A DNA stretch of 64,000 nt, taken from contig NZ_VTOJ01000002.1 of assembly GCF_009176545.1 (NCBI RefSeq), positions 558,001 to 622,000 of the forward strand, in the 5' to 3' direction. The position numbers were made by a program, and so were the translations under genes. The notes under the pieces are model-generated. The model saw only the letters and a program-made list of their open reading frames with translations, was not told the origin of the DNA and ran no database searches. Positions within the stretch are counted from its first letter, which is position 1, and each line of letters starts with the position of its first letter. Below are positions 1-64,000 of the stretch, one piece after another. This DNA is from Salinigranum salinum (GTDB lineage Archaea; Halobacteriota; Halobacteria; Halobacteriales; Haloferacaceae).

Positions 1-323
1 TCGAGGTCGACTCCCCGGGCGGCCATCACGCGCGTGCCGGTGACGCCCGACTCCAGGGTCTTCCGGGCGTTTCGTGCCTCGACCAGCGCGAGTTCGGCGT
101 CCGACAGTTCGACGACCGACTCGACGCTCGTCTCGCCCGACAGCGAGAAGTGGACGTGGGCGTCGACGAGTCCCGGCATGAGCGTCCGCCCGTCGAGGTC
201 CACGATCCGTTCGTCGGACCGTGGGCTGAGGTCTCCGACCGCGTCGATCAGCCCATCTGCGACCCGGAGGTCGCCCTCGTGGTCATCGGTACTGGACAGG
301 AGACGGGCGTCGCGCAACAGCAT
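1..323 (-). CDS. Amidohydrolase family protein, N-terminal part (runs off the window)
   Basis: The reverse strand reads open from an ATG at 323 to the window edge, giving about 107 residues. It begins with a short beta-rich leader typical of the composite domain of amidohydrolases, then MPGLVDAHVHF at about 50-60. The two histidines of DAHVHF are the first metal ligands in the imidazolonepropionase/prolidase-like amidohydrolases. A GVTGTRVMAARG-like stretch follows, where these enzymes usually read GVTTvRd. Substrate cannot be inferred because the rest of the barrel is outside the window. Confidence 0.8.
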   Translation of the reverse strand, partial: MLLRDARLLSSTDDHEGDLRVADGLIDAVGDLSPRSDERIVDLDGRTLMPGLVDAHVHFSLSGETSVESVVELSDAELALVEARNARKTLESGVTGTRVMAARGVDL

Positions 324-390
324 CTACCGCCCGTCGGAGTGGGACGGGTATGAATGTGTGTGAATCGACTCCAGGCGTCTCCGCCCGAGG

Positions 391-891
391 TCAGAGCGAT
401 CGGGCGACCATCTCGCCCCAGTGCTCGAACCCCCACCGACCGTAGAAGGCCCGCGCCCGGTCGTTCTCGCGGTCGACGTCGAGCACCAGTCGGTCGAGCG
501 GGGGGTCCTGCGCCCGCGCACAGTCGAGCGCCGCCCGCATCAGGTCGTCGGCGATCCCCGTCCCGCGGGCCGGCGGGTCCAGATACACCTCGTTCAACAC
601 GGCCGCGTCCCAGATGTACGCCAGTGACGCCGGGAGCACGAAGACGTACCCGATGGGCCCCTCCTCGTGAGCCGCGACCTGGACACAGTCGGGGTCCTCG
701 TCGACGCACCGCCCGACCCACGCCAGCCACTCCGTTCGGTAGTCGTCGGTGAGTTTCTCGGCGTAGCGTGCGCGCTTCTCGTCGCCGCCGGTCCCGTCGC
801 CGAGTCCGAGTTCGAAGCCGCGCTTGAGCGACCAGAGCTCGTCGGCGTCGTCCTCGCGGAACGGTCGGACCGTCGTCGTCTCGTCGGTCAT
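391..891 (-). CDS. GNAT-family N-acetyltransferase
   Basis: This 166-residue protein starts at MTDETTTVRPF. An in-frame extension to 1005 exists but looks like non-coding, serine/arginine-rich sequence. It has the GNAT pattern: VRPFREDDADEL at the N-terminus, a central strand with EVYLDPPARGTGIADDLM matching motif A (acetyl-CoA pyrophosphate binding, RGTGIA in place of RGxGxG/A), and ENDRARAFYGRWGFE near the C-terminus (motif B, ending of most GNAT domains). It should transfer an acetyl group from acetyl-CoA to an amine; the substrate is unknown. It sits head-to-tail behind the amidohydrolase at 1-323 on the same strand. Confidence 0.85.
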   Translation of the reverse strand: MTDETTTVRPFREDDADELWSLKRGFELGLGDGTGGDEKRARYAEKLTDDYRTEWLAWVGRCVDEDPDCVQVAAHEEGPIGYVFVLPASLAYIWDAAVLNEVYLDPPARGTGIADDLMRAALDCARAQDPPLDRLVLDVDRENDRARAFYGRWGFEHWGEMVARSL

Positions 892-1038
892 GCACCCTGT
901 TCGTGTCGCGCCCAACTGAAGCGTTCGTTCTCCGGTCGTGGTGCTCCCGCGTCCGCCACCCTCGTCGCCGACCGACTTTCGTGTTGATTTCGTCATCAAG
1001 TCCACCAGACAGCGAAGGTTTCGAGCCGTGATTCGGCG

Positions 1039-1437
1039 ATGGGGAGCGTCGCGTTCGAGATCGTATTTGAGACCCCGAGGGTTCCATCATCTTATATCAC
1101 GAAAGATACGTTCAGTGGGATTCCGATGTTCGTAGCGGCACACGCGAAATCGGAGGCCGAGTCAGTCGAGTGTCGCCTCGAGGTGCGCGGCATCGTCAGC
1201 GAGAAAAGTGACGTTCGCTACTTGCTGTTTCTCTCGAAGCTCGCGGAGACCCATTGCCGTGAATTGCGTTCTTCGCGTCCGAAAGGGCCGAAAGTGGAGG
1301 AATTAGTTTACGCCGGGATGAACGCTGCAAACAGCCAGTCTGTGTCCATTGTCGAGAATCACCGTCTCGTCAACCGCGATCTAATTCGGATCTCATCGAT
1401 GTCGGGCCGTAGATCGACCTTCCGTATCCAGTCGTGA
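1039..1437 (+). CDS. Hypothetical protein, doubtful
   Basis: An open frame of 132 codons; a more conservative start is ATG 1123. The middle (about 30-95) has normal-looking codon choice and a plausible helical composition, but no family is recognised. The base composition here is more AT-rich than in the neighbouring GNAT gene. It could be a genuine small gene, a remnant or a chance open frame at the edge of the atypical 1.1-5.9 kb patch. No signal peptide, metal motif or membrane helix is evident. Confidence 0.25.
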   Translation: MGSVAFEIVFETPRVPSSYITKDTFSGIPMFVAAHAKSEAESVECRLEVRGIVSEKSDVRYLLFLSKLAETHCRELRSSRPKGPKVEELVYAGMNAANSQSVSIVENHRLVNRDLIRISSMSGRRSTFRIQS

Positions 1438-2033
1438 ATCGCGGTTCGACTCCGGCCGGGCACCCAACCGTTCGATATTCTTTTGTATCACCGATTTTCA
1501 ATTCGCAAGATAGAATTGACTAGCCACTTCAATTGCAAACTCTATGTATCCGTTCTCGCGCCACAGACGCAGAGCCGATCACTCGGTATTTCGGCTGAAG
1601 CGGTTGAATTCGGGTACAGACCGTTAGAACTTCAACCGCCCCCTTCCTGACTTAATACGACCAATTCCTCCGCCCGGGGCTTGATTTTCGCCGCTATCGA
1701 TTTTGAACTCACACAGTTCAAGAACGATCGCTGATCTCCATCACAGTTCAACGTGCGCATCAACGTGCACATCAACGACTTATACACCTCATGAGTGGGC
1801 AGTCAGCAAACTGTCCCGAATCTCTTGATCTGTTCGCACCCACTAAACACGTCTAAGGTCGCACCAAGCGCTCAACGGTTGAACACCGGTCAAGGCGATT
1901 CTAAGTCTGACCGTGGTCACATTTAATATCTTCTATGACAGTTCACTAACCAAAGTGAGTGTTCAATTGTTCATACTACAACGACTGGCAACGATTGTGA
2001 CGGGTATACAAAATAGTCAACATACGATTCAAC
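1438..2033. other. AT-rich intergenic region without a supported gene
   Basis: About 600 bases with many stop codons in all frames. It is clearly more AT-rich than the rest of the window. Several TATA-like runs lie in the last 120 bases (for example around 1920-1935), consistent with a promoter for the operon starting at 2034. No RNA gene, repeat or transposase remnant was recognised. Confidence 0.5.
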
Positions 2034-2855
2034 ATGAACCCGGAAATTTCACGTCGTGACATATTAGGCATGTTCACCCTCTCAGGAACGAACGTATCGC
2101 TTGATCCACAGAGACCCAACACTCAACAACCGATCGATCACACACGGAGACAATCTTTCGGAGATAGTCCAGATATCTCCGCAGATTCAGCGACGTTCGA
2201 AGCTAGAACCGACAAACAAACTGTCGAACCGGGTGAGAGATTTAGGGTTTCTTTCTCGTTCACCGATCCGGATGCTGAATCGTACGAGTCGTACGAGAGT
2301 TTTACAATTAACCCATTTAATTGTGAAGGAATACCGGAAAGTTGGGGGATTGTCGGTGGACACAATGATAATTTAGCTTGGACACCTCCAGGCCCGTTTA
2401 GATGTTCGGGGTGGCTTGGTGATTTTTTTAATCCCAATAGATCGTCTGTCGAGCCATATATAATATTCGAACTCGAAGACCCGTTATCAGGGTCAACCAC
2501 CATCGACGCCAGTGTCGAATATCCAGACGGTTTCATTATTGACTCAGTGACGATAAATGTAGATACACCAACCCCGACCCCTACTCAAACCCCGACCGAA
2601 ACCTCCCGTCCCACGCCGACAGCAACGGCATCGCCAACACCGAAAGTTACTGTAGACAGGACGACATCGACCGGTGCCCCTGCTCAGGTCAACGATCGAT
2701 CAGGCTCACGTTTGACGCCGACCGTAGATGACGGAATCCTTGTTCGAGTGATCAGAAGCCTTCTCGCGGTTGAGGCGCTGGTCGCCGTCTCAACTATTGG
2801 AATCGTGTTGTTGATCGTGAAACTGTGGGAGAATCGACAAAATCGACAGCAATGA
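2034..2855 (+). CDS. Membrane-anchored surface protein with Thr/Pro stalk
   Basis: 273 residues. The N-terminus has SRRDILGMF, a twin-arginine-like stretch, but the following hydrophobic run is weak, so export by Tat is only possible. Residues about 55-180 are polar and beta-rich, with two cysteines (in NPFNCEG and PFRCSG) that could form a disulfide. About 182-206 is a repeated TPTPTQTPT-type stalk of the sort that is O-glycosylated in haloarchaeal surface proteins. A hydrophobic helix at about 243-264, followed by a charged tail, would anchor it. The stop overlaps the next start (ATGA). Role unknown. Codon use is more AT-rich than in most of the window. Confidence 0.6.
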   Translation: MNPEISRRDILGMFTLSGTNVSLDPQRPNTQQPIDHTRRQSFGDSPDISADSATFEARTDKQTVEPGERFRVSFSFTDPDAESYESYESFTINPFNCEGIPESWGIVGGHNDNLAWTPPGPFRCSGWLGDFFNPNRSSVEPYIIFELEDPLSGSTTIDASVEYPDGFIIDSVTINVDTPTPTPTQTPTETSRPTPTATASPTPKVTVDRTTSTGAPAQVNDRSGSRLTPTVDDGILVRVIRSLLAVEALVAVSTIGIVLLIVKLWENRQNRQQ

Positions 2856-3130
2856 GCCACATGCCGATGATCAATCTCGCCTGGTCGTCTTTTTTTGCCG
2901 GTGGTGTCGTGACCCTCCTGTATATTGTCGCCCATCACGAGAATCACCTCCAGCGCACGCCCGTATCGGTGGTTCTGATCTCGATCTTCTTTTTTGCTGG
3001 TCTTCTTCAGCTGCCACCACTCCAATCAAGTCTTAGATGGATCCTCACGTTGGTGGCGTTCGCAGCGCCCGTCGCACTCAGCGTAATCGCCATCAGGGAG
3101 TTGATCAGAACCCCCCGAATAGACGAATGA
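2852..3130 (+). CDS. Small multi-pass membrane protein, unknown
   Basis: 92 residues from ATG 2852, chosen because it overlaps the preceding stop as ATGA. A start at 2825 is also open. Three hydrophobic segments are visible (about 8-26, 40-55 and 62-80), the middle one including LISIFFFAGLL. No motif or known family is recognised. Both ends overlap neighbours by four bases, so translational coupling with the surface protein and the following membrane protein is likely and suggests one membrane assembly. Confidence 0.55.
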   Translation: MSHMPMINLAWSSFFAGGVVTLLYIVAHHENHLQRTPVSVVLISIFFFAGLLQLPPLQSSLRWILTLVAFAAPVALSVIAIRELIRTPRIDE

Positions 3131-3942
3131 TCCCGTTCCAAATCTCGGCTTTCATTGAGGTGCTGCCCCCATGGCTCCCGCCAGTGGCGATGGCTGCTGG
3201 ATTCTTTCTGCTGCTCGTTGGACTGATAGACGAAATCCTCTACGGGTACTTCGGACACTGGGCGGAGTACAACCGACCAGTGATGCTAGCTGTGAGCGTG
3301 TTTTTCACGGTGAGTATCGGGGGAGCTGGTTATCAGACGATCCACGCACAGCAGTTGACGTTGCTGTTCGCGCTGATGACCTTCATCGGTGGTCGCCTCA
3401 TTCAAGGGGCGGTTGCTGCACAGTTGGGACAAAAGCTAATCAATAGCGTGCTATCAGGGTCATCAGGCTCTGGAAGAACCGTTAACCAGATCGTCGGTCA
3501 CATCGTGTCATCGATACGACAGCGGGCGATCCTGCTTCTCGTCTCAGGAACGATTGTAGTCTACACCGGTGCGAGTATTACCGTGGTGGTTCTGTTCAAC
3601 ACCGGCGGGACGCGTGCCGTGGTCGAACGTTTCTGGCTGGGGATGTTCTTCCTCACCATGGCCGAATTGGCGTACGACTTCCGGAACTTCGCACACCGGA
3701 TCTCTTGGATCGCCGCAATCGGTCTTATGATTGCGACGGCTGGAGCGTTCCTGCACAGTCCGGCTGGTTTCTCGAATCTAACTGTCGTTTTAACCCCGTA
3801 TCTCAGCAATCCGATCCCGGATTGGATGCGACTCCCACTGGGCACAATCGGGTTTGTGTGTGGGGTCGTCCTCTGGGCGACGTTCTATATCCGATCCGTC
3901 AAAGCGGCACACGAGGACAACACGGCCCCGGACGCCCGTTGA
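3127..3942 (+). CDS. Multi-pass membrane protein, unknown
   Basis: 271 residues from ATG 3127, which overlaps the upstream stop. About seven hydrophobic segments are spaced along the length, starting with PPVAMAAGFFLLLVG and ending with a segment near GFVCGVVLWATFYI. A soluble loop with GSSGSGRTVNQIVGHIVSS lies between helices 3 and 4. No catalytic motif or transporter signature was recognised. It is the third gene of the coupled trio at 2034-3942 and faces the convergent membrane protein at 4023-5651, 80 bases away. Confidence 0.55.
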   Translation: MIPFQISAFIEVLPPWLPPVAMAAGFFLLLVGLIDEILYGYFGHWAEYNRPVMLAVSVFFTVSIGGAGYQTIHAQQLTLLFALMTFIGGRLIQGAVAAQLGQKLINSVLSGSSGSGRTVNQIVGHIVSSIRQRAILLLVSGTIVVYTGASITVVVLFNTGGTRAVVERFWLGMFFLTMAELAYDFRNFAHRISWIAAIGLMIATAGAFLHSPAGFSNLTVVLTPYLSNPIPDWMRLPLGTIGFVCGVVLWATFYIRSVKAAHEDNTAPDAR

Positions 3943-4022
3943 GTGTTGCAGACTGCTCACGGGGCCGCCAGCAGCGGCACGAGTCACCATCGTCGATCCG
4001 GGTTCACGGTCTCTTCGTTCGA

Positions 4023-5651
4023 TCAGACCGCTCCCTCGCGTAGTCGCCGTACAAACAGCATGAGTCCACCGCCTCCGAAACCGAGGATGCCCAATATCGC
4101 AAACGCAAATCGGTATCTCGCGGGAATGATCGGGAACGAGAGCAAGCAAATGCTGCCCGCAAGGATGATATACCAAGTAGTCCAGTTGTCTGCCGTTCCG
4201 TCCCGCGTCTCGTATCGGTTCAGGACGACGAAGCCACTCATCAGTGCGAGTAGGACTAGGAGACCGAGAGGGGCTGCAAGGAGGTCAAGCCACTCGTTCG
4301 CTGAGTTAACTGACTGCGAGCGCATGCGAGCCACTTGTGCTGCCGCTGGGATTACAACAAATTGGAAGACGAAACTCCCGACAATCCAGTAATGCTCATG
4401 CGTCACAGATTGATCGTCGACGCGGCGTGTTCGCCGTGCGATCACCCAGCCGAGGCCTACGACGAGTGGCCAAAGGAGTGCGAACGCGACCAAACCAAGC
4501 AGTCGGTACTCCGGTGTGCTGACGAGCACTCCGGTTCCCAGCACGGCCAAGACTCCCACGCTTGGGAAGATGGTCACCCCTGGTACCCGGGAGGGTGGCT
4601 CGCCGTCCGTCGTGTCGCGCTCCTCCCGCTCGTCCAAGAAGTACGGGAGCCGCCGAAATTCTCGAATCCAGGCCCAGAAGGCGAGTAAACCCATCACCGG
4701 CACCATTACCGCAATCCCGAGCAGATACCAGAAGGCTAGCAGTGCTTCAATATCATGTTGCAGGAGAGTCGCAGGGAGTGAGGGGACTGCCTCGATCACG
4801 TTCAGCCACAACGCCGGGAGAAGCGTCAAGAGTGTCCCAGAAAACAGTATACCCATAAACCCAAGCGAGATCAGCAGTAGCCCCTCAAAGCTCCGCAGTG
4901 CGTTCTCTAAGGTACCCACCAGAAACTTCTCGATGTCGAATCTTAGTGCTCGAATCCGGTCTTCGCTCGGTCCGATCGAGAGTCGAGAGAAAACCGCGCT
5001 TGCCAGTGCCCACCCGAAAAATACGAGATCGGGAAACGGATACGCTGAAATAAGAATGCTTGATAGTAGCCCGCTCAGTGCCACGGGGAGGGCTAGCAGC
5101 ATTCCACCTACCGTCAGAAACAGTGCGGCAGCAAGAAGGCCACAGAGGCCGTCTCGTTCGAGCTCAGCCTCGATCTCGCCGATCACATCTTGTGCCGGCA
5201 GAATCCGGTCCACCAGCTCCGGTAACCGCCCGCGTGGATTCAGCACTGTCCATCCACGGACGAACGAGAGATACCACACGAGCAACCAGCTAGTGGTGAG
5301 GTAGGCCACGATCAGTACAACGACACCAACCCCTATCGAGTCACGAACGATATACTCGAACACCACGCCATGTACTACCGCACCCCCAGCGAATATCGTT
5401 TTAAACTCTCGGTCTATCTTGGCAAGGACAGCACCAGAGCCGTATGCCAGCGGTGCAAACGTGTAGAACACGACCGCAAACACCAGCCAGGTCGTCGCCG
5501 CTGTGACTATTTGAGAACCAACCACACCTCCCCAGAGGGAGATCAGTGGAACGAGGAAGTCTCCCCAAGAGCCAGTGAGGAGGTCAAGAATCGAAGCTCC
5601 ACCGACCCAGAATTCTGGCATTCTGAGCCATCGCCTGATCGCGATGGTCAT
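4023..5651 (-). CDS. Large multi-pass membrane protein, unknown
   Basis: 542 residues with roughly 11-13 hydrophobic segments. Two polar stretches stand out: about 140-165, with LPELVDRILPAQDVIGEIE, and a charged stretch near the middle (FRRLPYFLDEREERD). There is no ATPase, transporter or protease motif that I recognise. The start MTIAIRRWLRMPEFW is the first ATG of the frame. Codon use resembles the neighbouring 2.0-3.9 kb genes (more A/T at third positions), suggesting they arrived together. Confidence 0.55.
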   Translation of the reverse strand: MTIAIRRWLRMPEFWVGGASILDLLTGSWGDFLVPLISLWGGVVGSQIVTAATTWLVFAVVFYTFAPLAYGSGAVLAKIDREFKTIFAGGAVVHGVVFEYIVRDSIGVGVVVLIVAYLTTSWLLVWYLSFVRGWTVLNPRGRLPELVDRILPAQDVIGEIEAELERDGLCGLLAAALFLTVGGMLLALPVALSGLLSSILISAYPFPDLVFFGWALASAVFSRLSIGPSEDRIRALRFDIEKFLVGTLENALRSFEGLLLISLGFMGILFSGTLLTLLPALWLNVIEAVPSLPATLLQHDIEALLAFWYLLGIAVMVPVMGLLAFWAWIREFRRLPYFLDEREERDTTDGEPPSRVPGVTIFPSVGVLAVLGTGVLVSTPEYRLLGLVAFALLWPLVVGLGWVIARRTRRVDDQSVTHEHYWIVGSFVFQFVVIPAAAQVARMRSQSVNSANEWLDLLAAPLGLLVLLALMSGFVVLNRYETRDGTADNWTTWYIILAGSICLLSFPIIPARYRFAFAILGILGFGGGGLMLFVRRLREGAV

Positions 5652-5967
5652 TCGAGTCTAGTAGTTTACAAGCCTTTGTATTTCAATGTCGGTGGTAGTT
5701 CTGTTACGGGACTGGCACCAGAGATGAACTGCGCGGTGCAAGCTACCGTATCGAGAATTCTTCCGACCGTTGAATCGTTATCCGAGTCCGTACCGAAGTC
5801 GTTCAGTCTGCTGAATGTGGGCCTGCTGATTCACCGGGCCGATTTATTGATCTTGATGTAGTGCGGGGCGCCGGTTGGCGTCTACGGTCAACGGAAGCGA
5901 CGGTCCACCCGTCCTTATCGACGGTTGTCGCCCGGCAGTCATGCCACGGCGTCGTCGCCCTCGTGCG
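5652..5967. other. Intergenic region between a membrane protein and an SDR gene
   Basis: About 315 bases. The first part holds the presumed promoter of the minus-strand membrane protein (AT-rich run near 5670-5690). Another AT-rich stretch lies near 5840-5862. Base composition changes from AT-richer to GC-rich between about 5860 and 5970, marking the end of the atypical patch. No gene seen. Confidence 0.4.
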
Positions 5968-6732
5968 TCACGTGGGGCTGGCGACGATTCCCCCGTCGAC
6001 GACGAGATTGTGACCGGTCACGTACGAGGCGTCCTCGCTCGCCAGGAACGCCGCGACGTTCCCCACATCCTCGGGTTGGCCGATCCGTCCCAGCGGAACG
6101 GCGTCAGCGAATTCGTCGGCCGTATCCTCGTCTTCGACCGTCGCCGCGGTCTCGATGATCCCCGGGTTGATCGCGTTCACCCTGATCCCATCGGCCGCGA
6201 CTTCGACCGCGAGCGCTTTCGTGAGGTTCGTCACGCCCCCTTTCGTGGCGCAGTACATCGAGGTGTCGCGGAACCCGTACAATCCCGCGATCGAGGAGAT
6301 GTTGATGATACACCCGCCATCGGGCTGGTCCCGCATCACGTCGATAGCGGCCTGACAGCCGAAGTAGACCCCGTTCAGGTTGATACCACACAACGACTCG
6401 AAGTCGTCCAGTGAGACGTCTTCGACGGGGAGCTTTCGGTCGATGCCGGCGTTGTTGACCATCACGTCGAGGGACCCGAACGCGTCGACGGTCCGAGCGA
6501 CCGTGTCGCGGATATCCCCGATCGACTGCACGTCACACTCGACGAACTGCGCCTCTCCGCCGCGCTGGGTGATCCGCTCGTGTGTCGGTGTGCCACCCAG
6601 CCGCGGGTCCTCCCGAACGTCGGCGATGGTCACGCTGGCACCTTCACTCGCGAGCCGGGTTGCGATCGCTCGGCCGTTACCCGACGCGCCGCCGGTTACC
6701 ACCGCAGCCACGTCCTCGAATCTGTTTGACAT
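5968..6732 (-). CDS. Short-chain dehydrogenase/reductase (SDR)
   Basis: 254 residues from MSNRFEDVAAVVTGG; starts at 6747 or further upstream are open but add no conserved sequence. Classical SDR features in order: a TGGASGNGRAIA cofactor glycine motif (TGxxxGxG), DVREDP after beta-2, NNAGID (NNAG), ISSIAGLYG with the catalytic Ser, and YCATKGG giving the YxxxK catalytic pair. The C-terminus reads SYVTGHNLVVDGG, normal for 3-oxoacyl-reductase or glucose-dehydrogenase-like SDRs. It would oxidise an alcohol or reduce a ketone with NAD(P). The substrate is unknown and it stands alone. Confidence 0.9.
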   Translation of the reverse strand: MSNRFEDVAAVVTGGASGNGRAIATRLASEGASVTIADVREDPRLGGTPTHERITQRGGEAQFVECDVQSIGDIRDTVARTVDAFGSLDVMVNNAGIDRKLPVEDVSLDDFESLCGINLNGVYFGCQAAIDVMRDQPDGGCIINISSIAGLYGFRDTSMYCATKGGVTNLTKALAVEVAADGIRVNAINPGIIETAATVEDEDTADEFADAVPLGRIGQPEDVGNVAAFLASEDASYVTGHNLVVDGGIVASPT

Positions 6733-7033
6733 CGCAGTAAGCCCCATGACAGCGAGTGGCAAAAGCGTTCTCGGGGGCACGAGCGTCGTCGGGTCAGCGC
6801 CGTGACCGGCGTCGCGCACGGGTGTGCAGCGCATCTGCGAACGGGAGGTGGCCGCGAGATAGAGAACACGTTCCCCGTGTGAGACCGACTACGGGCGGGA
6901 CTCGCCGATCTTCCTCGGGGTACGTTTCGAGGTACGACCTCCGTTCCGAGGTACTGTCTGATATATGTCATTAGCGATCGTCCTCTCGGGTGTGTCGAAC
7001 GCGACCGAATCCGGAGGCTCGTACGGACCGGGC

Positions 7034-7165
7034 ATGAACGCAATCGGCGGGAGTGGCGACTGTTCGCATCCACGGGAGGCTCTGAGTCTCGTGTCGACGA
7101 ACGGAATGACCTACTACTACAGGTGTGCCGACTGCGACGCGGTGGTGATCGTGTGGAGGCGATAA
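7034..7165 (+). CDS. Small putative zinc-binding protein
   Basis: 43 residues from ATG 7034; an in-frame ATG at 6965 would add 23 residues of low conservation appeal. It has GDCSHPREALSL near the start and YYRCADCDAVVIVWRR at the end, a C-x-H plus CxxC arrangement fitting the very small zinc-ribbon proteins common in haloarchaea. Function unknown; these proteins are often regulators or modulators of larger partners. No operon partner. Confidence 0.5.
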   Translation: MNAIGGSGDCSHPREALSLVSTNGMTYYYRCADCDAVVIVWRR

Positions 7166-7562
7166 ACCGTGTCAACGGTGACCAATGGATCGTCGGTGAC
7201 AACCGATTAGCGGTGGATGAACGCCGATGGACCGTGGGTGACCACCGACGGCTCGTACGCACGACTACCACTCCGATCTGACGTTCGGTTCGAGGTAGTA
7301 CCGCCCACGATACCACCTCTCCGCCCCGGTATTGCATGAGTTATATCGATGCGGTTCGAGGCTCGAATCGTGGTCAGAACTGTCTGGCGGGATTCGATTC
7401 GCGTCCCGTCCCACTCCGATCTCGCGAGCAGGCTCCTCATCGTGTCGACGCGCTCGTCGGCCGTAGCGAACCCGCTCCGATTCTGGTCGTCGGGGTTTCA
7501 GTCGCTCGGGACTTCGAGCCACTGCCAGGCACTGTTCGCGTTTACCACGAGCGTTGTTCAAA
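7166..7562. other. Intergenic region
   Basis: About 400 bases without a convincing gene. Several overlapping open frames on both strands have no recognisable product. A stretch at about 7170-7260 contains loosely repeated GGTGAC/GGTGGAT words. The region ends in the promoter listed next. Confidence 0.4.
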
Positions 7563-7564
7563 TC

Positions 7565-7580
7565 ATTGATAATATTTATC
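7565..7580 (+). promoter_or_regulatory. Promoter element shared with 9310-9323
   Basis: The text ATTGATAATATTTATC contains a haloarchaeal TATA-like box. It lies about 28 bases before the ATG at 7604. An almost identical sequence (ATTGATAATACTTATC) precedes the small gene at 9347. The identity goes beyond a TATA box and is partly palindromic (GATAATATTTATC), suggesting a shared operator, perhaps for the adjacent HxlR regulator. Confidence 0.55.
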
Positions 7581-7603
7581 GCCACACGAGACAGCATACT
7601 CCC

Positions 7604-7681
7604 ATGACCCGGCCAGGTTCCACGAGTAGTCGTCAGTACACCCGGAGCGACAGGAGGAGGAGTGAGCCGAGAGATGTGTGA
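7604..7681 (+). CDS. Possible 25-codon leader ORF before the HxlR gene
   Basis: ATG 7604 lies at the expected leaderless distance from the TATA box at 7565-7580. The frame runs 25 codons (MTRPGSTSSRQYTRS...) and its stop overlaps the HxlR start region (ATG 7674, stop TGA 7679-7681). The transcript from this promoter would meet this ATG first, so it may be a short leader peptide coupling translation to HxlR. A purine-rich GGAGGAGG at 7653-7660 could instead serve as ribosome binding site for HxlR. Confidence 0.3.
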   Translation: MTRPGSTSSRQYTRSDRRRSEPRDV

Positions 7682-7997
7682 GTACGAAGATCTGGACTGG
7701 AAGCGTGAGTGGCACGGTCTGTGGTCGGTCCTCAGCTGCAAGTGGACGTTCCACGTCATCCGACTCCTCCTCATCGACGACCACGGGTTCAACGAGATCA
7801 AACGAGAGCTCGACGGGATCACCGCGACGATGCTCTCGCGGCGGCTCAAGCAGCTCGAGTCGGAAGGGATCCTCGAGCGGGAGGTCCTCGACACGAGCCC
7901 TCCGTCGACGAGGTACTCACTGACGGAGACCGGTGAGGAGCTCGCGGAGATCCTCAGGCAGGTCGAACAACTGCGGCCGCTTTCCGACGATGAGTGA
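7674..7997 (+). CDS. HxlR-family winged-helix transcriptional regulator
   Basis: 107 residues from ATG 7674; a GTG at 7662 is also possible. Family features: SVLSCKWTFHVIRLLL (the first helix, typically WtllIL), GFNEIKRELDGITATMLSRRLKQLESEGILER (the recognition-helix region) and RYSLTETGEELAEIL, the standard HxlR ending. The usual N-terminal cysteine is present as MCEYED, and another occurs in SCKW, so thiol/redox sensing is conceivable. It is 27 bases upstream of the isochorismatase-fold gene and probably controls it. The duplicated promoter motif at 7565 and 9310 is a candidate binding site. Confidence 0.9.
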   Translation: MCEYEDLDWKREWHGLWSVLSCKWTFHVIRLLLIDDHGFNEIKRELDGITATMLSRRLKQLESEGILEREVLDTSPPSTRYSLTETGEELAEILRQVEQLRPLSDDE

Positions 7998-8024
7998 GCT
8001 GCATCCGGCCTCCGGTGGGTAACC

Positions 8025-9200
8025 ATGCACGAACACAGCAGAACCACGCGACAGACCGCACTGGACGGGGAGACTGCAGTTCTCGTCTTCCCCTCGGAAA
8101 ACGCGGGCTCCTCCGTCCTCGACCAGTCGTCCGACACCGCGTGTGTCGTCTCCGAGGGGAAACATCGACACTGGTACACGGTCGCCGTTCGCCTGCGCGG
8201 CGAGGCCGGCTTCGACGACCTGCAGCCGGAGGGCGGCGAGTTCGACGACGTTCTCCCGTTTCACGCTCACGGCTACGACGTCCTGTCCGATACTGCGCTC
8301 GTCGAGCAACTCGAGGCGCGAGGCATCCGTCGACTCGTTCTCTGTGGCGGACGGACGAACCACGAGGTCGCATCGACCGCCCGGTCCGCGCTGACCCGCG
8401 GATACGAGGTCACGGTCGTCGCCGATACGATGTTCGCCGGTCGAACCAGGACTCGAGACGGCGCCTGTTCGCCTCCACAGGACGTCCACGCACTGACGCT
8501 CGCGACACTCGACCGGCTCGGTGCGACAGTCACCTCCGTACGGGGGGTAGTGACGGAGTCGTACGAGTCGCTGGTCTCCGAGTACCTCACTGCACTGTAC
8601 ACTGATTCGGTGGGTGAGGCCGATTTCGTTCAGGCACCGCCGCTTCCGACACCCTCCATTCACCCGACGGCCGCGGCGCTCGTCGTCGTCAACGTTCGAG
8701 AGGAGTATCCAGCGGCGGAGTTCGGGGACCGAAACAACAATCAGGCAGAGCTGCAGATCGAACGGCTCGTCGACGCGTGGCGTGCACGTGGCCGGCTCGT
8801 CCTCCACACGGCTCATCCACCTCGTTTTCTTCCGGACGATCCTGTTTTGCAGGGATCTACCGTTCGACCGGTGGCCGACGAACCCACCATCGAGGCAGCG
8901 ACAGCGGACGCCTTCGTACGCACGAAACTCGACGACATCCTTCGGTCGCGTGGCATCGAACAACTGGTGTTCGTCGGGGTCCCGCTCCAGGAGGCGGTCG
9001 CCGGCTCGGCGCGAACCGCACTCGAGCGGGGCTACGACGTGCTTATCGTCGAGGACGCGACCGCGGGGTACGACTTCGTCGGTGACGATGGACTCGAGGT
9101 CGCGGGGACGGAAGCGCACTGGATCGAGACGACGAGCCTCGCCGCGCTCGGGGCATCCCTGATAGAGACCGAAGAGCTGTGCGAGCAGCTCGAAGACTGA
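8025..9200 (+). CDS. Tandem isochorismatase-fold protein lacking catalytic residues
   Basis: 391 residues with two isochorismatase/cysteine-hydrolase domains, about 14-175 and 212-391. The fold signatures are clear: TALVEQLEARGIRRLVLCGG and TKLDDILRSRGIEQLVFVGV, each followed by T/S-A-R-x-A-L-x-R-GY-x-V and a VxD turn. The family uses an Asp-Lys-Cys triad. Here the Cys position is Glu114 in the first domain and Ala324 in the second. The Asp position is Pro23 and Asn223, and no Lys stands at the usual place before the L..L helix. It is therefore probably a pseudoenzyme with a binding or regulatory role. It follows the HxlR gene, likely in one transcript. Confidence 0.75.
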   Translation: MHEHSRTTRQTALDGETAVLVFPSENAGSSVLDQSSDTACVVSEGKHRHWYTVAVRLRGEAGFDDLQPEGGEFDDVLPFHAHGYDVLSDTALVEQLEARGIRRLVLCGGRTNHEVASTARSALTRGYEVTVVADTMFAGRTRTRDGACSPPQDVHALTLATLDRLGATVTSVRGVVTESYESLVSEYLTALYTDSVGEADFVQAPPLPTPSIHPTAAALVVVNVREEYPAAEFGDRNNNQAELQIERLVDAWRARGRLVLHTAHPPRFLPDDPVLQGSTVRPVADEPTIEAATADAFVRTKLDDILRSRGIEQLVFVGVPLQEAVAGSARTALERGYDVLIVEDATAGYDFVGDDGLEVAGTEAHWIETTSLAALGASLIETEELCEQLED

Positions 9201-9307
9201 ACCGATCCGGCTCACTGCCCGCGCTCTCGTTGGTCGACCACTCGATGGCTATCGATTACTACGCCCGTTGTACGGGAGCGGCGAGTACAACGCCAATAGT
9301 TAAAATA

Positions 9308-9323
9308 ATTGATAATACTTATC
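9308..9323 (+). promoter_or_regulatory. Second copy of the ATTGATAATAYTTATC promoter element
   Basis: ATTGATAATACTTATC differs from the copy at 7565-7580 by one base. It lies about 27-37 bases before ATG 9347, so it would drive a leaderless transcript of the 35-residue ORF. The copies flank the HxlR/isochorismatase-fold pair, suggesting one small regulon. Confidence 0.55.
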
Positions 9324-9346
9324 TTCGAGAACGACCGACGGTGTTC

Positions 9347-9454
9347 ATGGGATGGTCACACACCCCAGCAGCCGAGGAGAAGAAGACAGAGCGCAAGAGC
9401 GGGACGAGGTGGTGGTACATCGCAGGCGTGGCTATCGGTGCGGGAACCGGATAG
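9347..9454 (+). CDS. Small basic protein with a hydrophobic C-terminus
   Basis: 35 residues from ATG 9347: MGWSHTPAAEEKKTER followed by RWWYIAGVAIGAGTG. A charged N-terminus is followed by a short hydrophobic tail that could insert in the membrane. Evidence for its reality is the promoter element at 9308-9323 placed correctly for a leaderless start and shared with the HxlR operon. Function unknown. Confidence 0.4.
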   Translation: MGWSHTPAAEEKKTERKSGTRWWYIAGVAIGAGTG

Positions 9455-9592
9455 GAGACGCCAGCGTATTTTTGAGTCCGATCCCGTTGAGACTTCGATA
9501 GTGATCTGTGTTCCCAGCTGTGGTGGATACAGAAGGCGTCTCGTTCGACCGAAGAGTAACAACCGCGTGAGGCCTACTGTCGTTGACCGACT

Positions 9593-9871
9593 ATGCCGGA
9601 GAGGAGAGCGATAGGGAAAATTTCCCTCCGAGCGGGCGCGTTCGTGCTTTCAGGAGTCGCGCTTTCCACTGTTCTGTTCTCCGTGATATCGACGTTCGTT
9701 CTCTTTCGGGACTCCGCAGTACCGGTGTTGTTCGCGATTGCCGGTTCGATCCCGGTCGGGATCAATTCGTATCTCGTGCTTTCGTACGTCCTCGGGTTCC
9801 TCGGGAGCTACGCGTTCTTTTACAGGGGTGGACTCAACCGGATTCGGGGTCTCTTCAGAGACGATCGATGA
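9593..9871 (+). CDS. Small membrane protein with two or three helices
   Basis: 92 residues: a basic start (MPERRAIGKISLRAG), hydrophobic segments at about 14-36 and 45-78 (the second long enough for a hairpin), and a basic tail RGGLNRIRGLFRDDR. The positive-inside rule would leave both ends in the cytoplasm. No family recognised. It ends 127 bases before the convergent TrmB gene. Confidence 0.5.
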   Translation: MPERRAIGKISLRAGAFVLSGVALSTVLFSVISTFVLFRDSAVPVLFAIAGSIPVGINSYLVLSYVLGFLGSYAFFYRGGLNRIRGLFRDDR

Positions 9872-9998
9872 ACTCCATCTGTTCGATCCGCAGGGTACCC
9901 CTGGCTCGACCGTTCCCGACGGTCGGTCCGCCAAGTACACCTCTGTATCCAGCACGACGTTTCCCTTCAGCCACTGAAAGATTCGACAGGGGTGGGTG

Positions 9999-11123
9999 CT
10001 ACTCGGTCCGTTCGACGATGTCGGTGATGATGACCCGAGCGGCCTCGACGTCCTCGTTCACTGCACCTTTCCCCCCGACGGTGACGGTCGAGCCCTCCGT
10101 CTCCACGACGATCTCGGCCTCCCGGGTGAGTAGCGACCGGGTCGGTTCCCCGTTCGGCGATTCGGAGGTGTCCGTCCGGACGGAGGTGATCTGCCCCGAG
10201 AACCGGTCGTGTCGCCCACTCGAGACGCGGCGTCCCTCGACGGTGACGGTGACGACTGCGTCCTCTCGAAGCAACGGGTCGACGGCCCGGATGAGTTCGC
10301 GGACGTCGACGAACTCGATCGGGGGGCGGTCACTGCGCGCCGAGAAGACACGATCCGACGGCTCCCAGAGCGCAGCCAAGAAGTACCACTCGTACACGTA
10401 GGCAGTGACGGGGTCCACGACGACGATACCGTACTGCGGTTCGAGGGACGCGCTCGAGTCGCCGAACCGGTCACGAGTAGTGTCCCGGTTGAACGGTGCG
10501 AAGCAGACGTCGTGACCGTCGATGATCGCGAGGAACGGCTCGTACATGCAGGGGGTCGCACCGAACCGGACCTCGGAACAGACGCCCTCGAAGAGACCAT
10601 CGGACGGGGTGAACGCCGCCGAGGAGTGAAGCGCGACCTGCACCGAGACTCCGCGTCGATACGCCGACCGCAACACCGACTCCACCGCGTGATAGTTGTC
10701 CGGTGTGAGGGCGAGAAGGATCTGGTGGTCCGCGTCGACGATCCGTTCTTTGGTCCGCGCGAGGACCGTCTGGAACTGTTTTACCACGCCGATATCGATC
10801 GAGTCCGGGGACGGCTGGACCCAGCGTGTGTTGATCTCGTCGATCGCCGCTTCGAACTGGTCGACTCGTGCGACGAGACGCTGCAGTCCATCCTCGGGAT
10901 CGAGCGCTTCCGCGTACAGTTGATCCCGTTCGTAGGTGACGACGTACCCCTCCGCTTCGAGCGCGTCGAGGACGTCGTAGATCCGTGGTGCGGGGACGCT
11001 ACTCGCCTTCGCGAGTTCCTGTGCCGAGAGACTCCCGCGTCCGAGCAACGTCACATACGCTTCCGCCTGGTACGGCGACAGTCCGGCGTCGCGGAGGGTC
11101 TCCACGAGCGACTCCGTGTTCAT
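9999..11123 (-). CDS. TrmB-family transcriptional regulator
   Basis: 374 residues. The N-terminal 75 residues are a TrmB winged helix (LRDAGLSPYQAEAYVTLLGRG, then PRIYDVLDALEAEGYV). A short coiled region follows (about 80-105), then a phospholipase-D-like middle domain with AYRRGVSVQVALHSS. A beta-rich C-terminal domain (about 260-374) matches the TrmB sugar-binding region. TrmB proteins sense sugars or metabolites and control transport or central metabolism genes. The target here is not evident, as no transporter lies nearby. The start MNTESLVETLRDAG is the natural family start. Confidence 0.9.
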   Translation of the reverse strand: MNTESLVETLRDAGLSPYQAEAYVTLLGRGSLSAQELAKASSVPAPRIYDVLDALEAEGYVVTYERDQLYAEALDPEDGLQRLVARVDQFEAAIDEINTRWVQPSPDSIDIGVVKQFQTVLARTKERIVDADHQILLALTPDNYHAVESVLRSAYRRGVSVQVALHSSAAFTPSDGLFEGVCSEVRFGATPCMYEPFLAIIDGHDVCFAPFNRDTTRDRFGDSSASLEPQYGIVVVDPVTAYVYEWYFLAALWEPSDRVFSARSDRPPIEFVDVRELIRAVDPLLREDAVVTVTVEGRRVSSGRHDRFSGQITSVRTDTSESPNGEPTRSLLTREAEIVVETEGSTVTVGGKGAVNEDVEAARVIITDIVERTE

Positions 11124-11347
11124 GATGAGCGTAGGCTCCCGTCGGTCATATCTTCACCTCCGCGACCGATGGCCGAGTGGCCGTGCTCGTACGAGCGAAA
11201 GGCGGGCTGAGAACCTCCCGGGGTCGGACTACGTGTGTGTCGTCCATTGACCGGTCGTTCGGAGGACGCTGGCGGGTATAACGGTGGGAGTACCCCGACC
11301 GGTACGGAGTATCCGCAGTGGTACCCCTCGATACGTCTCGACGACGC

Positions 11348-11821
11348 TCATGGCATCTCTTCGGCGTCGACGGGCAGAAGCGGTGTCGTACTCGGTGAGT
11401 GCTGGTACACGACTCCATCGAAGCCGAGTCGGGTGAGACGCCAGCGCCGGTACCATCGGCGGAGTCGTGACCGCCTGTCGGTGAAGTACAGCGCGTCGAC
11501 GTCGTACGCCTTCGCGACGGCGGCGGCCACGCAGAGTGGGTCACCGACGCGACCGAGTATCGTCGCCTCGACGCCGAGAGGGGCCAGTGCTGTCGAGACG
11601 AACGCCTGCGCGGCACGCCGTGCTGCAGCCTCGGCGTGCTCGATCGAGTACTCGACGTGTACGTCGGGGAGATCTCGATACACGGACCGGCGATCCCCGA
11701 ACGACGCCTCTGACACGGTCGAGAGGACGACGACCTCGTCAGAGAGCGCGTGCGATGAGATGGGTCGCGTGAATCCGCCCGCGGGTTCCGCGTCGACCGG
11801 GTGAACGATGAGGATTGGCAT
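11348..11821 (-). CDS. UspA-like universal stress protein
   Basis: 157 residues from MPILIVHPVDAEP (ATG at 11821). Longer in-frame starts up to 12010 cross an AT-rich promoter-like run (11889-11897) and are unlikely. It shows an alpha/beta pattern with EATILGRVGDPLCVAAAVAKAYDVDALYFT, the usual UspA beta-3/alpha-3 region. The final GxxGx9GS ATP-binding loop is replaced by RRSRLRRWYRRWRLTRLG, so it probably belongs to the non-ATP-binding group. Adaptation or stress role inferred from the family only. Confidence 0.6.
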   Translation of the reverse strand: MPILIVHPVDAEPAGGFTRPISSHALSDEVVVLSTVSEASFGDRRSVYRDLPDVHVEYSIEHAEAAARRAAQAFVSTALAPLGVEATILGRVGDPLCVAAAVAKAYDVDALYFTDRRSRLRRWYRRWRLTRLGFDGVVYQHSPSTTPLLPVDAEEMP

Positions 11822-12352
11822 AGTGGGTGCGAATCGATGTGAGAACACCGCCGTCCCGCTCGATTCAGCGAGACTACTCCGGAAATGGTAGTATATCAGA
11901 CAGTACGCGCGACGGTACCTCCTCTCTCGTCCGATATCGGCCGAGTGCTGCACCGTCCCCGTGCAGGCGTCGCTCGAACTCTTCGAGTATCGGGCAAGGC
12001 TGCGGATCACGGCGGGGTCGCTTCAGAGCGGTACCGAACTGACGACTCGGAGTACTCGGATACTCCCCGGCGGACGATCAGCGAACGACCAGCGGCGTCA
12101 CTCTCGATCGCAGACGTCTTCGGCCGAGACAGGCACGGGTTCAGTCTCCCCCAGTGAGCGGATCGCCTCTGTCGACGCCTGAGACTCGTTCCGACTGGAG
12201 GTCGACCCCTGAACGTCGAGGGTCGTGCACAGGATCGGGCCGATTCGCAACCTCGGACGCTGGGGCTGGTCTCGTGTCACGGGGGGTCGTCCCACCTGTC
12301 GTCCTCACGGCTCACGAGAGAGACACACGCGACGACGAGAGCGGTCGGTCGG
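11822..12352. other. Intergenic region, no supported gene
   Basis: About 530 bases. The only clear feature is the AT-rich GTAGTATATCAGA run at 11888-11900, which on the reverse strand could be the promoter of the UspA-like gene with a leader of about 40 bases. Open frames on both strands have arginine/serine-rich, non-protein-like translations. Confidence 0.45.
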
Positions 12353-12994
12353 TCAGCGCCGCCGGGCGTCCCAGAGCCGGAACGAGACGACCGCGGTGCT
12401 CACGAGGACGAGCATCAGCTCCCACCCGGCCTGGATCACTGGCGCGATCCGTTCGACGTCCTTCGGCTCCTTCCCCGGCGAGGGATCGACGGGGGTACTG
12501 TAGTGGACCGTCTTCGTCGAGGGCTGTGGGGTGGACTGTCTGGACGGTTCGGGCGGCTGGAGTTCGACGAACGTCTGGACGAGCCCCCGCTGGTCGGAGA
12601 GGAGGAGCCGCCCGTCGACGGTATAGAACGCGTCGACCACGGGGTAGAAGACGTTCACGCCGTTGGTGAACAGGTCGGGGAGGATCCCGCCGAACACCAT
12701 CGCGGCGAGCGAGACCCACGCGACGCGGACGCCGCGATCCCCGAACCGACCGCGGAGCATCGACGCCGGCCGAACCGTGTCGACCCACAGCAGGAGGCCG
12801 ACGACCGCCGGGAATAAGAAGCCGTGGAGCAACGATCGATGAGCCCCCGGAAGCACGATTCCGGCGAAGGCGTCGAGGTCGGGGACGGCGGTCGCCGCGA
12901 GGACGACGGCGACCGCTCGCGCGTCGAAGTCGGTGGTGAGGAGTGCCGCGCCGACGAGCCCGCCGATCGCGACGTGGACGAGTGTCGATGGCAT
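12353..12994 (-). CDS. YdjM/DUF457-like membrane-bound metal-dependent hydrolase
   Basis: 213 residues. The start MPSTLVHVAIGGLVGAALL carries the first conserved His. TAVPDLDAFAGIV gives the Asp motif (PDxD), and GAHRSLLHGFLFP is the HRxxxHs/g motif typical of YdjM (LexA-regulated inner-membrane hydrolase) proteins. Several transmembrane helices follow, then a polar Pro/Ser-rich segment (about 148-180) and a last helix near the C-terminus. Predicted membrane metal-dependent phosphohydrolase; the physiological substrate is unknown. Confidence 0.8.
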   Translation of the reverse strand: MPSTLVHVAIGGLVGAALLTTDFDARAVAVVLAATAVPDLDAFAGIVLPGAHRSLLHGFLFPAVVGLLLWVDTVRPASMLRGRFGDRGVRVAWVSLAAMVFGGILPDLFTNGVNVFYPVVDAFYTVDGRLLLSDQRGLVQTFVELQPPEPSRQSTPQPSTKTVHYSTPVDPSPGKEPKDVERIAPVIQAGWELMLVLVSTAVVSFRLWDARRR

Positions 12995-13177
12995 ACCCGT
13001 ACTCGGTCCGGCCGTGGCTTGAGCGTTCGCCCGGCCGTCCGCGAGACGCGACTGAGGACGACGGGACAGGGTACGATCCCAGCGCCGACCGTCAGGCGAC
13101 GGAAGCGAAAGTGGACACGAGCTGGTGGGCGGAGACGGATCGACTCACTCGGTCGAACTGCGCACCACCCGTCGGCG

Positions 13178-13465
13178 TCAGTGACTCCGCCAATGGCACG
13201 CCACGCAGTCCCGGATCCCGTGGACGTTGACCGTGGTCGCGGCGCAGTCGGGGCACGCCGTCGCCACACCGCCGTCGGTGACGGCGCGTCCGGTTCCCCG
13301 CTTCGACGCCGGATCCGACGACGAGCCGGACGCGGCTCTCTCCGGGACGACCGGGTGACAGTCGCGGCACAGCCAGCGGGTCGTCCGGTGCGTCGTCGTT
13401 CCGGCGTACGCACGGTACCGAAGGACGCGGTCGACGTCGTCGCCACAATCGTCGCACTCTAGCAT
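13178..13465 (-). CDS. Small protein with four CxxC zinc knuckles
   Basis: 95 residues from MLECDDCGDDVDR. Four paired cysteine motifs are evident: CDDC, CRDC, CPDC and CVAC. This suggests two zinc ribbons separated by a Ser/Pro-rich linker (about 45-65). The end is DCVACHWRSH, and the His residues could help bind metal. Function unknown. ATG 13465 places the first zinc motif at residue 4; the longer frame adds only four residues. Confidence 0.65.
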   Translation of the reverse strand: MLECDDCGDDVDRVLRYRAYAGTTTHRTTRWLCRDCHPVVPERAASGSSSDPASKRGTGRAVTDGGVATACPDCAATTVNVHGIRDCVACHWRSH

Positions 13466-13905
13466 GGTTGGCGACAAATTGTCATGGTATTCAAAGTGCG
13501 TTTCCCTAAATGTGGTCGGGCGTCACGGTATCCGTAATAGCACCTTATATTTTGGAGCGGAGCGGCGGAGACGGGGGCGAGCGCGGCCGCGGTCACTCGC
13601 GGTGCGGAGTCGCACGTGATCCGGAGTCGGCCACCGACCGGTCGGGCGACGCGTCAGACGCCGACCCGGCCCACGTGCCAGTGTCGGGCCCAGGCACGCG
13701 GCAGACCGAGCGACGTCGGCGGCCGTCAAACGTGGGTTTCGGTACGGTTTTGTGTCCACTCGTCGGACAGTGAGGAGATGCCGCCCGTGGACAGCGACGA
13801 AGACGCGTGCGACGAACGGTCGTCGGTGACGGCTCCGATGTGTCGACGTGCCCACCGGACGGTCACGACCGTGGGGCGGGCCGACGTGGTGGCGGGGGAG
13901 TCGTC
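13466..13905. other. Intergenic region with a promoter-like AT-rich stretch
   Basis: About 440 bases. AT-rich runs near 13475-13500 and 13540-13556 (CCTTATATTTTGG) are probably promoters for the divergent zinc protein and a plus-strand transcript toward the HTH gene. The remainder is GC-rich with no recognisable product in any frame. Confidence 0.4.
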
Positions 13906-14613
13906 GTGACTGACGGTCCCCGGGCCGACCTCGCCCGCCGGGTCGCCGGTGAGATCACGCTCAGCGACGACCCCGGTGCGACCCTCCGCAAGTGGCGGAC
14001 CGACTTCGACGTCTCGCAGACGACGCTCGCCGACTACCTCGACGTCTCCTCGTCGGTGATCTCGGACTACGAGTCGGGGCGACGCGAGAGCCCGGGGATC
14101 GGCGTCGTCAGTCGGATCGTGAACGCACTCCTCGACATCGACGAGGCCCGCGGCGGATCACGCATCAGGCAGTACGCCCGGGTCGTCGGCGCGGGGTTCG
14201 AGAGCGACATCGTACAGGACCTCCGCGAGTACCCCACGGCGATCCGTCTCGCCCGGGTGTACGAGGCGATGGGTGCGACGGAGGTCGTCCGCGGCGACAC
14301 CGACCGCGTGAGCGGCCACACCGTCATCGACAGCATCGAGGCGATCACGCGCCTCTCGAGCGAGGAGTTCTACCGCCTCTACGGCGAGTCCACCAACCGC
14401 GTGCTCGTGTTCACGAACGTCACCCGGGGCGAGTCACCGCTGGTCGCCCTCCGCGTGGTGAACCCCACGCCGAACGCGGTCGTGCTCCACGGCCTCTCCG
14501 ACGAGGACCTGTGGGAACACGCGGCCACCCTGGCGACCATCGACGGCTTCTCGCTCGCGGTGTCGACGCGGGAGCTCGACGAACTGCTCGCCGACCTCCG
14601 GACGCTGGCGTAA
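13906..14613 (+). CDS. XRE-type helix-turn-helix regulator with C-terminal domain
   Basis: 235 residues from GTG 13906 (VTDGPRADLARRVAGEI). Upstream in-frame sequence is glycine/arginine-rich and unlikely. Residues about 28-80 form a lambda-repressor-like HTH: LRKWRTDFDVSQTTLADYL, then SSSVISDYESGRRESPGIG. The C-terminal two thirds match the archaeal HTH proteins of this layout, with EFYRLYGESTNRVLVFTNVTRGESPLVALRVV in the middle. It probably represses its own or neighbouring genes; ligand and targets unknown. Confidence 0.8.
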   Translation: MTDGPRADLARRVAGEITLSDDPGATLRKWRTDFDVSQTTLADYLDVSSSVISDYESGRRESPGIGVVSRIVNALLDIDEARGGSRIRQYARVVGAGFESDIVQDLREYPTAIRLARVYEAMGATEVVRGDTDRVSGHTVIDSIEAITRLSSEEFYRLYGESTNRVLVFTNVTRGESPLVALRVVNPTPNAVVLHGLSDEDLWEHAATLATIDGFSLAVSTRELDELLADLRTLA

Positions 14614-14788
14614 CTCGTCGACGGTGGCGGCGACTTCAGTTCGTGAAGACGCCTCGATCGAACGGGAGCGAGACGAGAGCCCGTGGTGGTTCCGGACGCG
14701 TGGGGATGCCGACTGGCACGGTCTCAGGGGACGCGTCCCTCCCGCCACGCCCGACGTTATTTATTCGCCCATCGCGTGAACGCCCACC

Positions 14789-15124
14789 GTGAGCAGAGCG
14801 TGGGAAGCCGAGACGGTGTTCGACCTGCTGGGGAACGAACTCGTCCGCGAGATCCTGGTGCTGACGAGCCTCGAACGGCTCTCGGCGGAGGAGATCGCAG
14901 CACGGTGTTCGGCGTCGCAGCCGACCGTCTACCGGCGGCTCGACTCGCTCGAAGAGTACGACCTCGTGGGGGTCCACACGGAGTACGACGAGGAGGGGAA
15001 CCACTACAAGAGCTACGAGTGTCGGCTGGAGGACGCCCACATCAGCATCGAGGAGGGTGGATTCACGGTCGATCTCACGCTCCGACGAGATCCCGTCGGC
15101 GACGTGGACCTGCCGGACGAGTGA
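14789..15124 (+). CDS. ArsR-like winged-helix regulator
   Basis: 111 residues from GTG 14789. TVFDLLGNELVREILVLTSLERLSAEEIAARCSASQPTVYRRLDSLEEYDLV forms the winged HTH. HTEYDEEGNHYKSYECRLEDA makes the wing, and a beta-rich tail ends in acidic residues. Haloarchaea encode many of these one-domain regulators. An AT-rich TTATTTATT at 14757-14765 lies about 25-30 bases before the GTG, consistent with a leaderless start. Target unknown. Confidence 0.8.
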   Translation: MSRAWEAETVFDLLGNELVREILVLTSLERLSAEEIAARCSASQPTVYRRLDSLEEYDLVGVHTEYDEEGNHYKSYECRLEDAHISIEEGGFTVDLTLRRDPVGDVDLPDE

Positions 15125-15255
15125 AGCGGGGAGCGTGCCAGTCGGGGGACGGCATCCAGTTCAGGGCGTGTGCGCATCGGGGACCAATCCGGCACGCTCC
15201 CAGTCGCCCTCGGGACGCGTGGCTTCGTCGACCGCGCGGCCGTGGATCGTCGTGG

Positions 15256-15612
15256 TTACCCGGACGACAGGCGGATCTGTGACTCCTCGTCGAGGTAGAC
15301 GTAGCCGACGGCGATGGCGGCGAACCCCAGGAAGATCGGGATGTACCCCTTCGGAGAGGTCTCGGGCTGGAGGAACGCCGCCCAGCCGACGACGGCGAGC
15401 GAGAACGCGATGAGACCCATGGACTTCCAGTGCTGGGCCCAGTCCGTCGCCGTCTCGAGGACCGAGTCGGAGGAGTCGGTCGTGTCCGCGGACCGCCCGG
15501 GCAGTGCCGTGTCACTCGCGTCAGCGGAGGTGGTCTGGTCGTCGGAGTCGGTCGGTTTGCGCGACGATGCCTCGGCGTCAGTCGACGCGTCCGAACCGGT
15601 TGGCACGGACAT
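15256..15612 (-). CDS. Small membrane protein with acidic N-terminal tail
   Basis: 118 residues from MSVPTGSDASTDAEAS. The first 60 residues are Ser/Thr/Asp-rich and probably disordered. Two transmembrane helices follow at about 66-83 (MGLIAFSLAVVGWAAF) and 89-107 (GYIPIFLGFAAIAVGYVYL). The tail is LDEESQIRLSSG. No family recognised. It is upstream of nothing on its strand, with its start 138 bases from the stop of the metalloprotease-like gene. Confidence 0.6.
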   Translation of the reverse strand: MSVPTGSDASTDAEASSRKPTDSDDQTTSADASDTALPGRSADTTDSSDSVLETATDWAQHWKSMGLIAFSLAVVGWAAFLQPETSPKGYIPIFLGFAAIAVGYVYLDEESQIRLSSG

Positions 15613-15749
15613 CGTCCAGTCGAACGTGTGGGCGCGGAGACGACTAAAACCCGTGGAGAGCTTCGGCGTCTGAAGACGCGAGGAGCGACGAATCACCGAG
15701 TATCGCGTGCGGAGTGTGGATCGCAAATGACGACTCGCAGCGCCGACCG

Positions 15750-16850
15750 CTATCCCCTGGTGGGGCAGGTGGGCTGGTCCTCGTAGGCGTAGCGCACGAA
15801 GCCGGACTCGAGCGACGCCGCGGTCGTGGGCGAGAGGTGATCGTTGCGTCGGAGGTCGTTCGTCGAGAGCCACCCTTCGTCCGTGTGGGTCCGCCACTCG
15901 ACGAGTCCGGCCGTGTTGTGGAGGAGTTCGTGCGTCAGCACGACGGTCCGGTCCGTCCGCCCGTCTCGGACCGTCGTCTTCGTCCCGTCGACGACCGAGA
16001 CGTACTCGCCGACGATCGCGTAGCCGCCGCGGGCCGACCCGTCGAAGTCGCCGAACGTGGTCTGGTAGTAGACGCACTTCGCCCGGCCCAGGTGGGCGCG
16101 GTCGTACCGGTCGAGGACGATCCCCTCCGGGGAGGTCGTCTTCACCTCGCTGTCGAGTCGGCGTTCGTCGACGAAGTGGAGGCTGATGCCGGTCGATCCG
16201 TCGGGATTCTCGACGGGCATCTCCGCCCAGATCCGCTGCAGTTCGCGCCGCTCGGCGCTGTCGAGGGGTTCGATCTCGCTGCCGTACAGGACCTGGAGGT
16301 AGACGTCTTTTCGACCGACGCTCGCGTCGGGGAGCGGCACCCCGTCGGGCGTCTCACCCGCCCGTTCCCAGTCGTCGCGGAGTCGGTCGCCGTCCCGGTC
16401 GGGACTCGGACGAGGGACGACCGGCCTGTCGGCCACGCTCCCGTCAACGTAGCCGATGACGTCACCGTCCACCTCGGTGGTGTCGCCGGGCCCGGAGTTG
16501 ACGTTCTCGATGGCTCCCTTCGCGTCGACGAGCGTGAACATCGTGGCCCCCGAGACGACGAGGAGCAGGATCGAAAAGGTGATCATCACCTTCCCGAACG
16601 TGCTCTCGGGGGTGATGCGCCGCCAGATCCGCGTGAGGACGCGACCGACCTGCACGCCACCGGGGACGACGATGCGGACGACGAGAACCGCGGTGACGGC
16701 GGCGAAGACGAGCATTCCGAGCAGGATGGCGACCGTCACCTCCGGTGAAGGGAGCGCCGTCGGCCACCACGGTGGCCGGGCGACGAAGAGCTGATTCTCA
16801 GTCACGAGTCCCAGCAGGGCCGACGCGTCTGCTCCGATTGTCGGCATCAT
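15750..16850 (-). CDS. Membrane protein with HExxH metalloprotease-like domain
   Basis: 366 residues. Two N-terminal membrane helices (about 38-60 and 88-108) are followed by a soluble part. SPDRDGDRLRDDWE (about 148-161) resembles a calcium-binding thrombospondin-type-3/dockerin loop. VLTHELLHNTAG at 304-315 contains HELLH, the zinc and catalytic motif of metallopeptidases. A third ligand is not certain; candidates are His and Glu in WRTHTDEGWL. The topology would place the domain outside the cell. I recognise no named family, so this is a candidate surface protease. Confidence 0.6.
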   Translation of the reverse strand: MMPTIGADASALLGLVTENQLFVARPPWWPTALPSPEVTVAILLGMLVFAAVTAVLVVRIVVPGGVQVGRVLTRIWRRITPESTFGKVMITFSILLLVVSGATMFTLVDAKGAIENVNSGPGDTTEVDGDVIGYVDGSVADRPVVPRPSPDRDGDRLRDDWERAGETPDGVPLPDASVGRKDVYLQVLYGSEIEPLDSAERRELQRIWAEMPVENPDGSTGISLHFVDERRLDSEVKTTSPEGIVLDRYDRAHLGRAKCVYYQTTFGDFDGSARGGYAIVGEYVSVVDGTKTTVRDGRTDRTVVLTHELLHNTAGLVEWRTHTDEGWLSTNDLRRNDHLSPTTAASLESGFVRYAYEDQPTCPTRG

Positions 16851-17018
16851 AGACGGCTATCGACCGCTATCGTTGAAAAATCCGCCGTCCCGAATATCTA
16901 CAGTGATAACTCAGGTATAAAGCGAATATAAAGGGTACTTGAACGACCGGACACGGCGAGGGGCGGACAGGCGAGCGGGTGGCCGATGCGCGTGTGAGCG
17001 ACGATCTCGCGGAGGGGG

Positions 17019-18356
17019 CTATTCGACGTACTCGTACTTGCGTTCGTTCATCCGACCCCACCCGGCGAAGACGAACTCCCCAACCGGAGCGGTGAACTCC
17101 TCGACGTCGATCTCCTTGTCGTGGTTGTGGACGTCGTGGACCTGCTCGTACTCGTCGAACGAGAGGTCGTAGCGGCGGGCGATCTGCTCGTCGATAGTCA
17201 GCTGCTGGATCTCCTCCTTCCAGCCGTCCTGGACGGTCTCGGCGTGGATCTCCGCCTGTGCACCCGACCCGTACGACCCGACGAGGAGTTTCTCGCCCGT
17301 CAGCCCGCGGCCCGTCTCTGCGGCCGTCTGGAGCGCCGACGCTCGCGCGAGGTGGACCGAACCGGTGTACCAGTTGCCCAGCTGTCCCGAGAGGGTGAGC
17401 GTCGGGTCGATCGTGCGGTCGTACCAGTCGCGGTACCTGTCCGTCCCCTTGAGCCCGTCCATGTAGTCGCGAATGGCGTTCTCGTAGGCGTCCCAGCCGT
17501 CGAACGCCTCCTCGCGGGGCTGGCGACCGATCTCGGCGGCGAGTTCGTCCTCGATCTCGGTGTCGCGCGTCATGTGGCGGTAGCCGAGGAGCGCGGCCCG
17601 GCGGACCATCCCCGGGAACGGGGTGTGGAAGGGGATGTACGCGAAGTCGTCGGGGTGAGTGCGCCCGGCGACCGACTCGTAATCCTCGAGCGCCTCGCGC
17701 ATCCGTGCGAGATACACCTTCATCGAGCGCTTGCCGTCGACGGAGGGGAACTGCTGGTTCGGCTTGAGAAAGTCCGTCTCGTCCGCCGACCCGTACCCCT
17801 GGTCGGTCGACAGTTCGACCACGCTGGGGTCTTCGGAGATGAGCATGGCGACGGCGCCCGCACCCTGCGTCGCCTCGCCGGGGTCCCCTCTGGCGTAGAG
17901 CGCGGTGTCGGTGGCGATCACGAGCGCCGAGCGACCCCGGTGTCTGCCGGCTTTGATCCAGTTGTACGCGTCGTCGATGCTCTGGGTGCCCGCGACGCAG
18001 GCGAACTTCCGCTCGCCCTTGTTCGCGTGGTGGAAGTCGCCCTCGTACACCTGTTCGAGACAGCCCGCGATGTACGTCGAGACGGGTTTGGAGTTGTCGA
18101 ACGCCGACTCGGTGGCGACGTCGATCCGACCGATGGCCTGGGGTGTGAGCCCGCGGCGGTCCATCAGGCGCTTGGCCGCGTTGGCACCCATCGTGACGAT
18201 GTCCTCGTAGACGTCGGGCATCGACGAGGTGTACAGACCCAGCCCCTTCGTGTACTTCTCGGGGTCGTCCCCCTTCGTCGGCGCGAACGTGTTCGGGAGG
18301 TCCAGTTGAAGTTTGCCGGTCCAGATCTCGATGGCGTCGATCCCCACGCGTGTCAT
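17019..18356 (-). CDS. hmgB: Hydroxymethylglutaryl-CoA synthase
   Basis: 445 residues, condensing acetyl-CoA with acetoacetyl-CoA to HMG-CoA, the second step of the mevalonate pathway that feeds archaeal ether lipids. The catalytic residues of the family are visible: Glu83 in VATESAFDNSKP, Cys120 in KFACVAGTQS and His244 in IPFHTPFPGM. The GSYGSGAQAE loop near 375 is also conserved. Length and order match haloarchaeal and bacterial MvaS/HmgB. The start ATG 18356 is supported by a TATA-like box about 26 bases upstream. It stands alone; HMG-CoA reductase is not in the window. Confidence 0.95.
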   Translation of the reverse strand: MTRVGIDAIEIWTGKLQLDLPNTFAPTKGDDPEKYTKGLGLYTSSMPDVYEDIVTMGANAAKRLMDRRGLTPQAIGRIDVATESAFDNSKPVSTYIAGCLEQVYEGDFHHANKGERKFACVAGTQSIDDAYNWIKAGRHRGRSALVIATDTALYARGDPGEATQGAGAVAMLISEDPSVVELSTDQGYGSADETDFLKPNQQFPSVDGKRSMKVYLARMREALEDYESVAGRTHPDDFAYIPFHTPFPGMVRRAALLGYRHMTRDTEIEDELAAEIGRQPREEAFDGWDAYENAIRDYMDGLKGTDRYRDWYDRTIDPTLTLSGQLGNWYTGSVHLARASALQTAAETGRGLTGEKLLVGSYGSGAQAEIHAETVQDGWKEEIQQLTIDEQIARRYDLSFDEYEQVHDVHNHDKEIDVEEFTAPVGEFVFAGWGRMNERKYEYVE

Positions 18357-18377
18357 GGCCGACTGTTACTGCGGAGC

Positions 18378-18386
18378 TACATATGG
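18378..18386 (-). promoter_or_regulatory. TATA-like box of the HMG-CoA synthase gene
   Basis: On the reverse strand CATATGTAG centres about 26 bases before the ATG at 18356. This spacing implies transcription starts at or next to the start codon (leaderless mRNA). Confidence 0.5.
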
Positions 18387-18466
18387 GTTTGTCGATGGCG
18401 ATTACGTCGAACGTCGAACATCCCGGGACACACGGTAGACGACCCCGCCGTGTTCACCGCCGTCTC

Positions 18467-19459
18467 CTAGACCACCTTGCCGTTTCCATTGCCGTTCCCG
18501 TTCCCACTGCCGTTGCCATTGCCGTTCCCACTGCCGTTCCCGTTCTCATTGCCGTTGCCCCCGCTACCCGGCGATTCGACGGTCACGGTCTCCGTGGCCG
18601 TCGTCGCTGCGTTTCCGGAGTCCCGGACGACGATCTCGACCTCGTACGTTCCCCCGTCGAGGTCCTTGAACTGGGTCTCGCCAGTCTGCGACGTCCCGGA
18701 CACGTCGGGCGACCGTTCCGCGACGATCGCCCCGTCTCGTCTGACCGTGAGGTCGAGAGACGTGAGTTCGGCATCGTCCGTGACGGCCCAGTCGGCGTCG
18801 ATCTTGCCCGACTTGCCCGGTGACGTGACGTCGAACGTCGTGATCGTCGGAGGATCGTCCGGAGGTGGTGTGGACGTCGGTGTCGCGGTCGATGTCGCGG
18901 TGGGCGTGGACGTCGGTGTCGCAGTCGATGTCGCGGTGGGCGTGACCATCGGTGTCGCGGTCGACGTGGACGTCGGCGTCGCAGTCGACGTGGGGGGTGA
19001 CGCGGGTGTGGGCGTCGTCGTGGGTGGTCCGTACGCTGGTGCCGGGGTCGCCGTCAGCGTCGGCTCCACGACAGTCACACGGCCCTCGAAGACGACCGTT
19101 CCCGTCGCGTTCTCGACGACGAGGACGTCGAGGCGGGTTCCGGCAGGAGCCCCGGATATCGGGGTCGTCCACCTCGTTCCCTCCACGAACGAGTCGGGCA
19201 TCTCGTGGATCTCGCCCCGCGACCGGAGGACGACCTGGCCGTCGTCTATCGTCTCCCCGATCGTGTGTCGGACGGTCAACGTCGTGGTTCCGCCGCGGTC
19301 GATCGCGACCACGTCCACGTCGGACGCGGCAGACGACGACTGCTCGAGGGTAGAGGTGAGATAGAACCCACCGAACGCGGCAGCCGCGGAGACGACGATG
19401 CCCGTGAGGAGGAGGACGCCGATCACGTTGGCCTGACCCCGCCCGTCGGGCGCGTGCAT
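18467..19459 (-). CDS. Type IV pilin-like surface protein with low-complexity stalks
   Basis: 330 residues from MHAPDGRGQANVIGVLLLTG. The sequence GRGQANVIGVLLLTGIVVSAAAAFGG resembles archaeal prepilins: a charged leader, a likely PibD cleavage near the glycine, and one hydrophobic helix. A beta domain (about 45-135) is followed by a long TPT/TST repeat (about 137-195), a second beta domain (about 198-300, with an ITTFDVTSPGKSGK start) and a Gly-Asn-rich tail (GNGNGNGSGN-type). The much longer upstream open frame (to 20998) is antisense to the next gene and was rejected. Likely an extracellular or pilus-associated protein, divergent from 19649. Confidence 0.7.
   Translation of the reverse strand: MHAPDGRGQANVIGVLLLTGIVVSAAAAFGGFYLTSTLEQSSSAASDVDVVAIDRGGTTTLTVRHTIGETIDDGQVVLRSRGEIHEMPDSFVEGTRWTTPISGAPAGTRLDVLVVENATGTVVFEGRVTVVEPTLTATPAPAYGPPTTTPTPASPPTSTATPTSTSTATPMVTPTATSTATPTSTPTATSTATPTSTPPPDDPPTITTFDVTSPGKSGKIDADWAVTDDAELTSLDLTVRRDGAIVAERSPDVSGTSQTGETQFKDLDGGTYEVEIVVRDSGNAATTATETVTVESPGSGGNGNENGNGSGNGNGNGSGNGNGNGNGKVV
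18478..18560 (-). repeat. Gly-Asn coding microrepeat
   Basis: A short tandem repeat of 6-base units (TTGCCG/TTCCCG/TTCCCA on the plus strand) encodes the Gly-Asn-rich tail of the pilin-like protein. Such arrays are prone to length change by slippage. A second, looser GTCGCGGTCGATGTC-type repeat at about 18870-18990 encodes the Thr-Pro stalk. Confidence 0.7.
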
Positions 19460-19616
19460 GACGTGGTGGTTCGCGGTGTCGGTACATATCACCCTCGTAC
19501 CAAATATTACGATTGATATTAATATCGGGGGATGACCGGCGCCCGAACCCACGCTCCACAGGAAGCACGAGACGAGAGGCGACTCATCATCTCTATATTG
19601 ATAACCACGTCGCCAC

Positions 19617-19624
19617 ACATATAA
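19617..19624 (+). promoter_or_regulatory. TATA box for the 19649 surface-protein gene
   Basis: CATATAAC centres about 28 bases before ATG 19649, implying a leaderless transcript. A further AT-rich stretch at 19500-19531, including GATTGATATTAATATC, is near the divergent minus-strand gene at 19459 and may be its promoter or a shared regulatory site. Confidence 0.55.
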
Positions 19625-19648
19625 CCCGACTCCGGCATCGTTCGACTG

Positions 19649-21238
19649 ATGTTCGAGGGTGACGATCGTGGACAGTCGATACAGATCGGAGCGATCCTGC
19701 TGTTCGGTCTGCTCATCGTCGGCCTCTCGTTCACCCAGGCGTTCGTCGTCCCGCAAGAGAACAGGGGCGTCGAGTTCGGCAGCTACGTCAAGGCGAGCGA
19801 CGACCTCACCGCGTACTACCACGACGTCCTCGCCGCCGGGACCCAGGGCTCCCAGACGGGCCAGACGGTCCAGACGGGCGTGAGATACCCCACACGGACG
19901 ATACTCGTCAACCCCGGCCCGGCGGCGGGGACGGTCCGGACCACCGCGACGCGGAACGTGACGATCGCCGGCGTCCAAGCCGTCTCCGGTGAGCACCGCA
20001 ACGTCCGTGGGTTCTGGGACACGGATACCCGTGGACCACGGAACTACAGCACCAGGCACGTCGAGTTCGACCCCGGGTACAACGAGCTCGACGCGTCGCC
20101 GGTCGTCGTCTCCGGCGTCGGAACGTACCGGCTCGGGAGCGGCGGCCAGGTCGCGCTCACGGAGCAGTCGTTCCTCTCGGGCAACCGGATCACGCTGGTG
20201 ACCGTCGACGGCGAGGTCGAGACCGGGGGGATCTCGACGTCGCTCTCCGCCGCACCGACGAGCGTCGCCACGCGCTCGGTCACCGTGACAGGCGACGGCG
20301 GGAGCGACTTCACCATCACCCTCCCGGTGCCCGGCGACGCGACGGCGTGGAACGCCTCCAGTGGCGCGCGGAGCCTCCGCGGCAACCCGAACGTGGTCGG
20401 GACCGAGGTCAACGGTTCCCGCGTCGACGTGACGTTCGACGGCTCCGCGCGGTACACGCTCCGGCTGGCGAAGGTGACGGTCCGCGACAGTAGCGACTCG
20501 GGAATCGAGCCGGAGACGGCTCCGCAGTACATCGTCCCGGTCGACGGGAACGGGACACAGGTGCCGGCGACGGGGACGAGAGCGATCGGAGTGGAGGTCC
20601 GGGACGTGTACAACAATCCCGTCGCGGGGTCGACCGTCGAGTTTACCGCCACGGACGGGTCGTTCCCCGGTGGTGCCACGACGACGACCGTGACGACCGG
20701 AGCCGACGGGCGTGCCAGCGTCGAGTTCAACATCAGCAAGACCACCGACGTAGCGACGCTCACTGCCGAGATCGACGGAGCGGGACGCTCCCCGTACAAC
20801 GAGACGACGATCACGCTCGCCCGACAGGCTGCGGGGACCGACACGGGGACGGACAGCATCAACCCAGCCGAGGACGGCAGCATCAAGCTCGTCGAGGCGA
20901 TCGAGTCCGGCGGGGGCAGCACGAACGCGACGATAACGTTCGACAACACGCTGTCGGAGTCGGTGCGGATCACGTCGATCCGTTTCTCGTTCTACCACCC
21001 GATCTCGAGCGGTGGGGAGGTCGCCGACACGGCGACGATCGGCGGGAAGACGGTCGGGATTCCCGGGACGATCGAGACGCTCCCGAACGAACCCGTGCTC
21101 GACCCGGGGCTCGACACGGTGACGATCAGCTTCAGTCCCGGCGGTGTCAACACCGACGGGGACTTCTTCGTCGCGACCGTCACGTTCGACAAGGTCGACG
21201 GGAGACAGACGTACTTCGTCGTGATCCAGAAGCCGTAG
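19649..21238 (+). CDS. Large pilin-like secreted protein with bacterial Ig-like domain
   Basis: 529 residues. MFEGDDRGQSIQIGAILLFGLLIVGLSFTQAF gives a short charged leader and one hydrophobic helix like those of haloarchaeal pilin-type proteins. The body is beta-rich. About 300-395 (TGTRAIGVEVRDVYNNPVAG, then GADGRASVEF) is a Big-1/invasin-like immunoglobulin domain. Residues about 405-529 form a further beta domain (SIKLVEAIESGGG). It is divergent from the pilin-like gene at 18467-19459 with a 189-base intergenic space, suggesting joint function at the cell surface. Adhesion or stalk role is inferred. Confidence 0.7.
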   Translation: MFEGDDRGQSIQIGAILLFGLLIVGLSFTQAFVVPQENRGVEFGSYVKASDDLTAYYHDVLAAGTQGSQTGQTVQTGVRYPTRTILVNPGPAAGTVRTTATRNVTIAGVQAVSGEHRNVRGFWDTDTRGPRNYSTRHVEFDPGYNELDASPVVVSGVGTYRLGSGGQVALTEQSFLSGNRITLVTVDGEVETGGISTSLSAAPTSVATRSVTVTGDGGSDFTITLPVPGDATAWNASSGARSLRGNPNVVGTEVNGSRVDVTFDGSARYTLRLAKVTVRDSSDSGIEPETAPQYIVPVDGNGTQVPATGTRAIGVEVRDVYNNPVAGSTVEFTATDGSFPGGATTTTVTTGADGRASVEFNISKTTDVATLTAEIDGAGRSPYNETTITLARQAAGTDTGTDSINPAEDGSIKLVEAIESGGGSTNATITFDNTLSESVRITSIRFSFYHPISSGGEVADTATIGGKTVGIPGTIETLPNEPVLDPGLDTVTISFSPGGVNTDGDFFVATVTFDKVDGRQTYFVVIQKP

Positions 21239-21308
21239 CCGACCGCTCGGTTCACCTGCCAGAGCACCGAAAACCGTCCGTTCGGCCCGCTCCAGTTGGA
21301 GGGCCCGG

Positions 21309-21893
21309 TTACTCGTCGTCCTCTTCGATGACCTCAGGGTCCGCCAGCGCCGACTGCAGCGAGTCCAATCCCGACACCCAGTCCGAGACGAGACCGTAGT
21401 CGATGTCCTCCAGCACCGATACGTCGAGTTCGTCGTCGTCCTCGATGACGAGCGTCCCCGCCTGGACGACGTGGGCGAACGCGGTGTCGAGGTCTTCCTC
21501 CTCCTCGGCGGCGACCGCAGCCTCGACGTGTTCGCGGATGGTCCCCTCGGGGGCGGGGCCGCTGGCGACGTACTCCTCGGCGGCCGCGAAGACGCACCGG
21601 AGGCTCATCTGGACGCCGTCGACGAGCATGAGTTTCTCCTCGCTCTCGAACTCGACCTCCGAGAGGACGATCTCACCGATCTCGCGGATCTCCTCGAGGG
21701 CGGTCTCGTCGTCGACCACCTCGTCTTTGTACGCGGAGAGCACCTTCGCGACCGCGATGGCGGCGTCGTCCTGCATGTTGAACAGCAGTCGAGCCGACTC
21801 CTCGCTCTCGGGGTCGAGGTCTTCCTCGGCGACCCGCGACAGCCAGTTCTGCCAGCGTTCTTCGGAGTAGTAAGACTCCTCTGCCTCGGTCAT
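21309..21893 (-). CDS. DUF2150-like conserved archaeal protein
   Basis: 194 residues, extremely acidic (C-terminus VIEEDDE) and mostly helical: ERWQNWLSRVAEEDLDPESEESARLLFNMQDD near the start and SLRCVFAAAEEYVASGPAPEG in the middle. The pattern and length agree with what I remember of the DUF2150 family, conserved in haloarchaea and without known function. It is cytoplasmic, with no motif suggesting catalysis, and transcribed alone. Confidence 0.6.
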   Translation of the reverse strand: MTEAEESYYSEERWQNWLSRVAEEDLDPESEESARLLFNMQDDAAIAVAKVLSAYKDEVVDDETALEEIREIGEIVLSEVEFESEEKLMLVDGVQMSLRCVFAAAEEYVASGPAPEGTIREHVEAAVAAEEEEDLDTAFAHVVQAGTLVIEDDDELDVSVLEDIDYGLVSDWVSGLDSLQSALADPEVIEEDDE

Positions 21894-22019
21894 ACGTGAG
21901 CGTCTCCTCCCGTCGTCAAAGGCCTTTCTTCTCCGAGGCTCGGTGCGAGCGGGTCACACCCGCCACACGCGACGGGGTTCGAGGTTCGAAGCCGATCCCA
22001 GATCCGTCGCGCCCGTCGT

Positions 22020-22865
22020 TCACCGCTCCAGCGTCGCCTCGGTGTCGATCCCGTAGACGCGTGCGGGCGTCTCGACGTGTGCGCGGCGGACGGCGTCGTC
22101 GTAGCCCTCGTCGAGCAGCGTCCGGACGCGTCGCGGGACGGTCTTCGGCCCGAGGACCGCGCCCGGCCGGTCGGGGTCGTCGATGAAGTCCGTCTCCATC
22201 AGGAACGGCTCCTCCCGGTTGGCCGCCTCACGGAGCCAGTCCGGTTCGCTCATCACGCTCGGCGTCACGCCGCGGAACGTCCCGCTGGCGTAATGTTTGA
22301 CTACCTTCTCGCGGGGGAGACCACGTTCCTCGGCCCAGTCGCCGACCGCGGTCAGATCCTCCGTCGCCTCGGTGTGGAGCTGGACCGCACAGCCGCAGTC
22401 CGCACCGAGCGACAGCGCGTGGCGGAGCACGTCGTTCGAGGCCTCCCACACCGCGTCGGTGACGTCGTAGTGGGGGCGTCCGGACTTGAGCGCGAGCGCG
22501 CGACCCTCCGCGACGTACTCCGCCGCGACGTCGAGGCCGTCCTGCATGAGATCGCGAGCCGCCGCCGGTTCGAAACCGCGCTCGTCGACCAGCCGCGAGA
22601 CGAGCCCCGGATGGACGCCCAGGACGGGCCACGCTCGCCCGTCGAGCACGTCCGAGGCCCGGTCGACGACCGCGATCGTGGTCTCGAAGACGGCCCGGAA
22701 ATCGTCGCCCGACTTCACCTCGACGCCGAGCTGCCACGAGGGCTTGTTGACGACGAGGAGGTGGGTGCCGCCGACGCGAGCGAAGTCCTCGACGGCCTCG
22801 ATGCCCTGTCCGTGTGCGGGGTCGAGATGCAAGTGGTCGTCGAGTACCGGCGTACCGAGGTCCAT
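22020..22865 (-). CDS. TatD-like metal-dependent hydrolase
   Basis: 281 residues from MDLGTPVLDDHLHLDP. DDHLHL supplies the HxH metal pair of the TatD/amidohydrolase barrel. VLGVHPGLVSRL, AVQLHTEA (a His ligand) and VVKHYASG follow in TatD order, and MSEPDWLREA plus FLMETDFIDD gives the acidic residue near the C-terminus (E-T-D in TatD). Archaeal TatD-related enzymes act as metal-dependent phosphoesterases/DNases; the substrate here is inferred only. Longer in-frame starts reach into the next gene and were not used. Confidence 0.8.
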   Translation of the reverse strand: MDLGTPVLDDHLHLDPAHGQGIEAVEDFARVGGTHLLVVNKPSWQLGVEVKSGDDFRAVFETTIAVVDRASDVLDGRAWPVLGVHPGLVSRLVDERGFEPAAARDLMQDGLDVAAEYVAEGRALALKSGRPHYDVTDAVWEASNDVLRHALSLGADCGCAVQLHTEATEDLTAVGDWAEERGLPREKVVKHYASGTFRGVTPSVMSEPDWLREAANREEPFLMETDFIDDPDRPGAVLGPKTVPRRVRTLLDEGYDDAVRRAHVETPARVYGIDTEATLER

Positions 22866-22942
22866 GCCGGGCGTACGGCGTCGGACACAAAAGGAGGCCG
22901 GATTCGTGCCGGGACAGGCACAGGTCTCGCGCTCGCGTCGGG

Positions 22943-23302
22943 TCAGGCACCCGGGACGCCGAACGCCGACAGCGAGCCGACGCCGAACAGTGAGAGCACC
23001 GCCAGCACGACGAGCGAGGCGACCCACGCGACGAGCGCGATGCCCGCGGCCGAGACCCAGCCACCCGGGTAGCGCCAGTTCACCACCCCGACGTACGCCA
23101 CGAGCGTGAGGACCACGCCGAGGAACGGGATCCACCCGAGAAAGAGACCGACGAGCGCCCAGACGACCGCACCGATGAGTGCAGTGACGACCGCGTGGTC
23201 GAAGTCGCGCTCGCCGACGACGACGCGGGCACCGACGTAGATGCCGAACCCGCCGACGAGGAGGCTGACGACGAACCCGACGATCGAATCGATGAGTCCC
23301 AT
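22943..23302 (-). CDS. Small four-helix membrane protein
   Basis: 119 residues with four hydrophobic segments (about 5-25, 38-58, 60-75 and 82-112). Gly/Val/Leu-rich, with no motif. It lies between the TatD-like and NYN-domain genes on the same strand (78 and 65 bases apart), so they may share a transcript. Role unknown. Confidence 0.6.
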   Translation of the reverse strand: MGLIDSIVGFVVSLLVGGFGIYVGARVVVGERDFDHAVVTALIGAVVWALVGLFLGWIPFLGVVLTLVAYVGVVNWRYPGGWVSAAGIALVAWVASLVVLAVLSLFGVGSLSAFGVPGA

Positions 23303-23366
23303 AACGGTGGGAGGACCGCGAGTTTCAAGAGCGTTTCCACCCGCCGACGCGTCACCGACGTACCCC

Positions 23367-23822
23367 TCACTCGTCGAGCGTGACGTGTTCGCTGGCGGCG
23401 TTGCGGAGCGCGTCGGAGCGGCCGTGCGATCCCGGCGCGATCGCCACGGTCCGGACGCCGTACTCGTTCGCGACCTCGAGCGCGGGTTTGAAGTCGGTAT
23501 CGCGGGAGACGAGCGCGATCACGTCGGCGGTCCCCTCGGCGACCAGGCGAGTGAGGTCGACGGCGAGTTTGACGTCGACGTCACCGCTGGTGACCACCAC
23601 GTCGAACCCCCGCGCTTCGGCGGCCTGGATGAGTCCCGGGGTGGCGTGTTCGTCCACGTACAGCCTGGTCGTGGCCGGGCGACCGTACCGACGAGCGGCC
23701 GCCCGCAGGTCGTCGAGGTCGACGTCGAACTCGTCGCGGAGGACGTTCGGGCCGTCGACGAACAGCGCGACCCGGGGACTGTCGGTGGTTTCCCCGGCGA
23801 ACAGCCGGCCGAACAGGTCCAT
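23367..23822 (-). CDS. NYN-domain (LabA/DUF88-like) putative ribonuclease
   Basis: 151 residues from MDLFGRLFAGETTDSPRVALFVDGPNVLRDEF. The NYN fold of PIN-like nucleases is visible: VALFVDGPNVLR (first Asp), SGDVDVKLAVDLTRL (central acidic pair), and ALVSRDTDFKPALEVANEYGVRTVAIAPG (the SxDxDF motif). These residues coordinate metal in PIN-type RNases. Cellular role probably RNA processing or decay, inferred from the family. Confidence 0.8.
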   Translation of the reverse strand: MDLFGRLFAGETTDSPRVALFVDGPNVLRDEFDVDLDDLRAAARRYGRPATTRLYVDEHATPGLIQAAEARGFDVVVTSGDVDVKLAVDLTRLVAEGTADVIALVSRDTDFKPALEVANEYGVRTVAIAPGSHGRSDALRNAASEHVTLDE

Positions 23823-24056
23823 ACGGCCGTTACTGCCGATCGGCTCAAAGCTGTGGTGATTCGGGCGCGGGCCGGAGCCGCCGTCGACTCGTCCAGCCCG
23901 TGCCGCTCCGGCCAGACGCATCCCGGGGGAGTCGGCGTGACACCCCGTGACGCACCACCACGACAGGGCGGATCACTAGTACAGCCTAATACACCTTCAT
24001 CACGTTGCTACACATTTATCTTTACACTTATGTGGCTACAGTCGCTGTAATTTGAT

Positions 24057-24329
24057 ATGAGCGAAACCATGAGCGAAAAAAGCCTTTCATCGTTTATTAT
24101 TACAGATTCGATGAACGGCCACGGTGCCATCACGGTAGAGTCGGCCGAAGGCCACGCGACGTACCACGTCGTCGACTACGAGAACGGTAAGACGCGCGAA
24201 CGGTTGGCGTCGCTCACCGAAGGCTCACAGGTCCGGATGGCAGTCGAGCGTGCCGGCGTCAGGGCGAACGTCTGGAAGGCGACGAGACTCGTCGGCGGTA
24301 GTGGGAAGCCAACGCCGGTTCGCGCCTGA
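24057..24329 (+). CDS. Small conserved-looking protein, unknown function
   Basis: 90 residues from MSETMSEKSLSSFIITDS. The core is AITVESAEGHATYHVVDYENGKTRERLASLTEGSQVRMAVERAG, a compact beta-rich, possibly nucleic-acid-binding fold. An AT-rich region at 24010-24055 (including TTTATCTTTACACTTATG) supplies a promoter. The second Met (residue 5) is also possible as start. No family confidently recognised. Confidence 0.5.
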   Translation: MSETMSEKSLSSFIITDSMNGHGAITVESAEGHATYHVVDYENGKTRERLASLTEGSQVRMAVERAGVRANVWKATRLVGGSGKPTPVRA

Positions 24330-24848
24330 CGCGCTCTCTTACGACACCGCGCTCTGCTACCAGGTCCACCCTGTCTCGACGGCCCGGTCTGTCGCCTGTA
24401 TCGCTCTGTCTCACGGGGACCCGCGTTCCGCACGGTCAGTACTGCGTGTGGAGAGAGTCCGACCCGACGTCGTGCCGCACCGGCGAGAAGACGTGCTGTC
24501 CCGCGGACGGCCGTGCGTTCAGCGTCGACGCATCGCGGCCGACATGTCCGCGAACGTCGCCGTCTGCCTGGTCTCGGAGATCGTTTCGCCCTCGCCGCCC
24601 GTCGTAAAAATACTTACTACCATTGTAGTTACTTTATGCGTCGATCTACATAACTCTACTCATCGCGGGCGGGGCGGCCGCGTGAGTGCTCCGTCGAGCG
24701 TGGGCACCTGCGGGCGGGAGAGAGTGACCGGCGGGCGACCCGGGAAGGTCGACAGCGACCGATCGGCGAGGTGTCAAAGCCGGCAGACGGTCGGTTTCCC
24801 GCTCACCGGGATACCAAAGCATTACTTTGCCCCCGACAATCGTCCCGC
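24330..24848. other. Intergenic region with an AT-rich inverted repeat and the gcvT promoter
   Basis: About 520 bases with no supported gene. At 24604-24640 an AT-rich island contains ACTAC-CATT-GTAGT (24616-24629), a perfect 5-base inverted repeat with flanking partial symmetry, surrounded by TATA-like runs; it looks like a promoter/operator without an obvious gene. ATTACTTT at 24821-24828 lies about 21-28 bases before gcvT and may be its TATA box. The rest is GC-rich with arginine-rich frames. Confidence 0.45.
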
Positions 24849-25949
24849 ATGGCCCTTCGGAAGCCGCCACTGCGGGACGTTCACGCCGACTGGGACGCGA
24901 CGTTCACCGAGTTCGGTGGGTGGGACATGCCCGTGGAGTTCGACTCCATCAGGCGCGAGCATACGGCCGTGCGCGAACGGGCGGGGATCTTCGACGTCTC
25001 GCACATGGGCGAGATCGAAGTGTCCGGGCCCGACGCCACGGCGTTGATGCAGCGACTCACCTCGAACGACGTGACGGCGCTGTCCCCCGGCGACTCCCAG
25101 TACGCGGCGATCACGACCGACGAAGGGATCATCGTCGACGACACGATCGTCTACCGACTGCCGTCGACGGGCGACGAAACGTACCTCTTCGTCCCGAACG
25201 CGGGCCACGACGAGGAGACCGTCGAGTGGTGGACGAGACACCGCGACGAGTGGGGGTTCGACGCGACAGTCCGGAACACGACCGAGGACTGGGCGATGTT
25301 CGCGGTCCAGGGTCCGAACTCACCCGGCCTCGTCGACGAGGCGACCGCCACCCCTCTCGAGCTCGCTCGGTTCGCGATCGAGGAGGTGTCGATCGCGGGC
25401 ACGACCTGTCTCCTCGCGCGGACGGGTTACACGGGCGAGGACGGCTTCGAGGTGCTCTGCCCGTGGGACGAGGCCGAGGGGGTGTGGGACGCGTTCGTCG
25501 ACGACGACGAGTGTCCGCCGTGCGGCCTGGGTGCCCGCGATACGTTACGGATGGAGATGGGGTTCCTGCTCTCCGGACAGGACTTCCACCCCGACGACGA
25601 ACCCCGGAACCCGTTCGAGGCCGGAATCGGCTTCGCCGTCGACCTCGACACCGAGTTCGTCGGCCGGGACGCGCTCGAGCGCGTCCAGCGCGAGGGCGTC
25701 GACGAGCGGTTCGTCGGTATCGAACTCCTCGACCGTGGGATCGCCCGCCACGGCTACGACCTCACGACCGAGGCGGGCGACCACCTCGGCCACGTCACCA
25801 GCGGAACGATGAGTCCGACGCTCTCGAAGGCGATCGCGCTCGGCTACCTCCCCGTCGACTACGCCGAGCCAGGCACCCGCGTCGACGTCGTGGTACGCGG
25901 CTCGGGGAAAGCCGCGAGAGTCGTCGAACCGCCGTTTATCGACCGCTAA
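24849..25949 (+). CDS. gcvT: Glycine cleavage system T protein (aminomethyltransferase)
   Basis: 366 residues from ATG 24849 (MALRKPPLRDVHADWDATF); the longer frame from 24771 lacks family-like sequence. It transfers the methylene group from the aminomethyl-lipoyl H protein to tetrahydrofolate (or the archaeal equivalent), releasing ammonia. Conserved GcvT stretches include FGGWDMPVEFDSIRREH, GIFDVSHMGEIEVSG, LARTGYTGEDGFEV, GLGARDTLRMEMG and GYLPVDYAEPGTRV. First gene of gcvT-gcvH-gcvPA-gcvPB, with a 9-base gap to gcvH. Confidence 0.95.
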   Translation: MALRKPPLRDVHADWDATFTEFGGWDMPVEFDSIRREHTAVRERAGIFDVSHMGEIEVSGPDATALMQRLTSNDVTALSPGDSQYAAITTDEGIIVDDTIVYRLPSTGDETYLFVPNAGHDEETVEWWTRHRDEWGFDATVRNTTEDWAMFAVQGPNSPGLVDEATATPLELARFAIEEVSIAGTTCLLARTGYTGEDGFEVLCPWDEAEGVWDAFVDDDECPPCGLGARDTLRMEMGFLLSGQDFHPDDEPRNPFEAGIGFAVDLDTEFVGRDALERVQREGVDERFVGIELLDRGIARHGYDLTTEAGDHLGHVTSGTMSPTLSKAIALGYLPVDYAEPGTRVDVVVRGSGKAARVVEPPFIDR

Positions 25950-25958
25950 CACACAACA

Positions 25959-26333
25959 ATGTTCGAAGTACCTGACGACAGACGGTATCTGGAATCGCAC
26001 GAGTGGATCACGACCGACGCGCCCACGCGGGTCGGCATCACCGACTTCGCACAGGACGAACTCGGCGACGTGGTGTTCGTCGAACTCCCGCAGGAAGGCG
26101 ACACCGTGAGCGCGGGCGACTCGTTCGGCGTCGTCGAGTCGATCAAGGCCGTCTCCGACCTGTACGCACCGGTCTCCGGCGAGGTCGTCGCGGTCAACGA
26201 GGAACTGTTCGATCGACCCGAACTGGTCAACGAGGACCCGTTCGGCGACGGCTGGATGCTCGAACTCGACGCCGACGACGCGTCGTTCGACGACCTGCTC
26301 TCCGCCGAGGAGTACCGCGAGCAGATCGAATGA
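25959..26333 (+). CDS. gcvH: Glycine cleavage system H protein
   Basis: 124 residues. It carries the lipoyl arm that moves between the P, T and L proteins. The lipoylation site is Lys63 in [15 protein letters not shown], within the family motif. [30 protein letters not shown] is the conserved hammerhead fold, and the C-terminus ([12 protein letters not shown]) matches the usual ending. Its stop overlaps the gcvPA start as ATGA, indicating coupled translation. Confidence 0.96.
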
Positions 26334-27649
26334 CTGGGAGTCCGTACGCCCCGCATACGGCTTCCGAAACCGAAGCCATGCTCGACGTCGTCGGGGTCGA
26401 CTCGGAGGCAGAGCTGTTCGATATCCCCGATGAGGTAGCGTTCGAGGGATCGTTCGGCATCGATTCGAAGTCCGAAGCGAGCGTCAGGAGAGAGATCGAG
26501 GCGAGGCTCGGACGGAACGACGACCTCGTGGAGTTTCTGGGACGGGGCCACTACGACCACTACGTGCCCTCGCTCGTGTCGGACCTCTCGCGGCGGTCGG
26601 AGTTCCTGACCTCGTACACGCAGTACCAGCCAGAGATCACCCAGGGGTTCCTGCAGGCGCTGTTCGAGTACCAGTCGATCCTGGCCGAACTCACGGGGCT
26701 CCCCGTGGCGAACTGCTCGATGTACGACGCCGCCACCGCGCTCGGCGAGGCCGCACGGCTCGCCGGACGGGTGCGCCAGGCCAGCGGGTCGACCGTGCTC
26801 GTCCCCGACCACCTCCACAGGGGGAAGGCCGGTGTCCTCGACAACTACGTCGACGGCGCGGAGCTGTCGATCGAACGGTATCCGATGGACGACGGCGCGG
26901 TCGACGTGGACGCGCTCGCGGACCGCGTCGACGAAGACACCGTAATGGTGTACGCCGAGTCGCCGACCGTCCACGGCGTGATCGAACCGTCGCTCTCGAC
27001 CGTGGGCGAACTCGCGACCGACGAGGATGCGTTGTTCTGTCTCGGCACCGACCTCGTCGCGATGGCGCTGCTAGAGGAGCCGGCGTCGGTCGGCGCGGAC
27101 GTCGTCGTCGGCACCGCCGACTCGCTCGGGCTCCCGACGAGTTACGGGATGGGGCTGGGGCTGTTCGCCACCCGCGAGGGGTTCCTGCGGCAGGTACCGG
27201 GTCGGCTCGTCGGGGCCAGCGAGGACGCCGCCGGGAACCGCGCGTTCACGCTCACGCTCCAGACGCGCGAACAGCACATCCGCAAGGAACGTGCCACGTC
27301 GAACATCTGCACGAACCAGGCGTGGGTCGCGCTCCGGACGGCGATGCACGTCGCCTCACTCGGTGCCGGCGGCCTGGTCGACCTCGCCGAAGACTGTGTG
27401 ACTGACGCCCGCGACCTCGCGATCCGGCTCGACGAGGTGTCGGGACTGCAGGCACCCGTCCACGACCGCCACCACTTCCGGGAGTTCGTCGCTCACACCG
27501 ACCAGCCCGCCGAGGCCGTCGCCGCAGACCTCGAATCCGAGGGGTTCGCGGTCCACGTCGTCGGCGACCACCGGGTCCAGATCTGCGTCACGGAGACGAA
27601 TCGCGCGCACGCGGACGCCCTCGTCGCGGCGTTCGAGGAGGTGGCCTGA
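26330..27649 (+). CDS. gcvPA: Glycine dehydrogenase (decarboxylating) subunit 1
   Basis: 439 residues, the N-terminal half of the P protein in organisms with a split enzyme. GCS-P alpha hallmarks: [26 protein letters not shown] at the start, [35 protein letters not shown] and [15 protein letters not shown] is bound by the partner subunit, so the missing lysine is expected. The start overlaps gcvH and the stop overlaps gcvPB (TGATG). Confidence 0.95.
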
Positions 27650-29085
27650 TGCGGTACGACCAGGCGCGCTACAGCCGCGACGGGACGTACGAACCGCTCC
27701 TCTCGGAGAAGGACGAGACCGAGGTCGCGGTCGACTCCGCGCTCCCGGACGAGCTCACCCGCGACTCCGTGTCGCTCCCCTCGCTCTCGGAGCCGGAACT
27801 CGCCCGTCACTACACGCGGCTGTCGCAGATGAACTACGGCGTCGAGACCGGTCCCTACCCGCTGGGGTCGTGTACGATGAAGTACAACCCCTCGTTCACC
27901 GAGGACGTCGCGTCGCTCCCGAGCGGAGCGGTCCACCCCGACCGCTCGCCCGAGTCGGTCCAGGGGTCGCTCGCGATCATGCACGGCCTCCAGGAGTACC
28001 TGGCGGAGATCGGCGGGATGGACGCCGTGACGCTCCAGCCACCCGCCGGTGCGGCGGGCGAGTTCACGGGCATCCTGATCGCGAAGGCGTACCACGAGGC
28101 GAACGGCCACGACCGCTCGGAGGTGATCATCCCCGCCTCGGCGCACGGGACCAACTTCGCGTCGGCCGCGATGGCGGGGTACGAGGTGGTCGAACTCCCC
28201 TCGGGGGAGGACGGCCGCGTCGACCTCGACGCGCTCGAGGCGGCGGTCGGCGACGAGACGGCGGCGCTCATGCTGACGAACCCCAACACGGTGGGGCTGT
28301 TCGAGCGCGACATCGTCGAGATCTCGGAGATGGTTCACGACGCCGGCGGACTGCTCTACTACGACGGGGCGAACCTCAACGCGCTGCTCGGGCGGGCCCG
28401 CCCCGGCGATATGGGCTTCGACATCATGCACTACAACGTCCACAAGACGTTCGCGACCCCGCACGGCGGCGGCGGTCCCGGAGCCGGCCCGGTCGGCGTC
28501 GTCTCCGACCTCGCCGACTTCCTCCCGGATCCCCACGTCCGGGCGTCGAACGGCGGCTACGAACTGTACGAGCCAGCCCACTCGATCGGGAAAGTCCACG
28601 GCTACGCGGGCAACTGGCTCGTCCTCCTCAAGACGTACGCGTACATCTCACGGCTCGGCGACGCGGGGCTCCGAGACACGTCCGCGAAGGCCGTGTTGAA
28701 CGCCAACTACCTCGGCTCACGGATCGACTTCGACATCCCCTACGGCCCGTTCCACCACGAGTTCGCCGCGACCGCCGGTGGCCGCGACGCCGCCGAGGTC
28801 GCCAAACGGATGCTCGACTACGGCGTCCACCCGCCGACGACGAAGTGGCCCGAGTTCGTCCCCGAGGCGATGCTCACCGAACCGACGGAGGTGGAGAACA
28901 GGGCGTCGCTGGACGATCTCGCGGCGGCGTTCAACCGCGTGTACGCCGAGGACGACGAGACGCTCGCCGACGCGCCGACGCGGACGGCCGCCCGACGGAT
29001 TGACCAGGTGGGTGCCGCCCGGGACCCACAGCTGTCGTGGCACGCGCTCGGCGACGAAGACAGCGCTGCCGCGGGCGAGGACTGA
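27649..29085 (+). CDS. gcvPB: Glycine dehydrogenase (decarboxylating) subunit 2, PLP-binding
   Basis: 478 residues. This subunit carries pyridoxal phosphate and decarboxylates glycine, passing the aminomethyl group to lipoyl-GcvH. The PLP lysine is Lys266 in HYNVHKTFATPHGGG, preceded by YYDGANLNALLG. The early LYPLGSCTMKYNP motif is also typical (here PYPLGSCTMKYNP). The C-terminal 35 residues are a polar extension. It completes the gcvT-H-PA-PB operon; the lipoamide dehydrogenase is not encoded here. Confidence 0.95.
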   Translation: MRYDQARYSRDGTYEPLLSEKDETEVAVDSALPDELTRDSVSLPSLSEPELARHYTRLSQMNYGVETGPYPLGSCTMKYNPSFTEDVASLPSGAVHPDRSPESVQGSLAIMHGLQEYLAEIGGMDAVTLQPPAGAAGEFTGILIAKAYHEANGHDRSEVIIPASAHGTNFASAAMAGYEVVELPSGEDGRVDLDALEAAVGDETAALMLTNPNTVGLFERDIVEISEMVHDAGGLLYYDGANLNALLGRARPGDMGFDIMHYNVHKTFATPHGGGGPGAGPVGVVSDLADFLPDPHVRASNGGYELYEPAHSIGKVHGYAGNWLVLLKTYAYISRLGDAGLRDTSAKAVLNANYLGSRIDFDIPYGPFHHEFAATAGGRDAAEVAKRMLDYGVHPPTTKWPEFVPEAMLTEPTEVENRASLDDLAAAFNRVYAEDDETLADAPTRTAARRIDQVGAARDPQLSWHALGDEDSAAAGED

Positions 29086-29125
29086 GCAGGAACCGATCCG
29101 GGGTCGCCCGTCGGCGCGGCGACCC

Positions 29126-29758
29126 TCACTCGGTCGCCGAGCGTCGTCCGTCGCCGTCGAGTTCGAGCCGCGCGGAGACGTGAGCGTCGAGTTCCGCCCG
29201 GATGTTGGCTTGCCACCCGTCGTCGGAGGTCGCACCCCCGACGAGCGTGCCGAGCGTCGTCGCCAGGAGGAACTCCGCGATCCGGACGGGGTCACCCTCG
29301 CGGAAGTCGCCCGACTCCATGCCGGCCCGGAGGACGTCGGCGAGTCGGTCACGGAGCGCGTGGTCGGTCTCCGTGAACTTCGCGCGGAACGTGGGGTCGT
29401 GCGCTGCCGCCGCGCGGAGTTCGACGTAGACGCGGTCGAACTCACACCGCTCCTCCGGGGCGGCGACCGGGAGCAACCGGTCGAAGAACTCGTCGAGACG
29501 GCGGGGGGGTGCCGCGTCGTCCGTCGCCTCCATCTCGGCCTCGAACTGGTCGATGAGAAAGCCCACGAAGTCGACGAGGAGCGCGTCCTTGCCGTCGTAG
29601 TGGTGATAGAGGAGGGATTTACTCTTGTCGAACTCGTCGGCGATGCGCTGGATCGTCAGATCGGCGTAACCGTGCTTCGTCAGGGCCGCGTACGTCGCTC
29701 GCATGATGTCGGTCCGCGTCCCCTGCGGCGCATCGGCGAACATCTCGGTGTGCCCCAT
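29126..29758 (-). CDS. TetR-family transcriptional regulator
   Basis: 210 residues. The N-terminal HTH reads IMRATYAALTKHGYADLTIQRIADEFDKSKSLLYHHYDGKDALLVDF, a standard TetR DNA-binding domain. The C-terminal domain (about 70-200) is helical and would bind a small ligand. ATG 29758 immediately follows an 18-base near-perfect palindrome (29760-29777) and a TATA-like GCTTTTAC. This arrangement predicts strong autorepression. Convergent with gcvPB (40 bases between stops), so regulation of the gcv operon is not implied by position. Confidence 0.9.
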   Translation of the reverse strand: MGHTEMFADAPQGTRTDIMRATYAALTKHGYADLTIQRIADEFDKSKSLLYHHYDGKDALLVDFVGFLIDQFEAEMEATDDAAPPRRLDEFFDRLLPVAAPEERCEFDRVYVELRAAAAHDPTFRAKFTETDHALRDRLADVLRAGMESGDFREGDPVRIAEFLLATTLGTLVGGATSDDGWQANIRAELDAHVSARLELDGDGRRSATE

Positions 29759-29759
29759 T

Positions 29760-29777
29760 TGAATGAATATTCAGTCA
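29760..29777 (-). promoter_or_regulatory. Palindromic operator at the TetR gene start
   Basis: TGAATGAATATTCAGTCA is an 18-base inverted repeat with one mismatched pair; its core TGAATATTCA (29764-29773) is perfect. It begins two bases upstream of the TetR ATG and lies between the start codon and a TATA-like GCTTTTAC (29781-29788, reverse strand). Bound repressor would cover the transcription start. The form resembles classical TetR-family operators. Confidence 0.75.
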
Positions 29778-29832
29778 GACGTAAAAGCGGCTTCGGTCGG
29801 CGTTCCGTCCTGACAGTCTCTCTCCCGTCGGC

Positions 29833-30000
29833 TCAGGCTTCGACCGACGTGTCGATGTCGCCGATGCGAACGAAGGCGTAGTCGCACTCCCCGCAACGCC
29901 ACTTGATCTTCTCGCCGAGGTGCAGTTTCGTGCTCGCCGTCCGCCAGAACGTTCGATCCTCGCTACACGTGGGGCAGTGGTGTTCCATCTCGAGACTCAT
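29833..30000 (-). CDS. Small zinc-ribbon protein
   Basis: 55 residues read directly from the reverse strand, from ATG 30000 to a TGA at 29833-29835. It starts MSLEMEHHCPTCSEDRTF and contains two CxxC knuckles, CPTC and CGEC, separated by 27 residues, with IKWRCGECDYAFVRIGD around the second. This is a zinc beta-ribbon like those of small haloarchaeal proteins of the DUF7838 type as I remember it. Function unknown. It lies upstream of and on the same strand as the TetR gene. Confidence 0.75.
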   Translation of the reverse strand: MSLEMEHHCPTCSEDRTFWRTASTKLHLGEKIKWRCGECDYAFVRIGDIDTSVEA

Positions 30001-30213
30001 ACACGAGGATGGGAGAGGACGGTGTTGAAGATGTTGGTTCGCCGGATCCCGCCACGGAACCGGAGGCCGCGTGGAGACGTCTCTCGAAGCGGACGAGCCG
30101 TCTCCGCCGTATCCCTCCGGCTCGCCGTCACACCCGGACAGACAGAGCTGTCGCGTGCGGCGCCAGGCCGGAGCGCCGAGTCGAGTGTGGCAGAAGCCAA
30201 GCTCGACGGTATC

Positions 30214-30257
30214 AGGAGTCGGGGTCGGTGATGTCAGAAGTCGAGGTCGGCGATGTC
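30214..30257. repeat. 22-base imperfect tandem duplication
   Basis: AGGAGTCGGGGTCGGTGATGTC and the next 22 bases agree at 19 of 22 positions. The pair lies in the non-coding region before the glutaredoxin gene. The effect, if any, is unclear; it looks like a recent local duplication. Confidence 0.6.
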
Positions 30258-30298
30258 GGTGGCCAACTTACTTCCTCGGGGCGCGCGTAGGGCAGGTG

Positions 30299-30538
30299 AT
30301 GTCTCTCACTCTGTACGCGCTCGACGGCTGTCCGTACTGCGAGAAGGTCCACGACGCGCTCGACGCGGCGGGAATCGACTACGAGACCGAGTGGGTCGAA
30401 GCCATGCACTCCGAGCGGAACGAGGTCAAACGCGTCAGCGGCCAGCGGGGAGTCCCCGTCCTCGTCGACGACGACCACGGAGTGACGATGGCCGAGAGCG
30501 AGAAGATCCTCCAGTACGTCGAGCGAACCCTCGCCTGA
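30299..30538 (+). CDS. Glutaredoxin-like protein
   Basis: 79 residues from ATG 30299. The active site is Cys11-Pro-Tyr-Cys14 in ALDGCPYCEKVHDAL, the dithiol glutaredoxin motif. RGVPVLVDDDHGVTMAESEKILQYVERTLA supplies the cis-proline (Val-Pro) and the conserved C-terminal helix. It reduces disulfides or mixed disulfides; in haloarchaea the thiol partner is probably gamma-glutamylcysteine rather than glutathione (family knowledge). The last 26 bases of its region are duplicated downstream (see repeat 30516-30593). Confidence 0.9.
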   Translation: MSLTLYALDGCPYCEKVHDALDAAGIDYETEWVEAMHSERNEVKRVSGQRGVPVLVDDDHGVTMAESEKILQYVERTLA

Positions 30539-30593
30539 AGAACGTCGAGCGAACCCTCGCCTGAAGAACGTCGAGCGAACCCTCGCCCGGAGA
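30516..30593 (+). repeat. Triplicated 26-base segment spanning the glutaredoxin stop codon
   Basis: Three head-to-tail copies of a 26-base unit begin at 30516, 30542 and 30568. The unit starts ACGTCGAGCGAACCCTCGCC and includes the last codons and stop of the glutaredoxin gene. Copies one and two are identical; the third changes two bases near its end. The period is not a multiple of three, so downstream copies would be out of frame if the stop were read through. Confidence 0.9.
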
Positions 30594-30601
30594 CGCGAGG
30601 G
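30580..30601 (+). terminator. Perfect 7-bp hairpin after the glutaredoxin repeat
   Basis: CCCTCGC at 30580-30586 pairs perfectly with GCGAGGG at 30595-30601 around an 8-base loop. The left arm comes from the third repeat copy. No T-tract follows directly, so it may stabilise the mRNA end or mark a processing site rather than act as a classic terminator. Confidence 0.45.
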
Positions 30602-30794
30602 CGCTGTTCCACACGGCTCGGCTTCTTCGCCACGGCTCGGCTCGGTTCGTCGGACGCACGCGATCTCAAGAACACACGCGGCCTCCGAAGACGACGGTCC
30701 GTCGAAACGGGCCGGGACGACCCCCCGACCAGCGAGGCCGCGACGCGTGTAGCGGCCCACTGCGGAGGCAACGGCAGCAGTCGAGGATGCCCGC

Positions 30795-31673
30795 TCAGGC
30801 CGACGCCGGAGCCGAACGCGACGCCCAGTGTGCGTCGAGGTATTCGGGGAACGTGACGTAGTCGATGCCCGTCCGCTCGGAGAGTGCGTCGACGTCGATG
30901 TCGTAGCCGCCCTCGTTGAACCACCGGTACATGTCGGCCATCTCGTCACCACCCTCCGCCCGGTACGCCTCGACGTCGAGGTGAACCGCGCGGACGTCGC
31001 GGTCGAGTGCCGCCGAGAACGCGGCCGCGAACCCCTCGAGCGTCAGTTCGTCGCCCGCGATCTCGACCGTCTCGCCGCGCCACGACGCGGGGTCGGCGAA
31101 CGCCGTCGCGACGGTCCGACCGATATCGCCGACGTCGACGACGCCGAGCGAGACGTCCTCGGCGAGGGGCACCGCGAGTTCCCCGTCGCGGATGGACGCC
31201 GCCAGCCAGGTGAAGTTCTGCATGAAGTAGACGGGACGGACGATCGTCCAGTCGAGTCCGGAGTCGACGAGAGATTCCTCGACACGGGCCTTCGACGCGA
31301 AGTGTTCGAGCGGGGCCGTGTCCGCGCTGGCGACCGACGAGTACACCACGTAGTCGACGCCGGCGTCGACGCAGGCGTCGATCATCCGGCGGCCGTGATC
31401 GGCCTCGGCCTCGGGACCGTCCTCGAAGAACGTCGTCACGAGGAAGACGTACTCCATCTCCTCGACTGCCGCGTCGAGCGACGCCCGGTCGTTCAGGTCG
31501 GCCTCGACGACGTGGACGCCGCGCGCAGCGAGTGCCGCCGCCGCGTCGCTCTCGGCGCTGCGGGTCATGCCGGAGACGTCGTACTCGCCGTACTCGCCCG
31601 AGAGGAGCGCGTCGACGACTGCACCGCCCTGCTGGCCCGTCGCACCGCTGACGAGCACACGCTTCGTTGCCAT
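30795..31673 (-). CDS. NmrA-like NAD(P)-binding protein
   Basis: 292 residues from MATKRVLVSGATGQQGGAVVDALL, where GATGQQGG is the NmrA-type dinucleotide motif (GATGxxG). The following pattern is typical of NmrA/HSCARG and quinone-reductase-like proteins: VHVVEADLNDRASLDAAV, FLVTTFFEDGPEAEADHGRRMIDAC, YVVYSSVASADT, and WTIVRPVYFMQNF. No YxxxK catalytic pair is evident, so it may be a redox sensor or an atypical reductase. Substrate unknown. The longer open frame to 31775 is not supported by conserved sequence. Confidence 0.85.
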   Translation of the reverse strand: MATKRVLVSGATGQQGGAVVDALLSGEYGEYDVSGMTRSAESDAAAALAARGVHVVEADLNDRASLDAAVEEMEYVFLVTTFFEDGPEAEADHGRRMIDACVDAGVDYVVYSSVASADTAPLEHFASKARVEESLVDSGLDWTIVRPVYFMQNFTWLAASIRDGELAVPLAEDVSLGVVDVGDIGRTVATAFADPASWRGETVEIAGDELTLEGFAAAFSAALDRDVRAVHLDVEAYRAEGGDEMADMYRWFNEGGYDIDVDALSERTGIDYVTFPEYLDAHWASRSAPASA

Positions 31674-31807
31674 GGTGAGAGAGATCGCGTCGAGCGGAGA
31701 AAAAGAGACGCTGAGCCGTGACAGCACGGACGTGTCGTCGACTGAGAGTATCTTAGAGCTGATACCGACCCACAACGCTCATATCTGTCGCCTGCGTAAG
31801 GGCAGAT

Positions 31808-32065
31808 ATGAACAAACACTTCGAAGACGCGTGGTACTACCTGGGACGGGCGTTCGACCACCTCCGGATCGGGCTCGAAGAGGAGCTGGCACCGCTGGAG
31901 GCCGCGATGCGCGAACGGTTCGGCTGGGAGGACGAAGACGACGAACAGACGCGCCTCGACCGCTTCCGCTCGGAGATCCGCAAGGTCGAAGACCGAGAGC
32001 CCGTCCGAACGGCCCGTGAGCGGATCGAGGGCTACCGCAAGCGCGAGCAGCAGGCGGCCGAGTAA
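31808..32065 (+). CDS. Small helical haloarchaeal protein (DUF7553-like)
   Basis: 85 residues, highly charged and predicted mostly helical: MNKHFEDAWYYLGRAFDHLRIGLEEELAPLE at the start, then a long amphipathic helix ending in EGYRKREQQAAE. It resembles haloarchaeal small proteins of the DUF7553 type as I remember them. A CATATCTG box at about 31779-31786 lies some 25 bases before the ATG, giving a leaderless transcript. It ends 41 bases upstream of tRNA-Val. Confidence 0.6.
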   Translation: MNKHFEDAWYYLGRAFDHLRIGLEEELAPLEAAMRERFGWEDEDDEQTRLDRFRSEIRKVEDREPVRTARERIEGYRKREQQAAE

Positions 32066-32070
32066 GTAAC

Positions 32071-32077
32071 TCTTAAG
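32071..32077 (+). promoter_or_regulatory. TATA-like box of tRNA-Val
   Basis: TCTTAAG lies about 29-35 bases before the first base of the tRNA, the normal archaeal TATA distance for a transcript starting at or near the mature 5-prime end. Confidence 0.5.
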
Positions 32078-32105
32078 TCCCGGCCACGGGTACGAGTTGC
32101 TGCGC

Positions 32106-32180
32106 GGGTTGGTGGTCTAGCCCGGTTATGACGGCTCCTTCACACGGAGCAGGCCGGCGGTTCGAATCCGCCCCAACCCA
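32106..32180 (+). tRNA. tRNA-Val (anticodon CAC)
   Basis: 75 bases fold as a cloverleaf. The acceptor stem GGGTTGG pairs with CCAACCC. The D arm carries GTC/GAC, and the anticodon stem GCTCC/GGAGC holds loop TTCACAC with anticodon CAC (valine, GTG codons). The variable loop has five bases, and the T arm GGCGG-TTCGAAT-CCGCC precedes discriminator A. No intron and no encoded CCA. Decayed mobile-element genes lie immediately downstream, so its 3-prime end may have served as an integration site. Confidence 0.95.
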
Positions 32181-32189
32181 TCCACTTAT

Positions 32190-32201
32190 AACGGTTTTTA
32201 G
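32190..32201 (+). terminator. T-tract after tRNA-Val
   Basis: ACGGTTTTTAG follows the tRNA 3-prime end by about 10-20 bases. A short T-run is the usual archaeal termination signal. Confidence 0.5.
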
Positions 32202-32258
32202 CCTGTCAGCGGCGGCAAAATCCGTGGGTCTGTCAGCGCGCTTTTAGTGGTGATTCCA

Positions 32259-32417
32259 GTGACGCGGATCGTCAAACTTGACCCGCCCATTTGCGACTAT
32301 TGCGGCTGCGACATCGTCGAGGATGATTGCCTGTGGCACCGCTGCCGGCCGGTCGCCCAGAGCGCCGCGTTCGCCATCTGGACGTGCTCGGGGGCCTCCA
32401 GGGGATCGTCACCGTAG
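32259..32417 (+). CDS. Possible truncated zinc-finger ORF next to tRNA-Val
   Basis: Frame from GTG 32259 (or 32247) to a TAG at 32415. The first 29 residues look like a real small zinc protein: VTRIVKLDPPICDYCGCD, then a second Cys pair ending in CLWHRC. From about 32340 onward the sequence is the reverse complement of the Rep fragment and loses protein character, so this ORF is probably a remnant cut off by recombination. Below the usual length for confident calling. Confidence 0.3.
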   Translation: MTRIVKLDPPICDYCGCDIVEDDCLWHRCRPVAQSAAFAIWTCSGASRGSSP

Positions 32418-32719
32418 GTGCCCAAGTACGCCGCGAGGTAGATCGCCAGCTCGTCGAGCGCACCATCGTCGTCAAGGTCCTGATCTCGTCCAGCGTGCCG
32501 CACCGAGACCGTGCTGTCATCATCGACCGCGTGCGCCTCCGGCTTCGCGAGGTCACAGTTGCGGACGTGCGCCTCGATCACCGGCTCGAACGTCGAGCGA
32601 GTCACCAGCCCGTCGACGAACACCGCCAGGTGGACGTGCAGGTAGCCGCTCTTGTGCGGCTCCAGGATGGCGAGTCGCTCGTACCGTCGTCCGTCGAGCG
32701 CCCGGTCCGAGAACCCCAC
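32297..32719 (-). pseudogene. Fragment of a haloarchaeal plasmid/virus HUH replication protein
   Basis: 140 codons are open. The part from 32719 down to about 32340 reads GRRYERLAILEPHKSGYLHVHLAVF-like sequence. It contains the HUH motif (His-Val-His in GYLHVHL) and, further on, ELAIYLAAYLGTYGDDP, a tyrosine motif of Rep initiators. NAALWATGRQR is a typical near-C-terminal stretch of the Rep proteins of small haloarchaeal plasmids and pleolipoviruses (family knowledge). The N-terminal part is missing and the frame loses homology after ATGRQR. It therefore is a remnant, presumably of an element once integrated at tRNA-Val. Confidence 0.65.
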
Positions 32720-32734
32720 TGGCAGTCGCTACCG

Positions 32735-33005
32735 ACACCGCGTTCGAGAGCGTGTGGAAGACGACGGGCACGAGGACACGGCCCCCAGCCGTATTGTCGA
32801 GCCACGTGGCGATGACACTGATTCCGACAACGACTGTGGCGTAGAGGTGAAACCTCAGTTGCTGGTATCGGTAGAGGTTCTCGTTATTCGACCGACCGAC
32901 TCGCGCCTCGTCTCTCGCAGGGTCACGGTGAACGACTGAGGAGCTATCCAGAGGGGCATACTGAATACCGAGATTAAATTCCACACGGCGTCCGAGATCA
33001 CTCAC
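32735..33005 (-). pseudogene. C-terminal fragment of a CPBP-family membrane protease
   Basis: The first part of a 150-codon minus-strand frame (from about 32890 down to 32735) reads YATVVVGISVIATWLDNTAGGRVLVPVVFHTLSNAVSVATA-type sequence. It matches the last helices of CPBP proteases, with the His/Asn motif FHTLSN. The EExxxR and WH motifs are absent. At about 32725-32735 homology jumps to the Rep fragment in another frame, so the two remnants were joined by a deletion or recombination. It differs from the intact CPBP genes at 36-41 kb. Confidence 0.5.
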
Positions 33006-33051
33006 ACGTTTCGAGAAGGGAGAACCGCACCTTGTTACAGTGTGACCCTCA

Positions 33052-35229
33052 TCAGCGATAGCCCAACAGACGGAGGCCGTTCAGAGAGACGACGACCGTC
33101 GATCCCTCGTGACCGATTACAGCGAGCGGAAGCGGAATTCCGCTCAGAAGGATCGTCCCGACCATTAGCCCGATCGCACCGAACGCGATGGCGAGGTTGA
33201 TCGTGAGCGTCCGGCGAGTCTTCCGTCCCAATCCAAGGACGTACGGGATTTTGCCGAGGTCGTCACCCATCAACACGACGTCGGCGGTTTCGAGCGCGAC
33301 GTCCGTCCCGGCACCACCCATCGCGATCCCGAGGGTCGCTGTCGCGAGCGCCGGTGCGTCGTTGACACCATCACCGACCATCGCCACGTTCTCGTGGCGA
33401 GCCACCAGTTCCTCGATCGTTCTCACTTTCTCCTCTGGGAGGAGTTCTGCTTGCACTTCGTCGATCCCGACCTCCTCTGCGATCCGCTGTGCCACCCGTT
33501 CGTTGTCACCCGTCAACATCACGATCTGGTCGACGCCGAGGGACCGCAACTCGGCGACCATCTCGGCCGCCCCCGGACGCAGGCTATCAGTGAAGGCAAG
33601 CCAACCGAGCACGCGAACAGTGTCGTCCGTCTCCCGAGCGACGAGGACACTCGTTTTTCCCTCCGCCTCGAGTGACGCCAGCCGCTCTAATCCACGCTCG
33701 ACCCCGTCAATCGCGCTATCCGCGACGACGGTCTCGAAGTAACTCCGGTTCCCGATGTGAACCGTCGCGTCTCCAACCGTCGCTCGAACACCCTTTCCAG
33801 CAGCCGCCTGAAATCCACGCGCCTCGACGACATCGAGGGATCGGTTCTTTGCCGCAGTGACAGTCGCTCGTGCCAGGTGGTGCTCAGACCGGGCCTGGAC
33901 CGCAGCTGCGAGCGCGAGCAAGTCGTCTTCGCCCGAGGCCTTGTCCAGCTCTCCATCGCGGACGATCACGTCCGTCAATTGCGTGTTCCCCTCCGTGAGT
34001 GTCCCCGTCTTGTCGAACGCCACGGCGTCGATGGTCGCCGCCGTCTCGACGTGCTCACCGCCCTTGAACAGAACGCCCTGCCGCCCGCCCGAGGCGATAG
34101 CCGACAGGACCGCAGCGGGCGTCGAGATGACGACTGCACACGGCGAGGCGGCGACCATGAGCGTCATCGCCCGGTAGAACGTACTCGTGAACTCACTGCC
34201 GAGGGCGAGCGGGACGGCGATCGCCGCAACCGTGAGTCCGAACACCCCCAGTACGTACGGTTGTTCGAGTCGGTCGATGAGCCGCTGGGTAGGGGCCTTC
34301 TCGCTCTGGGCGCGCTCGACCATGTGGATGAGACGGGTGATAGCTGACTCGTGAGCTTCCCGCGTGACCTCGATCTCCAGGCTCCCGGTCTCGTTGATCG
34401 TTCCACCGAACACCTCGTCGCCGGGTGCTTTCGAGACTGGCATCGACTCGCCGGTGAGCGAGGCCTGATCCACCGCGCTCTCTCCGGTGGCGACGACGCC
34501 ATCGAGCGGAATTCGGTCACCCGGGCGGACGATGAACACGTCACCGACCTCGACCTCGTCGATGGGCATCGTGACCTCCTCACCGTCACGCAGCACCTGT
34601 GCGGACTCGGGCCGCATCTCGACGAGGGATCTGATCGCCCGCCGCGAGCGCCCGATGGCGTAGTGCTGGAGCGTGTTCGACAGCGAGAACAGGAAGAGGA
34701 GCATCGCTCCCTCGAACGGGGCGCCGATGGAGAGCGCGCCGAGTGCGGCGACGATCATCAACAGGTCGATGTCGACAGCGTGGTGACGAAGCGTCTCGAT
34801 CGCTCCTTTGAGCCCGTACCACCCGCCGAAGACGTACGCGACACTGTAGCCCGCCCATCCCAGCAGTTGTGGACCGTCGAGCCATCCCGTCACCAGGCCG
34901 GTGACCATCCCAGCGAGAGTCAATGCGACGAAAACGGCTTCTCGCTGTAGGTCCGCCCGCGTACTCACGTCGTCCGAGGAGGACTCTGCCTCGTCTCGAA
35001 CGGCGACGTCGTGGTCTCGAACCAGTCGTTCGAGTTCGTCTCTGGTGACGACGCTCTCGTCGTACGAGAGACGAACACGCCCGGTTCGGAACGAGACGTC
35101 CGCATCGTGAACACCCGGTGTGGCTTCGAGCGCTCGTTCGACTGACCGGGCTCCTGCTTCGCCACGCCCACCCCGTCGCTCGACGGGGAGCGTGCATGTC
35201 GACTGTGCGGCTATGTCCGGTTGTGCCAT
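33052..35229 (-). CDS. P1B-type heavy-metal-translocating ATPase (P1B-4-like)
   Basis: 725 residues from ATG 35229; a GTG at 35238 is possible. Domains in order: an N-terminal HMA-like ferredoxin fold (about 10-75) that lacks the CxxC metal site (CTLPVERRGGRGEAGARSV); paired helices; actuator with SLTGESMPV (TGE); an SPC motif in MVAASPCAVVIST; FDKTGTLTEGN (phosphorylated Asp); MLTGDNERVAQR; and MVGDGVNDAPALA. The last membrane helix has IGHEGSTVVVSLNGLRLL. SPC plus HEGS is characteristic of the P1B-4 group (Co, Zn, Cd or Fe export by family knowledge). A UspA gene follows divergently spaced upstream, perhaps a stress module. Confidence 0.9.
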   Translation of the reverse strand: MAQPDIAAQSTCTLPVERRGGRGEAGARSVERALEATPGVHDADVSFRTGRVRLSYDESVVTRDELERLVRDHDVAVRDEAESSSDDVSTRADLQREAVFVALTLAGMVTGLVTGWLDGPQLLGWAGYSVAYVFGGWYGLKGAIETLRHHAVDIDLLMIVAALGALSIGAPFEGAMLLFLFSLSNTLQHYAIGRSRRAIRSLVEMRPESAQVLRDGEEVTMPIDEVEVGDVFIVRPGDRIPLDGVVATGESAVDQASLTGESMPVSKAPGDEVFGGTINETGSLEIEVTREAHESAITRLIHMVERAQSEKAPTQRLIDRLEQPYVLGVFGLTVAAIAVPLALGSEFTSTFYRAMTLMVAASPCAVVISTPAAVLSAIASGGRQGVLFKGGEHVETAATIDAVAFDKTGTLTEGNTQLTDVIVRDGELDKASGEDDLLALAAAVQARSEHHLARATVTAAKNRSLDVVEARGFQAAAGKGVRATVGDATVHIGNRSYFETVVADSAIDGVERGLERLASLEAEGKTSVLVARETDDTVRVLGWLAFTDSLRPGAAEMVAELRSLGVDQIVMLTGDNERVAQRIAEEVGIDEVQAELLPEEKVRTIEELVARHENVAMVGDGVNDAPALATATLGIAMGGAGTDVALETADVVLMGDDLGKIPYVLGLGRKTRRTLTINLAIAFGAIGLMVGTILLSGIPLPLAVIGHEGSTVVVSLNGLRLLGYR

Positions 35230-35366
35230 GTCGTACACGTCTCACTGGGTGTCTATCGTCTGGAACCGACGAGGTCCCCCGACATCGATTCGATAGGAGG
35301 TGCCGCGTCGAACGTTCGTCCGGAACCTGGTTCTCTTCGGTACACTCGATACAGCCGAGCAAAAGG

Positions 35367-35795
35367 TCATCGGATGATGGTCACTGGTTGTTGGCCGCTT
35401 CGCGTCACCGTTTCTGCCACGCTCCCGAGGAGTGCCCGTTCGATGCCGTCTCGACCGTGGCTCCCCATAATGAGCTGATCGATGTCGTGTTCGTCGGCGT
35501 AATCGAGGATCTCACGCGCTGGCCGACCGACCGCTGTCACGGTCGTGAGTTCGACGTCGAATTCGTCGGCGATTGCTCTCGCGTCTTCGTGTATCGTCTC
35601 GGCTCTCTCCTGCGCTGTCTCGTACCATTCGTTAGCAGCGGGGAGCCCACCGGTCTCCGCCACAAAAATCGAGTCGACTGGATTAATCACGTAGATCGTC
35701 GTGACCGACGCGGTTGGAAAGGTCTCGAGGGCGTAGCGTAACGCACGCTCAGCGAGTGGTGAGCCATCGATAGGGACGAGAATCGTCTCCGGCAT
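35367..35795 (-). CDS. Universal stress protein UspA family
   Basis: 142 residues, complete UspA fold: MPETILVPIDGSPLAERALRYAL at the start, TAVGRPAREILDYADEHDIDQLIMGSHGRDGIERALLGSVAETVTRSGQQPVTII at the end. The ATP-binding signature GSHGxxGxxxxxxGSVAE is intact, so it probably binds ATP. It lies 137 bases upstream of the P1B ATPase on the same strand and could share regulation with it. Confidence 0.93.
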   Translation of the reverse strand: MPETILVPIDGSPLAERALRYALETFPTASVTTIYVINPVDSIFVAETGGLPAANEWYETAQERAETIHEDARAIADEFDVELTTVTAVGRPAREILDYADEHDIDQLIMGSHGRDGIERALLGSVAETVTRSGQQPVTIIR

Positions 35796-36081
35796 GACAG
35801 TAGCTTGCCATGCGAGGACATATGAGCATACCGTCTTGGTGTGGTACGGCGATGGAGCCTCTCTGTCGCGTCGATGCGACCGCCCCGACGAGCCGACGCT
35901 ACACTGACGTCAGATCGTCGCTCCCCCGCAGGTCCCATCGACGGGATCACCTGTTGATCGGGGCTATTTCTTCCAGGTCGTGGATCAGCCAGCTCACGGG
36001 GAGCAGCCACAGCACCAGTACGTTCACCGAGATCGTCATCAGATGGTTGGTGGGTAGTCGTCTCTCACGACACGGACTCGT

Positions 36082-36945
36082 TCAGCCGAACACCCCTGTC
36101 GTATCGCGCCGTCGCCACAGGGCGACACCGACCGTCACGAGTACCAGCAAGAAGAACGTGTACCAGCGGACGACCTGCGACGGTGCGAGCAGTTCGCCGG
36201 GGAGGTTGATCATCAGGTGGAAGAGGACGGCGGCGAGGACGCTCCGGGAGGTGTTGTCGTAGATCCAGGCGTACAGTGTCTCGAGGAAAACGAACGTCGC
36301 GAAGAACCGCCAGACGATCGGCTGGTACGACGCCTGACTGTAGTAGCCCTCCATCAGAAAAAAGGGGATGTGCCAGCTCGCCCAGACGGCGCCGCTGATG
36401 AGGCCGGCTGTGACCGGACTCCAGATGCCCATCAGTCGATCGAGGAAGTAGCCGGTCGAACCCGTCTCCTCGACCAGTCCCGCACCGACCGTGAAGCCGA
36501 AGAAGGCGAACAGACTGAGTGGATTCGTGAGCCGCTGGAACGTCGAGACCGGATCGAACGGTCGTGTCGTGGCCCCGGTCAGGACGGCGAGCCCGCCAGC
36601 GACGACCGTGAGACCGGGATACAGCAGGAAGATCACGACGTACCAGCGCGGTCTGATGCGACGAGGATTACTGATCCGGTCCCACAGTTCGCGGAGACCG
36701 GCCATCCCATCGGACCGACGTATCATCGTGATTCCCCCGATCAGCGGGCTCAACGACCCGAGATAGAACAAGAGGACGTTCGGGAACGTCCAGACGCTCT
36801 CGCCCGAGAGGATGACGAACCCCCAGAACAGCCACGCCCACCCCAGATAGATGGCCACGTACCCCCACAGGCTGACGCTCTCGCGGAGGCGGGAGGCGAG
36901 TCCGTCGCCGGTCGTCATCCCCGATCCACCTTCCGTGAGACTCAT
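36082..36945 (-). CDS. CPBP-family membrane protein with altered motif 1
   Basis: 287 residues, about eight helices. The CPBP intramembrane metalloprotease (Rce1-like) motifs are VEETGSTGYFLDRL, WASWHIPFF and LFHLMINLPG. The usual EExxxR is EETGST here, so the conserved Arg is replaced by Thr. Both Glu and the two His motifs remain, leaving activity uncertain. Its start overlaps the stop of the upstream small membrane protein (36942-36945). Role unknown; CPBP proteins cleave or bind prenylated or membrane substrates and some confer bacteriocin immunity (family knowledge). Confidence 0.8.
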   Translation of the reverse strand: MSLTEGGSGMTTGDGLASRLRESVSLWGYVAIYLGWAWLFWGFVILSGESVWTFPNVLLFYLGSLSPLIGGITMIRRSDGMAGLRELWDRISNPRRIRPRWYVVIFLLYPGLTVVAGGLAVLTGATTRPFDPVSTFQRLTNPLSLFAFFGFTVGAGLVEETGSTGYFLDRLMGIWSPVTAGLISGAVWASWHIPFFLMEGYYSQASYQPIVWRFFATFVFLETLYAWIYDNTSRSVLAAVLFHLMINLPGELLAPSQVVRWYTFFLLVLVTVGVALWRRRDTTGVFG

Positions 36946-37340
36946 CCGCGTTCCGGGGACGCTGTTCCACTTTGCCCCGACCGGGTCTCCTGAGCCAGAT
37001 ACGCACCCAGATATCCACCGATGGCGCTCAGCCCGATGATCCAGGCGAACAGCAGCGGGAACATGACGAAGAGGATAATCGCCAGCTCCACACCACCAGG
37101 AAGTCCGAACATCGAGGCGCGTCCGAGGTACAGCACGAACCCGAGGACCAGTATCAGGACGATGGGGAGGGTCGCGAGTCCACCCGAGATGGCGCCGATT
37201 CTCGCACCGCGCTTGGGGGGCTCCTGCTGGAGGTATCCGGCCGTTCCGCCACCAAACAGTGGCGAAAAGCCCGTGAACGAGAGGGCGATAGTTACGACTG
37301 CACCGAGTACCGCGTTGCGCAATTCAGTTTGATCTACCAT
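36942..37340 (-). CDS. DUF5518-like small membrane protein
   Basis: 132 residues from MVDQTELRNAVLGAVVTIALSF (ATG 37340); an in-frame extension to 37403 has no conserved sequence. Four helices with GGGTAGYLQQEPPKRGARIGAISGGLATLP between them, the Gly-rich hairpin typical of the haloarchaeal DUF5518 membrane family as I remember it. Coupled to the following CPBP gene by a 4-base overlap. Function unknown. Confidence 0.7.
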   Translation of the reverse strand: MVDQTELRNAVLGAVVTIALSFTGFSPLFGGGTAGYLQQEPPKRGARIGAISGGLATLPIVLILVLGFVLYLGRASMFGLPGGVELAIILFVMFPLLFAWIIGLSAIGGYLGAYLAQETRSGQSGTASPERG

Positions 37341-37498
37341 GGAGAACGGTTGGATGGCTGTCGGGTTAGCTCCCATGGGCCGTTCCCGGGAACTGGGAGC
37401 CATCTTCCGAGGAGGTCCGACCCGTGGCTCGATACCGATCTGTCGTCCGAGACAACGGACGAGAACGGTTAACGGGGCTGGCTACGGTAGTGAGTTCG

Positions 37499-38401
37499 AT
37501 GGAGGTCACCCGTCACGAGCACTCGTTCGAGAGTCGGGGCGTCGCCTGTGCCGGCTGGCTCTACCTGCCGGCCGAGGTGACCGATCCGCCGGTCGTGGTC
37601 ATGGCACACGGGTTCGGCGGCGAGCGGACCTGGCGGCTGCCCGCATTCGCCGAGTGGTTCGCCGAACGGGGTCTTGCCGTGTTTCTCTTCGACTACCGCA
37701 CCTTCGGGGCGAGCGACGGAGTGCCGCGCAACCTGGTCGATCCCTTCAGACATCGTACCGACTGGCTCGCCGCCGTCGAGTACGTTCGATCATTGCCGGT
37801 CGTCGACGGGACTCGGATCGCGCTCTGGGGCACCTCGTTCAGCGGCGGGCACGTCGTCGAGGTCGCAGCGCGCGTCGATGCAGTCTCGGCCGTCGTCGCC
37901 CAGATCCCGTTCGTCGACGGTCCCCGGACGGCCCTCCATCGGGTCCACCGTGGAGGTGTCGAATATCTGAAGCGCGGCGTCGCGGCGGGGCTGCGGGACT
38001 TCGGACGAGCGCTCACTGGTCGTCGACCGTACTACGTTCCCCTCGCCGGACACCCGGACGAGTTCGCAGTTCTGAACACGCCTGACGCGCTTCGCGGCAT
38101 TCAGGGGTTGATTCCCGACGACGAAGACTGGGACAACCGCTGTCCCGCTCGGGTCGTACTCACGGCTCTGGCGTACCGACCGGTGGCCCGTGCGAGCGCG
38201 GTCGACGCACCGGTGTTCGTCGCCCAGGCAACGGACGACACCATTATCCCCGAATCGACGACCGACCGACTGGTGCGTGAACTCGACGACGTGGAACGAG
38301 TCAGATATCCGCTCGGCCACTTCGACCTATATCGGGGGGAGCCATTCGAGACGCTCGTCGAACGCGAGACGGAGTTTCTGCTTCGACACCTCCGGGATTG
38401 A
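37499..38401 (+). CDS. Alpha/beta hydrolase
   Basis: 300 residues from ATG 37499 (MEVTRHEHSFESRGVACAGWLYLP). VVVMAHGFGGERTW is the oxyanion-hole HGF motif, IALWGTSFSGGHVVE holds the nucleophile Ser (GTSFSGG), and the acid and base fit APVFVAQATDDTIIP and RYPLGHFDLYRGEPF. The layout matches the X-Pro dipeptidase/dienelactone-hydrolase-like group of haloarchaeal hydrolases. Substrate unknown. Divergent from the DUF5518-CPBP pair. An upstream start at 37424 is open but lacks conserved sequence. Confidence 0.88.
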   Translation: MEVTRHEHSFESRGVACAGWLYLPAEVTDPPVVVMAHGFGGERTWRLPAFAEWFAERGLAVFLFDYRTFGASDGVPRNLVDPFRHRTDWLAAVEYVRSLPVVDGTRIALWGTSFSGGHVVEVAARVDAVSAVVAQIPFVDGPRTALHRVHRGGVEYLKRGVAAGLRDFGRALTGRRPYYVPLAGHPDEFAVLNTPDALRGIQGLIPDDEDWDNRCPARVVLTALAYRPVARASAVDAPVFVAQATDDTIIPESTTDRLVRELDDVERVRYPLGHFDLYRGEPFETLVERETEFLLRHLRD

Positions 38402-38524
38402 TCTGGAATACAGACGTCCAATCGACGACCAGTGACCTTCTCACGCCGAGCCGGTCTCTCGTGCCGATGTCGGTGCCCCCGAGGTTCGAAGTCGGTAATA
38501 GTCAGTGAATGGAGACGAGACGGC

Positions 38525-39280
38525 TCAGCCGACGAACCCGTGTGCGATCCCGGCCGACAGGAGTGTCCCGCGCCGATCGACGAGCCACCCGGTGATGATG
38601 CCGACGAGAAAGACGACCAGCAGGAGCGGCCACGCCGAGACGGGGTAGTAGCCGAGGTGGGCGAGTGAGAAGACGGTAGCCTGGCCGACGATTGCGGTGA
38701 ATCGGCCGTAGCGCTCGGACAGCAGGCTCTGGAGAAAGCCGCGAAAGAGCGTCTCTTCTTGGAACGCCGCGATGGCGAACCCGAAGAACCAACCGAGCAG
38801 GAGGTTGACGACGACCCCGGTTGCCTGCCCCCCAGGGGCGACCACAGATGGCTCCGGCGCTACCCCTGCATCACCGACGGGCGAGAGCCCGGGAACGAGT
38901 GCCATGACCGCCAGCACGCTGGTGACCGTGACAACGAGGACGGCAACGACACCGACGACACCCCACACGAAGTCGCCACGGAGCTGCGACGGGGAGACCC
39001 ACCACGTCCGGAGGTCGACACCGACCCACCGTGTGAAGCCCAGATAGACCAGTCCGACCGAGAGGACCAGGAACACGCCGCCGAGGAACAGGAGGAACAT
39101 CGGGTCGGTGCTGTAACCGCCGCCAAAGTATCGATCCCAGACCCTCACCAAGAGCGCTCGGAGAACGACGAACACCCCGAGGAGGAGCAAGCCCCGGACC
39201 TGTTGGGTTCGGGTTAGGCCGGTCTCTGGAAGCATCGGCGTGGACGACTCGTCGCCTGCCGTGTGGAATCTCGTACTCAT
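38525..39280 (-). CDS. CPBP-family intramembrane metalloprotease
   Basis: 251 residues with about seven helices. All motifs are intact: FQEETLFRGFLQSLLSE (EExxxR), FSLAHLGYYPVSA (FxxxH) and SAGIAHGFVG at the very C-terminus (HxxxN/D-like, ended by the stop soon after His). The last motif is truncated to HGFVG, so the Asn partner may be missing. It overlaps the stop of the anchored protein at 39277-40143. A middle loop (PSVVAPGG region) is polar. Confidence 0.85.
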   Translation of the reverse strand: MSTRFHTAGDESSTPMLPETGLTRTQQVRGLLLLGVFVVLRALLVRVWDRYFGGGYSTDPMFLLFLGGVFLVLSVGLVYLGFTRWVGVDLRTWWVSPSQLRGDFVWGVVGVVAVLVVTVTSVLAVMALVPGLSPVGDAGVAPEPSVVAPGGQATGVVVNLLLGWFFGFAIAAFQEETLFRGFLQSLLSERYGRFTAIVGQATVFSLAHLGYYPVSAWPLLLVVFLVGIITGWLVDRRGTLLSAGIAHGFVG

Positions 39281-40143
39281 ATCAGTGGAATTTTGTTATT
39301 GGTCGCTTCGGTGGCAACGCTCTGGACGAGCGAGGGGACCGACTCCGGCGGTGCACGGTAGTTCCCTCGTCCAGTCTCGAGTTCACCCTCGGTTACTATC
39401 CACCCGTCCCGTGAGCCGACCACCTCGACGGATTGACGATCCGTGTACTCGTTGAAGTTCCAGCCGAACACCCACCAGCTGTTCGTCCCCCGGAGTTCGA
39501 CAGCAACGTACACCGTGGTGTCGGGGTCGGCGTCGTACGAGACGAAGACACGGCCGCCGTACACGTAACACGTCTCTTCCTCCCCTCGGGTCATGAAACA
39601 GGCCGTTTCGGTGCGATTCTCGTGGGGGCGCAGGAGTGGTTCGCTCGTGACCGGTGATCGGGTTTCGATGGTGGCCTCACCCTCGACCCTGGCGTCGATC
39701 TCGACGTCCTCGTGTTCGACGCGGAGGTGACTCTCGTTCGTCGGGTCGTACTCGTCGGGTGGGATGGTCTCCCATCGAACGAGGCGGTCGTCTCTCACGA
39801 CACTGTAGTGGTACGTCGGATCGGTCGGGATCTCGTCCGCTCGAACGCGGAGCATCGGTCCAGCGTCGGTAGCGACAACGTCGTACGTCCATCCGTCCGG
39901 TGTGAACGGGTGTCGCACGTCGGCAGTGTCGAGAAATGAGTCGCCATCTCGGTTCGGGAGCGGCACGAGGATAGTCACGTTCGTAATCATCGCGGAAGGT
40001 GAGATGCGGACCTCGTACGTGTAGTCGCTCCCGTAACTGTCGCGATAGAGATGTTGGGAGTAGAGGAACAACCCACCAACAATTGCGGCGACGACCACGA
40101 GAAACGCGACGAGGACGACGAGGAGTACACGGCGCACGTTCAT
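39277..40143 (-). CDS. Membrane-anchored exported protein, unknown
   Basis: 288 residues from MNVRRVLLVVLVAFLVVVAAIVGG (ATG 40143); a start at 40179 adds twelve residues. One N-terminal helix anchors a long extracytoplasmic domain that is beta-rich, with DTADVRHPFTPDGWTYDVVATD and a Cys pair (TACFMTRGEEETCYV) likely to form a disulfide. N-glycosylation sequons such as NVT, NES and NRT occur. No family recognised. Its last bases overlap the CPBP start, so it is coupled to that protease and may be its substrate or partner. Confidence 0.65.
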   Translation of the reverse strand: MNVRRVLLVVLVAFLVVVAAIVGGLFLYSQHLYRDSYGSDYTYEVRISPSAMITNVTILVPLPNRDGDSFLDTADVRHPFTPDGWTYDVVATDAGPMLRVRADEIPTDPTYHYSVVRDDRLVRWETIPPDEYDPTNESHLRVEHEDVEIDARVEGEATIETRSPVTSEPLLRPHENRTETACFMTRGEEETCYVYGGRVFVSYDADPDTTVYVAVELRGTNSWWVFGWNFNEYTDRQSVEVVGSRDGWIVTEGELETGRGNYRAPPESVPSLVQSVATEATNNKIPLI

Positions 40144-40207
40144 CGATGCACCCCGCTCATCCGAGAACGAACGACCCATGTTGGTGGGGAGGAGTCGGAG
40201 AACATCG

Positions 40208-41101
40208 TCAATCCTCCAGTGAAACCCGCGTTCGATCAGTAGCCGGACGACGCTCCACCCGCCGAGCGTACAGGCTCGTCCCCGCGATCAGGAGGACGAG
40301 ACCGACCACACCCCACGTAAGGAGCGCGTGGGACACGTACATCGCCGTCAACAACTCCCAGTTCAGCGTGTCTCCGAGGAGGACGACGTCGAGGTCGAGC
40401 GGAACCCGGCCGGTCGTCGAGTTGTCGGCCCCGTGCATCACCATCGCGAGGAAGGCACTTCCCCCCGAGCCGTTGAACACCCATGCCAGGAGGATGGAGA
40501 ACGCAACGATGCCGGTGAAGTAGGAGACGACGAGAACGACGGGCCAATCTGCCCGCATCCCGCCGGGGAGAACGAACTGTGGGAGGTGCCAGAGGCCCCA
40601 GAAGACACCGATGACGACTGCCGCCCGAAGTGCCCCGTATCGCGCTTGTAGTTCCGGCTGGGCGAAGCCACGCCAGCCCAGTTCCTCCTGACCGCCGCCG
40701 ATCAGGGTCCCCAGGACGACGCCGAGCACGATACTGAACGGGTCGAACGTGAAGGAGCTCCAGTCGATGGGATCACCGGCGAGCCACCCGACGATACCCG
40801 ACGCGTAGGCCATCCCGAACGGGACTGCGATCGCGAGCACGTACCACTTCGGATGTACCCGCCAGCGGAGGACGTTCTTGAGCCATTCGCGGACGCTCTC
40901 ACCGCTGCTGTAGAGGACCACCCCAGCTGCGACGGCGGGAGCCAGCGGGCCAAGGAAGCCGCCGATGAACCACCACGTCCAGGAGGGCTCCATCCCGAGC
41001 AGAACGATCACGCCTTCGAGACTCCAGGAGATCGCGTACGCCAGGAGAAAGAACGCGGCGATGCGGTGTTGTCCCATCCAGTTCGTCACGACACTGCTCA
41101 T
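40208..41101 (-). CDS. CPBP-family intramembrane metalloprotease
   Basis: 297 residues. The complete CPBP motif set is GGGQEELGWRGFAQPELQ (EExxxR), GVFWGLWHLPQFV and AMVMHGADNSTTG (HxxxN). About eight helices. LRWRVHPKWYVLAIAVP between early helices is the common haloarchaeal pattern for the YdiL/CPBP group. It is the third CPBP protein in 36-41 kb and the most canonical of them. Upstream of the exported protein and CPBP pair on the same strand (28 bases), so all three may form one operon. Confidence 0.9.
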   Translation of the reverse strand: MSSVVTNWMGQHRIAAFFLLAYAISWSLEGVIVLLGMEPSWTWWFIGGFLGPLAPAVAAGVVLYSSGESVREWLKNVLRWRVHPKWYVLAIAVPFGMAYASGIVGWLAGDPIDWSSFTFDPFSIVLGVVLGTLIGGGQEELGWRGFAQPELQARYGALRAAVVIGVFWGLWHLPQFVLPGGMRADWPVVLVVSYFTGIVAFSILLAWVFNGSGGSAFLAMVMHGADNSTTGRVPLDLDVVLLGDTLNWELLTAMYVSHALLTWGVVGLVLLIAGTSLYARRVERRPATDRTRVSLED

Positions 41102-41279
41102 AGTACCATCTCCGCTCCAATCGACAGTAACTCGCGAAGACGGTTCTTAGGAAGTAAGAAACAACTGACAGGACCTACCGGTTTAGAACCACACCTCGAC
41201 AGGGAAGACAGACCATGACCGATATCCGCGACACTGAACGATCGCCATCGAAAGAGCCTGCACCGAGAGCGGACGCAAC

Positions 41280-41960
41280 GTGGCGACGACGCATCCGATG
41301 GTCGGGGGGGCTGCCTTATTCATCGCCGTATACTGGACGCTACTCAGGGAGTGGATGCTCACCTGGGGAGCGACCCCGTCGGAGGTGCACATGCAGTTTC
41401 CAGGCGACGATCTGCTCTCAGACCCGGACGCACAATCGACCATGGCAGTCGATATCGACGCGTCTCCCACCGATGTCTGGCCGTGGCTTCGTCAGCTGGG
41501 ACAGGACCGTGGCGGGTTCTACAGCTACGAGTGGGCAGAGAATCTCGTTGGGCTCGACATCCACAACGCGGATCGGATCGTCGCGGAGTGGCAGGACCTC
41601 TCGGTTGGGGATACAGTCCGACTCGGCCGTGCTGACCGGTTCCCCGACGCGGTCCTGAAAGTGGTCGCGATAGATCCGGCGCAGTCACTGGTCCTACGGG
41701 CTCCCGACGAACCGACGTGGTGGGTCTGGTCTTTCGTGCTCGACCCGGTCAACGAGACGACTACACGACTGCTCGTGCGCTCGCGCATCCGCTTGCCCGA
41801 AAACACGGTGATTCGTCTTGCTGCACGATCCGTACTTGACCCGGTGTCGTTCGTAATGACACACGGAATGCTTCGGGGTATTCAGACACGAGCTGAACAA
41901 CTCGCAAGGCACCGGTCCGACACGAACGACTCCGGCGTAGCAGATTCAGACAGTGAATAG
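41280..41960 (+). CDS. SRPBCC-fold protein with N-terminal membrane helix
   Basis: 226 residues from GTG 41280; ATG 41298 is an alternative that keeps the helix. A hydrophobic N-terminus (GGAALFIAVYWTLLREWML) is followed by WGATPSEVHMQFPGDDLL. An SRPBCC (START-like ligand-binding) domain comes next: MAVDIDASPTDVWPWLRQLGQDRGGFYSYEWAENLVGLDI, VGDTVRLGR and WSFVLDPVNETTTRLLVRSRI. The family binds hydrophobic ligands. The C-terminal 25 residues are polar. It converges on the next gene and their stops overlap by about 15 bases. Confidence 0.8.
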   Translation: MATTHPMVGGAALFIAVYWTLLREWMLTWGATPSEVHMQFPGDDLLSDPDAQSTMAVDIDASPTDVWPWLRQLGQDRGGFYSYEWAENLVGLDIHNADRIVAEWQDLSVGDTVRLGRADRFPDAVLKVVAIDPAQSLVLRAPDEPTWWVWSFVLDPVNETTTRLLVRSRIRLPENTVIRLAARSVLDPVSFVMTHGMLRGIQTRAEQLARHRSDTNDSGVADSDSE

Positions 41961-42173
41961 GCCGGCTACGCCAGCAATTGCGATCAAAACACCGATAGCC
42001 CCGAGAAGCCCCAGATATTTCAGTTCCTCTCGGTAGTACCGGAAGTACGAGAAGAGCCCGAAGAACCCGAAAAAGAACAGCCAGGCGGGTTCGTGAAGCG
42101 CGAAGGCTTGGAGCCCCGTCAGGCCGAACAGCCCGAAGAGACCGATTCGCCAATCCCGCACTGTTTCGGCCAT
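41946..42173 (-). CDS. DUF3796-like small membrane protein
   Basis: 75 residues from MAETVRDWRIGLFGLFG (ATG 42173); the longer frame to 42224 lies within the next gene. It is Phe/Gly-rich with FFFGFFGLFSYFRYY and a final helix. The repeated LFGxxG pattern resembles DUF3796-type proteins. Function unknown. It begins four bases after the stop of the small gene at 42178-42363, so they are probably cotranscribed. Confidence 0.65.
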   Translation of the reverse strand: MAETVRDWRIGLFGLFGLTGLQAFALHEPAWLFFFGFFGLFSYFRYYREELKYLGLLGAIGVLIAIAGVAGLFTV

Positions 42174-42177
42174 CGGT

Positions 42178-42363
42178 TCAAGCCTCCACCGCCTCCACTC
42201 GGGCGATGAACATCTCGAATCCATACATGGTCGCGAGGAATAGAGCAGCGAACACTGTCCACCGCGCCACGTCGAAGCTACCAGTGAATGCCAGCGTGTT
42301 GAAAATGTACGAGAGCGAGGCGGCCACGAACCCGGAGACGTAGAGGTTTCTTCGCGTGGTCAT
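42178..42363 (-). CDS. Small two-helix membrane protein
   Basis: 61 residues: MTTRRNLYVSGFVAASLSYIFNTLAF and a second helix WTVFAALFLATMYGFEMFI, ending in ARVEAVEA. Unknown family. It precedes the DUF3796-like gene by four bases. Such paired tiny membrane proteins often form one complex, but nothing in the sequence shows what it does. Confidence 0.55.
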   Translation of the reverse strand: MTTRRNLYVSGFVAASLSYIFNTLAFTGSFDVARWTVFAALFLATMYGFEMFIARVEAVEA

Positions 42364-42506
42364 ACGACGATTCGATTCCGGACAGTGATATATGTTTGTC
42401 AGTAGCGTCCCGCGACACGGAAGTCGCTCGGTGACAACCGCGCCGAGCGTACAGACAGGAGTTCGTACAGCGAGTGCTCGTTCACTCTAGTAGCGTCTCC
42501 GCGACG

Positions 42507-43196
42507 TCAGTCGACGTACACGGGCCGCTCGGCGTACGGGATCGGATCTTCGACGCCGAGCCGCTGGAACGCCTGGAGTCGGAACGCACAGGAGTCGCAG
42601 GTTCCACACGCTGGCTCCGTCTCCCGATAGCACGACCACGTGTGTTCGTACGGGACGCCGAGTGCGAGCCCGTGTTCGGCGATGTCGGTCTTCGACCACT
42701 CGACGAACGGTGCCTCGAGACGGATCTCCGTGTCGGGTTTCGTCCCGACGTCGATCACCCGCTGGAACGCCTCGAAGAAGGCCGGTCGACAGTCGGGGTA
42801 GCCCGAGAAATCCTCGGAGTGGGCACCGACGAAGATCGCGGCGGCGTCGTTCGCCTCCGCGTACGACGTGGCCATCGACAGCAGGTTCGCGTTCCGGAAC
42901 GGGACGTACGACGTCGGAATCTCGTCGCGCTCCACGTCCGCGTCCGCGAGCGCGATCCCTTCGTCGGTCAGCGACGACGCCCCGATGCGAGCGAGGTGTT
43001 CGGTCTCGACGTGGAGAAAGTCCTCGGTTCCGACGACCGTCGCCAGCTTTCGAGCCGACTCGAGCTCTTTGGCCTCGGTGCGCTGTCCGTACGACGTGTG
43101 TAAGAAGAGCGGCTCGTAACCGCGGTCCATCGCCTCGTACACTGCCGTCGCACTGTCCATTCCGCCGGAAACCAGGATAACTGCGCTGTCGTTCAT
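42507..43196 (-). CDS. queC: 7-cyano-7-deazaguanine synthase QueC
   Basis: 229 residues from MNDSAVILVSGGMDSATAVYEAM. SGGMDS at 10-15 is the ATP-pyrophosphatase loop. SYVPFRNANLLSMATSYAE and VGAHSEDFSGYPDCRPAFFEAFQRV bind substrate, and WSCYRETEPACGTCDSCAFR holds the four zinc cysteines. It converts 7-carboxy-7-deazaguanine to preQ0 with ATP and ammonia. In haloarchaea preQ0 is inserted in tRNA and becomes archaeosine. Last gene of queD-queE-orf-queC, overlapping the small ORF by four bases. Confidence 0.96.
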   Translation of the reverse strand: MNDSAVILVSGGMDSATAVYEAMDRGYEPLFLHTSYGQRTEAKELESARKLATVVGTEDFLHVETEHLARIGASSLTDEGIALADADVERDEIPTSYVPFRNANLLSMATSYAEANDAAAIFVGAHSEDFSGYPDCRPAFFEAFQRVIDVGTKPDTEIRLEAPFVEWSKTDIAEHGLALGVPYEHTWSCYRETEPACGTCDSCAFRLQAFQRLGVEDPIPYAERPVYVD

Positions 43197-43426
43197 CGTG
43201 ATCTCGCCTCGTCGATCGCTCGCTCGAACCCCCATCTCGCGTCGTTCGGGCACGCGTCACGGGTCGCGCGGGTGGCCGGCTCCGTCGCACGCTCGACCTC
43301 ACGCGTCGTCGCCGACGGGAGGCGCGTTCCTGTCCAGTCCGTCTCCCAGTCGGTGTCTGTCGGGTCCCGGGCGGTGTTCGTCGAGTCTCGATTGCCCGGC
43401 CGTCTCTCGACGTGTTCGCGGGACAT
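43193..43426 (-). CDS. Small uncharacterised ORF between queE and queC
   Basis: 77 residues from ATG 43426. It starts 2 bases after the queE stop and its own stop overlaps the queC start by four bases, as expected for a coupled gene. The product is polar, Arg/Thr-rich and probably disordered until CPNDARWGFERAIDEARSR at the end, the most protein-like part. No family known. It may instead be a spacer that happens to be open in this GC-rich frame. Its placement makes it worth recording. Confidence 0.4.
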   Translation of the reverse strand: MSREHVERRPGNRDSTNTARDPTDTDWETDWTGTRLPSATTREVERATEPATRATRDACPNDARWGFERAIDEARSR

Positions 43427-43428
43427 AG

Positions 43429-44214
43429 TCACGTTCCCGGTGCGTCGTTCCAGAGGTCGACGTGCAGCCGCGGCGTGTAGCGGTAGCCGTGCTCCAGCGC
43501 CAGCGTCGCGGTGAGTTCGCGGGTGTCCGCCAGCCGTTCGCGAGTCGTCCCCTCCGGCATCAAGAGCACGTCACGGTTCCGGATCCGGGCGCTGGTCACG
43601 GACCGAAGCTCCTCGACGAGCGCCTCGATCTCGGCGAGATCCGCTCGCCCCGTCACCACGAACTTGAGCTGGACGTCGTAGGCGTCGACGAGCGCGGCGA
43701 GCGACTCGCAGTCGAGCCGGTCCCGCTCGTGGCGGTCCCGCCACGTCCCGACCGCGGCGTCACCTCCGGCGGGTGGTCTCGTCTCGCTCGGCGTCGACGA
43801 CGCGAGCTTCGGGCTGATCGAGACGAGGTCGATGGGTGCCTCGCGGTAGACCGTCCCGTTCGTCTCGACGGTCGTGTGGTAGCCTCGATCCGACAGCTCG
43901 GTCAAGAGCGGCTCGACGCCGTCGTGAATCATGGGTTCGCCCCCCGTGACGACGACGTGGTCGCCGTCGTAGTCGGCCACTCGAGCGGCGAGAGCCGCCA
44001 CGTCGAACCAGCCGTGTGTCGGCTCCCAGGAGGTGTGGTACGAGTCACAGAACCAGCACCGCAGGTTACAGCCGGAGATCCGAACGAAGGTGCTGGGCAC
44101 GCCGACGAGCGTCCCCTCGCCCTGCAGCGAGTGGAACACCTCGTTGATCGGGAGGGCGTCGGGGCCGACGGCGTCCGGCGCATCGAGCGTCGTGGTGTCC
44201 GCGTTGACGGGCAT
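43429..44214 (-). CDS. queE: 7-carboxy-7-deazaguanine synthase QueE (radical SAM)
   Basis: 261 residues. FHSLQGEGTLVGVPSTFVRISGCNLRCWFCDS carries the 4Fe-4S motif Cys49-x3-Cys53-x2-Cys56 followed by the family serine. HVVVTGGEPMIHDG is the SAM-binding GGEP motif. It contracts the CPH4 ring to 7-carboxy-7-deazaguanine, between QueD and QueC. A Pro/Gly insert (about 140-160, TPSETRPPAGGDAA) is a halophile elaboration. Seven bases separate it from the stop of queD. Confidence 0.95.
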   Translation of the reverse strand: MPVNADTTTLDAPDAVGPDALPINEVFHSLQGEGTLVGVPSTFVRISGCNLRCWFCDSYHTSWEPTHGWFDVAALAARVADYDGDHVVVTGGEPMIHDGVEPLLTELSDRGYHTTVETNGTVYREAPIDLVSISPKLASSTPSETRPPAGGDAAVGTWRDRHERDRLDCESLAALVDAYDVQLKFVVTGRADLAEIEALVEELRSVTSARIRNRDVLLMPEGTTRERLADTRELTATLALEHGYRYTPRLHVDLWNDAPGT

Positions 44215-44220
44215 CGCGAC

Positions 44221-44682
44221 TCACCGACCCGCACGGAGTTCGCCGGTCTCGGCGACCTCGACGGAGACGTCGGAGACGGTGTCCGGGAGAGCGTCTCGCA
44301 GCTGTCGTTCGAGGACCACGGCCATCACCTCGGCGGTCGGTGGATGCTCGAGGACGATCACCGCGTCCCCGTCGCCGGACCGCTCGAACGCCTCGACGAG
44401 CGGGTCACCCTCCTCGAGCAAGAACCGGTGATCCCACCGGTCGACGATCGCGGTCACCGCACCCTTGTCGACGACCCACCCCTCATCGGTGAGTTCGCCC
44501 CGGACCGTGACCGAGATCTCGTAGTTGTGTCCGTGTGGGCGCGAACACTTCCCGTCGTGGTGCTGGATGCGGTGACCCGAGCTGATGCGGATCGGCCGAT
44601 CGTAGCCGACGTGGAGGAGCCGCTCGCCGGCCGAGGAGAGGTCGATATTCTCGGAATCCTCTTCGAGTACGCTTCGTGGCAT
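44221..44682 (-). CDS. queD: 6-carboxy-5,6,7,8-tetrahydropterin synthase QueD
   Basis: 153 residues from ATG 44682 (MPRSVLEEDSENIDLSS). The PTPS-like zinc site is visible in SSGHRIQHHDGKCSRPHGHNYEISV, with His at the first, second and third ligand positions and Cys as base. VVDKGAVTAIVDRWDHRFLLEE and EHPPTAEVMAV follow as in QueD. It makes CPH4 from the triphosphate made by GTP cyclohydrolase. First gene of the que operon, with a TATA-like box about 22-30 bases before ATG. Confidence 0.94.
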   Translation of the reverse strand: MPRSVLEEDSENIDLSSAGERLLHVGYDRPIRISSGHRIQHHDGKCSRPHGHNYEISVTVRGELTDEGWVVDKGAVTAIVDRWDHRFLLEEGDPLVEAFERSGDGDAVIVLEHPPTAEVMAVVLERQLRDALPDTVSDVSVEVAETGELRAGR

Positions 44683-44703
44683 ATCGTGAGATGAGCGAGG
44701 GTC

Positions 44704-44712
44704 AGTATAAGC
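44704..44712 (-). promoter_or_regulatory. TATA-like box of the queD-E-orf-C operon
   Basis: On the reverse strand GCTTATACT lies 22-30 bases before the queD ATG (44682), a leaderless arrangement. Confidence 0.5.
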
Positions 44713-44908
44713 GTAGTCCTTCGCCCGAGCGTGCGACCGCCCTCGACCACGATCACGCCGGCGCGCGGCGAACAGAGCGGGGAGAGGCGGGAGCGTCCGA
44801 ACCCGGCTGACGAGCGGTTCACCTTTAAGTGTCCACCGGTCAAGTGGTACTGACGACAGGAGTCGACCGACCATCGCCGGTCGACGGCCACGTCCGTCCG
44901 CCGCCATC

Positions 44909-45217
44909 ATGTGTCGAGAACTCAACCGGGAACCGATCTGGGTCGCCACCATCCGACTCGCGTTCACGCAGGGGTGGGCCGACGTCGACAGCGTGGCCGC
45001 GGAGGCGAACCTCGTCCCGGGACGCGAGAGCACGGTCACGGACGTCCTCCAGACGATGTGCGAGCGCGACCTCCTGGTCGAAGCACCGGACTTCGACGAC
45101 AGCGGCCGGTATCTCGTCGGGCCGGTGCTCCGCCGGTCGGCCCCGTCGCCGAAGGGGGTCGAACGCCTCTCGCGGCGGGGTGTCCACCAGTGGGAGCGGC
45201 CGCCGGCGGACGACTGA
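44909..45217 (+). CDS. Winged-helix DNA-binding-like protein
   Basis: 102 residues from ATG 44909. REPIWVATIRLAFTQGWADVDSVAAEANLVPGRESTVTDVLQTMCERDLLVEAPDF is a short winged HTH with a recognition helix near ESTVTDVLQTM. GRYLVGPVLRRSAPSPKG makes the wing. Haloarchaeal orthologue-like proteins of this size are usually annotated as regulators. AT-rich CCTTTAAG at about 44822-44829 is a promoter candidate with a leader of about 60 bases. Convergent with mocA. Confidence 0.65.
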   Translation: MCRELNREPIWVATIRLAFTQGWADVDSVAAEANLVPGRESTVTDVLQTMCERDLLVEAPDFDDSGRYLVGPVLRRSAPSPKGVERLSRRGVHQWERPPADD

Positions 45218-45253
45218 CGCCCACGGACGCGGTCGGCCGACCCGGGCGTCGAC

Positions 45254-46036
45254 TCAGTCGAGCGCGTCGAGGTCGGCCGGCGTGTCCACGTCGCGCCTGA
45301 CTCCGGGGTCGCCCGTCTCGACCAGCGCCGAGCGGTCGCCCCGACGGAGGACGTGACGACCGCCCCGGTCGCCCGAGACGGCGACGAGGGCGTCGAAGTG
45401 TGTGCGGTCGAACAGCACGGGGTTCCCCCGTTCGCCCGCGACGGCGGCCGCGAGCGCCGTCCACCGGTTCCCCTCGTACACGTCGACGAGCGCCCGGACG
45501 CTGGCCGGATCGACGCGGGGCATGTCCCCGAGGGCGAACACGGCCGCGTCGACGTCGGGACCGAGCGCCTCGACCCCCGCACGGACGGACGTCGCCTGCC
45601 CCTCGCGGTAGGCGTCGTTCTCGACCACCGTGACCCCGACTCCGTCGAGCGCCGTCGCGACGCGGTCGCCTTCGTAGCCGACGACGGCGACGACCGGATC
45701 GAGTCCCGCGTCGAGGAGCGTTCGCGCCGCGTGACGGACGAGCGGTTCGCCGTCGAGCGTCGCCAGCAGTTTGTTCGCGTCGCCGAACCGCGATCCGGTG
45801 CCCGCGGCGAGGAGGACGCCGGCGACCCGCGACCGTGGCCGATCCCCGGCGTCGGCGTGTCGCTCGTCGGCACCGTCGTCGACGACGCTGTCGCCCGCTC
45901 CGGTCACGCTCCCGGGCGGGTCGACGATGGGAAGGCCGGCTTCGTCGGTCGCGTCGGTCGCGTCGGTCACGTCGGTCTCACCGGTCTCGTCGATCCCGTC
46001 GGTCGCGTCGGTGTCGTCGGTCGTCCGCCCGGTCAT
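45254..46036 (-). CDS. mocA: MobA-like molybdenum cofactor cytidylyltransferase
   Basis: 260 residues from ATG 46036, overlapping the moeA stop. The first 70 residues are an acidic, TDAT-repeat tail absent in the family. The NTP-transferase core begins at about 71: VAGVLLAAGTGSRFGDANKLLATLDGEPL (LAAGxGxRFG, nucleotide binding), then VFALGDMPRVDPASVRALV (Asp-metal motif) and GNPVLFDRTHFDAL. This is the MocA type (NTP_transf_3) that makes molybdopterin cytosine dinucleotide, the cofactor of xanthine-oxidase-family enzymes such as CO dehydrogenase. Its neighbour, the cox cluster, would need this product. Guanylyl transfer (MobA) cannot be excluded. Confidence 0.82.
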   Translation of the reverse strand: MTGRTTDDTDATDGIDETGETDVTDATDATDEAGLPIVDPPGSVTGAGDSVVDDGADERHADAGDRPRSRVAGVLLAAGTGSRFGDANKLLATLDGEPLVRHAARTLLDAGLDPVVAVVGYEGDRVATALDGVGVTVVENDAYREGQATSVRAGVEALGPDVDAAVFALGDMPRVDPASVRALVDVYEGNRWTALAAAVAGERGNPVLFDRTHFDALVAVSGDRGGRHVLRRGDRSALVETGDPGVRRDVDTPADLDALD

Positions 46037-47319
46037 CGCTCGACCGCGTCGTACGGGACGACGTCGACCGGAGAGCCGGCGTCGAGTCCGGTGTCGGTCA
46101 CGACGAAGCCGTCGGCGCGGGTCGCACGCGTACTCGACGAGAGCACGCTCGGATCGAACGTCTCGTCGTACACTTTGAGTGGGGAGTCGACGTGACCCAG
46201 GGGGAACGCCTCGACGAGTTCGCCGGACGCGTCGTCGCCCGAGAGCGTCACCGGGACGACGTAGTCGAACCCCGGCGCACCGATCTCGAACCCCCGTTCG
46301 AGCGTCGCCCGAACCGTCGGCAGCCGCGTCTCTCCGACGAAGAACGGTCGGGCGACGAGCGTGGTGACGGTGTGGGCACCGACCGGTTTGCCGGGGATGG
46401 CGAACGCCACCGCGTCGTGATCCGGGAGTCGAGCGACGGCGATGGGTTTGCCCGGACGGAGTCGAACGCGGTGAAACAGTACCTCGCCGAGGTCCGACAG
46501 CGCCCGGACAGCGTAGTCCTTCTTTCCGACGCTCGTCCCGCCGGTGGTGACGACCACGTCGTATCGCTCGGCGAGTTCGGACACACGATCGCGGACGACG
46601 GCGTAGTCGTCGGGGACCGTCCCCTCGTAGGTGGCGTCGTGGCCCCACGAGTCGACGAGCGCGGCGAGCATCGGCGAGTCGAGATCCGTGTGTCGCCCCT
46701 CGTGGATCTCGGTGCCCGTCGCGAGCAACGCCACCGAGACGGGTCGGTGGACCTCGCACGTCTCGTGGCCGAGATCGCGGAGGAGAATCGCGTCCCGCGG
46801 GGAGAGCCGCTCGCCAGCCGAAAAGAGCGTCTCGCCCGCGGTGACGTTGCTGCCGCGGCGGTAGACGTACGTCCACGGAGTGAGCGCCGGACCGTGCAGT
46901 CGTTCCTCGTCGTCGACGGTCTCGACCGTCGCCTCCTCGCGCTTGAGGACGGCGTTCGCTCCCCGGGGCAGGGGTGCGCCGGTCGCGATGCGGACCGCGT
47001 CGCCGGCGTCGAGCGGGGGCGGGTCGTCCTCGGGGTAGACGGAGACGTCGCGGAGGCGGAGCGGGTAGTCGTCCGTCGCGTCGAAGGCGAAGCCGTCCAT
47101 CGTCGCGTGCGACCGCGGCGGCTGGTCGTCGGGTGCGACGATATCGGCGGCGAGCGTCCGTCCCGCGAGGTCGGCGAGCGGCACGGTCTCGGTCTCGCGG
47201 TCGGCCAGCGCCGCCCCGCGCAGCGCGTTGACCCTGGCGGCGGCGGCGGTTCGGGAGAGCATCACGTCGTGGGGAGGGTCCCCGTCGGGGCTGTCGTCAC
47301 CGTCGGAACTGCGTGTCAC
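46033..47319 (-). CDS. moeA: Molybdopterin molybdenumtransferase MoeA
   Basis: 428 residues. MoeA inserts molybdate in the dithiolene of adenylated molybdopterin. Conserved stretches: SHATMDGFAFDATD, ATGAPLPRGANAVLKREE, DVVVTTGGTSVGKKDYAV (the TGGxSxGxxD active-site loop), and LRPGKPIAVA with AFAIPGKPVGAHT (GxPG near the end, here IPGKPVG). The start MTRSSDGDDS is the first of the frame. Coupled to mocA by an ATGA overlap; both are opposite in orientation to the cox cluster but upstream of it. Confidence 0.94.
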   Translation of the reverse strand: MTRSSDGDDSPDGDPPHDVMLSRTAAAARVNALRGAALADRETETVPLADLAGRTLAADIVAPDDQPPRSHATMDGFAFDATDDYPLRLRDVSVYPEDDPPPLDAGDAVRIATGAPLPRGANAVLKREEATVETVDDEERLHGPALTPWTYVYRRGSNVTAGETLFSAGERLSPRDAILLRDLGHETCEVHRPVSVALLATGTEIHEGRHTDLDSPMLAALVDSWGHDATYEGTVPDDYAVVRDRVSELAERYDVVVTTGGTSVGKKDYAVRALSDLGEVLFHRVRLRPGKPIAVARLPDHDAVAFAIPGKPVGAHTVTTLVARPFFVGETRLPTVRATLERGFEIGAPGFDYVVPVTLSGDDASGELVEAFPLGHVDSPLKVYDETFDPSVLSSSTRATRADGFVVTDTGLDAGSPVDVVPYDAVER

Positions 47320-47419
47320 GCCGGTCGGGTTAGACGGGGGCCGTGTTAAGTCCTCTCACGAGGCCGGTCGTGATCGACGGTCGACCGACGACGGACGGGA
47401 ATCGTCCGAACGCTCGGCG

Positions 47420-47839
47420 TCACGGAGAGACGTCCAGCGCCGCCGCGACCGCCGCGAGCGTCGTTCGGAGGTCGTCGTCGGCCACGCCGTCGGCCCTGAT
47501 CGAGTAGTGGACGAGCCGCACCATCTCGCCGTCCGGTGCCGACGCGCCGCGGTGGTCGGTCCGTTCGGCGGCGAACGGGGCCGCCTCGAGCGCCGCACGG
47601 ACCGCCGTCTCGGTCGCGTCGGGGATCCTGAGCTGCACGCCGAGTCGGCGGGCGGGCGGTGCCCAGACGACCCCACTGCGGTTGAACGCGGTCACGAGGC
47701 TGTCGTCGCCGAGTCGAGCAGCCGTCAGCGGGTGGAAGAAGTCGACGACGCACTGTCCGCCCGCCTCGGTCCGGCGCGGTCGGACGGGAGCGTCCCCGAG
47801 CAGCTCCTCGACGAGTTCGAAAAACGGCGTACAGTCCAT
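47420..47839 (-). CDS. Conserved-looking hypothetical protein
   Basis: 139 residues. MDCTPFFELVEELLGDAPVRPRRTEAGG opens it, followed by QCVVDFFHPLTAARLGDDSLVTAFNRSGVVWAPPARRLGVQLRIPD and a helical end. The charge pattern and codon use look genuine. No family is recognised and no catalytic motif is clear (single Cys and His residues only). It lies 100 bases upstream of moeA on the same strand, so a link with cofactor synthesis is possible but not shown. Confidence 0.5.
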   Translation of the reverse strand: MDCTPFFELVEELLGDAPVRPRRTEAGGQCVVDFFHPLTAARLGDDSLVTAFNRSGVVWAPPARRLGVQLRIPDATETAVRAALEAAPFAAERTDHRGASAPDGEMVRLVHYSIRADGVADDDLRTTLAAVAAALDVSP

Positions 47840-47988
47840 ACACCCGCTTCGCCGGAGGCGACCTAATACCGATGGTCGGCAGTGGTCGGCGGCTGATCGC
47901 GTGCCACTGCTGGGTGCTCCGGTGGGACAGTTGCGCCGACAGCAAGGTTGATTGTCCGCCGTTACTATGCTCCCTCAAGGTATATTCT

Positions 47989-48150
47989 ATGGGAAAACTC
48001 ACCGATACTAAAGTCTCCGAAAAGAACCTCACCACCGTCCCGAAGCCGGTCAGGAACTTCCTCGACGTCGGTGAGGGGGACCGGATCGAGTGGCACGTCG
48101 AGGACGGCCACGTCATCGTCCGCAAGGCCGACACCCCGGTCGACGGCTGA
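47989..48150 (+). CDS. AbrB/SpoVT-type DNA-binding domain protein
   Basis: 53 residues from ATG 47989, the shortest start: MGKLTDTKVSEKNLTTVPKP. The AbrB swapped-hairpin motif is visible: KNLTTVPKPVRNFLDVGEGDRIEWHVEDGHVIVRKAD. Such proteins bind DNA as dimers, either as transition-state regulators or antitoxins. AT-rich GGTATATTC lies just before the ATG. It is 177 bases before coxG on the same strand and could control the cox cluster; no toxin gene adjoins it. Confidence 0.8.
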   Translation: MGKLTDTKVSEKNLTTVPKPVRNFLDVGEGDRIEWHVEDGHVIVRKADTPVDG

Positions 48151-48215
48151 TCGGGGCGGTTCGGTCCCGGTACGTGGAGTGGACACCGGGCCGTTCGGCG
48201 CGCTCGACTCTCGTC

Positions 48216-48268
48216 GTTTCTGATTATTCGGTGACAGCATACTCCCCGGTTTATCAGAAACTTTTATG
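48216..48268 (+). promoter_or_regulatory. Inverted repeat and TATA-like box upstream of the cox operon
   Basis: GTTTCTGAT at 48216-48224 and ATCAGAAAC at 48253-48261 form a perfect 9-base inverted repeat separated by 28 bases. The right arm runs directly into CTTTTATG (48261-48268), a TATA-like box. This would place the transcription start near 48290, about 35 bases before coxG. The position suits an operator bound by a dimer or a DNA-looping regulator. Confidence 0.6.
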
Positions 48269-48326
48269 CGAGTGGGTGAGAGTGACACGGACGAGTCTTA
48301 GGGCTCGCATAGGAGTCAGTACTTAA

Positions 48327-48917
48327 ATGGAGTTCAGCGGTGAATTCGAACTGGACGGCGTATCGCCGGAGGACGCCTGGATCGTCCTCTCGGATCCGAT
48401 CGCGGTACGAGACGCGCTCAAGGGCTGTCGGTACATCACCAAGATCGAGGACGGCGACTTCAACTTCGACGACTACGAGCCGGACGAGGACGTCGAGACG
48501 CTGCCGGACGCGGATCCCGAAGCAGTCGCCGCGCGCGCCTTCGAGGCGGGCGGCGTCTACGCCGCGCTGATGCAGGTCGGGGTCGGGAGCGTCAAACCCC
48601 GGTTCGAGACACGAGTCACGATCGAAGAGCGCGACTTCCCGCGGATGGTGGCGACCGGCGGGGGGGACGCGTCGGGCAGCAGCTTCGAGATGGAGTCGTG
48701 GATGGAGATCGAGGAGACCGACGACGGCTCCATCGTCAGGTGGGGGACCGAGGCGGACGTCTCCGGGCGGATCGCGCAGCTGGGCGGGCGCGTGATGAAC
48801 CCCGTGGCGGACAAGATCGTCTCCAACTTCTTCGGCAACATCCAGAAACAGATGACCGGCTTCGAGGAGAGCGAGAAGTCGGCCGGCATCCGTGACCGAC
48901 TGAGCGGGCTCATCTGA
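48327..48917 (+). CDS. coxG: CoxG-type SRPBCC protein (CO dehydrogenase subunit G)
   Basis: 196 residues. The fold is SRPBCC: MEFSGEFELDGVSPEDAWIVLSDPIAVRDALKGCRYI is the typical CoxG start. SSFEMESWMEIEETDDGSIVRWGTEADVSGRIAQLGGRVMNPVADKIVSNFFGNIQKQM is the C-terminal half, with the conserved GGR and NFF. In carboxydotrophs CoxG helps anchor CO dehydrogenase to the membrane (established for bacterial CoxG). First gene of the cox cluster; 2 bases separate it from coxM. Confidence 0.9.
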   Translation: MEFSGEFELDGVSPEDAWIVLSDPIAVRDALKGCRYITKIEDGDFNFDDYEPDEDVETLPDADPEAVAARAFEAGGVYAALMQVGVGSVKPRFETRVTIEERDFPRMVATGGGDASGSSFEMESWMEIEETDDGSIVRWGTEADVSGRIAQLGGRVMNPVADKIVSNFFGNIQKQMTGFEESEKSAGIRDRLSGLI

Positions 48918-48919
48918 TC

Positions 48920-49783
48920 ATGAAGGCCGCACAGTTCGAACACCACGAGCCGAACACGCTGGAGGAGGCGGTGAGCCTCCTCGACAGTCTCGACGAGCCG
49001 ACCATTCTCGCGGGTGGACAGAGCCTCATCCCGATGATGCGCTTCCGGCTGGCGCGCCCGGCGACCGTCGTGGATCTGAACCGCATCGACGACCTCGACT
49101 TCCTCACGGAGGAAGACGGCCACCTCCGGATCGGCGCGCTCTGCCGGCACGTCGACGTCGAGGAGTCCGAGATCGTCGCCGAACGCTACGGGAGCTTCGC
49201 GGATGCGGCTCCCCTCGTGGCGGATCCGCAGATCCGCAACCGCGGCACGGTCGTCGGCAGCGTGGCGCAGTCCGACCCGAAAGGTGACTGGGGGACCGTC
49301 CTCCTGGCTCACGACGGCGAGGTCGTCGCCGCCGGGCCCGACGGCGAACGCGTCGTTCCCGCCGAGGAGTTCTTCCTCCTCCCGTACGACAACATGCTGG
49401 ACGAGACGGAGCTGATCACCGAGCTCCGCGTCCCGATCCCCGCCGACGGGGAGGGGAGCGCCTACCACAAGCTGAAGCGGAAGGTGGGCGACTACGCGAT
49501 GGTCGGCGTCGCCGCGCGCGTCGTCCTCGAGGACGACGTCGTCACCGACGCCGGCATCGCTCTGACCGCGGTCGACATCACGAACGTCTCGGTGCCGGAC
49601 GCGGCGGCCGTGCTCGAGGGCGAGACGCCGTCCGGAGCGCTGTTCAAGCGGGCGGGCGAGATCGCCGCCGACGCCGCCAACCCGGAGTCGGACGAACACG
49701 GGAGCGCCGACTACAAGGAGAACATGGTCCGGGTGCTGACCCAGCGAGCCCTCGCGGACGCCGTGGAGCGTGCGACCCAATGA
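48920..49783 (+). CDS. coxM: CO dehydrogenase medium subunit (FAD-binding)
   Basis: 287 residues. [20 protein letters not shown] (AGGQS, FAD pyrophosphate) and [21 protein letters not shown] (the TxGGS-equivalent, here TVVGSV) identify the CO-dehydrogenase flavoprotein, and [18 protein letters not shown] matches the conserved KxxRRxGDFA stretch. It passes electrons from the 2Fe-2S subunit to the quinone pool. The M-S-L order is that of form I CO dehydrogenase. The stop overlaps coxS as ATGA. Confidence 0.94.
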
Positions 49784-50432
49784 GTACGAAGGATATCACC
49801 ATCACCGTCAACGGCACCGAGCGCGAACTGAGCGTCGAACCCCGACGGTTGCTGGTCCACGCCATCCGCGAGGACCTCGACCTCACGGGGACACACATCG
49901 GCTGTGACACCGGCAACTGCGGGGCCTGTACTGTCTACCAGGACGGCGAGGCGATCAAATCCTGTCTCATGTTCGCCGTCCAGGCCGACGGGAGCGACGT
50001 GACGACGGTCGAGGGCATGCAGGACCTCCCCGAGGCGGGGATGGGCCGCTCCGACGACCTCCACCCCATCCAGGAGGGGTTCCGCCAGATGCACGGTCTG
50101 CAGTGCGGCTACTGCACCCCCGGCATGATCATGGCGGGGAAAGCCCTCCTCGAGAAGGACAGCGACCCCTCGGAGGCGACGATCCGCGAGAACATCAGCG
50201 GCAACCTCTGTCGTTGTACGGGCTACCAGAACATCGTCAAATCCATCCAGTACGCCGCGGACGTGTTCAACGACCGCGAACCGCCCGAATCGCCCGTCGA
50301 GAACCCCGATTCCGGCGGGACGGCCGCCGCGGACGGTGGCGTCGACTGTGGCACCGGCTGCGGCTGTGACGCCGGGGTCGATCTGGACCGCGAGTATCCG
50401 GCGGACACCGCCGGCGACGGAGGGGCCGAGCG

Positions 50433-50436
<4 letters not shown>
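49780..50436 (+). CDS. coxS: CO dehydrogenase small subunit (two 2Fe-2S)
   Basis: 218 residues. Plant-type 2Fe-2S cysteines Cys42, 47, 50 and 62 ([10 protein letters not shown] ... SC) and the second cluster Cys109, 112, 144 and 146 (CGYCTPGM ... NLCRCTGYQ) are all present. Residues about 165-218 are an extra C-terminal tail absent from bacterial CoxS (about 160-170 residues); it includes Cys190, Cys194 and Cys196 in [13 protein letters not shown], a possible metal site. Overlaps both neighbours by four bases. Confidence 0.95.
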
Positions 50437-52922
<2,486 letters not shown>

Positions 52923-53100
52923 CCACGCGCTCGGCCCGTCGTCAGTGTCGACGGCGTGATCGGACGTACCGTCGAAGACGACTTCAGCCCCGGAATCGTA
53001 ACCGGACCAGATGTCGACATCGACGCCGACCCCGGGGCCGCAGCGTTCCCCGGTCGCTCCGGATCGGATCGGGGTGACCGGACCCCCACACGCACACCAG

Positions 53101-54297
53101 ATGACAGACGATACCGAGACGGACCACGACGGAGACGGAGATGGAGCGCGCGCGGACGCCGCCTCATCCGCGACGATCGACCGGCTCGCCCGACAGTACG
53201 TGGCGGAGAATCGCCCGTTCGCCCGGGTGACCGTCGTTCGCCGCGAGCCACCGGTGTCCGCGCGCGTCGGCGACCGCGCGGTCGTCACGGCCGACGGCGA
53301 CCTCACCGGGTGGATCGGCGGTGTCGCCTGCGCACAGTCGGTCGCCGTGCGCGAGGCACGGGAAGCGATCCGCAGCGGCGAATCGAAACTGATCGGCATC
53401 GCGCCCGACCCCGCCACGATCGACCGGCCCGGCCTCGACGCGTTCCCGATGACGTGTCACAGTCAGGGGACGATCGAGCTGTTCGTCGAGCCGGTGACGC
53501 CGCTCGCGCGGCTCGTGATCGTCGGCGACTCGCCCATCTCGCGGGCGCTCGCGCGCCTCGCGGCTACCCTCTCGTACGACGTGACCGTCGTCGCCCCCGA
53601 GGGGACGGAGCCGATCGAGGCCGACCGACGGCTCGCGGCGACGGAGGACGCGGCGGCGCTGGCCGAGGAGATCCACGGGGCGACGTGGGTCGTCGCCGCG
53701 TCGATGGGGACGACCGACGACGTCGCCGTCGAGGCCGCGCTCGACGCGGGAGTGCCGTACGTCGGGCTCGTGGCCAGTCGTCGGCGTGCGGACGAACTCT
53801 GTCGTCGAGTGGCCGACCGGACGGGCCGACCGGCCGAGGAGGTCCGGGCGGCGGTCACCTCGCCCGCCGGGGTCGACATCGACGCCCGGACCCCCGAGGA
53901 GATCGGCGTGAGCGTCCTCGCCGAACTCGTCGCCGTCCGCCACGCCGCCGGCGACAGGCCGGTCTCCCGCGCAGGCGCGGACGGCCACGGGGACGACTCC
54001 GGAGACGCCGGGGGAATCGGTGACGACGCCGAGAAAGCCGGTGGCGACGCCGAGGAAGCCGGTGGCGACACCAGGGAAGCCGACGACGGGAGCGGCGAAC
54101 ACGACGCCGTCGACGCCGAAAGCGACACCCGAGAGCCGGCGGTCGCCGTCGATCCCGTCTGCGGCATGGACGTGACGGTGGGCGAGGCGGCGGCCACCGC
54201 CACCCACGAGGGCCGCACGTACCACTTCTGCGGGGAGGGCTGTCGGGACGCGTTCGTCGACGACCCCGAACGGTTCGTGGAGCGTGCGGAGCCATGA
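53101..54297 (+). CDS. coxI: XdhC/CoxI-family maturation protein fused to a YHS domain
   Basis: 398 residues from ATG 53101; a frame from 53011 is open but lacks family-like sequence. Residues about 24-100 are the XdhC N-domain (RVTVVRREPPVSARVGDRAVVTADGDLTGWIGGVAC). About 165-305 is the Rossmann XdhC_C domain (LVIVGDSPISRALARLAATLSYDVTVV). An acidic Gly/Glu repeat (about 310-345, GGDAEEAGGDTREA) links to a C-terminal YHS domain (about 347-395, DPVCGMDVTVGEAA ... FCGEGCRDAF) with metal-binding cysteines. XdhC proteins insert the sulfido ligand in Mo cofactors; YHS domains bind heavy metals such as copper. The fusion suggests a combined Mo-Cu site factor. Overlaps coxD by four bases. Confidence 0.85.
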   Translation: MTDDTETDHDGDGDGARADAASSATIDRLARQYVAENRPFARVTVVRREPPVSARVGDRAVVTADGDLTGWIGGVACAQSVAVREAREAIRSGESKLIGIAPDPATIDRPGLDAFPMTCHSQGTIELFVEPVTPLARLVIVGDSPISRALARLAATLSYDVTVVAPEGTEPIEADRRLAATEDAAALAEEIHGATWVVAASMGTTDDVAVEAALDAGVPYVGLVASRRRADELCRRVADRTGRPAEEVRAAVTSPAGVDIDARTPEEIGVSVLAELVAVRHAAGDRPVSRAGADGHGDDSGDAGGIGDDAEKAGGDAEEAGGDTREADDGSGEHDAVDAESDTREPAVAVDPVCGMDVTVGEAAATATHEGRTYHFCGEGCRDAFVDDPERFVERAEP

Positions 54298-55310
54298 GCG
54301 GAGCCGACGAACCGGCGGCCGACGGCGACCGCGTCTCGCCGGCCGAGGTGAGCGAGTCCGAACTCCGCGATCGGTTCGAGGCCGCGGACTACGTCGCCGA
54401 CGAGACGCTCGTGACGACGGTGTACCTCGCGCTCCGACTGGGCAAGCCGCTGCTCGTCGAGGGCGAACCCGGGAGCGGGAAGACCGAACTCGGGAAGGTG
54501 CTCGCCGAGTCGTTCGACACCGAACTCGTCCGGCTGCAGTGTTACGAGGGGCTCGCCGCGGAGAACACGCTGTACGAGTGGAACTACACGAAACAGCTCC
54601 TGGCCGTCCAGTCCGGCGACGCCGTGGAGGACGGCGTGTTCTCCGAGGAGTACCTCTTCGAGCGGCCGCTCCTGCGTGCGCTCACCGCCGAGGGCGACGT
54701 CCCTCCCGTGCTGCTTATCGACGAGGTCGACCGTGCCGACGAGGAGTTCGAGGCCTTCCTGCTGGAGGTGCTCTCGGACTTCCAGGTGACGATCCCCGAG
54801 TTCGGCACCGTCGCCGCGGAGCGACCGCCGATCGTGGTCATCACCTCCAACCGGACGCGCGGGCTATCGGACGCGCTCAAGCGACGCTGTCTGTACCTCC
54901 ACGTCGACGCCCCCTCGTTCGAGACGGAGGTGGAGATCGTCCGCCGGAAGGTGCCGCAGCTCGACGCGACGGTCGCCGCCGAGGTCTGCGCAATCGTCCA
55001 GGAACTCCGCGAGAACGCCTTCCTCAAGCGGCCCGGCGTCGCCGAGACGCTCGACTGGGCCCGCGCCGTCGCCGAACTCCGCACCCCGGACGACGGCTCC
55101 GACGTCGATGCCGCGGAGATCGAGCGCACCATCGGCACCCTGCTGAAGGAGGTCGAGGACGTCCAGCGGGTCGACTCGGCCCTGCTGGAGCGGCTAGAGC
55201 GCGCCGCGCGGGAGGCCCGGACGCCCACTTCGGCCGCGGACGGGACGGACGCGGACGTCGACACCGGCGAACGCGCGACGATCGACGACGGGGCGACGAG
55301 CGAGAACTGA
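54294..55310 (+). CDS. coxD: CoxD-like MoxR AAA+ ATPase
   Basis: 338 residues. Walker A GEPGSGKT at 57-64 is followed by LLIDEVDRADEEFEAFLLEVLSDFQVTIPEFG (Walker B plus sensor 1 region). ITSNRTRGLSDALKRRCLYLHVD holds sensor 1 Asn and the arginine finger. CoxD in carboxydotrophs reshapes the apo-enzyme so that the Cu-S part of the active site is built (established in Oligotropha). The C-terminal 50 residues are acidic. Overlaps the XdhC/YHS gene and is 2 bases before coxE. Confidence 0.93.
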   Translation: MSGADEPAADGDRVSPAEVSESELRDRFEAADYVADETLVTTVYLALRLGKPLLVEGEPGSGKTELGKVLAESFDTELVRLQCYEGLAAENTLYEWNYTKQLLAVQSGDAVEDGVFSEEYLFERPLLRALTAEGDVPPVLLIDEVDRADEEFEAFLLEVLSDFQVTIPEFGTVAAERPPIVVITSNRTRGLSDALKRRCLYLHVDAPSFETEVEIVRRKVPQLDATVAAEVCAIVQELRENAFLKRPGVAETLDWARAVAELRTPDDGSDVDAAEIERTIGTLLKEVEDVQRVDSALLERLERAAREARTPTSAADGTDADVDTGERATIDDGATSEN

Positions 55311-55312
55311 CG

Positions 55313-56668
55313 ATGGACGGCTTCGACGAGACGCCCGACTTCGTCGCCGCACGCGACCACGTCCTCCGAGAGGTGGTGTTGTTCGCCCGGACCCTCCGCG
55401 AAGAGGGCGTCTCGGTCCCGGCGAACGCGGCGATCTCGGCGACGGAGGCGCTCTGCGCGGTCGGCCTCACCGACCGCGAGGGCGTCCGGGCGGCGACCCA
55501 CGCGACGCTCGTGTCCGACCCGCGCGACACGGACGCCTTCGAGACGCAGTTCCCGGCGTTCTGGCACCGCCTCCGCACGGGGCTGGAGGCGACGGCCACT
55601 GCCGACGACGTGGGCGACCGGGCGGGGAGCGGCGCGCTCTCGACGGCCGACGCCGACGGCACCGACGACGGCGGGGACGCGGCGGACGGGTCGGCAGCGG
55701 CGGCCGGCGGCGATCCCGGCGGCGAGGGCGCGGACGACGAGACGGTGCGCGAGCGTCGACTCGTCGACCACGACGCGGAGACGGGAAGCACGAGCGACGG
55801 CGACAGGGAGCGGAGCCGCGTCTCGACGTACAGCGCGGGTGGCGCGGGGACCCCTGTCGCCGACGAGTCGACTGACGCTCCGCTCGACCGGGCCGCACTC
55901 CGGCGGTTCGAGGGGGCGCTCTCGACGCTCGCCGGCCGACGGTGGAAACCCGGCGGTGGTCGCCGGATCGACGCCCGCCGGGCGCTGCGGTCGAGCGTCG
56001 GCACCGGCGGGACGGTCGTCTCCGTGCCGACCCGCGAGCGAACGCCCGACGCGTTCCGGGCCTGTCTGCTGGTCGACGTGAGCCAGTCCGTGCTCGACAC
56101 GATCGACCGCGGCTTCCTGCTCGCCGTGCTCGACGCGCTCGTCGACGACGGTCGCGGCGTCCGCGTCTTCTTCTTCGACACCGAGATCCGCGAGGTGACG
56201 GCCGTCTTCGTGGACTCGCGTGGCGACCCGGCGGCGGCGCTCGAACGCGCCGAGGTCGCGTGGGGCGGCGGGACGCGAATCGGCGACGCCATCGCCGACC
56301 TCCGGCGACGGTGGCCCGGCGCGGTCGACCGGCGGACGGTGACGCTCGTCGTGAGCGACGGACTGGACGTGGGAGCAGTGGACGACCTCGAACGCGGGAT
56401 GACGTGGCTCGCGCGGCGGTCGCGGGCGGTCGTCTGGCTGAACCCCCTCGCGGCCTCCGCCCGGTACGAGCCGACCTGCCGGGGGATGGCGGCGGCGCTC
56501 CCGTACGTCGACGGCCTGTTCGCCTTCGCCGGCTCCGACGACCTCGACGAGGTGGCGCGACAGCTGTCGAGACACGGTCTCGGCGGCCCGATCGGCTACG
56601 AACACGACTTCCGCGACCGAACGACCGCGGCAAGAGCGGCGGAGGCCGGCACTGGAGGGACGAGCTGA
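55313..56668 (+). CDS. coxE: CoxE-like VWA domain protein
   Basis: 451 residues from ATG 55313. An N-terminal helical domain (about 10-95) with a Gly/Asp-rich linker (about 96-190) is followed by a C-terminal von Willebrand A domain starting near 248. The MIDAS motif is Asp255-x-Ser-x-Ser259 (LVDVSQS), and TLVVSDGLDVGAV supplies the later Asp. Bacterial CoxE works with the MoxR ATPase CoxD as a substrate adaptor. Its ATG begins two bases after the coxD stop. Confidence 0.92.
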   Translation: MDGFDETPDFVAARDHVLREVVLFARTLREEGVSVPANAAISATEALCAVGLTDREGVRAATHATLVSDPRDTDAFETQFPAFWHRLRTGLEATATADDVGDRAGSGALSTADADGTDDGGDAADGSAAAAGGDPGGEGADDETVRERRLVDHDAETGSTSDGDRERSRVSTYSAGGAGTPVADESTDAPLDRAALRRFEGALSTLAGRRWKPGGGRRIDARRALRSSVGTGGTVVSVPTRERTPDAFRACLLVDVSQSVLDTIDRGFLLAVLDALVDDGRGVRVFFFDTEIREVTAVFVDSRGDPAAALERAEVAWGGGTRIGDAIADLRRRWPGAVDRRTVTLVVSDGLDVGAVDDLERGMTWLARRSRAVVWLNPLAASARYEPTCRGMAAALPYVDGLFAFAGSDDLDEVARQLSRHGLGGPIGYEHDFRDRTTAARAAEAGTGGTS

Positions 56669-56669
56669 G

Positions 56670-57494
56670 ATGTCGGACGCGCTCGTCGCGACGGTACGCG
56701 ACGCGCTCTCGGACCGCGCGCGGGCAGCGGACGACCCCCGCGTGACGGTCGGCGACCGCGTCGTCCTCGTCGAGTGCTCCCATCCAGCCCACGGCTCGCT
56801 CGCGGGCGTGGCCCACAGGCCCGACCGGACGGTGGAGGCGTTCGACCCCGACGCCGACCGACGCGTCGTGGATCTCGCCGGAGAGTCGACGGGGGCTCCA
56901 CACGGGAGCGTCGCCCGGGCGGTCGGCCTCGCGACGCTGAACGCGCTGTCGGCCCCCGACATCGGGTGGCTCGTCGGCGACCCGATGGCGGCGCTCTCGG
57001 CCGACGTCGACGTCGTCGCCACCGTCGGGCTGTTCCGTCCCGCGTTCCGGAAGTTCGGGAACGTCGCGGTCCGGGTCGTCGAGCGCGACCCAGAGAGGAT
57101 CGACCTGGCCTCCCTGCCCGGGGCGGTCCCGACCACGCTCTTCTCGCCCGACGAGGCCGCGGCCGCGTTCGACGGCGCCGACGTCTGCTTCGTCACGGGG
57201 TCGACGCTGGTGTACGGCGGCGTCGACGACTACCTCGCGGCGGCGGCGGACGTCCCGCTCGTCGTCCTGATCGGCGCGACTGCCTCGCTCCTGCCGGAGC
57301 CGGTGTTCGAGCGCGGTGTCGACCTGCTGGCCGGGGCGCGAGTACGGGACGCGAGCCGGGTCCGCGAACGCGTCGTCGCGGGCGACTGCGGGACCGACCT
57401 CCACGACGCGGGGCTGCAGAAGGTGTACTGCCCCGCGACGGCGACGCTTCCGGGCGTACAGTTACCAAGCACCAGACCCGATACCCAACAATGA
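56670..57494 (+). CDS. DUF4213/DUF364 putative heavy-metal chelation protein
   Basis: 274 residues. The N-terminal part (about 1-85; VRDALSDRARAADDPRVTVGDRVVLVE) fits DUF4213 and the C-terminal Rossmann-like part (about 100-265; DVVATVGLFRPAFRKFGNVAVRVVERDPERIDL, then GADVCFVTGSTLVYGG) fits DUF364, described as a heavy-metal chelation domain on structural grounds. Such proteins occur with molybdo- or nickel-enzyme genes. Its position between coxE and the second XdhC gene, one base after the former and overlapping the latter by four, suggests a part in metal loading of CO dehydrogenase. Direct evidence is lacking. Confidence 0.75.
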   Translation: MSDALVATVRDALSDRARAADDPRVTVGDRVVLVECSHPAHGSLAGVAHRPDRTVEAFDPDADRRVVDLAGESTGAPHGSVARAVGLATLNALSAPDIGWLVGDPMAALSADVDVVATVGLFRPAFRKFGNVAVRVVERDPERIDLASLPGAVPTTLFSPDEAAAAFDGADVCFVTGSTLVYGGVDDYLAAAADVPLVVLIGATASLLPEPVFERGVDLLAGARVRDASRVRERVVAGDCGTDLHDAGLQKVYCPATATLPGVQLPSTRPDTQQ

Positions 57495-58684
57495 CCAACG
57501 ACACGCACGATTCGGACGAGACGACCGACCCGACCGGCACAGCGGAGACGGACGCCAACTGGAGCGTGCCCGAGACGGAGGTGCTGTCGCGGGCGCACGA
57601 CCTCCTCGACAGCGACCGCCGCGGCGTCCTCGCGACGATCATCGCCGTCGAAGGGAGCGCCTACCGGCGCCCGGGGGCGAAGATGGTCATCCCCGAGGAC
57701 GGCGAGGGGGTCGGTCACATCACCGCCGGCTGTCTGGAAGAGGAGGTCCAGCGCCTCGCGAGCGAGGTGCTCGCCGCGGGCGAACCACGGGTCGAGCGCT
57801 ACGACCTCATGCCCGAGGCGGACGACGACGTCTGGGGGCTGGGCGTCGGCTGTAACGGCGTCATCGAGGTGCTGCTCGAACCGCTCGACGAGACGTACCG
57901 TCCCGCCGTCGAGGCCGTCTCGGCAGGGAGAGACGTCGGCGTGCTCACCGTCGTCGACGGCGACGGCGAGGGCGCGCGAGCCTACTACGACCCCGAAACC
58001 GACGCGTTCGATCTCCACGGAGGGTTCGACGCCGACCTCGCCGAGCGGGTCCGGGAGGCGGCGGCGACGCTCACGGCACAGGGTCGTGCGGACTCCGTCG
58101 AGGTCGATGGCATTACGGTGTTCGTCGACGGCCTGGCCGCGCCCGCGACGCTCGTCGTCGTCGGCACCGGCCACGACGTCGGTCCGATCGCCGAACTCGG
58201 CGCGCAGGCCGACTTCCGGGTGACGGTCGTGGGGTTCCGGGGGGCCGCCGCGAAAGCCGACCGGTTCCCCGCGGCGAGCGAGGTCGTCTCGACATCGCCC
58301 GCACGGATGACCGAGGCGTTCGACTTCGACGCCGAGACGTACGTCGTGGTGGCGACGCACAACTTCGTCGACGACCGGCTCGCCGTCGAATCCCTCCTCG
58401 CCGACACGCCCGTCCCGTACGTCGGGCTGATGGGGCCGCGCGAGCGGTTCGAGGAGATGCTCGACGCGTTCGCCGAGGAGGGGACGACGTTCACCGACGC
58501 GCAGCTCGACCGCCTGTACACGCCGGTCGGTCTCGACCTGGGCGGCGGCTCGCCGTACCAGATCGCCCTCTCGATCGTCGCGGAGGCGCTCGCGGTGAAG
58601 AACGATCGCCAGCCACAGCACCTGAAAGCCAGAGAAGGGACGATTCACGACCGGGTGGAGCTGTCGACCGACGGCGGCCGGTGA
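57491..58684 (+). CDS. coxF: XdhC/CoxI-family maturation protein, second copy
   Basis: 397 residues from ATG 57491, overlapping the previous stop. The N-terminal domain, about 30-110, shows LATIIAVEGSAYRRPGAKMVIPEDGEGVGHITAGCLEEEV, the XdhC motif with the typical GSxYRRPGA and GxxSGGCLE-like (ITAGCLEEE) parts. DDVWGLGVGCNGVIEVLLEPL and a C-terminal Rossmann domain LVVVGTGHDVGPIAELGAQADFRVTVV with YVGLMGPRERFEEML follow. It probably sulfurates or loads the Mo cofactor into CoxL. Unlike the first XdhC gene it has no YHS domain. It ends the cox cluster. The symbol is given by analogy with the second XdhC-type gene of bacterial cox clusters. Confidence 0.88.
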   Translation: MTNDTHDSDETTDPTGTAETDANWSVPETEVLSRAHDLLDSDRRGVLATIIAVEGSAYRRPGAKMVIPEDGEGVGHITAGCLEEEVQRLASEVLAAGEPRVERYDLMPEADDDVWGLGVGCNGVIEVLLEPLDETYRPAVEAVSAGRDVGVLTVVDGDGEGARAYYDPETDAFDLHGGFDADLAERVREAAATLTAQGRADSVEVDGITVFVDGLAAPATLVVVGTGHDVGPIAELGAQADFRVTVVGFRGAAAKADRFPAASEVVSTSPARMTEAFDFDAETYVVVATHNFVDDRLAVESLLADTPVPYVGLMGPRERFEEMLDAFAEEGTTFTDAQLDRLYTPVGLDLGGGSPYQIALSIVAEALAVKNDRQPQHLKAREGTIHDRVELSTDGGR

Positions 58685-58822
58685 GCCGACTCGAGGAGTG
58701 TCGAAGACTGACTCGACCGCGACGACGGCGGCGGTGGATTCTGCGGCCGCGGTGAGTGCGGGCGCTGTCGAGGCGGGTCGGAGCGAGCCGAGGCAGGTCG
58801 AGATGGGCCGGAACGAGCCGAG

Positions 58823-59425
58823 TCAGGCCAGATCGAAGACGCGGAGGACGTCCGCCCACGACCGGACGACCGTGGCACCGTCGCAGGCGGCGTGATCGCT
58901 GTACGGCTGGGCAAACAACAGTCCCTCCATCCCCGCCTCGACGGCGTCAGCGACGTTGCCGTGGTAGTCGTCGACCAGTGCACGGCCGGGGAGGATGGCC
59001 TTGTTCTCGGGGACCTGCTCGACGAACTCGTCGTAGGGGATGTCGTGGTCGCGGAGCCACGCCCGGGTGTAGTCGTGGGTCTCCGGTGGGCGGTGCGTGG
59101 CGATGGCGACGTGGTGGGTGTCGCTCAGACGAGCGAGCGCGTCGGCCGCCCCCGCCATCGGCGACATCCCGCCGAAGTACCACTCGGGGTCGCGCTCGAA
59201 CGCCTCGACGATGAGTTCGCCGATGTGGGCGTGATCGTCGTGGCCGGGGATGTCGTAGTCCCAGGCGACGACCTCCTCGGGAGCGAGCGAGACGCCGTAC
59301 GTCTCATCGAGGTACTGACACGCCCGCGGGAGTTGCCACGCGAGCGTGCCGTCGACGTCGACGAGGATGCGGTCGGCGGGGTCGAGGGTGGTGGTGGTGT
59401 CGCCGTCGTCGCGTGCCGTCGTCAT
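58823..59425 (-). CDS. HAD-superfamily 5-prime nucleotidase-like hydrolase
   Basis: 200 residues from MTTARDDGDTTTTLDPADRILVDVDGTLAWQLP. DVDGTLA is HAD motif I (nucleophile and acid/base Asp). VAIATHRP takes the place of motif II (Thr), and ILPGRALVDDYHGNVADAVE gives motif IV (DD). The early part resembles 5-prime(3-prime) deoxyribonucleotidases (NT5C type) with a helical cap. Likely a cytoplasmic phosphatase; substrate unknown. It lies convergent to the end of the cox cluster. Confidence 0.8.
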   Translation of the reverse strand: MTTARDDGDTTTTLDPADRILVDVDGTLAWQLPRACQYLDETYGVSLAPEEVVAWDYDIPGHDDHAHIGELIVEAFERDPEWYFGGMSPMAGAADALARLSDTHHVAIATHRPPETHDYTRAWLRDHDIPYDEFVEQVPENKAILPGRALVDDYHGNVADAVEAGMEGLLFAQPYSDHAACDGATVVRSWADVLRVFDLA

Positions 59426-59460
59426 CTGTCCACGAGTACGGGGAGCGCGTACAAAGGTCT

Positions 59461-59534
59461 CTCGCCGCGACGCCGTCTCGCACTCCTCGCCGGGGCACCG
59501 TCTCGCATTCCTCGCCGGGGCACCGTCTCGCGCT
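59461..59534. repeat. Three tandem copies of a 25-base unit upstream of msrA
   Basis: Copies start at about 59461 (24 bases, divergent), 59485 and 59510; copies two and three agree except near the end. The unit starts CCTCGCCGGGGCACCGTCTC. It lies between the divergent HAD and msrA genes, so it might affect either promoter or be a neutral duplication. Confidence 0.75.
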
Positions 59535-59609
59535 CACGCAGGACGTCGCGGCGGCCGTCGCTCCCGTTCGCGCCAAGAGGCTTTACGCACAGAGCACCTC
59601 CCACCAGGT

Positions 59610-60158
59610 ATGGCAGACGAATCGAAGCTCGCCACGGTCGGCGGGGGCTGTTTCTGGTGTGTCGAGGCGGCGCTGAAGGAACTCGACGGCGTCGACGAGG
59701 TCACCTCGGGGTACGCCGGCGGCTCGACGGAGGATCCGACGTACGAGGCGGTCTGTTCGGGCAAGACCGGCCACGCCGAAGTGGTCCAGGTCGCGTACGA
59801 TCCGAGCGTCATCGCGTACGACGAACTCCTCGAGGTGTTCTTCACCGTCCACGACCCCACCCAGCTGAACCGGCAGGGACCGGACGTCGGTTCGCAGTAC
59901 CGCTCGATCGTCCTCTACCACGACGACGACCAGCGCGAGATCGCGGAGGCGTACATCGAGGCGCTCGACGAGGAGTACGACGAGCGCGTCGTCACCGAAC
60001 TCGTGCCGCTGGAGACGTTCTACGCGGCCGAGGAGTACCACCAGGACTACTACGAGAAGAACCCGAACGACGCCTACTGCAACTTCCACGCCGCGCCGAA
60101 AGTCGAGAAGGTGCGCGAGACGTTCGCCGAGAAGGTGCGCGCGACGAGCAGCCGCTAA
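59610..60158 (+). CDS. msrA: Peptide-methionine (S)-S-oxide reductase
   Basis: 182 residues from ATG 59610. GGGCFWCVEAALKEL carries the catalytic Cys14 in GCFWC. GYAGGSTEDPTYEAVCSGKTGHAEVVQVAYDP and VFFTVHDPTQLNRQGPDVGSQYRSIV (VxHDPTxxNxQGxDxGxQYRS) are diagnostic. It repairs methionine-S-sulfoxide using thioredoxin-like reductants. CTTTACGC at about 59580-59588 lies 22-30 bases before ATG, so a leaderless transcript is likely. Confidence 0.96.
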   Translation: MADESKLATVGGGCFWCVEAALKELDGVDEVTSGYAGGSTEDPTYEAVCSGKTGHAEVVQVAYDPSVIAYDELLEVFFTVHDPTQLNRQGPDVGSQYRSIVLYHDDDQREIAEAYIEALDEEYDERVVTELVPLETFYAAEEYHQDYYEKNPNDAYCNFHAAPKVEKVRETFAEKVRATSSR

Positions 60159-60274
60159 CCGCGGCTGGTCGTCGTGCGGGCACTACGGGCGTGGCACGCG
60201 TCGGGGAGGGGCGACGAACGGGGAGGGCGGGTGGGGTGCGGTGAGTGGTACAGGCGTGAACAGCGTGTGGACCG

Positions 60275-60703
60275 TCACGGCTTGCCGTGGTTCCAGGCGT
60301 GGCCCTCCTCGGCGAGTTTGCCGGCCTCGCGCTGGAACTCCGAGAAGTGCCACACGAGATCGGTGACGGTCACCATACCGACCGGGTCGACGCCGCGGCT
60401 GACGAGCAGTTTCTTCACGTCGTAGTCGCGCATCCGCTCGGCCGCCTTCCGCACCGTCGCGGTCGGTTCGATCCGTTCGACCGGCTGAGACATCACGGCG
60501 CGGGCGGGGATGTCGCCGAGCGGTTCGCTGATGTCGCGAGCCGCGACGAGGACGTCGCTCTCGGTGACGATCCCCGTCGGGACGTCGTCCGTGACGACGA
60601 CGCTTCCGGTGCCGGCCATGAGCATCCGCGTGACGCAGTCGGCCAGTGTGGCCGACAGCGGCACCGTCACACACCCCTTCGTCATCACGTCTTGTACCTG
60701 CAT
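60275..60703 (-). CDS. CBS-domain pair protein
   Basis: 142 residues from MQVQDVMTKGCVTVPLSATLADCV. Two CBS repeats: about 1-58 (QDVMTKG ... SVVVTDDVPTGIVTESDVL) and 66-125 (ARAVMSQPVERIEP ... KLLVSRGVDPVGMVTVTDL). Such pairs bind adenosine nucleotides and modulate partner proteins. The C-terminal tail is charged (REAGKLAEEGHAWNHGKP). The long upstream frame to 60955 is antisense to the next gene and was discarded. Confidence 0.9.
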   Translation of the reverse strand: MQVQDVMTKGCVTVPLSATLADCVTRMLMAGTGSVVVTDDVPTGIVTESDVLVAARDISEPLGDIPARAVMSQPVERIEPTATVRKAAERMRDYDVKKLLVSRGVDPVGMVTVTDLVWHFSEFQREAGKLAEEGHAWNHGKP

Positions 60704-60803
60704 TTTCGGACTATCGTCGTCGGTGATACTTAATCCCCCACATCCGGATATCAGTCGTGAGAAACCACGACAAACCCATATCGGTGCACTCCTTGCGTCA
60801 CGT

Positions 60804-61100
60804 ATGGATTTCGTCATCGCCTTCAGACTCCTCGTGGCGGCGTTCTGCATCGTCGCCCCGTCGTTGCTGTTCATCGGGTTCGTCCGCGTCCTCGACCGGA
60901 TGCGTGACGACGACCTGGTGAACCGGGTCATGGAGCGCATGGACGAACAGCCCACGGGTGCACCGGGCCCCGCGGCAGTGCTGACTGGCGGCGTCGTGGA
61001 CGGGGAGGAGTCGGAGCTCGTCGCGTGTTCGTCCTGTGGCCTCCCGAACCCGGGATACGCGGGCTACTGTGGGAACTGCCTCACGAAGCTCGACAGCTGA
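60804..61100 (+). CDS. Membrane-anchored zinc-ribbon protein
   Basis: 98 residues. One N-terminal helix (MDFVIAFRLLVAAFCIVAPSLLFIGFV) is followed by a charged linker and a C-terminal zinc ribbon with CSSC and CGNC (VACSSCGLPNPGYAGYCGNCLTKL). The layout matches haloarchaeal membrane zinc-ribbon proteins of the DUF7577 type as I remember it. Function unknown. Its promoter would be the AT-rich run at 60725-60745, divergent from the CBS gene. Confidence 0.75.
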   Translation: MDFVIAFRLLVAAFCIVAPSLLFIGFVRVLDRMRDDDLVNRVMERMDEQPTGAPGPAAVLTGGVVDGEESELVACSSCGLPNPGYAGYCGNCLTKLDS

Positions 61101-61542
61101 CCGACCGAGACGATTACCACTGACCACGGCCGGCCGACCGTTCCCTCCCCGAGTGAGGCGTGCGCAGGGTTCCAGCGCCCGTCTCGGCGGTCGGCGACGA
61201 CCCGCGCGTCCTCCGCTCTCTCCGACTCTCTCCGCCTCTCCGATCCGGCGACGTCTCTTTGACCTTTTTCCTCGAATCTGATATCCACGGCCGGAGGGTG
61301 TGTGAAACGCTCAGACCCTGCAGATCGGCGTCGTTATCGGTCACCGATCCGTCGCAGTCTCGACCGGGTTACCAGTTCAGAGAGACACCGACGAGACGGC
61401 GCGGCGCTTTCCCCGAGACCGGCCCGCAGGTGACCGCGGCTACCGTCGTCGAGACGGCCGCGTTCGGTACGTCTCCCCGAACGACCCACCGACCGGAGAT
61501 GTCGGCAGAGCCGAGAAGGCCGTGCCGACCGGACCGGCGGCG
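61101..61542. other. Intergenic region without a supported gene
   Basis: About 440 bases between the zinc-ribbon protein and the stop of sucD. A short T-rich CTTTGACCTTTTTCC at about 61255-61270 may terminate the zinc-ribbon transcript. All frames across the rest are arginine/serine-rich and unlike proteins. Confidence 0.4.
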
Positions 61543-62415
61543 TCAGGAGAGGAAGCCTTCGATGTGGTCGGCCACTTCCTCGGGGGTGTCGCCCACGGGG
61601 ACGCCGGCGTCGTTGAGCGCCTCGATCTTCGACTGGGCGGTTCCCGTGCCGCTCCCACTCACGATGGCACCGGCGTGCCCCATGCGCTTGCCCGGCGGGG
61701 CCGTACGGCCGGCGATGAAGCCGGCGACGGGCGTGTCCATCTGCTGGGCGATGAACTGTGCCGCCTGTTCCTCGTCCTCGCCGCCGATCTCGCCGCACAT
61801 CACGACGGCTTCGGTGTCGGTGTCGGCCTCGAACAGCTCGAGGGCGTCGACGAACGACGTCCCGATGATCGGGTCGCCGCCGATGCCGACGGCGGTGGTC
61901 TGACCGATCCCGCGCTGGGTGAGGTTGTCGACCACCTGGTACGTCAGGGTGCCAGATCGGGAGACGAGACCGACGTCGCCGCTGGAGAAGATGTTGCCCG
62001 GCAAGATGCCGAGTTTGGCCTCGCCCGGTGTGATGATGCCCGGACAGTTCGGGCCGATGAGGTGGGTGTCGGTCTCGCCGAGTCTGCGGTAGACCTTCGC
62101 CATGTCCTGCGTCGGGACGCCCTCGGTGATCGCGACCACGAGGTCGAGCGAGGTGTCGAGCGCCTCGAACAGCGCGTCCGCGGCGAACGCCGGCGGGACG
62201 AAGACGACAGAGGCGTCGGCGTCCTCCTCGGAGACGGCGTCGTGAACCGTGTCGTAGACGGGGACGCCCGCGACCTCCTGCCCGCCCTTGCCGGGGACCG
62301 CGCCGGCGACGACGTTCGTCCCGTACTCGATCATCTGGTCGGTGTGGAACGACCCCTCACCGCCGGTGATCCCCTGTACCACGACTCGCGTGTCGTCGTC
62401 GACGAGAATACTCAT
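61543..62415 (-). CDS. sucD: Succinyl-CoA synthetase alpha subunit
   Basis: 290 residues. [31 protein letters not shown] is the CoA-binding Rossmann start. The phosphorylated residue is His247 in [17 protein letters not shown], and [19 protein letters not shown] is typical of SucD. It makes succinate and ATP (or GTP) from succinyl-CoA in the citric acid cycle. It follows sucC with a four-base overlap. Confidence 0.96.
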
Positions 62416-63557
62416 TGGTTGACCTCCTCGGCGTTCTTCACCGCACGCTGCACCGCGTCTTCGAGCGTCTCTTCGACCTGCACCAGTTCGGTGTTGAGGA
62501 TCTCCATTCCCTCTTCGGCGTTGGTCCCCGCGAGGCGGACCACGACGGGTTTGGGGATCTCGTCGAACGCCTCGAGCGCCTCGTTGATCCCCCGGGCGAC
62601 CTCGTCACCCCGCGTGATGCCGCCGAAGATGTTGAACACCACGCTGTCGACGTTCGGGTCGGAGAAGACCATGTCGAGGGCGTTCGTGACGCGCTCGGCC
62701 TTGGCACCGCCCCCGATGTCGAGGAAGTTCGCGGGTTCTCCCCCGTAGTAGTCGACGAGGTCGAGCGTCGTCATGACGAGGCCCGCACCGTTGCCGATGA
62801 TGCCGACGTTGCCGGAGAGCCGGACGTAGTCGAAGCCGTACTCGTTCGCCTTCGCCTCCAGCTCGTCGCCGGCGGCCTCGTCTTCCATCTCCGCCAGTCG
62901 TGGGTGGCGGAAGAGGGCGTCGTCGTCGACGTTGAGGACGGCGTCGGCGGCGATCACCTCTCGCTCACTGGTGACCATCAGCGGGTTGATCTCGGCGTCC
63001 GAGGCGTCGTTGGCCTCCCAGAGGTCGTACAGCGTCGTCAGGACGCTCGAGACCGACCGCGCGATGTCGCGGTCGATGCCCGCCCCGTACACTGCCTTGC
63101 GTGCCTGGTAGGGATGCATCCCGAACGCCGGATCGACGTGTTCGCGGGCGATGGCCTCGGGGTCCTCCTCGGCGACGGCCTCGATGTCGACGCCGCCCTG
63201 CTCGGAGACCATCGCGACGGGGCGGCCCTCGCCGCGGTCCATCGTCACACCCACGTAGAGTTCGTCTTCGAAGTCGACGCCCGCCTCGACCAGCACGCGA
63301 TCGACGCGGTAGCCTTTGAGATCCATCCCGAGGATCTCGTCGGCGTACTGGCGCGCCTCCTCGACGGTCGACGCGATCTTGATGCCGCCGGCCTTGCCGC
63401 GGCCGCCGACGTGGACCTGCGCCTTGATCGCGGCGGGGAAGCCGATCTCTTCGACCGCCGCTACCACCTCGTCGACGCTCGAGGCGAGTCGGGACTGGGG
63501 TACGGGAATCCCGGCGTCGGCGAAGACCTCCTTCGCCTGGTACTCGTGTAGTCGCAT
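62412..63557 (-). CDS. sucC: Succinyl-CoA synthetase beta subunit
   Basis: 381 residues from ATG 63557 ([20 protein letters not shown]); the frame continues upstream but the family start is here. The ATP-grasp part shows [19 protein letters not shown], and EINPLMVT binds Mg-nucleotide. [31 protein letters not shown] and [14 protein letters not shown] form the C-terminal domain. A TTTAAG box at about 63583-63588 on the reverse strand lies 26-31 bases before ATG, a leaderless arrangement. Pairs with sucD. Confidence 0.96.
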
Positions 63558-63785
63558 CGTCTGTGACCGGGACAGGCCGACGCTTAAATCCCGCCGGTTC
63601 GGGTGAGTGTGACGCCCGCACGAGGATTGACTCGAAAACGTGTATCCAGTTCGTCCAGGACCGAAACCGAGCTGGTAGCCGTTCGCCGTGCCGGTCCCCG
63701 TCGAAGGGACACTGCGACCCGAAGTCGCCCCCACATCAGTCATCGGTGGTCGGAGACCACGAACGACGCCGCGTCCGATGCCTCG

Positions 63786-64000
63786 TCAGTCGGCGGCGCG
63801 GAGATCGCCGGCGACGCCGACGCCCCCGACGACGACCCCGAGGGCGGAGAGCGCGGCACCACCGACGACGGCGGGATTGAGCTGACAGGTGTTGCAGCCG
63901 TCGAACACCGCGACCCCCGAGAGGGAGACGCCCCTGAGCGCCAGCACCAGCGGTGGGTTCTCGCAGAAGACCTCGGTACAGCCGAACGTGACACCGAACG
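63786..64000 (-). CDS. C-terminal end of a membrane protein (runs off the window)
   Basis: About 71 residues are visible before the TGA at 63786-63788, with no stop up to the edge. Two paired-Cys stretches (GCTEVFCENPP and FDGCNTCQLNP) flank a hydrophobic segment (LVLALRGVSLSGVAVF). A final Val/Gly-rich helix (GGAALSALGVVVGGVGVAG) ends in DLRAAD. The cysteine arrangement could hold a metal or disulfides. Family not identified. Confidence 0.5.
   Translation of the reverse strand, partial: FGVTFGCTEVFCENPPLVLALRGVSLSGVAVFDGCNTCQLNPAVVGGAALSALGVVVGGVGVAGDLRAAD

What the first reader, a model, noticed from the sequence alone, without database searches (positions are those of the whole stretch)
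48327..58684. Complete form I aerobic CO dehydrogenase cluster in a haloarchaeon
CoxL contains the exact AYxCSFR signature (AYRCSFR, Cys391) of the Mo-Cu form I enzyme, with coxM-coxS-coxL order and the maturation genes coxD, coxE and two XdhC/CoxI-type genes, nearly all overlapping or within a few bases. mocA and moeA, needed for the cytosine dinucleotide form of the cofactor, adjoin on the other strand. This predicts a working CO oxidation system in a salt-loving archaeon, where it is known but little studied.
Basis: partly seen in the sequence, partly recalled or inferred. Interest (0 to 1): 0.75.

Follow-up and report, generated by a model that had tools for sequence, protein, structure and literature searches.

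The report
Haloarchaeal carbon monoxide oxidation gene cluster
This is an intact gene cluster of a known type that should let a salt-loving archaeon use carbon monoxide, and it carries an overlooked copper-type domain on one helper protein, a clue to how copper gets into this enzyme.

Summary
Window 48327-58684 encodes an intact form I (Mo-Cu) CO dehydrogenase operon: CoxL scores 1247.8 bits on TIGR02416 (cut-off 991), has AYRCSFR (Cys391) and falls in the form I clade; moeA-mocA diverge upstream. Form I in haloarchaea is already in print, so the cluster as such is ordinary.

Strong CoxF matches occur in exactly the 28 of 292 genomes of the class that have form I CoxL. YHS is in 95 of 99 aligned CoxF from many phyla and in 0 of 54 CoxI-type XdhC; 12 of 12 alphaproteobacterial plasmid CoxF, the Oligotropha model included, lack it. 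Its Asp and three Cys have the spacing of a published copper-responsive YHS domain, and published coxF mutants make copper-free enzyme. I propose that the tethered YHS domain helps deliver copper (inferred). DUF364 sits in 27 of 28 haloarchaeal form I clusters and the CoxS tail in 28 of 29; their roles are open.

The parts
45254..46036 (-). mocA-type Mo cofactor cytidylyltransferase gene
   Evidence: TIGR03310 133 bits (cut-off 186.45), best of the models listed; MobA model 36 bits; coordinates
46033..47319 (-). moeA, molybdopterin molybdotransferase (start codon unsure)
   Evidence: PF03453 116 bits, PF00994 98.5 bits
48327..48917 (+). coxG, SRPBCC-type membrane/quinone partner
   Evidence: PF06240 57.8 bits against cut-off 22.2
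48920..49783 (+). coxM, FAD subunit
   Evidence: PF00941 and PF03450 over cut-off
49780..50436 (+). coxS, 2x[2Fe-2S] subunit, 218 aa
   Evidence: PF01799 and PF00111 over cut-off; 8 cluster Cys kept
50344..50370 (+). Cys motif in the C-terminal tail of CoxS (Cys190, Cys194, Cys196)
   Evidence: looser motif in 28 of 29 haloarchaeal form I CoxS, 0 of 94 CoxS of the other loci, 0 of 11 haloarchaeal form II-type CoxS
50433..52922 (+). coxL, Mo-Cu subunit, 829 aa, AYRCSFR at 388-394
   Evidence: TIGR02416 1247.8 bits against 991.15; motif; tree
53011..54297 (+). coxF with C-terminal YHS domain (XdhC_CoxI, XdhC_C, YHS), 428 aa; start may be 53101
   Evidence: Pfam; CoxF-type by profile; 37% identity to Oligotropha CoxF
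53449..53463 (+). MxCxS motif of CoxF (Met147, Cys149, Ser151)
   Evidence: Met 91, Cys 98, Ser 96 of 99 CoxF; CoxI-type has G-C-[NGA]-G here
54148..54294 (+). YHS domain of CoxF (Asp381, Cys384, Cys407, Cys411)
   Evidence: PF04945 46.9 bits against 30.3; model confident over about 350-396 of the 398-residue chain used
54294..55310 (+). coxD, MoxR-type AAA+ ATPase
   Evidence: PF07728 49.1 bits against 22; matches CoxD in other form I loci
55313..56668 (+). coxE, VWA protein
   Evidence: PF05762 VWA_CoxE 135.6 bits against 26.4
56670..57494 (+). DUF364 protein (putative heavy-metal chelation family)
   Evidence: PF04016 75.1 bits against 23; in 27 of 28 haloarchaeal form I clusters
57491..58684 (+). 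second XdhC gene, CoxI/XdhC type
   Evidence: PF13478 112.1 and PF02625 81.2 bits, no YHS

Best explanation
An intact haloarchaeal form I Mo-Cu CO dehydrogenase operon. CoxLSM oxidises CO to CO2 at a Mo-S-Cu site and passes electrons through [2Fe-2S] clusters and FAD; CoxG brings the enzyme to the membrane; MoeA and MocA make the cytidylylated Mo cofactor; CoxD serves sulfuration of Mo, CoxE and CoxF copper insertion, and the CoxI-type XdhC cofactor handling (roles from the Oligotropha work and family knowledge). Shown here: gene content, domains, active-site residues, form I phylogeny, and the tie between CoxF and form I. Inferred: CoxF carries copper on its YHS domain (Asp381, Cys384, Cys407, Cys411), held on a flexible tether, and passes it, perhaps by way of the MxCxS site of its XdhC core, to the Mo-SH next to CoxL Cys391. 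The stated confidence is for the form I operon; for the YHS copper step alone I give about 0.55.
For: Form I: TIGR02416 over cut-off; 28 of 292 class genomes over cut-off at 1203-1248 bits, next match 768; AYRCSFR in 28 of 28; tree; active-site residues. CoxF: strong matches in exactly the same 28 genomes; best match elsewhere 89 bits. YHS in 95 of 99 CoxF and 0 of 54 CoxI-type XdhC; in 65 of 66 complete CoxF of the 80 genome-contig loci. Ligand Cys kept in 95-96 of 99; spacing equal to the copper-responsive M. phlei YHS domain. Model: confident core, low-confidence linker 289-345, confident YHS. Published: coxF mutant enzyme has 0.043 Cu against 1.47, Mo normal (PMC4240915, section part read).
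Against: Oligotropha makes Cu-loaded enzyme with a CoxF that has no YHS, and so presumably do the other alphaproteobacteria (12 of 12 listed plasmid records stop short of YHS) and Nonomuraea; YHS is therefore not indispensable. The haloarchaeal cluster L044 is otherwise like the rest but lacks it. CoxE is just as needed for copper. No metal or activity data exist for any YHS-bearing CoxF in what I read. The bacterial sample is skewed to Thermomicrobium-like CoxL.
Confidence: 0.93

Rival explanations
1. The YHS domain of CoxF is a sensory, structural or docking site (Cu sensing, Zn, contact with CoxE or CoxL) and not the copper donor; copper comes through the XdhC core or CoxE.
For: Oligotropha CoxF works without it; the published YHS example is called a sensor (PMC4626032, abstract); TRASH relatives bind other metals (Cd in L24e, same paper, passages).
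Against: The domain is on CoxF, whose loss removes copper, and not on the CoxI-type sister; long flexible linker.
Confidence: 0.3
2. The DUF364 protein of the haloarchaeal clusters acts on the molybdenum or cofactor side (Mo or pterin handling), not on copper.
For: Structure paper suggests a pterin- or flavin-like ligand and finds molybdate and tungstate transport neighbours (PMC2954201, section part read); in G213 it stays with moeA, mocA, coxD, coxE and xdhC2 where coxGMSL and coxF were not found (L175).
Against: Two short form I clusters keep coxF and DUF364 with no coxD, coxE or xdhC2 found in the 20 kb read (L046, L063); it is absent from the 13 form II-type loci read.
Confidence: 0.4
3. 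The enzyme is not a CO dehydrogenase but another xanthine oxidase-family hydroxylase (form II type or glyceraldehyde type).
For: CoxM and CoxS also match glyceraldehyde dehydrogenase models, though under their cut-offs.
Against: TIGR02416 passed with a wide margin, other CoxL models under cut-off; AYRCSFR; form I clade.
Confidence: 0.02
4. The operon is intact but silent or used only in rare conditions, so the strain shows no measurable CO uptake.
For: No expression data here; the cluster is patchy in the class (28 of 292).
Against: All frames open and tightly coupled; form I haloarchaea tested in print oxidise CO (PMC5743682, passages).
Confidence: 0.08

Closest known systems
cox cluster of Afipia (Oligotropha) carboxidovorans OM5, plasmid pHCG3 (L079)
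   Same: coxMSL order, coxD, coxE, coxF, coxG and coxI-type genes; CoxL 57%, CoxS 60%, CoxF 37% identity
   Different: OM5: CoxF without YHS, coxG after coxF, MHYT genes, no DUF364 and no moeA-mocA in the stretch read, CoxS without the Cys tail
Natronorubrum bangense megaplasmid form I cluster (L080)
   Same: Same gene order with moeA-mocA opposite, CoxF-YHS, DUF364, CoxS tail; CoxL 77.8%
   Different: Only divergence in sequence and flanking genes; annotated in the record as XdhC family, DUF364 etc.
Thermomicrobium roseum form I cluster (L081)
   Same: coxMSL followed at once by CoxF with C-terminal YHS; CoxL 63%
   Different: No DUF364, coxD, coxE or coxG found in the 22 kb read, CoxS without the Cys tail
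YHS domain of Mycobacterium phlei adenylyl cyclase (PMC4626032)
   Same: Asp-x2-Cys-x22-Cys-x3-Cys ligand set at a C-terminus
   Different: Fused to a cyclase and thought to be a copper sensor; not linked to CO dehydrogenase
DUF364 structures (3L5O in PMC2954201; 3NPG)
   Same: PF04016 family; weak match to 3NPG, E 0.97
   Different: Neighbours of the family in print are metal transport genes, not cox

Membership tests
Form I (Mo-Cu) aerobic CO dehydrogenase | CoxL over the TIGR02416 cut-off | tested here: met
   1247.8 against 991.15 bits
Form I (Mo-Cu) aerobic CO dehydrogenase | AYxCSFR with the Cu-binding Cys | tested here: met
   AYRCSFR 388-394; 28 of 28 haloarchaeal form I
Form I (Mo-Cu) aerobic CO dehydrogenase | CoxL inside the form I clade | tested here: met
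   support 100 (SH-aLRT only, quick tree, 64 rows)
Form I (Mo-Cu) aerobic CO dehydrogenase | coxM-coxS-coxL order, other catalytic residues and cluster Cys | tested here: met
Form I (Mo-Cu) aerobic CO dehydrogenase | Mo-S-Cu centre and CO oxidation measured | not testable with these tools
   no bench data
CoxF | XdhC-type protein nearer to CoxF than to CoxI, in a form I cluster | tested here: met
   Oligotropha CoxF scores 288 on my CoxF profile against 55 on the CoxI-type one and its CoxI the reverse, 33 against 292, but both were among the seeds; window CoxF was a seed too (384 bits); 37% identity
CoxF | Needed for copper insertion | not testable with these tools
   shown only for Oligotropha in print
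YHS domain (PF04945) | Over the curated cut-off with the Asp/Cys ligand set | tested here: met
   46.9 against 30.3 bits; D381, C384, C407, C411
YHS domain (PF04945) | Copper binding | not testable with these tools
   inferred from PMC4626032
DUF364 (PF04016) | Over the curated cut-off | tested here: met
   75.1 against 23 bits
MocA (Mo cofactor cytidylyltransferase) | Over the TIGR03310 cut-off | tested here: not met
   133 against 186.45 bits; best of the models listed, so strict membership is not shown
MadB/MadC ATPase-VWA pair (considered for coxD/coxE) | Over the NF047784 / NF047783 cut-offs | tested here: not met
   257 against 475 and 65 against 600 bits

The most novel reading that the evidence does not exclude
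A CoxF that carries copper on a tethered YHS domain is the general, probably ancestral copper-insertion factor of Mo-Cu CO dehydrogenase, from haloarchaea to Chloroflexota and Bacteroidota, and the alphaproteobacterial system on which the maturation model rests is a reduced version that lost the domain. Haloarchaea have added two parts of their own to the same job: the DUF364 protein and a Cys-rich CoxS tail that could hold or receive copper.
Probability: 0.35. Interest if true: 0.65.

Novelty: new variant of a known kind. Interest (0 to 1): 0.42.

Why it matters
[quoted passage not shown] A copper-type domain fused to CoxF in 65 of 66 complete CoxF of the genome-contig loci gives a small, specific, testable candidate for the donor. 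It also suggests that the usual model organism may be atypical for this step, and names genes (coxF-YHS; DUF364 for haloarchaea) to include when active enzyme is made in another host. The cluster itself adds one more probable CO user in brines, which is already an accepted picture.

Tried and rejected
Form II or other hydroxylase: rejected on model score, motif and tree. CoxF-YHS as a haloarchaeal peculiarity: my first idea, dropped when Thermomicrobium roseum CoxF and 65 of 66 complete CoxF of the genome-contig loci showed the same domain. DUF364 as strictly form I-specific: weakened by six genomes that have DUF364 and no form I CoxL. Around three of the six (G085, G052, G001) ten neighbouring proteins were scanned and none was a cox protein; one beside the G085 copy is siroheme decarboxylase-like. 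Around G213 moeA, mocA, coxD, coxE and xdhC2 stand without the enzyme (L175). Around G277 and G007 I found only the DUF364 hit with my cox profiles. A separate YHS gene in YHS-less clusters: none picked up by my YHS profile in L079 or L183-L187, but that profile was made from two sequences. A fold search with the CoxF model gave XdhC structures (2we7, 2we8, 3on5) as the top six; nothing for the YHS part is among the 50 rows printed. A test in another phylum with the genome search could not be run.

Limits of the counts. Of the 80, 9 had no CoxF in the DNA held and 5 had one cut by a contig end; 66 were complete (YHS there by my two-seed profile). The Pfam count uses 99 rows: 29 haloarchaeal, 4 bacterial plasmid and 66 genome contigs CoxF. 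Left out of it: L084 (no YHS), L183-L187 (no YHS) and L188 (YHS by my profile); with them it is 96 of 106. Pfam's four misses are not named by the call; by alignment L079, L044, L117 and L082 lack the second YHS Cys. Of the 19 plasmid records with CoxL at 55% identity or more, CoxF runs into YHS in 6 (Natronorubrum, Thermomicrobium, Paraburkholderia, two Caballeronia, Deinococcus) and stops before it in 13 (12 alphaproteobacteria, Nonomuraea). In the class scan with the whole CoxF, 194 of 292 genomes have some match at E 0.001 or better, by other XdhC or stand-alone YHS proteins; the claim is only about matches of 164 bits and more. The 94 CoxS of the other loci include a few form II copies that lie in the same stretches. 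The class genomes are 292 drawn from a larger group, and G000 has 6.49% contamination by the tool's figure. The tree is a quick one with SH-aLRT support alone; that haloarchaea branch first in form I is not safe. On it YHS presence (45 of 53 rows) needs 4 changes, which cannot tell gain from loss.

Papers. One search found no paper with both 'YHS domain' and 'XdhC', none with both 'YHS' and 'carbon monoxide dehydrogenase'; (CoxF, CoxI, copper) listed no title about such a fusion, and of their listings I opened only PMC4240915 and PMC2997495. Subscription journals are mostly not held, so this is not proof of novelty. on the CoxS tail listed nothing apt by title; none of those papers was opened.
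Full report
Observation. Pfam and NCBIfam name them coxG, coxM, coxS, coxL, an XdhC-type gene, coxD, coxE, a DUF364 gene and a second XdhC-type gene, with moeA and a mocA-type gene on the other strand. CoxL is 829 aa, has AYRCSFR with Cys391 and scores 1247.8 bits on TIGR02416 against a cut-off of 991.15. The four best solved structures by sequence are CO dehydrogenases. Aligned with Oligotropha CoxL (57% identity), Gln240, Cys388 and Glu763 are kept, and CoxS keeps the eight Cys of Oligotropha CoxS.

Form I status. Of 292 genomes of the class, 28 pass the TIGR02416 cut-off, at 1203-1248 bits; the next match has 768. The 28 CoxL all read AYRCSFR. Of 13 sub-cut-off loci read, two from the window's own genome, 11 have AYRGAGR, one PYRGAGR and one matched no pattern. 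A 64-row tree puts the window protein with 12 other haloarchaeal rows (support 100) inside form I (100), apart from 10 form II-type rows; its nearest rows are L057 (86% identity) and L063, both from other families. Form I in haloarchaea is in print: CO-oxidising isolates (PMC5743682, passages; the addendum PMC6548880, seen in the listing, says one of the two was a mixed culture), Bonneville MAGs (PMC9765009, passages) and a halobacterial CoxL clade (PMC6794299, passages). The cluster as such is one more member.

The XdhC gene after coxL has the two XdhC domains and a C-terminal YHS domain (46.9 bits against 30.3). It is the CoxF of the cluster: 37% identical to Oligotropha CoxF and, with a profile made from the XdhC part alone, CoxF-type rather than CoxI-type (it and Oligotropha CoxF were among the seeds). 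Used whole as a query, it gives matches of 164 bits or more in exactly the 28 form I genomes of 292; the best match in the other 264 is 89 bits. Of 80 form I loci from other prokaryotes, 66 have a complete CoxF and 65 of these carry YHS. By record titles they include Chloroflexota, Acidobacteriota, Armatimonadota, Gemmatimonadota, Bacteroidota, Myxococcota, Verrucomicrobiota, Bacillota, SAR324, Thermoplasmatota and Nitrososphaerota. With Pfam, YHS is in 95 of 99 aligned CoxF and in 0 of 54 CoxI-type XdhC. It is missing from Oligotropha, from L117, from the haloarchaeon L044 and from Nonomuraea; Deinococcus L082 has a degenerate one. Of 19 form I plasmid records, CoxF runs into YHS in 6 and stops before it in 13, namely 12 alphaproteobacteria and Nonomuraea.

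Ligands and shape. Cys384, Cys407 and Cys411 are kept in 96, 95 and 96 of 99 CoxF; Asp381 is Asp in 76 and Asn in 18. The window's spacing Asp-x2-Cys-x22-Cys-x3-Cys, also found in 76 of 99 with Asp or Asn and in 18 more with x21, equals that of the M. phlei adenylyl cyclase YHS domain (D178, C181, C204, C208); with Mg as cofactor that enzyme was switched on by Cu and by none of six other ions tested (PMC4626032, abstract and passages). In the XdhC core the motif Met-x-Cys-x-Ser marks CoxF: Met in 91, Cys in 98, Ser in 96 of 99, where CoxI-type proteins have G-C-[NGA]-G. The AlphaFold model (46-row alignment, mean pLDDT 83) has a confident core, a low-confidence linker (289-345) and a confident YHS domain: a small metal-type domain on a tether.

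Link to copper. In Oligotropha, enzyme from a coxF mutant has 0.043 Cu against 1.47 in wild type grown alike, with normal Mo and sulfane sulfur 1.40 against 1.53; a coxE mutant has no Cu (PMC4240915, part of section read). The authors assign copper supply to CoxF from sequence motifs and leave the mechanism open. The fusion reported here is independent support: a copper-type domain is joined to this XdhC protein and not to its CoxI-type sister. That the domain is the donor remains inference. The strongest point against is that Oligotropha does without it.

A PF04016 gene lies between coxE and the second XdhC gene. It is in 27 of the 28 haloarchaeal form I clusters (not L060), in none of the 13 form II-type loci and in none of the 80 other form I loci. 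Over cut-off it occurs in 33 of 292 genomes, 27 with form I and six without. One of the six, G213, has moeA, mocA, coxD, coxE, DUF364 and xdhC2 together but no coxGMSL or coxF in the 20 kb read, and no CoxL over cut-off in the genome, so DUF364 is tied to the enzyme less closely than coxF is. Two short form I clusters, L046 and L063, keep coxF and DUF364 while coxD, coxE and xdhC2 were not found in the 20 kb read. The structure paper suggests heavy-metal chelation or a pterin- or flavin-like ligand (PMC2954201, abstract and part of section 3). I lean slightly to a Mo-side role, with a copper role possible.

Haloarchaeal form I CoxS has a C-terminal tail with a Cys motif: C-G-x3-C-C-G-G in 25 of 29 loci and a looser form in 28 of 29 (not L063); the window has Cys190, Cys194 and Cys196. 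None of the 94 CoxS read in the other loci and none of 11 haloarchaeal form II-type CoxS has a Cys there. A metal site, a redox switch and a lipid attachment point are all possible.

Verdict. An intact form I CO dehydrogenase operon, of a known kind and in a lineage known to have it, with an accessory set that departs from the Oligotropha model. The most useful new point is the CoxF-YHS fusion. I found no paper that mentions it, within a library that lacks most subscription journals.

Noticed in passing
L115:14609-16885 -, L128:12402-13988 +, L148:12815-14506 -, L158:9983-12742 -, L159:3853-5625 +: Single open frames match MocA, CoxF and YHS together, a possible fusion of cofactor cytidylyltransferase, CoxF core and YHS in archaea and one acidobacterium.
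   Followed up: no
L175:4988-11426 (genome G213): moeA-mocA facing coxD-coxE-DUF364-xdhC2, with no coxGMSL or coxF found in the 20 kb read: a form I remnant or a maturation set used by other hydroxylases.
   Followed up: partly
window 47989-48150 (+): 53-aa frame that looks like an AbrB-type DNA-binding protein by eye, between moeA and coxG; a gene so annotated lies just beyond mocA in N. bangense.
   Followed up: no
window 47420-47839 (-): 139-aa frame between moeA and coxG with no Pfam match.
   Followed up: partly
window 42507-44691 (-): A queC-like gene (by eye), a radical SAM gene and a 6-pyruvoyl tetrahydropterin synthase gene: a likely deazaguanine (archaeosine) set beside mocA.
   Followed up: partly
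window 33052-35238 (-): Heavy-metal P-type ATPase with an HMA domain, 13 kb from the cox genes; its metal is unknown.
   Followed up: no
window 48256-48268 (+): AGAAACTTTTATG resembles a haloarchaeal BRE/TATA element about 60 bases before coxG (by eye).
   Followed up: no
L077, L078 (own genome, C1:1409232-1411487 and C2:161361-163646): The window's genome also holds CoxL paralogues under the cut-off with the form II-type AYRGAGR motif.
   Followed up: partly
L145:3750-6152 (+): CoxL of this uncultured Saprospirales MAG is split into two frames, by frameshift or assembly error.
   Followed up: no
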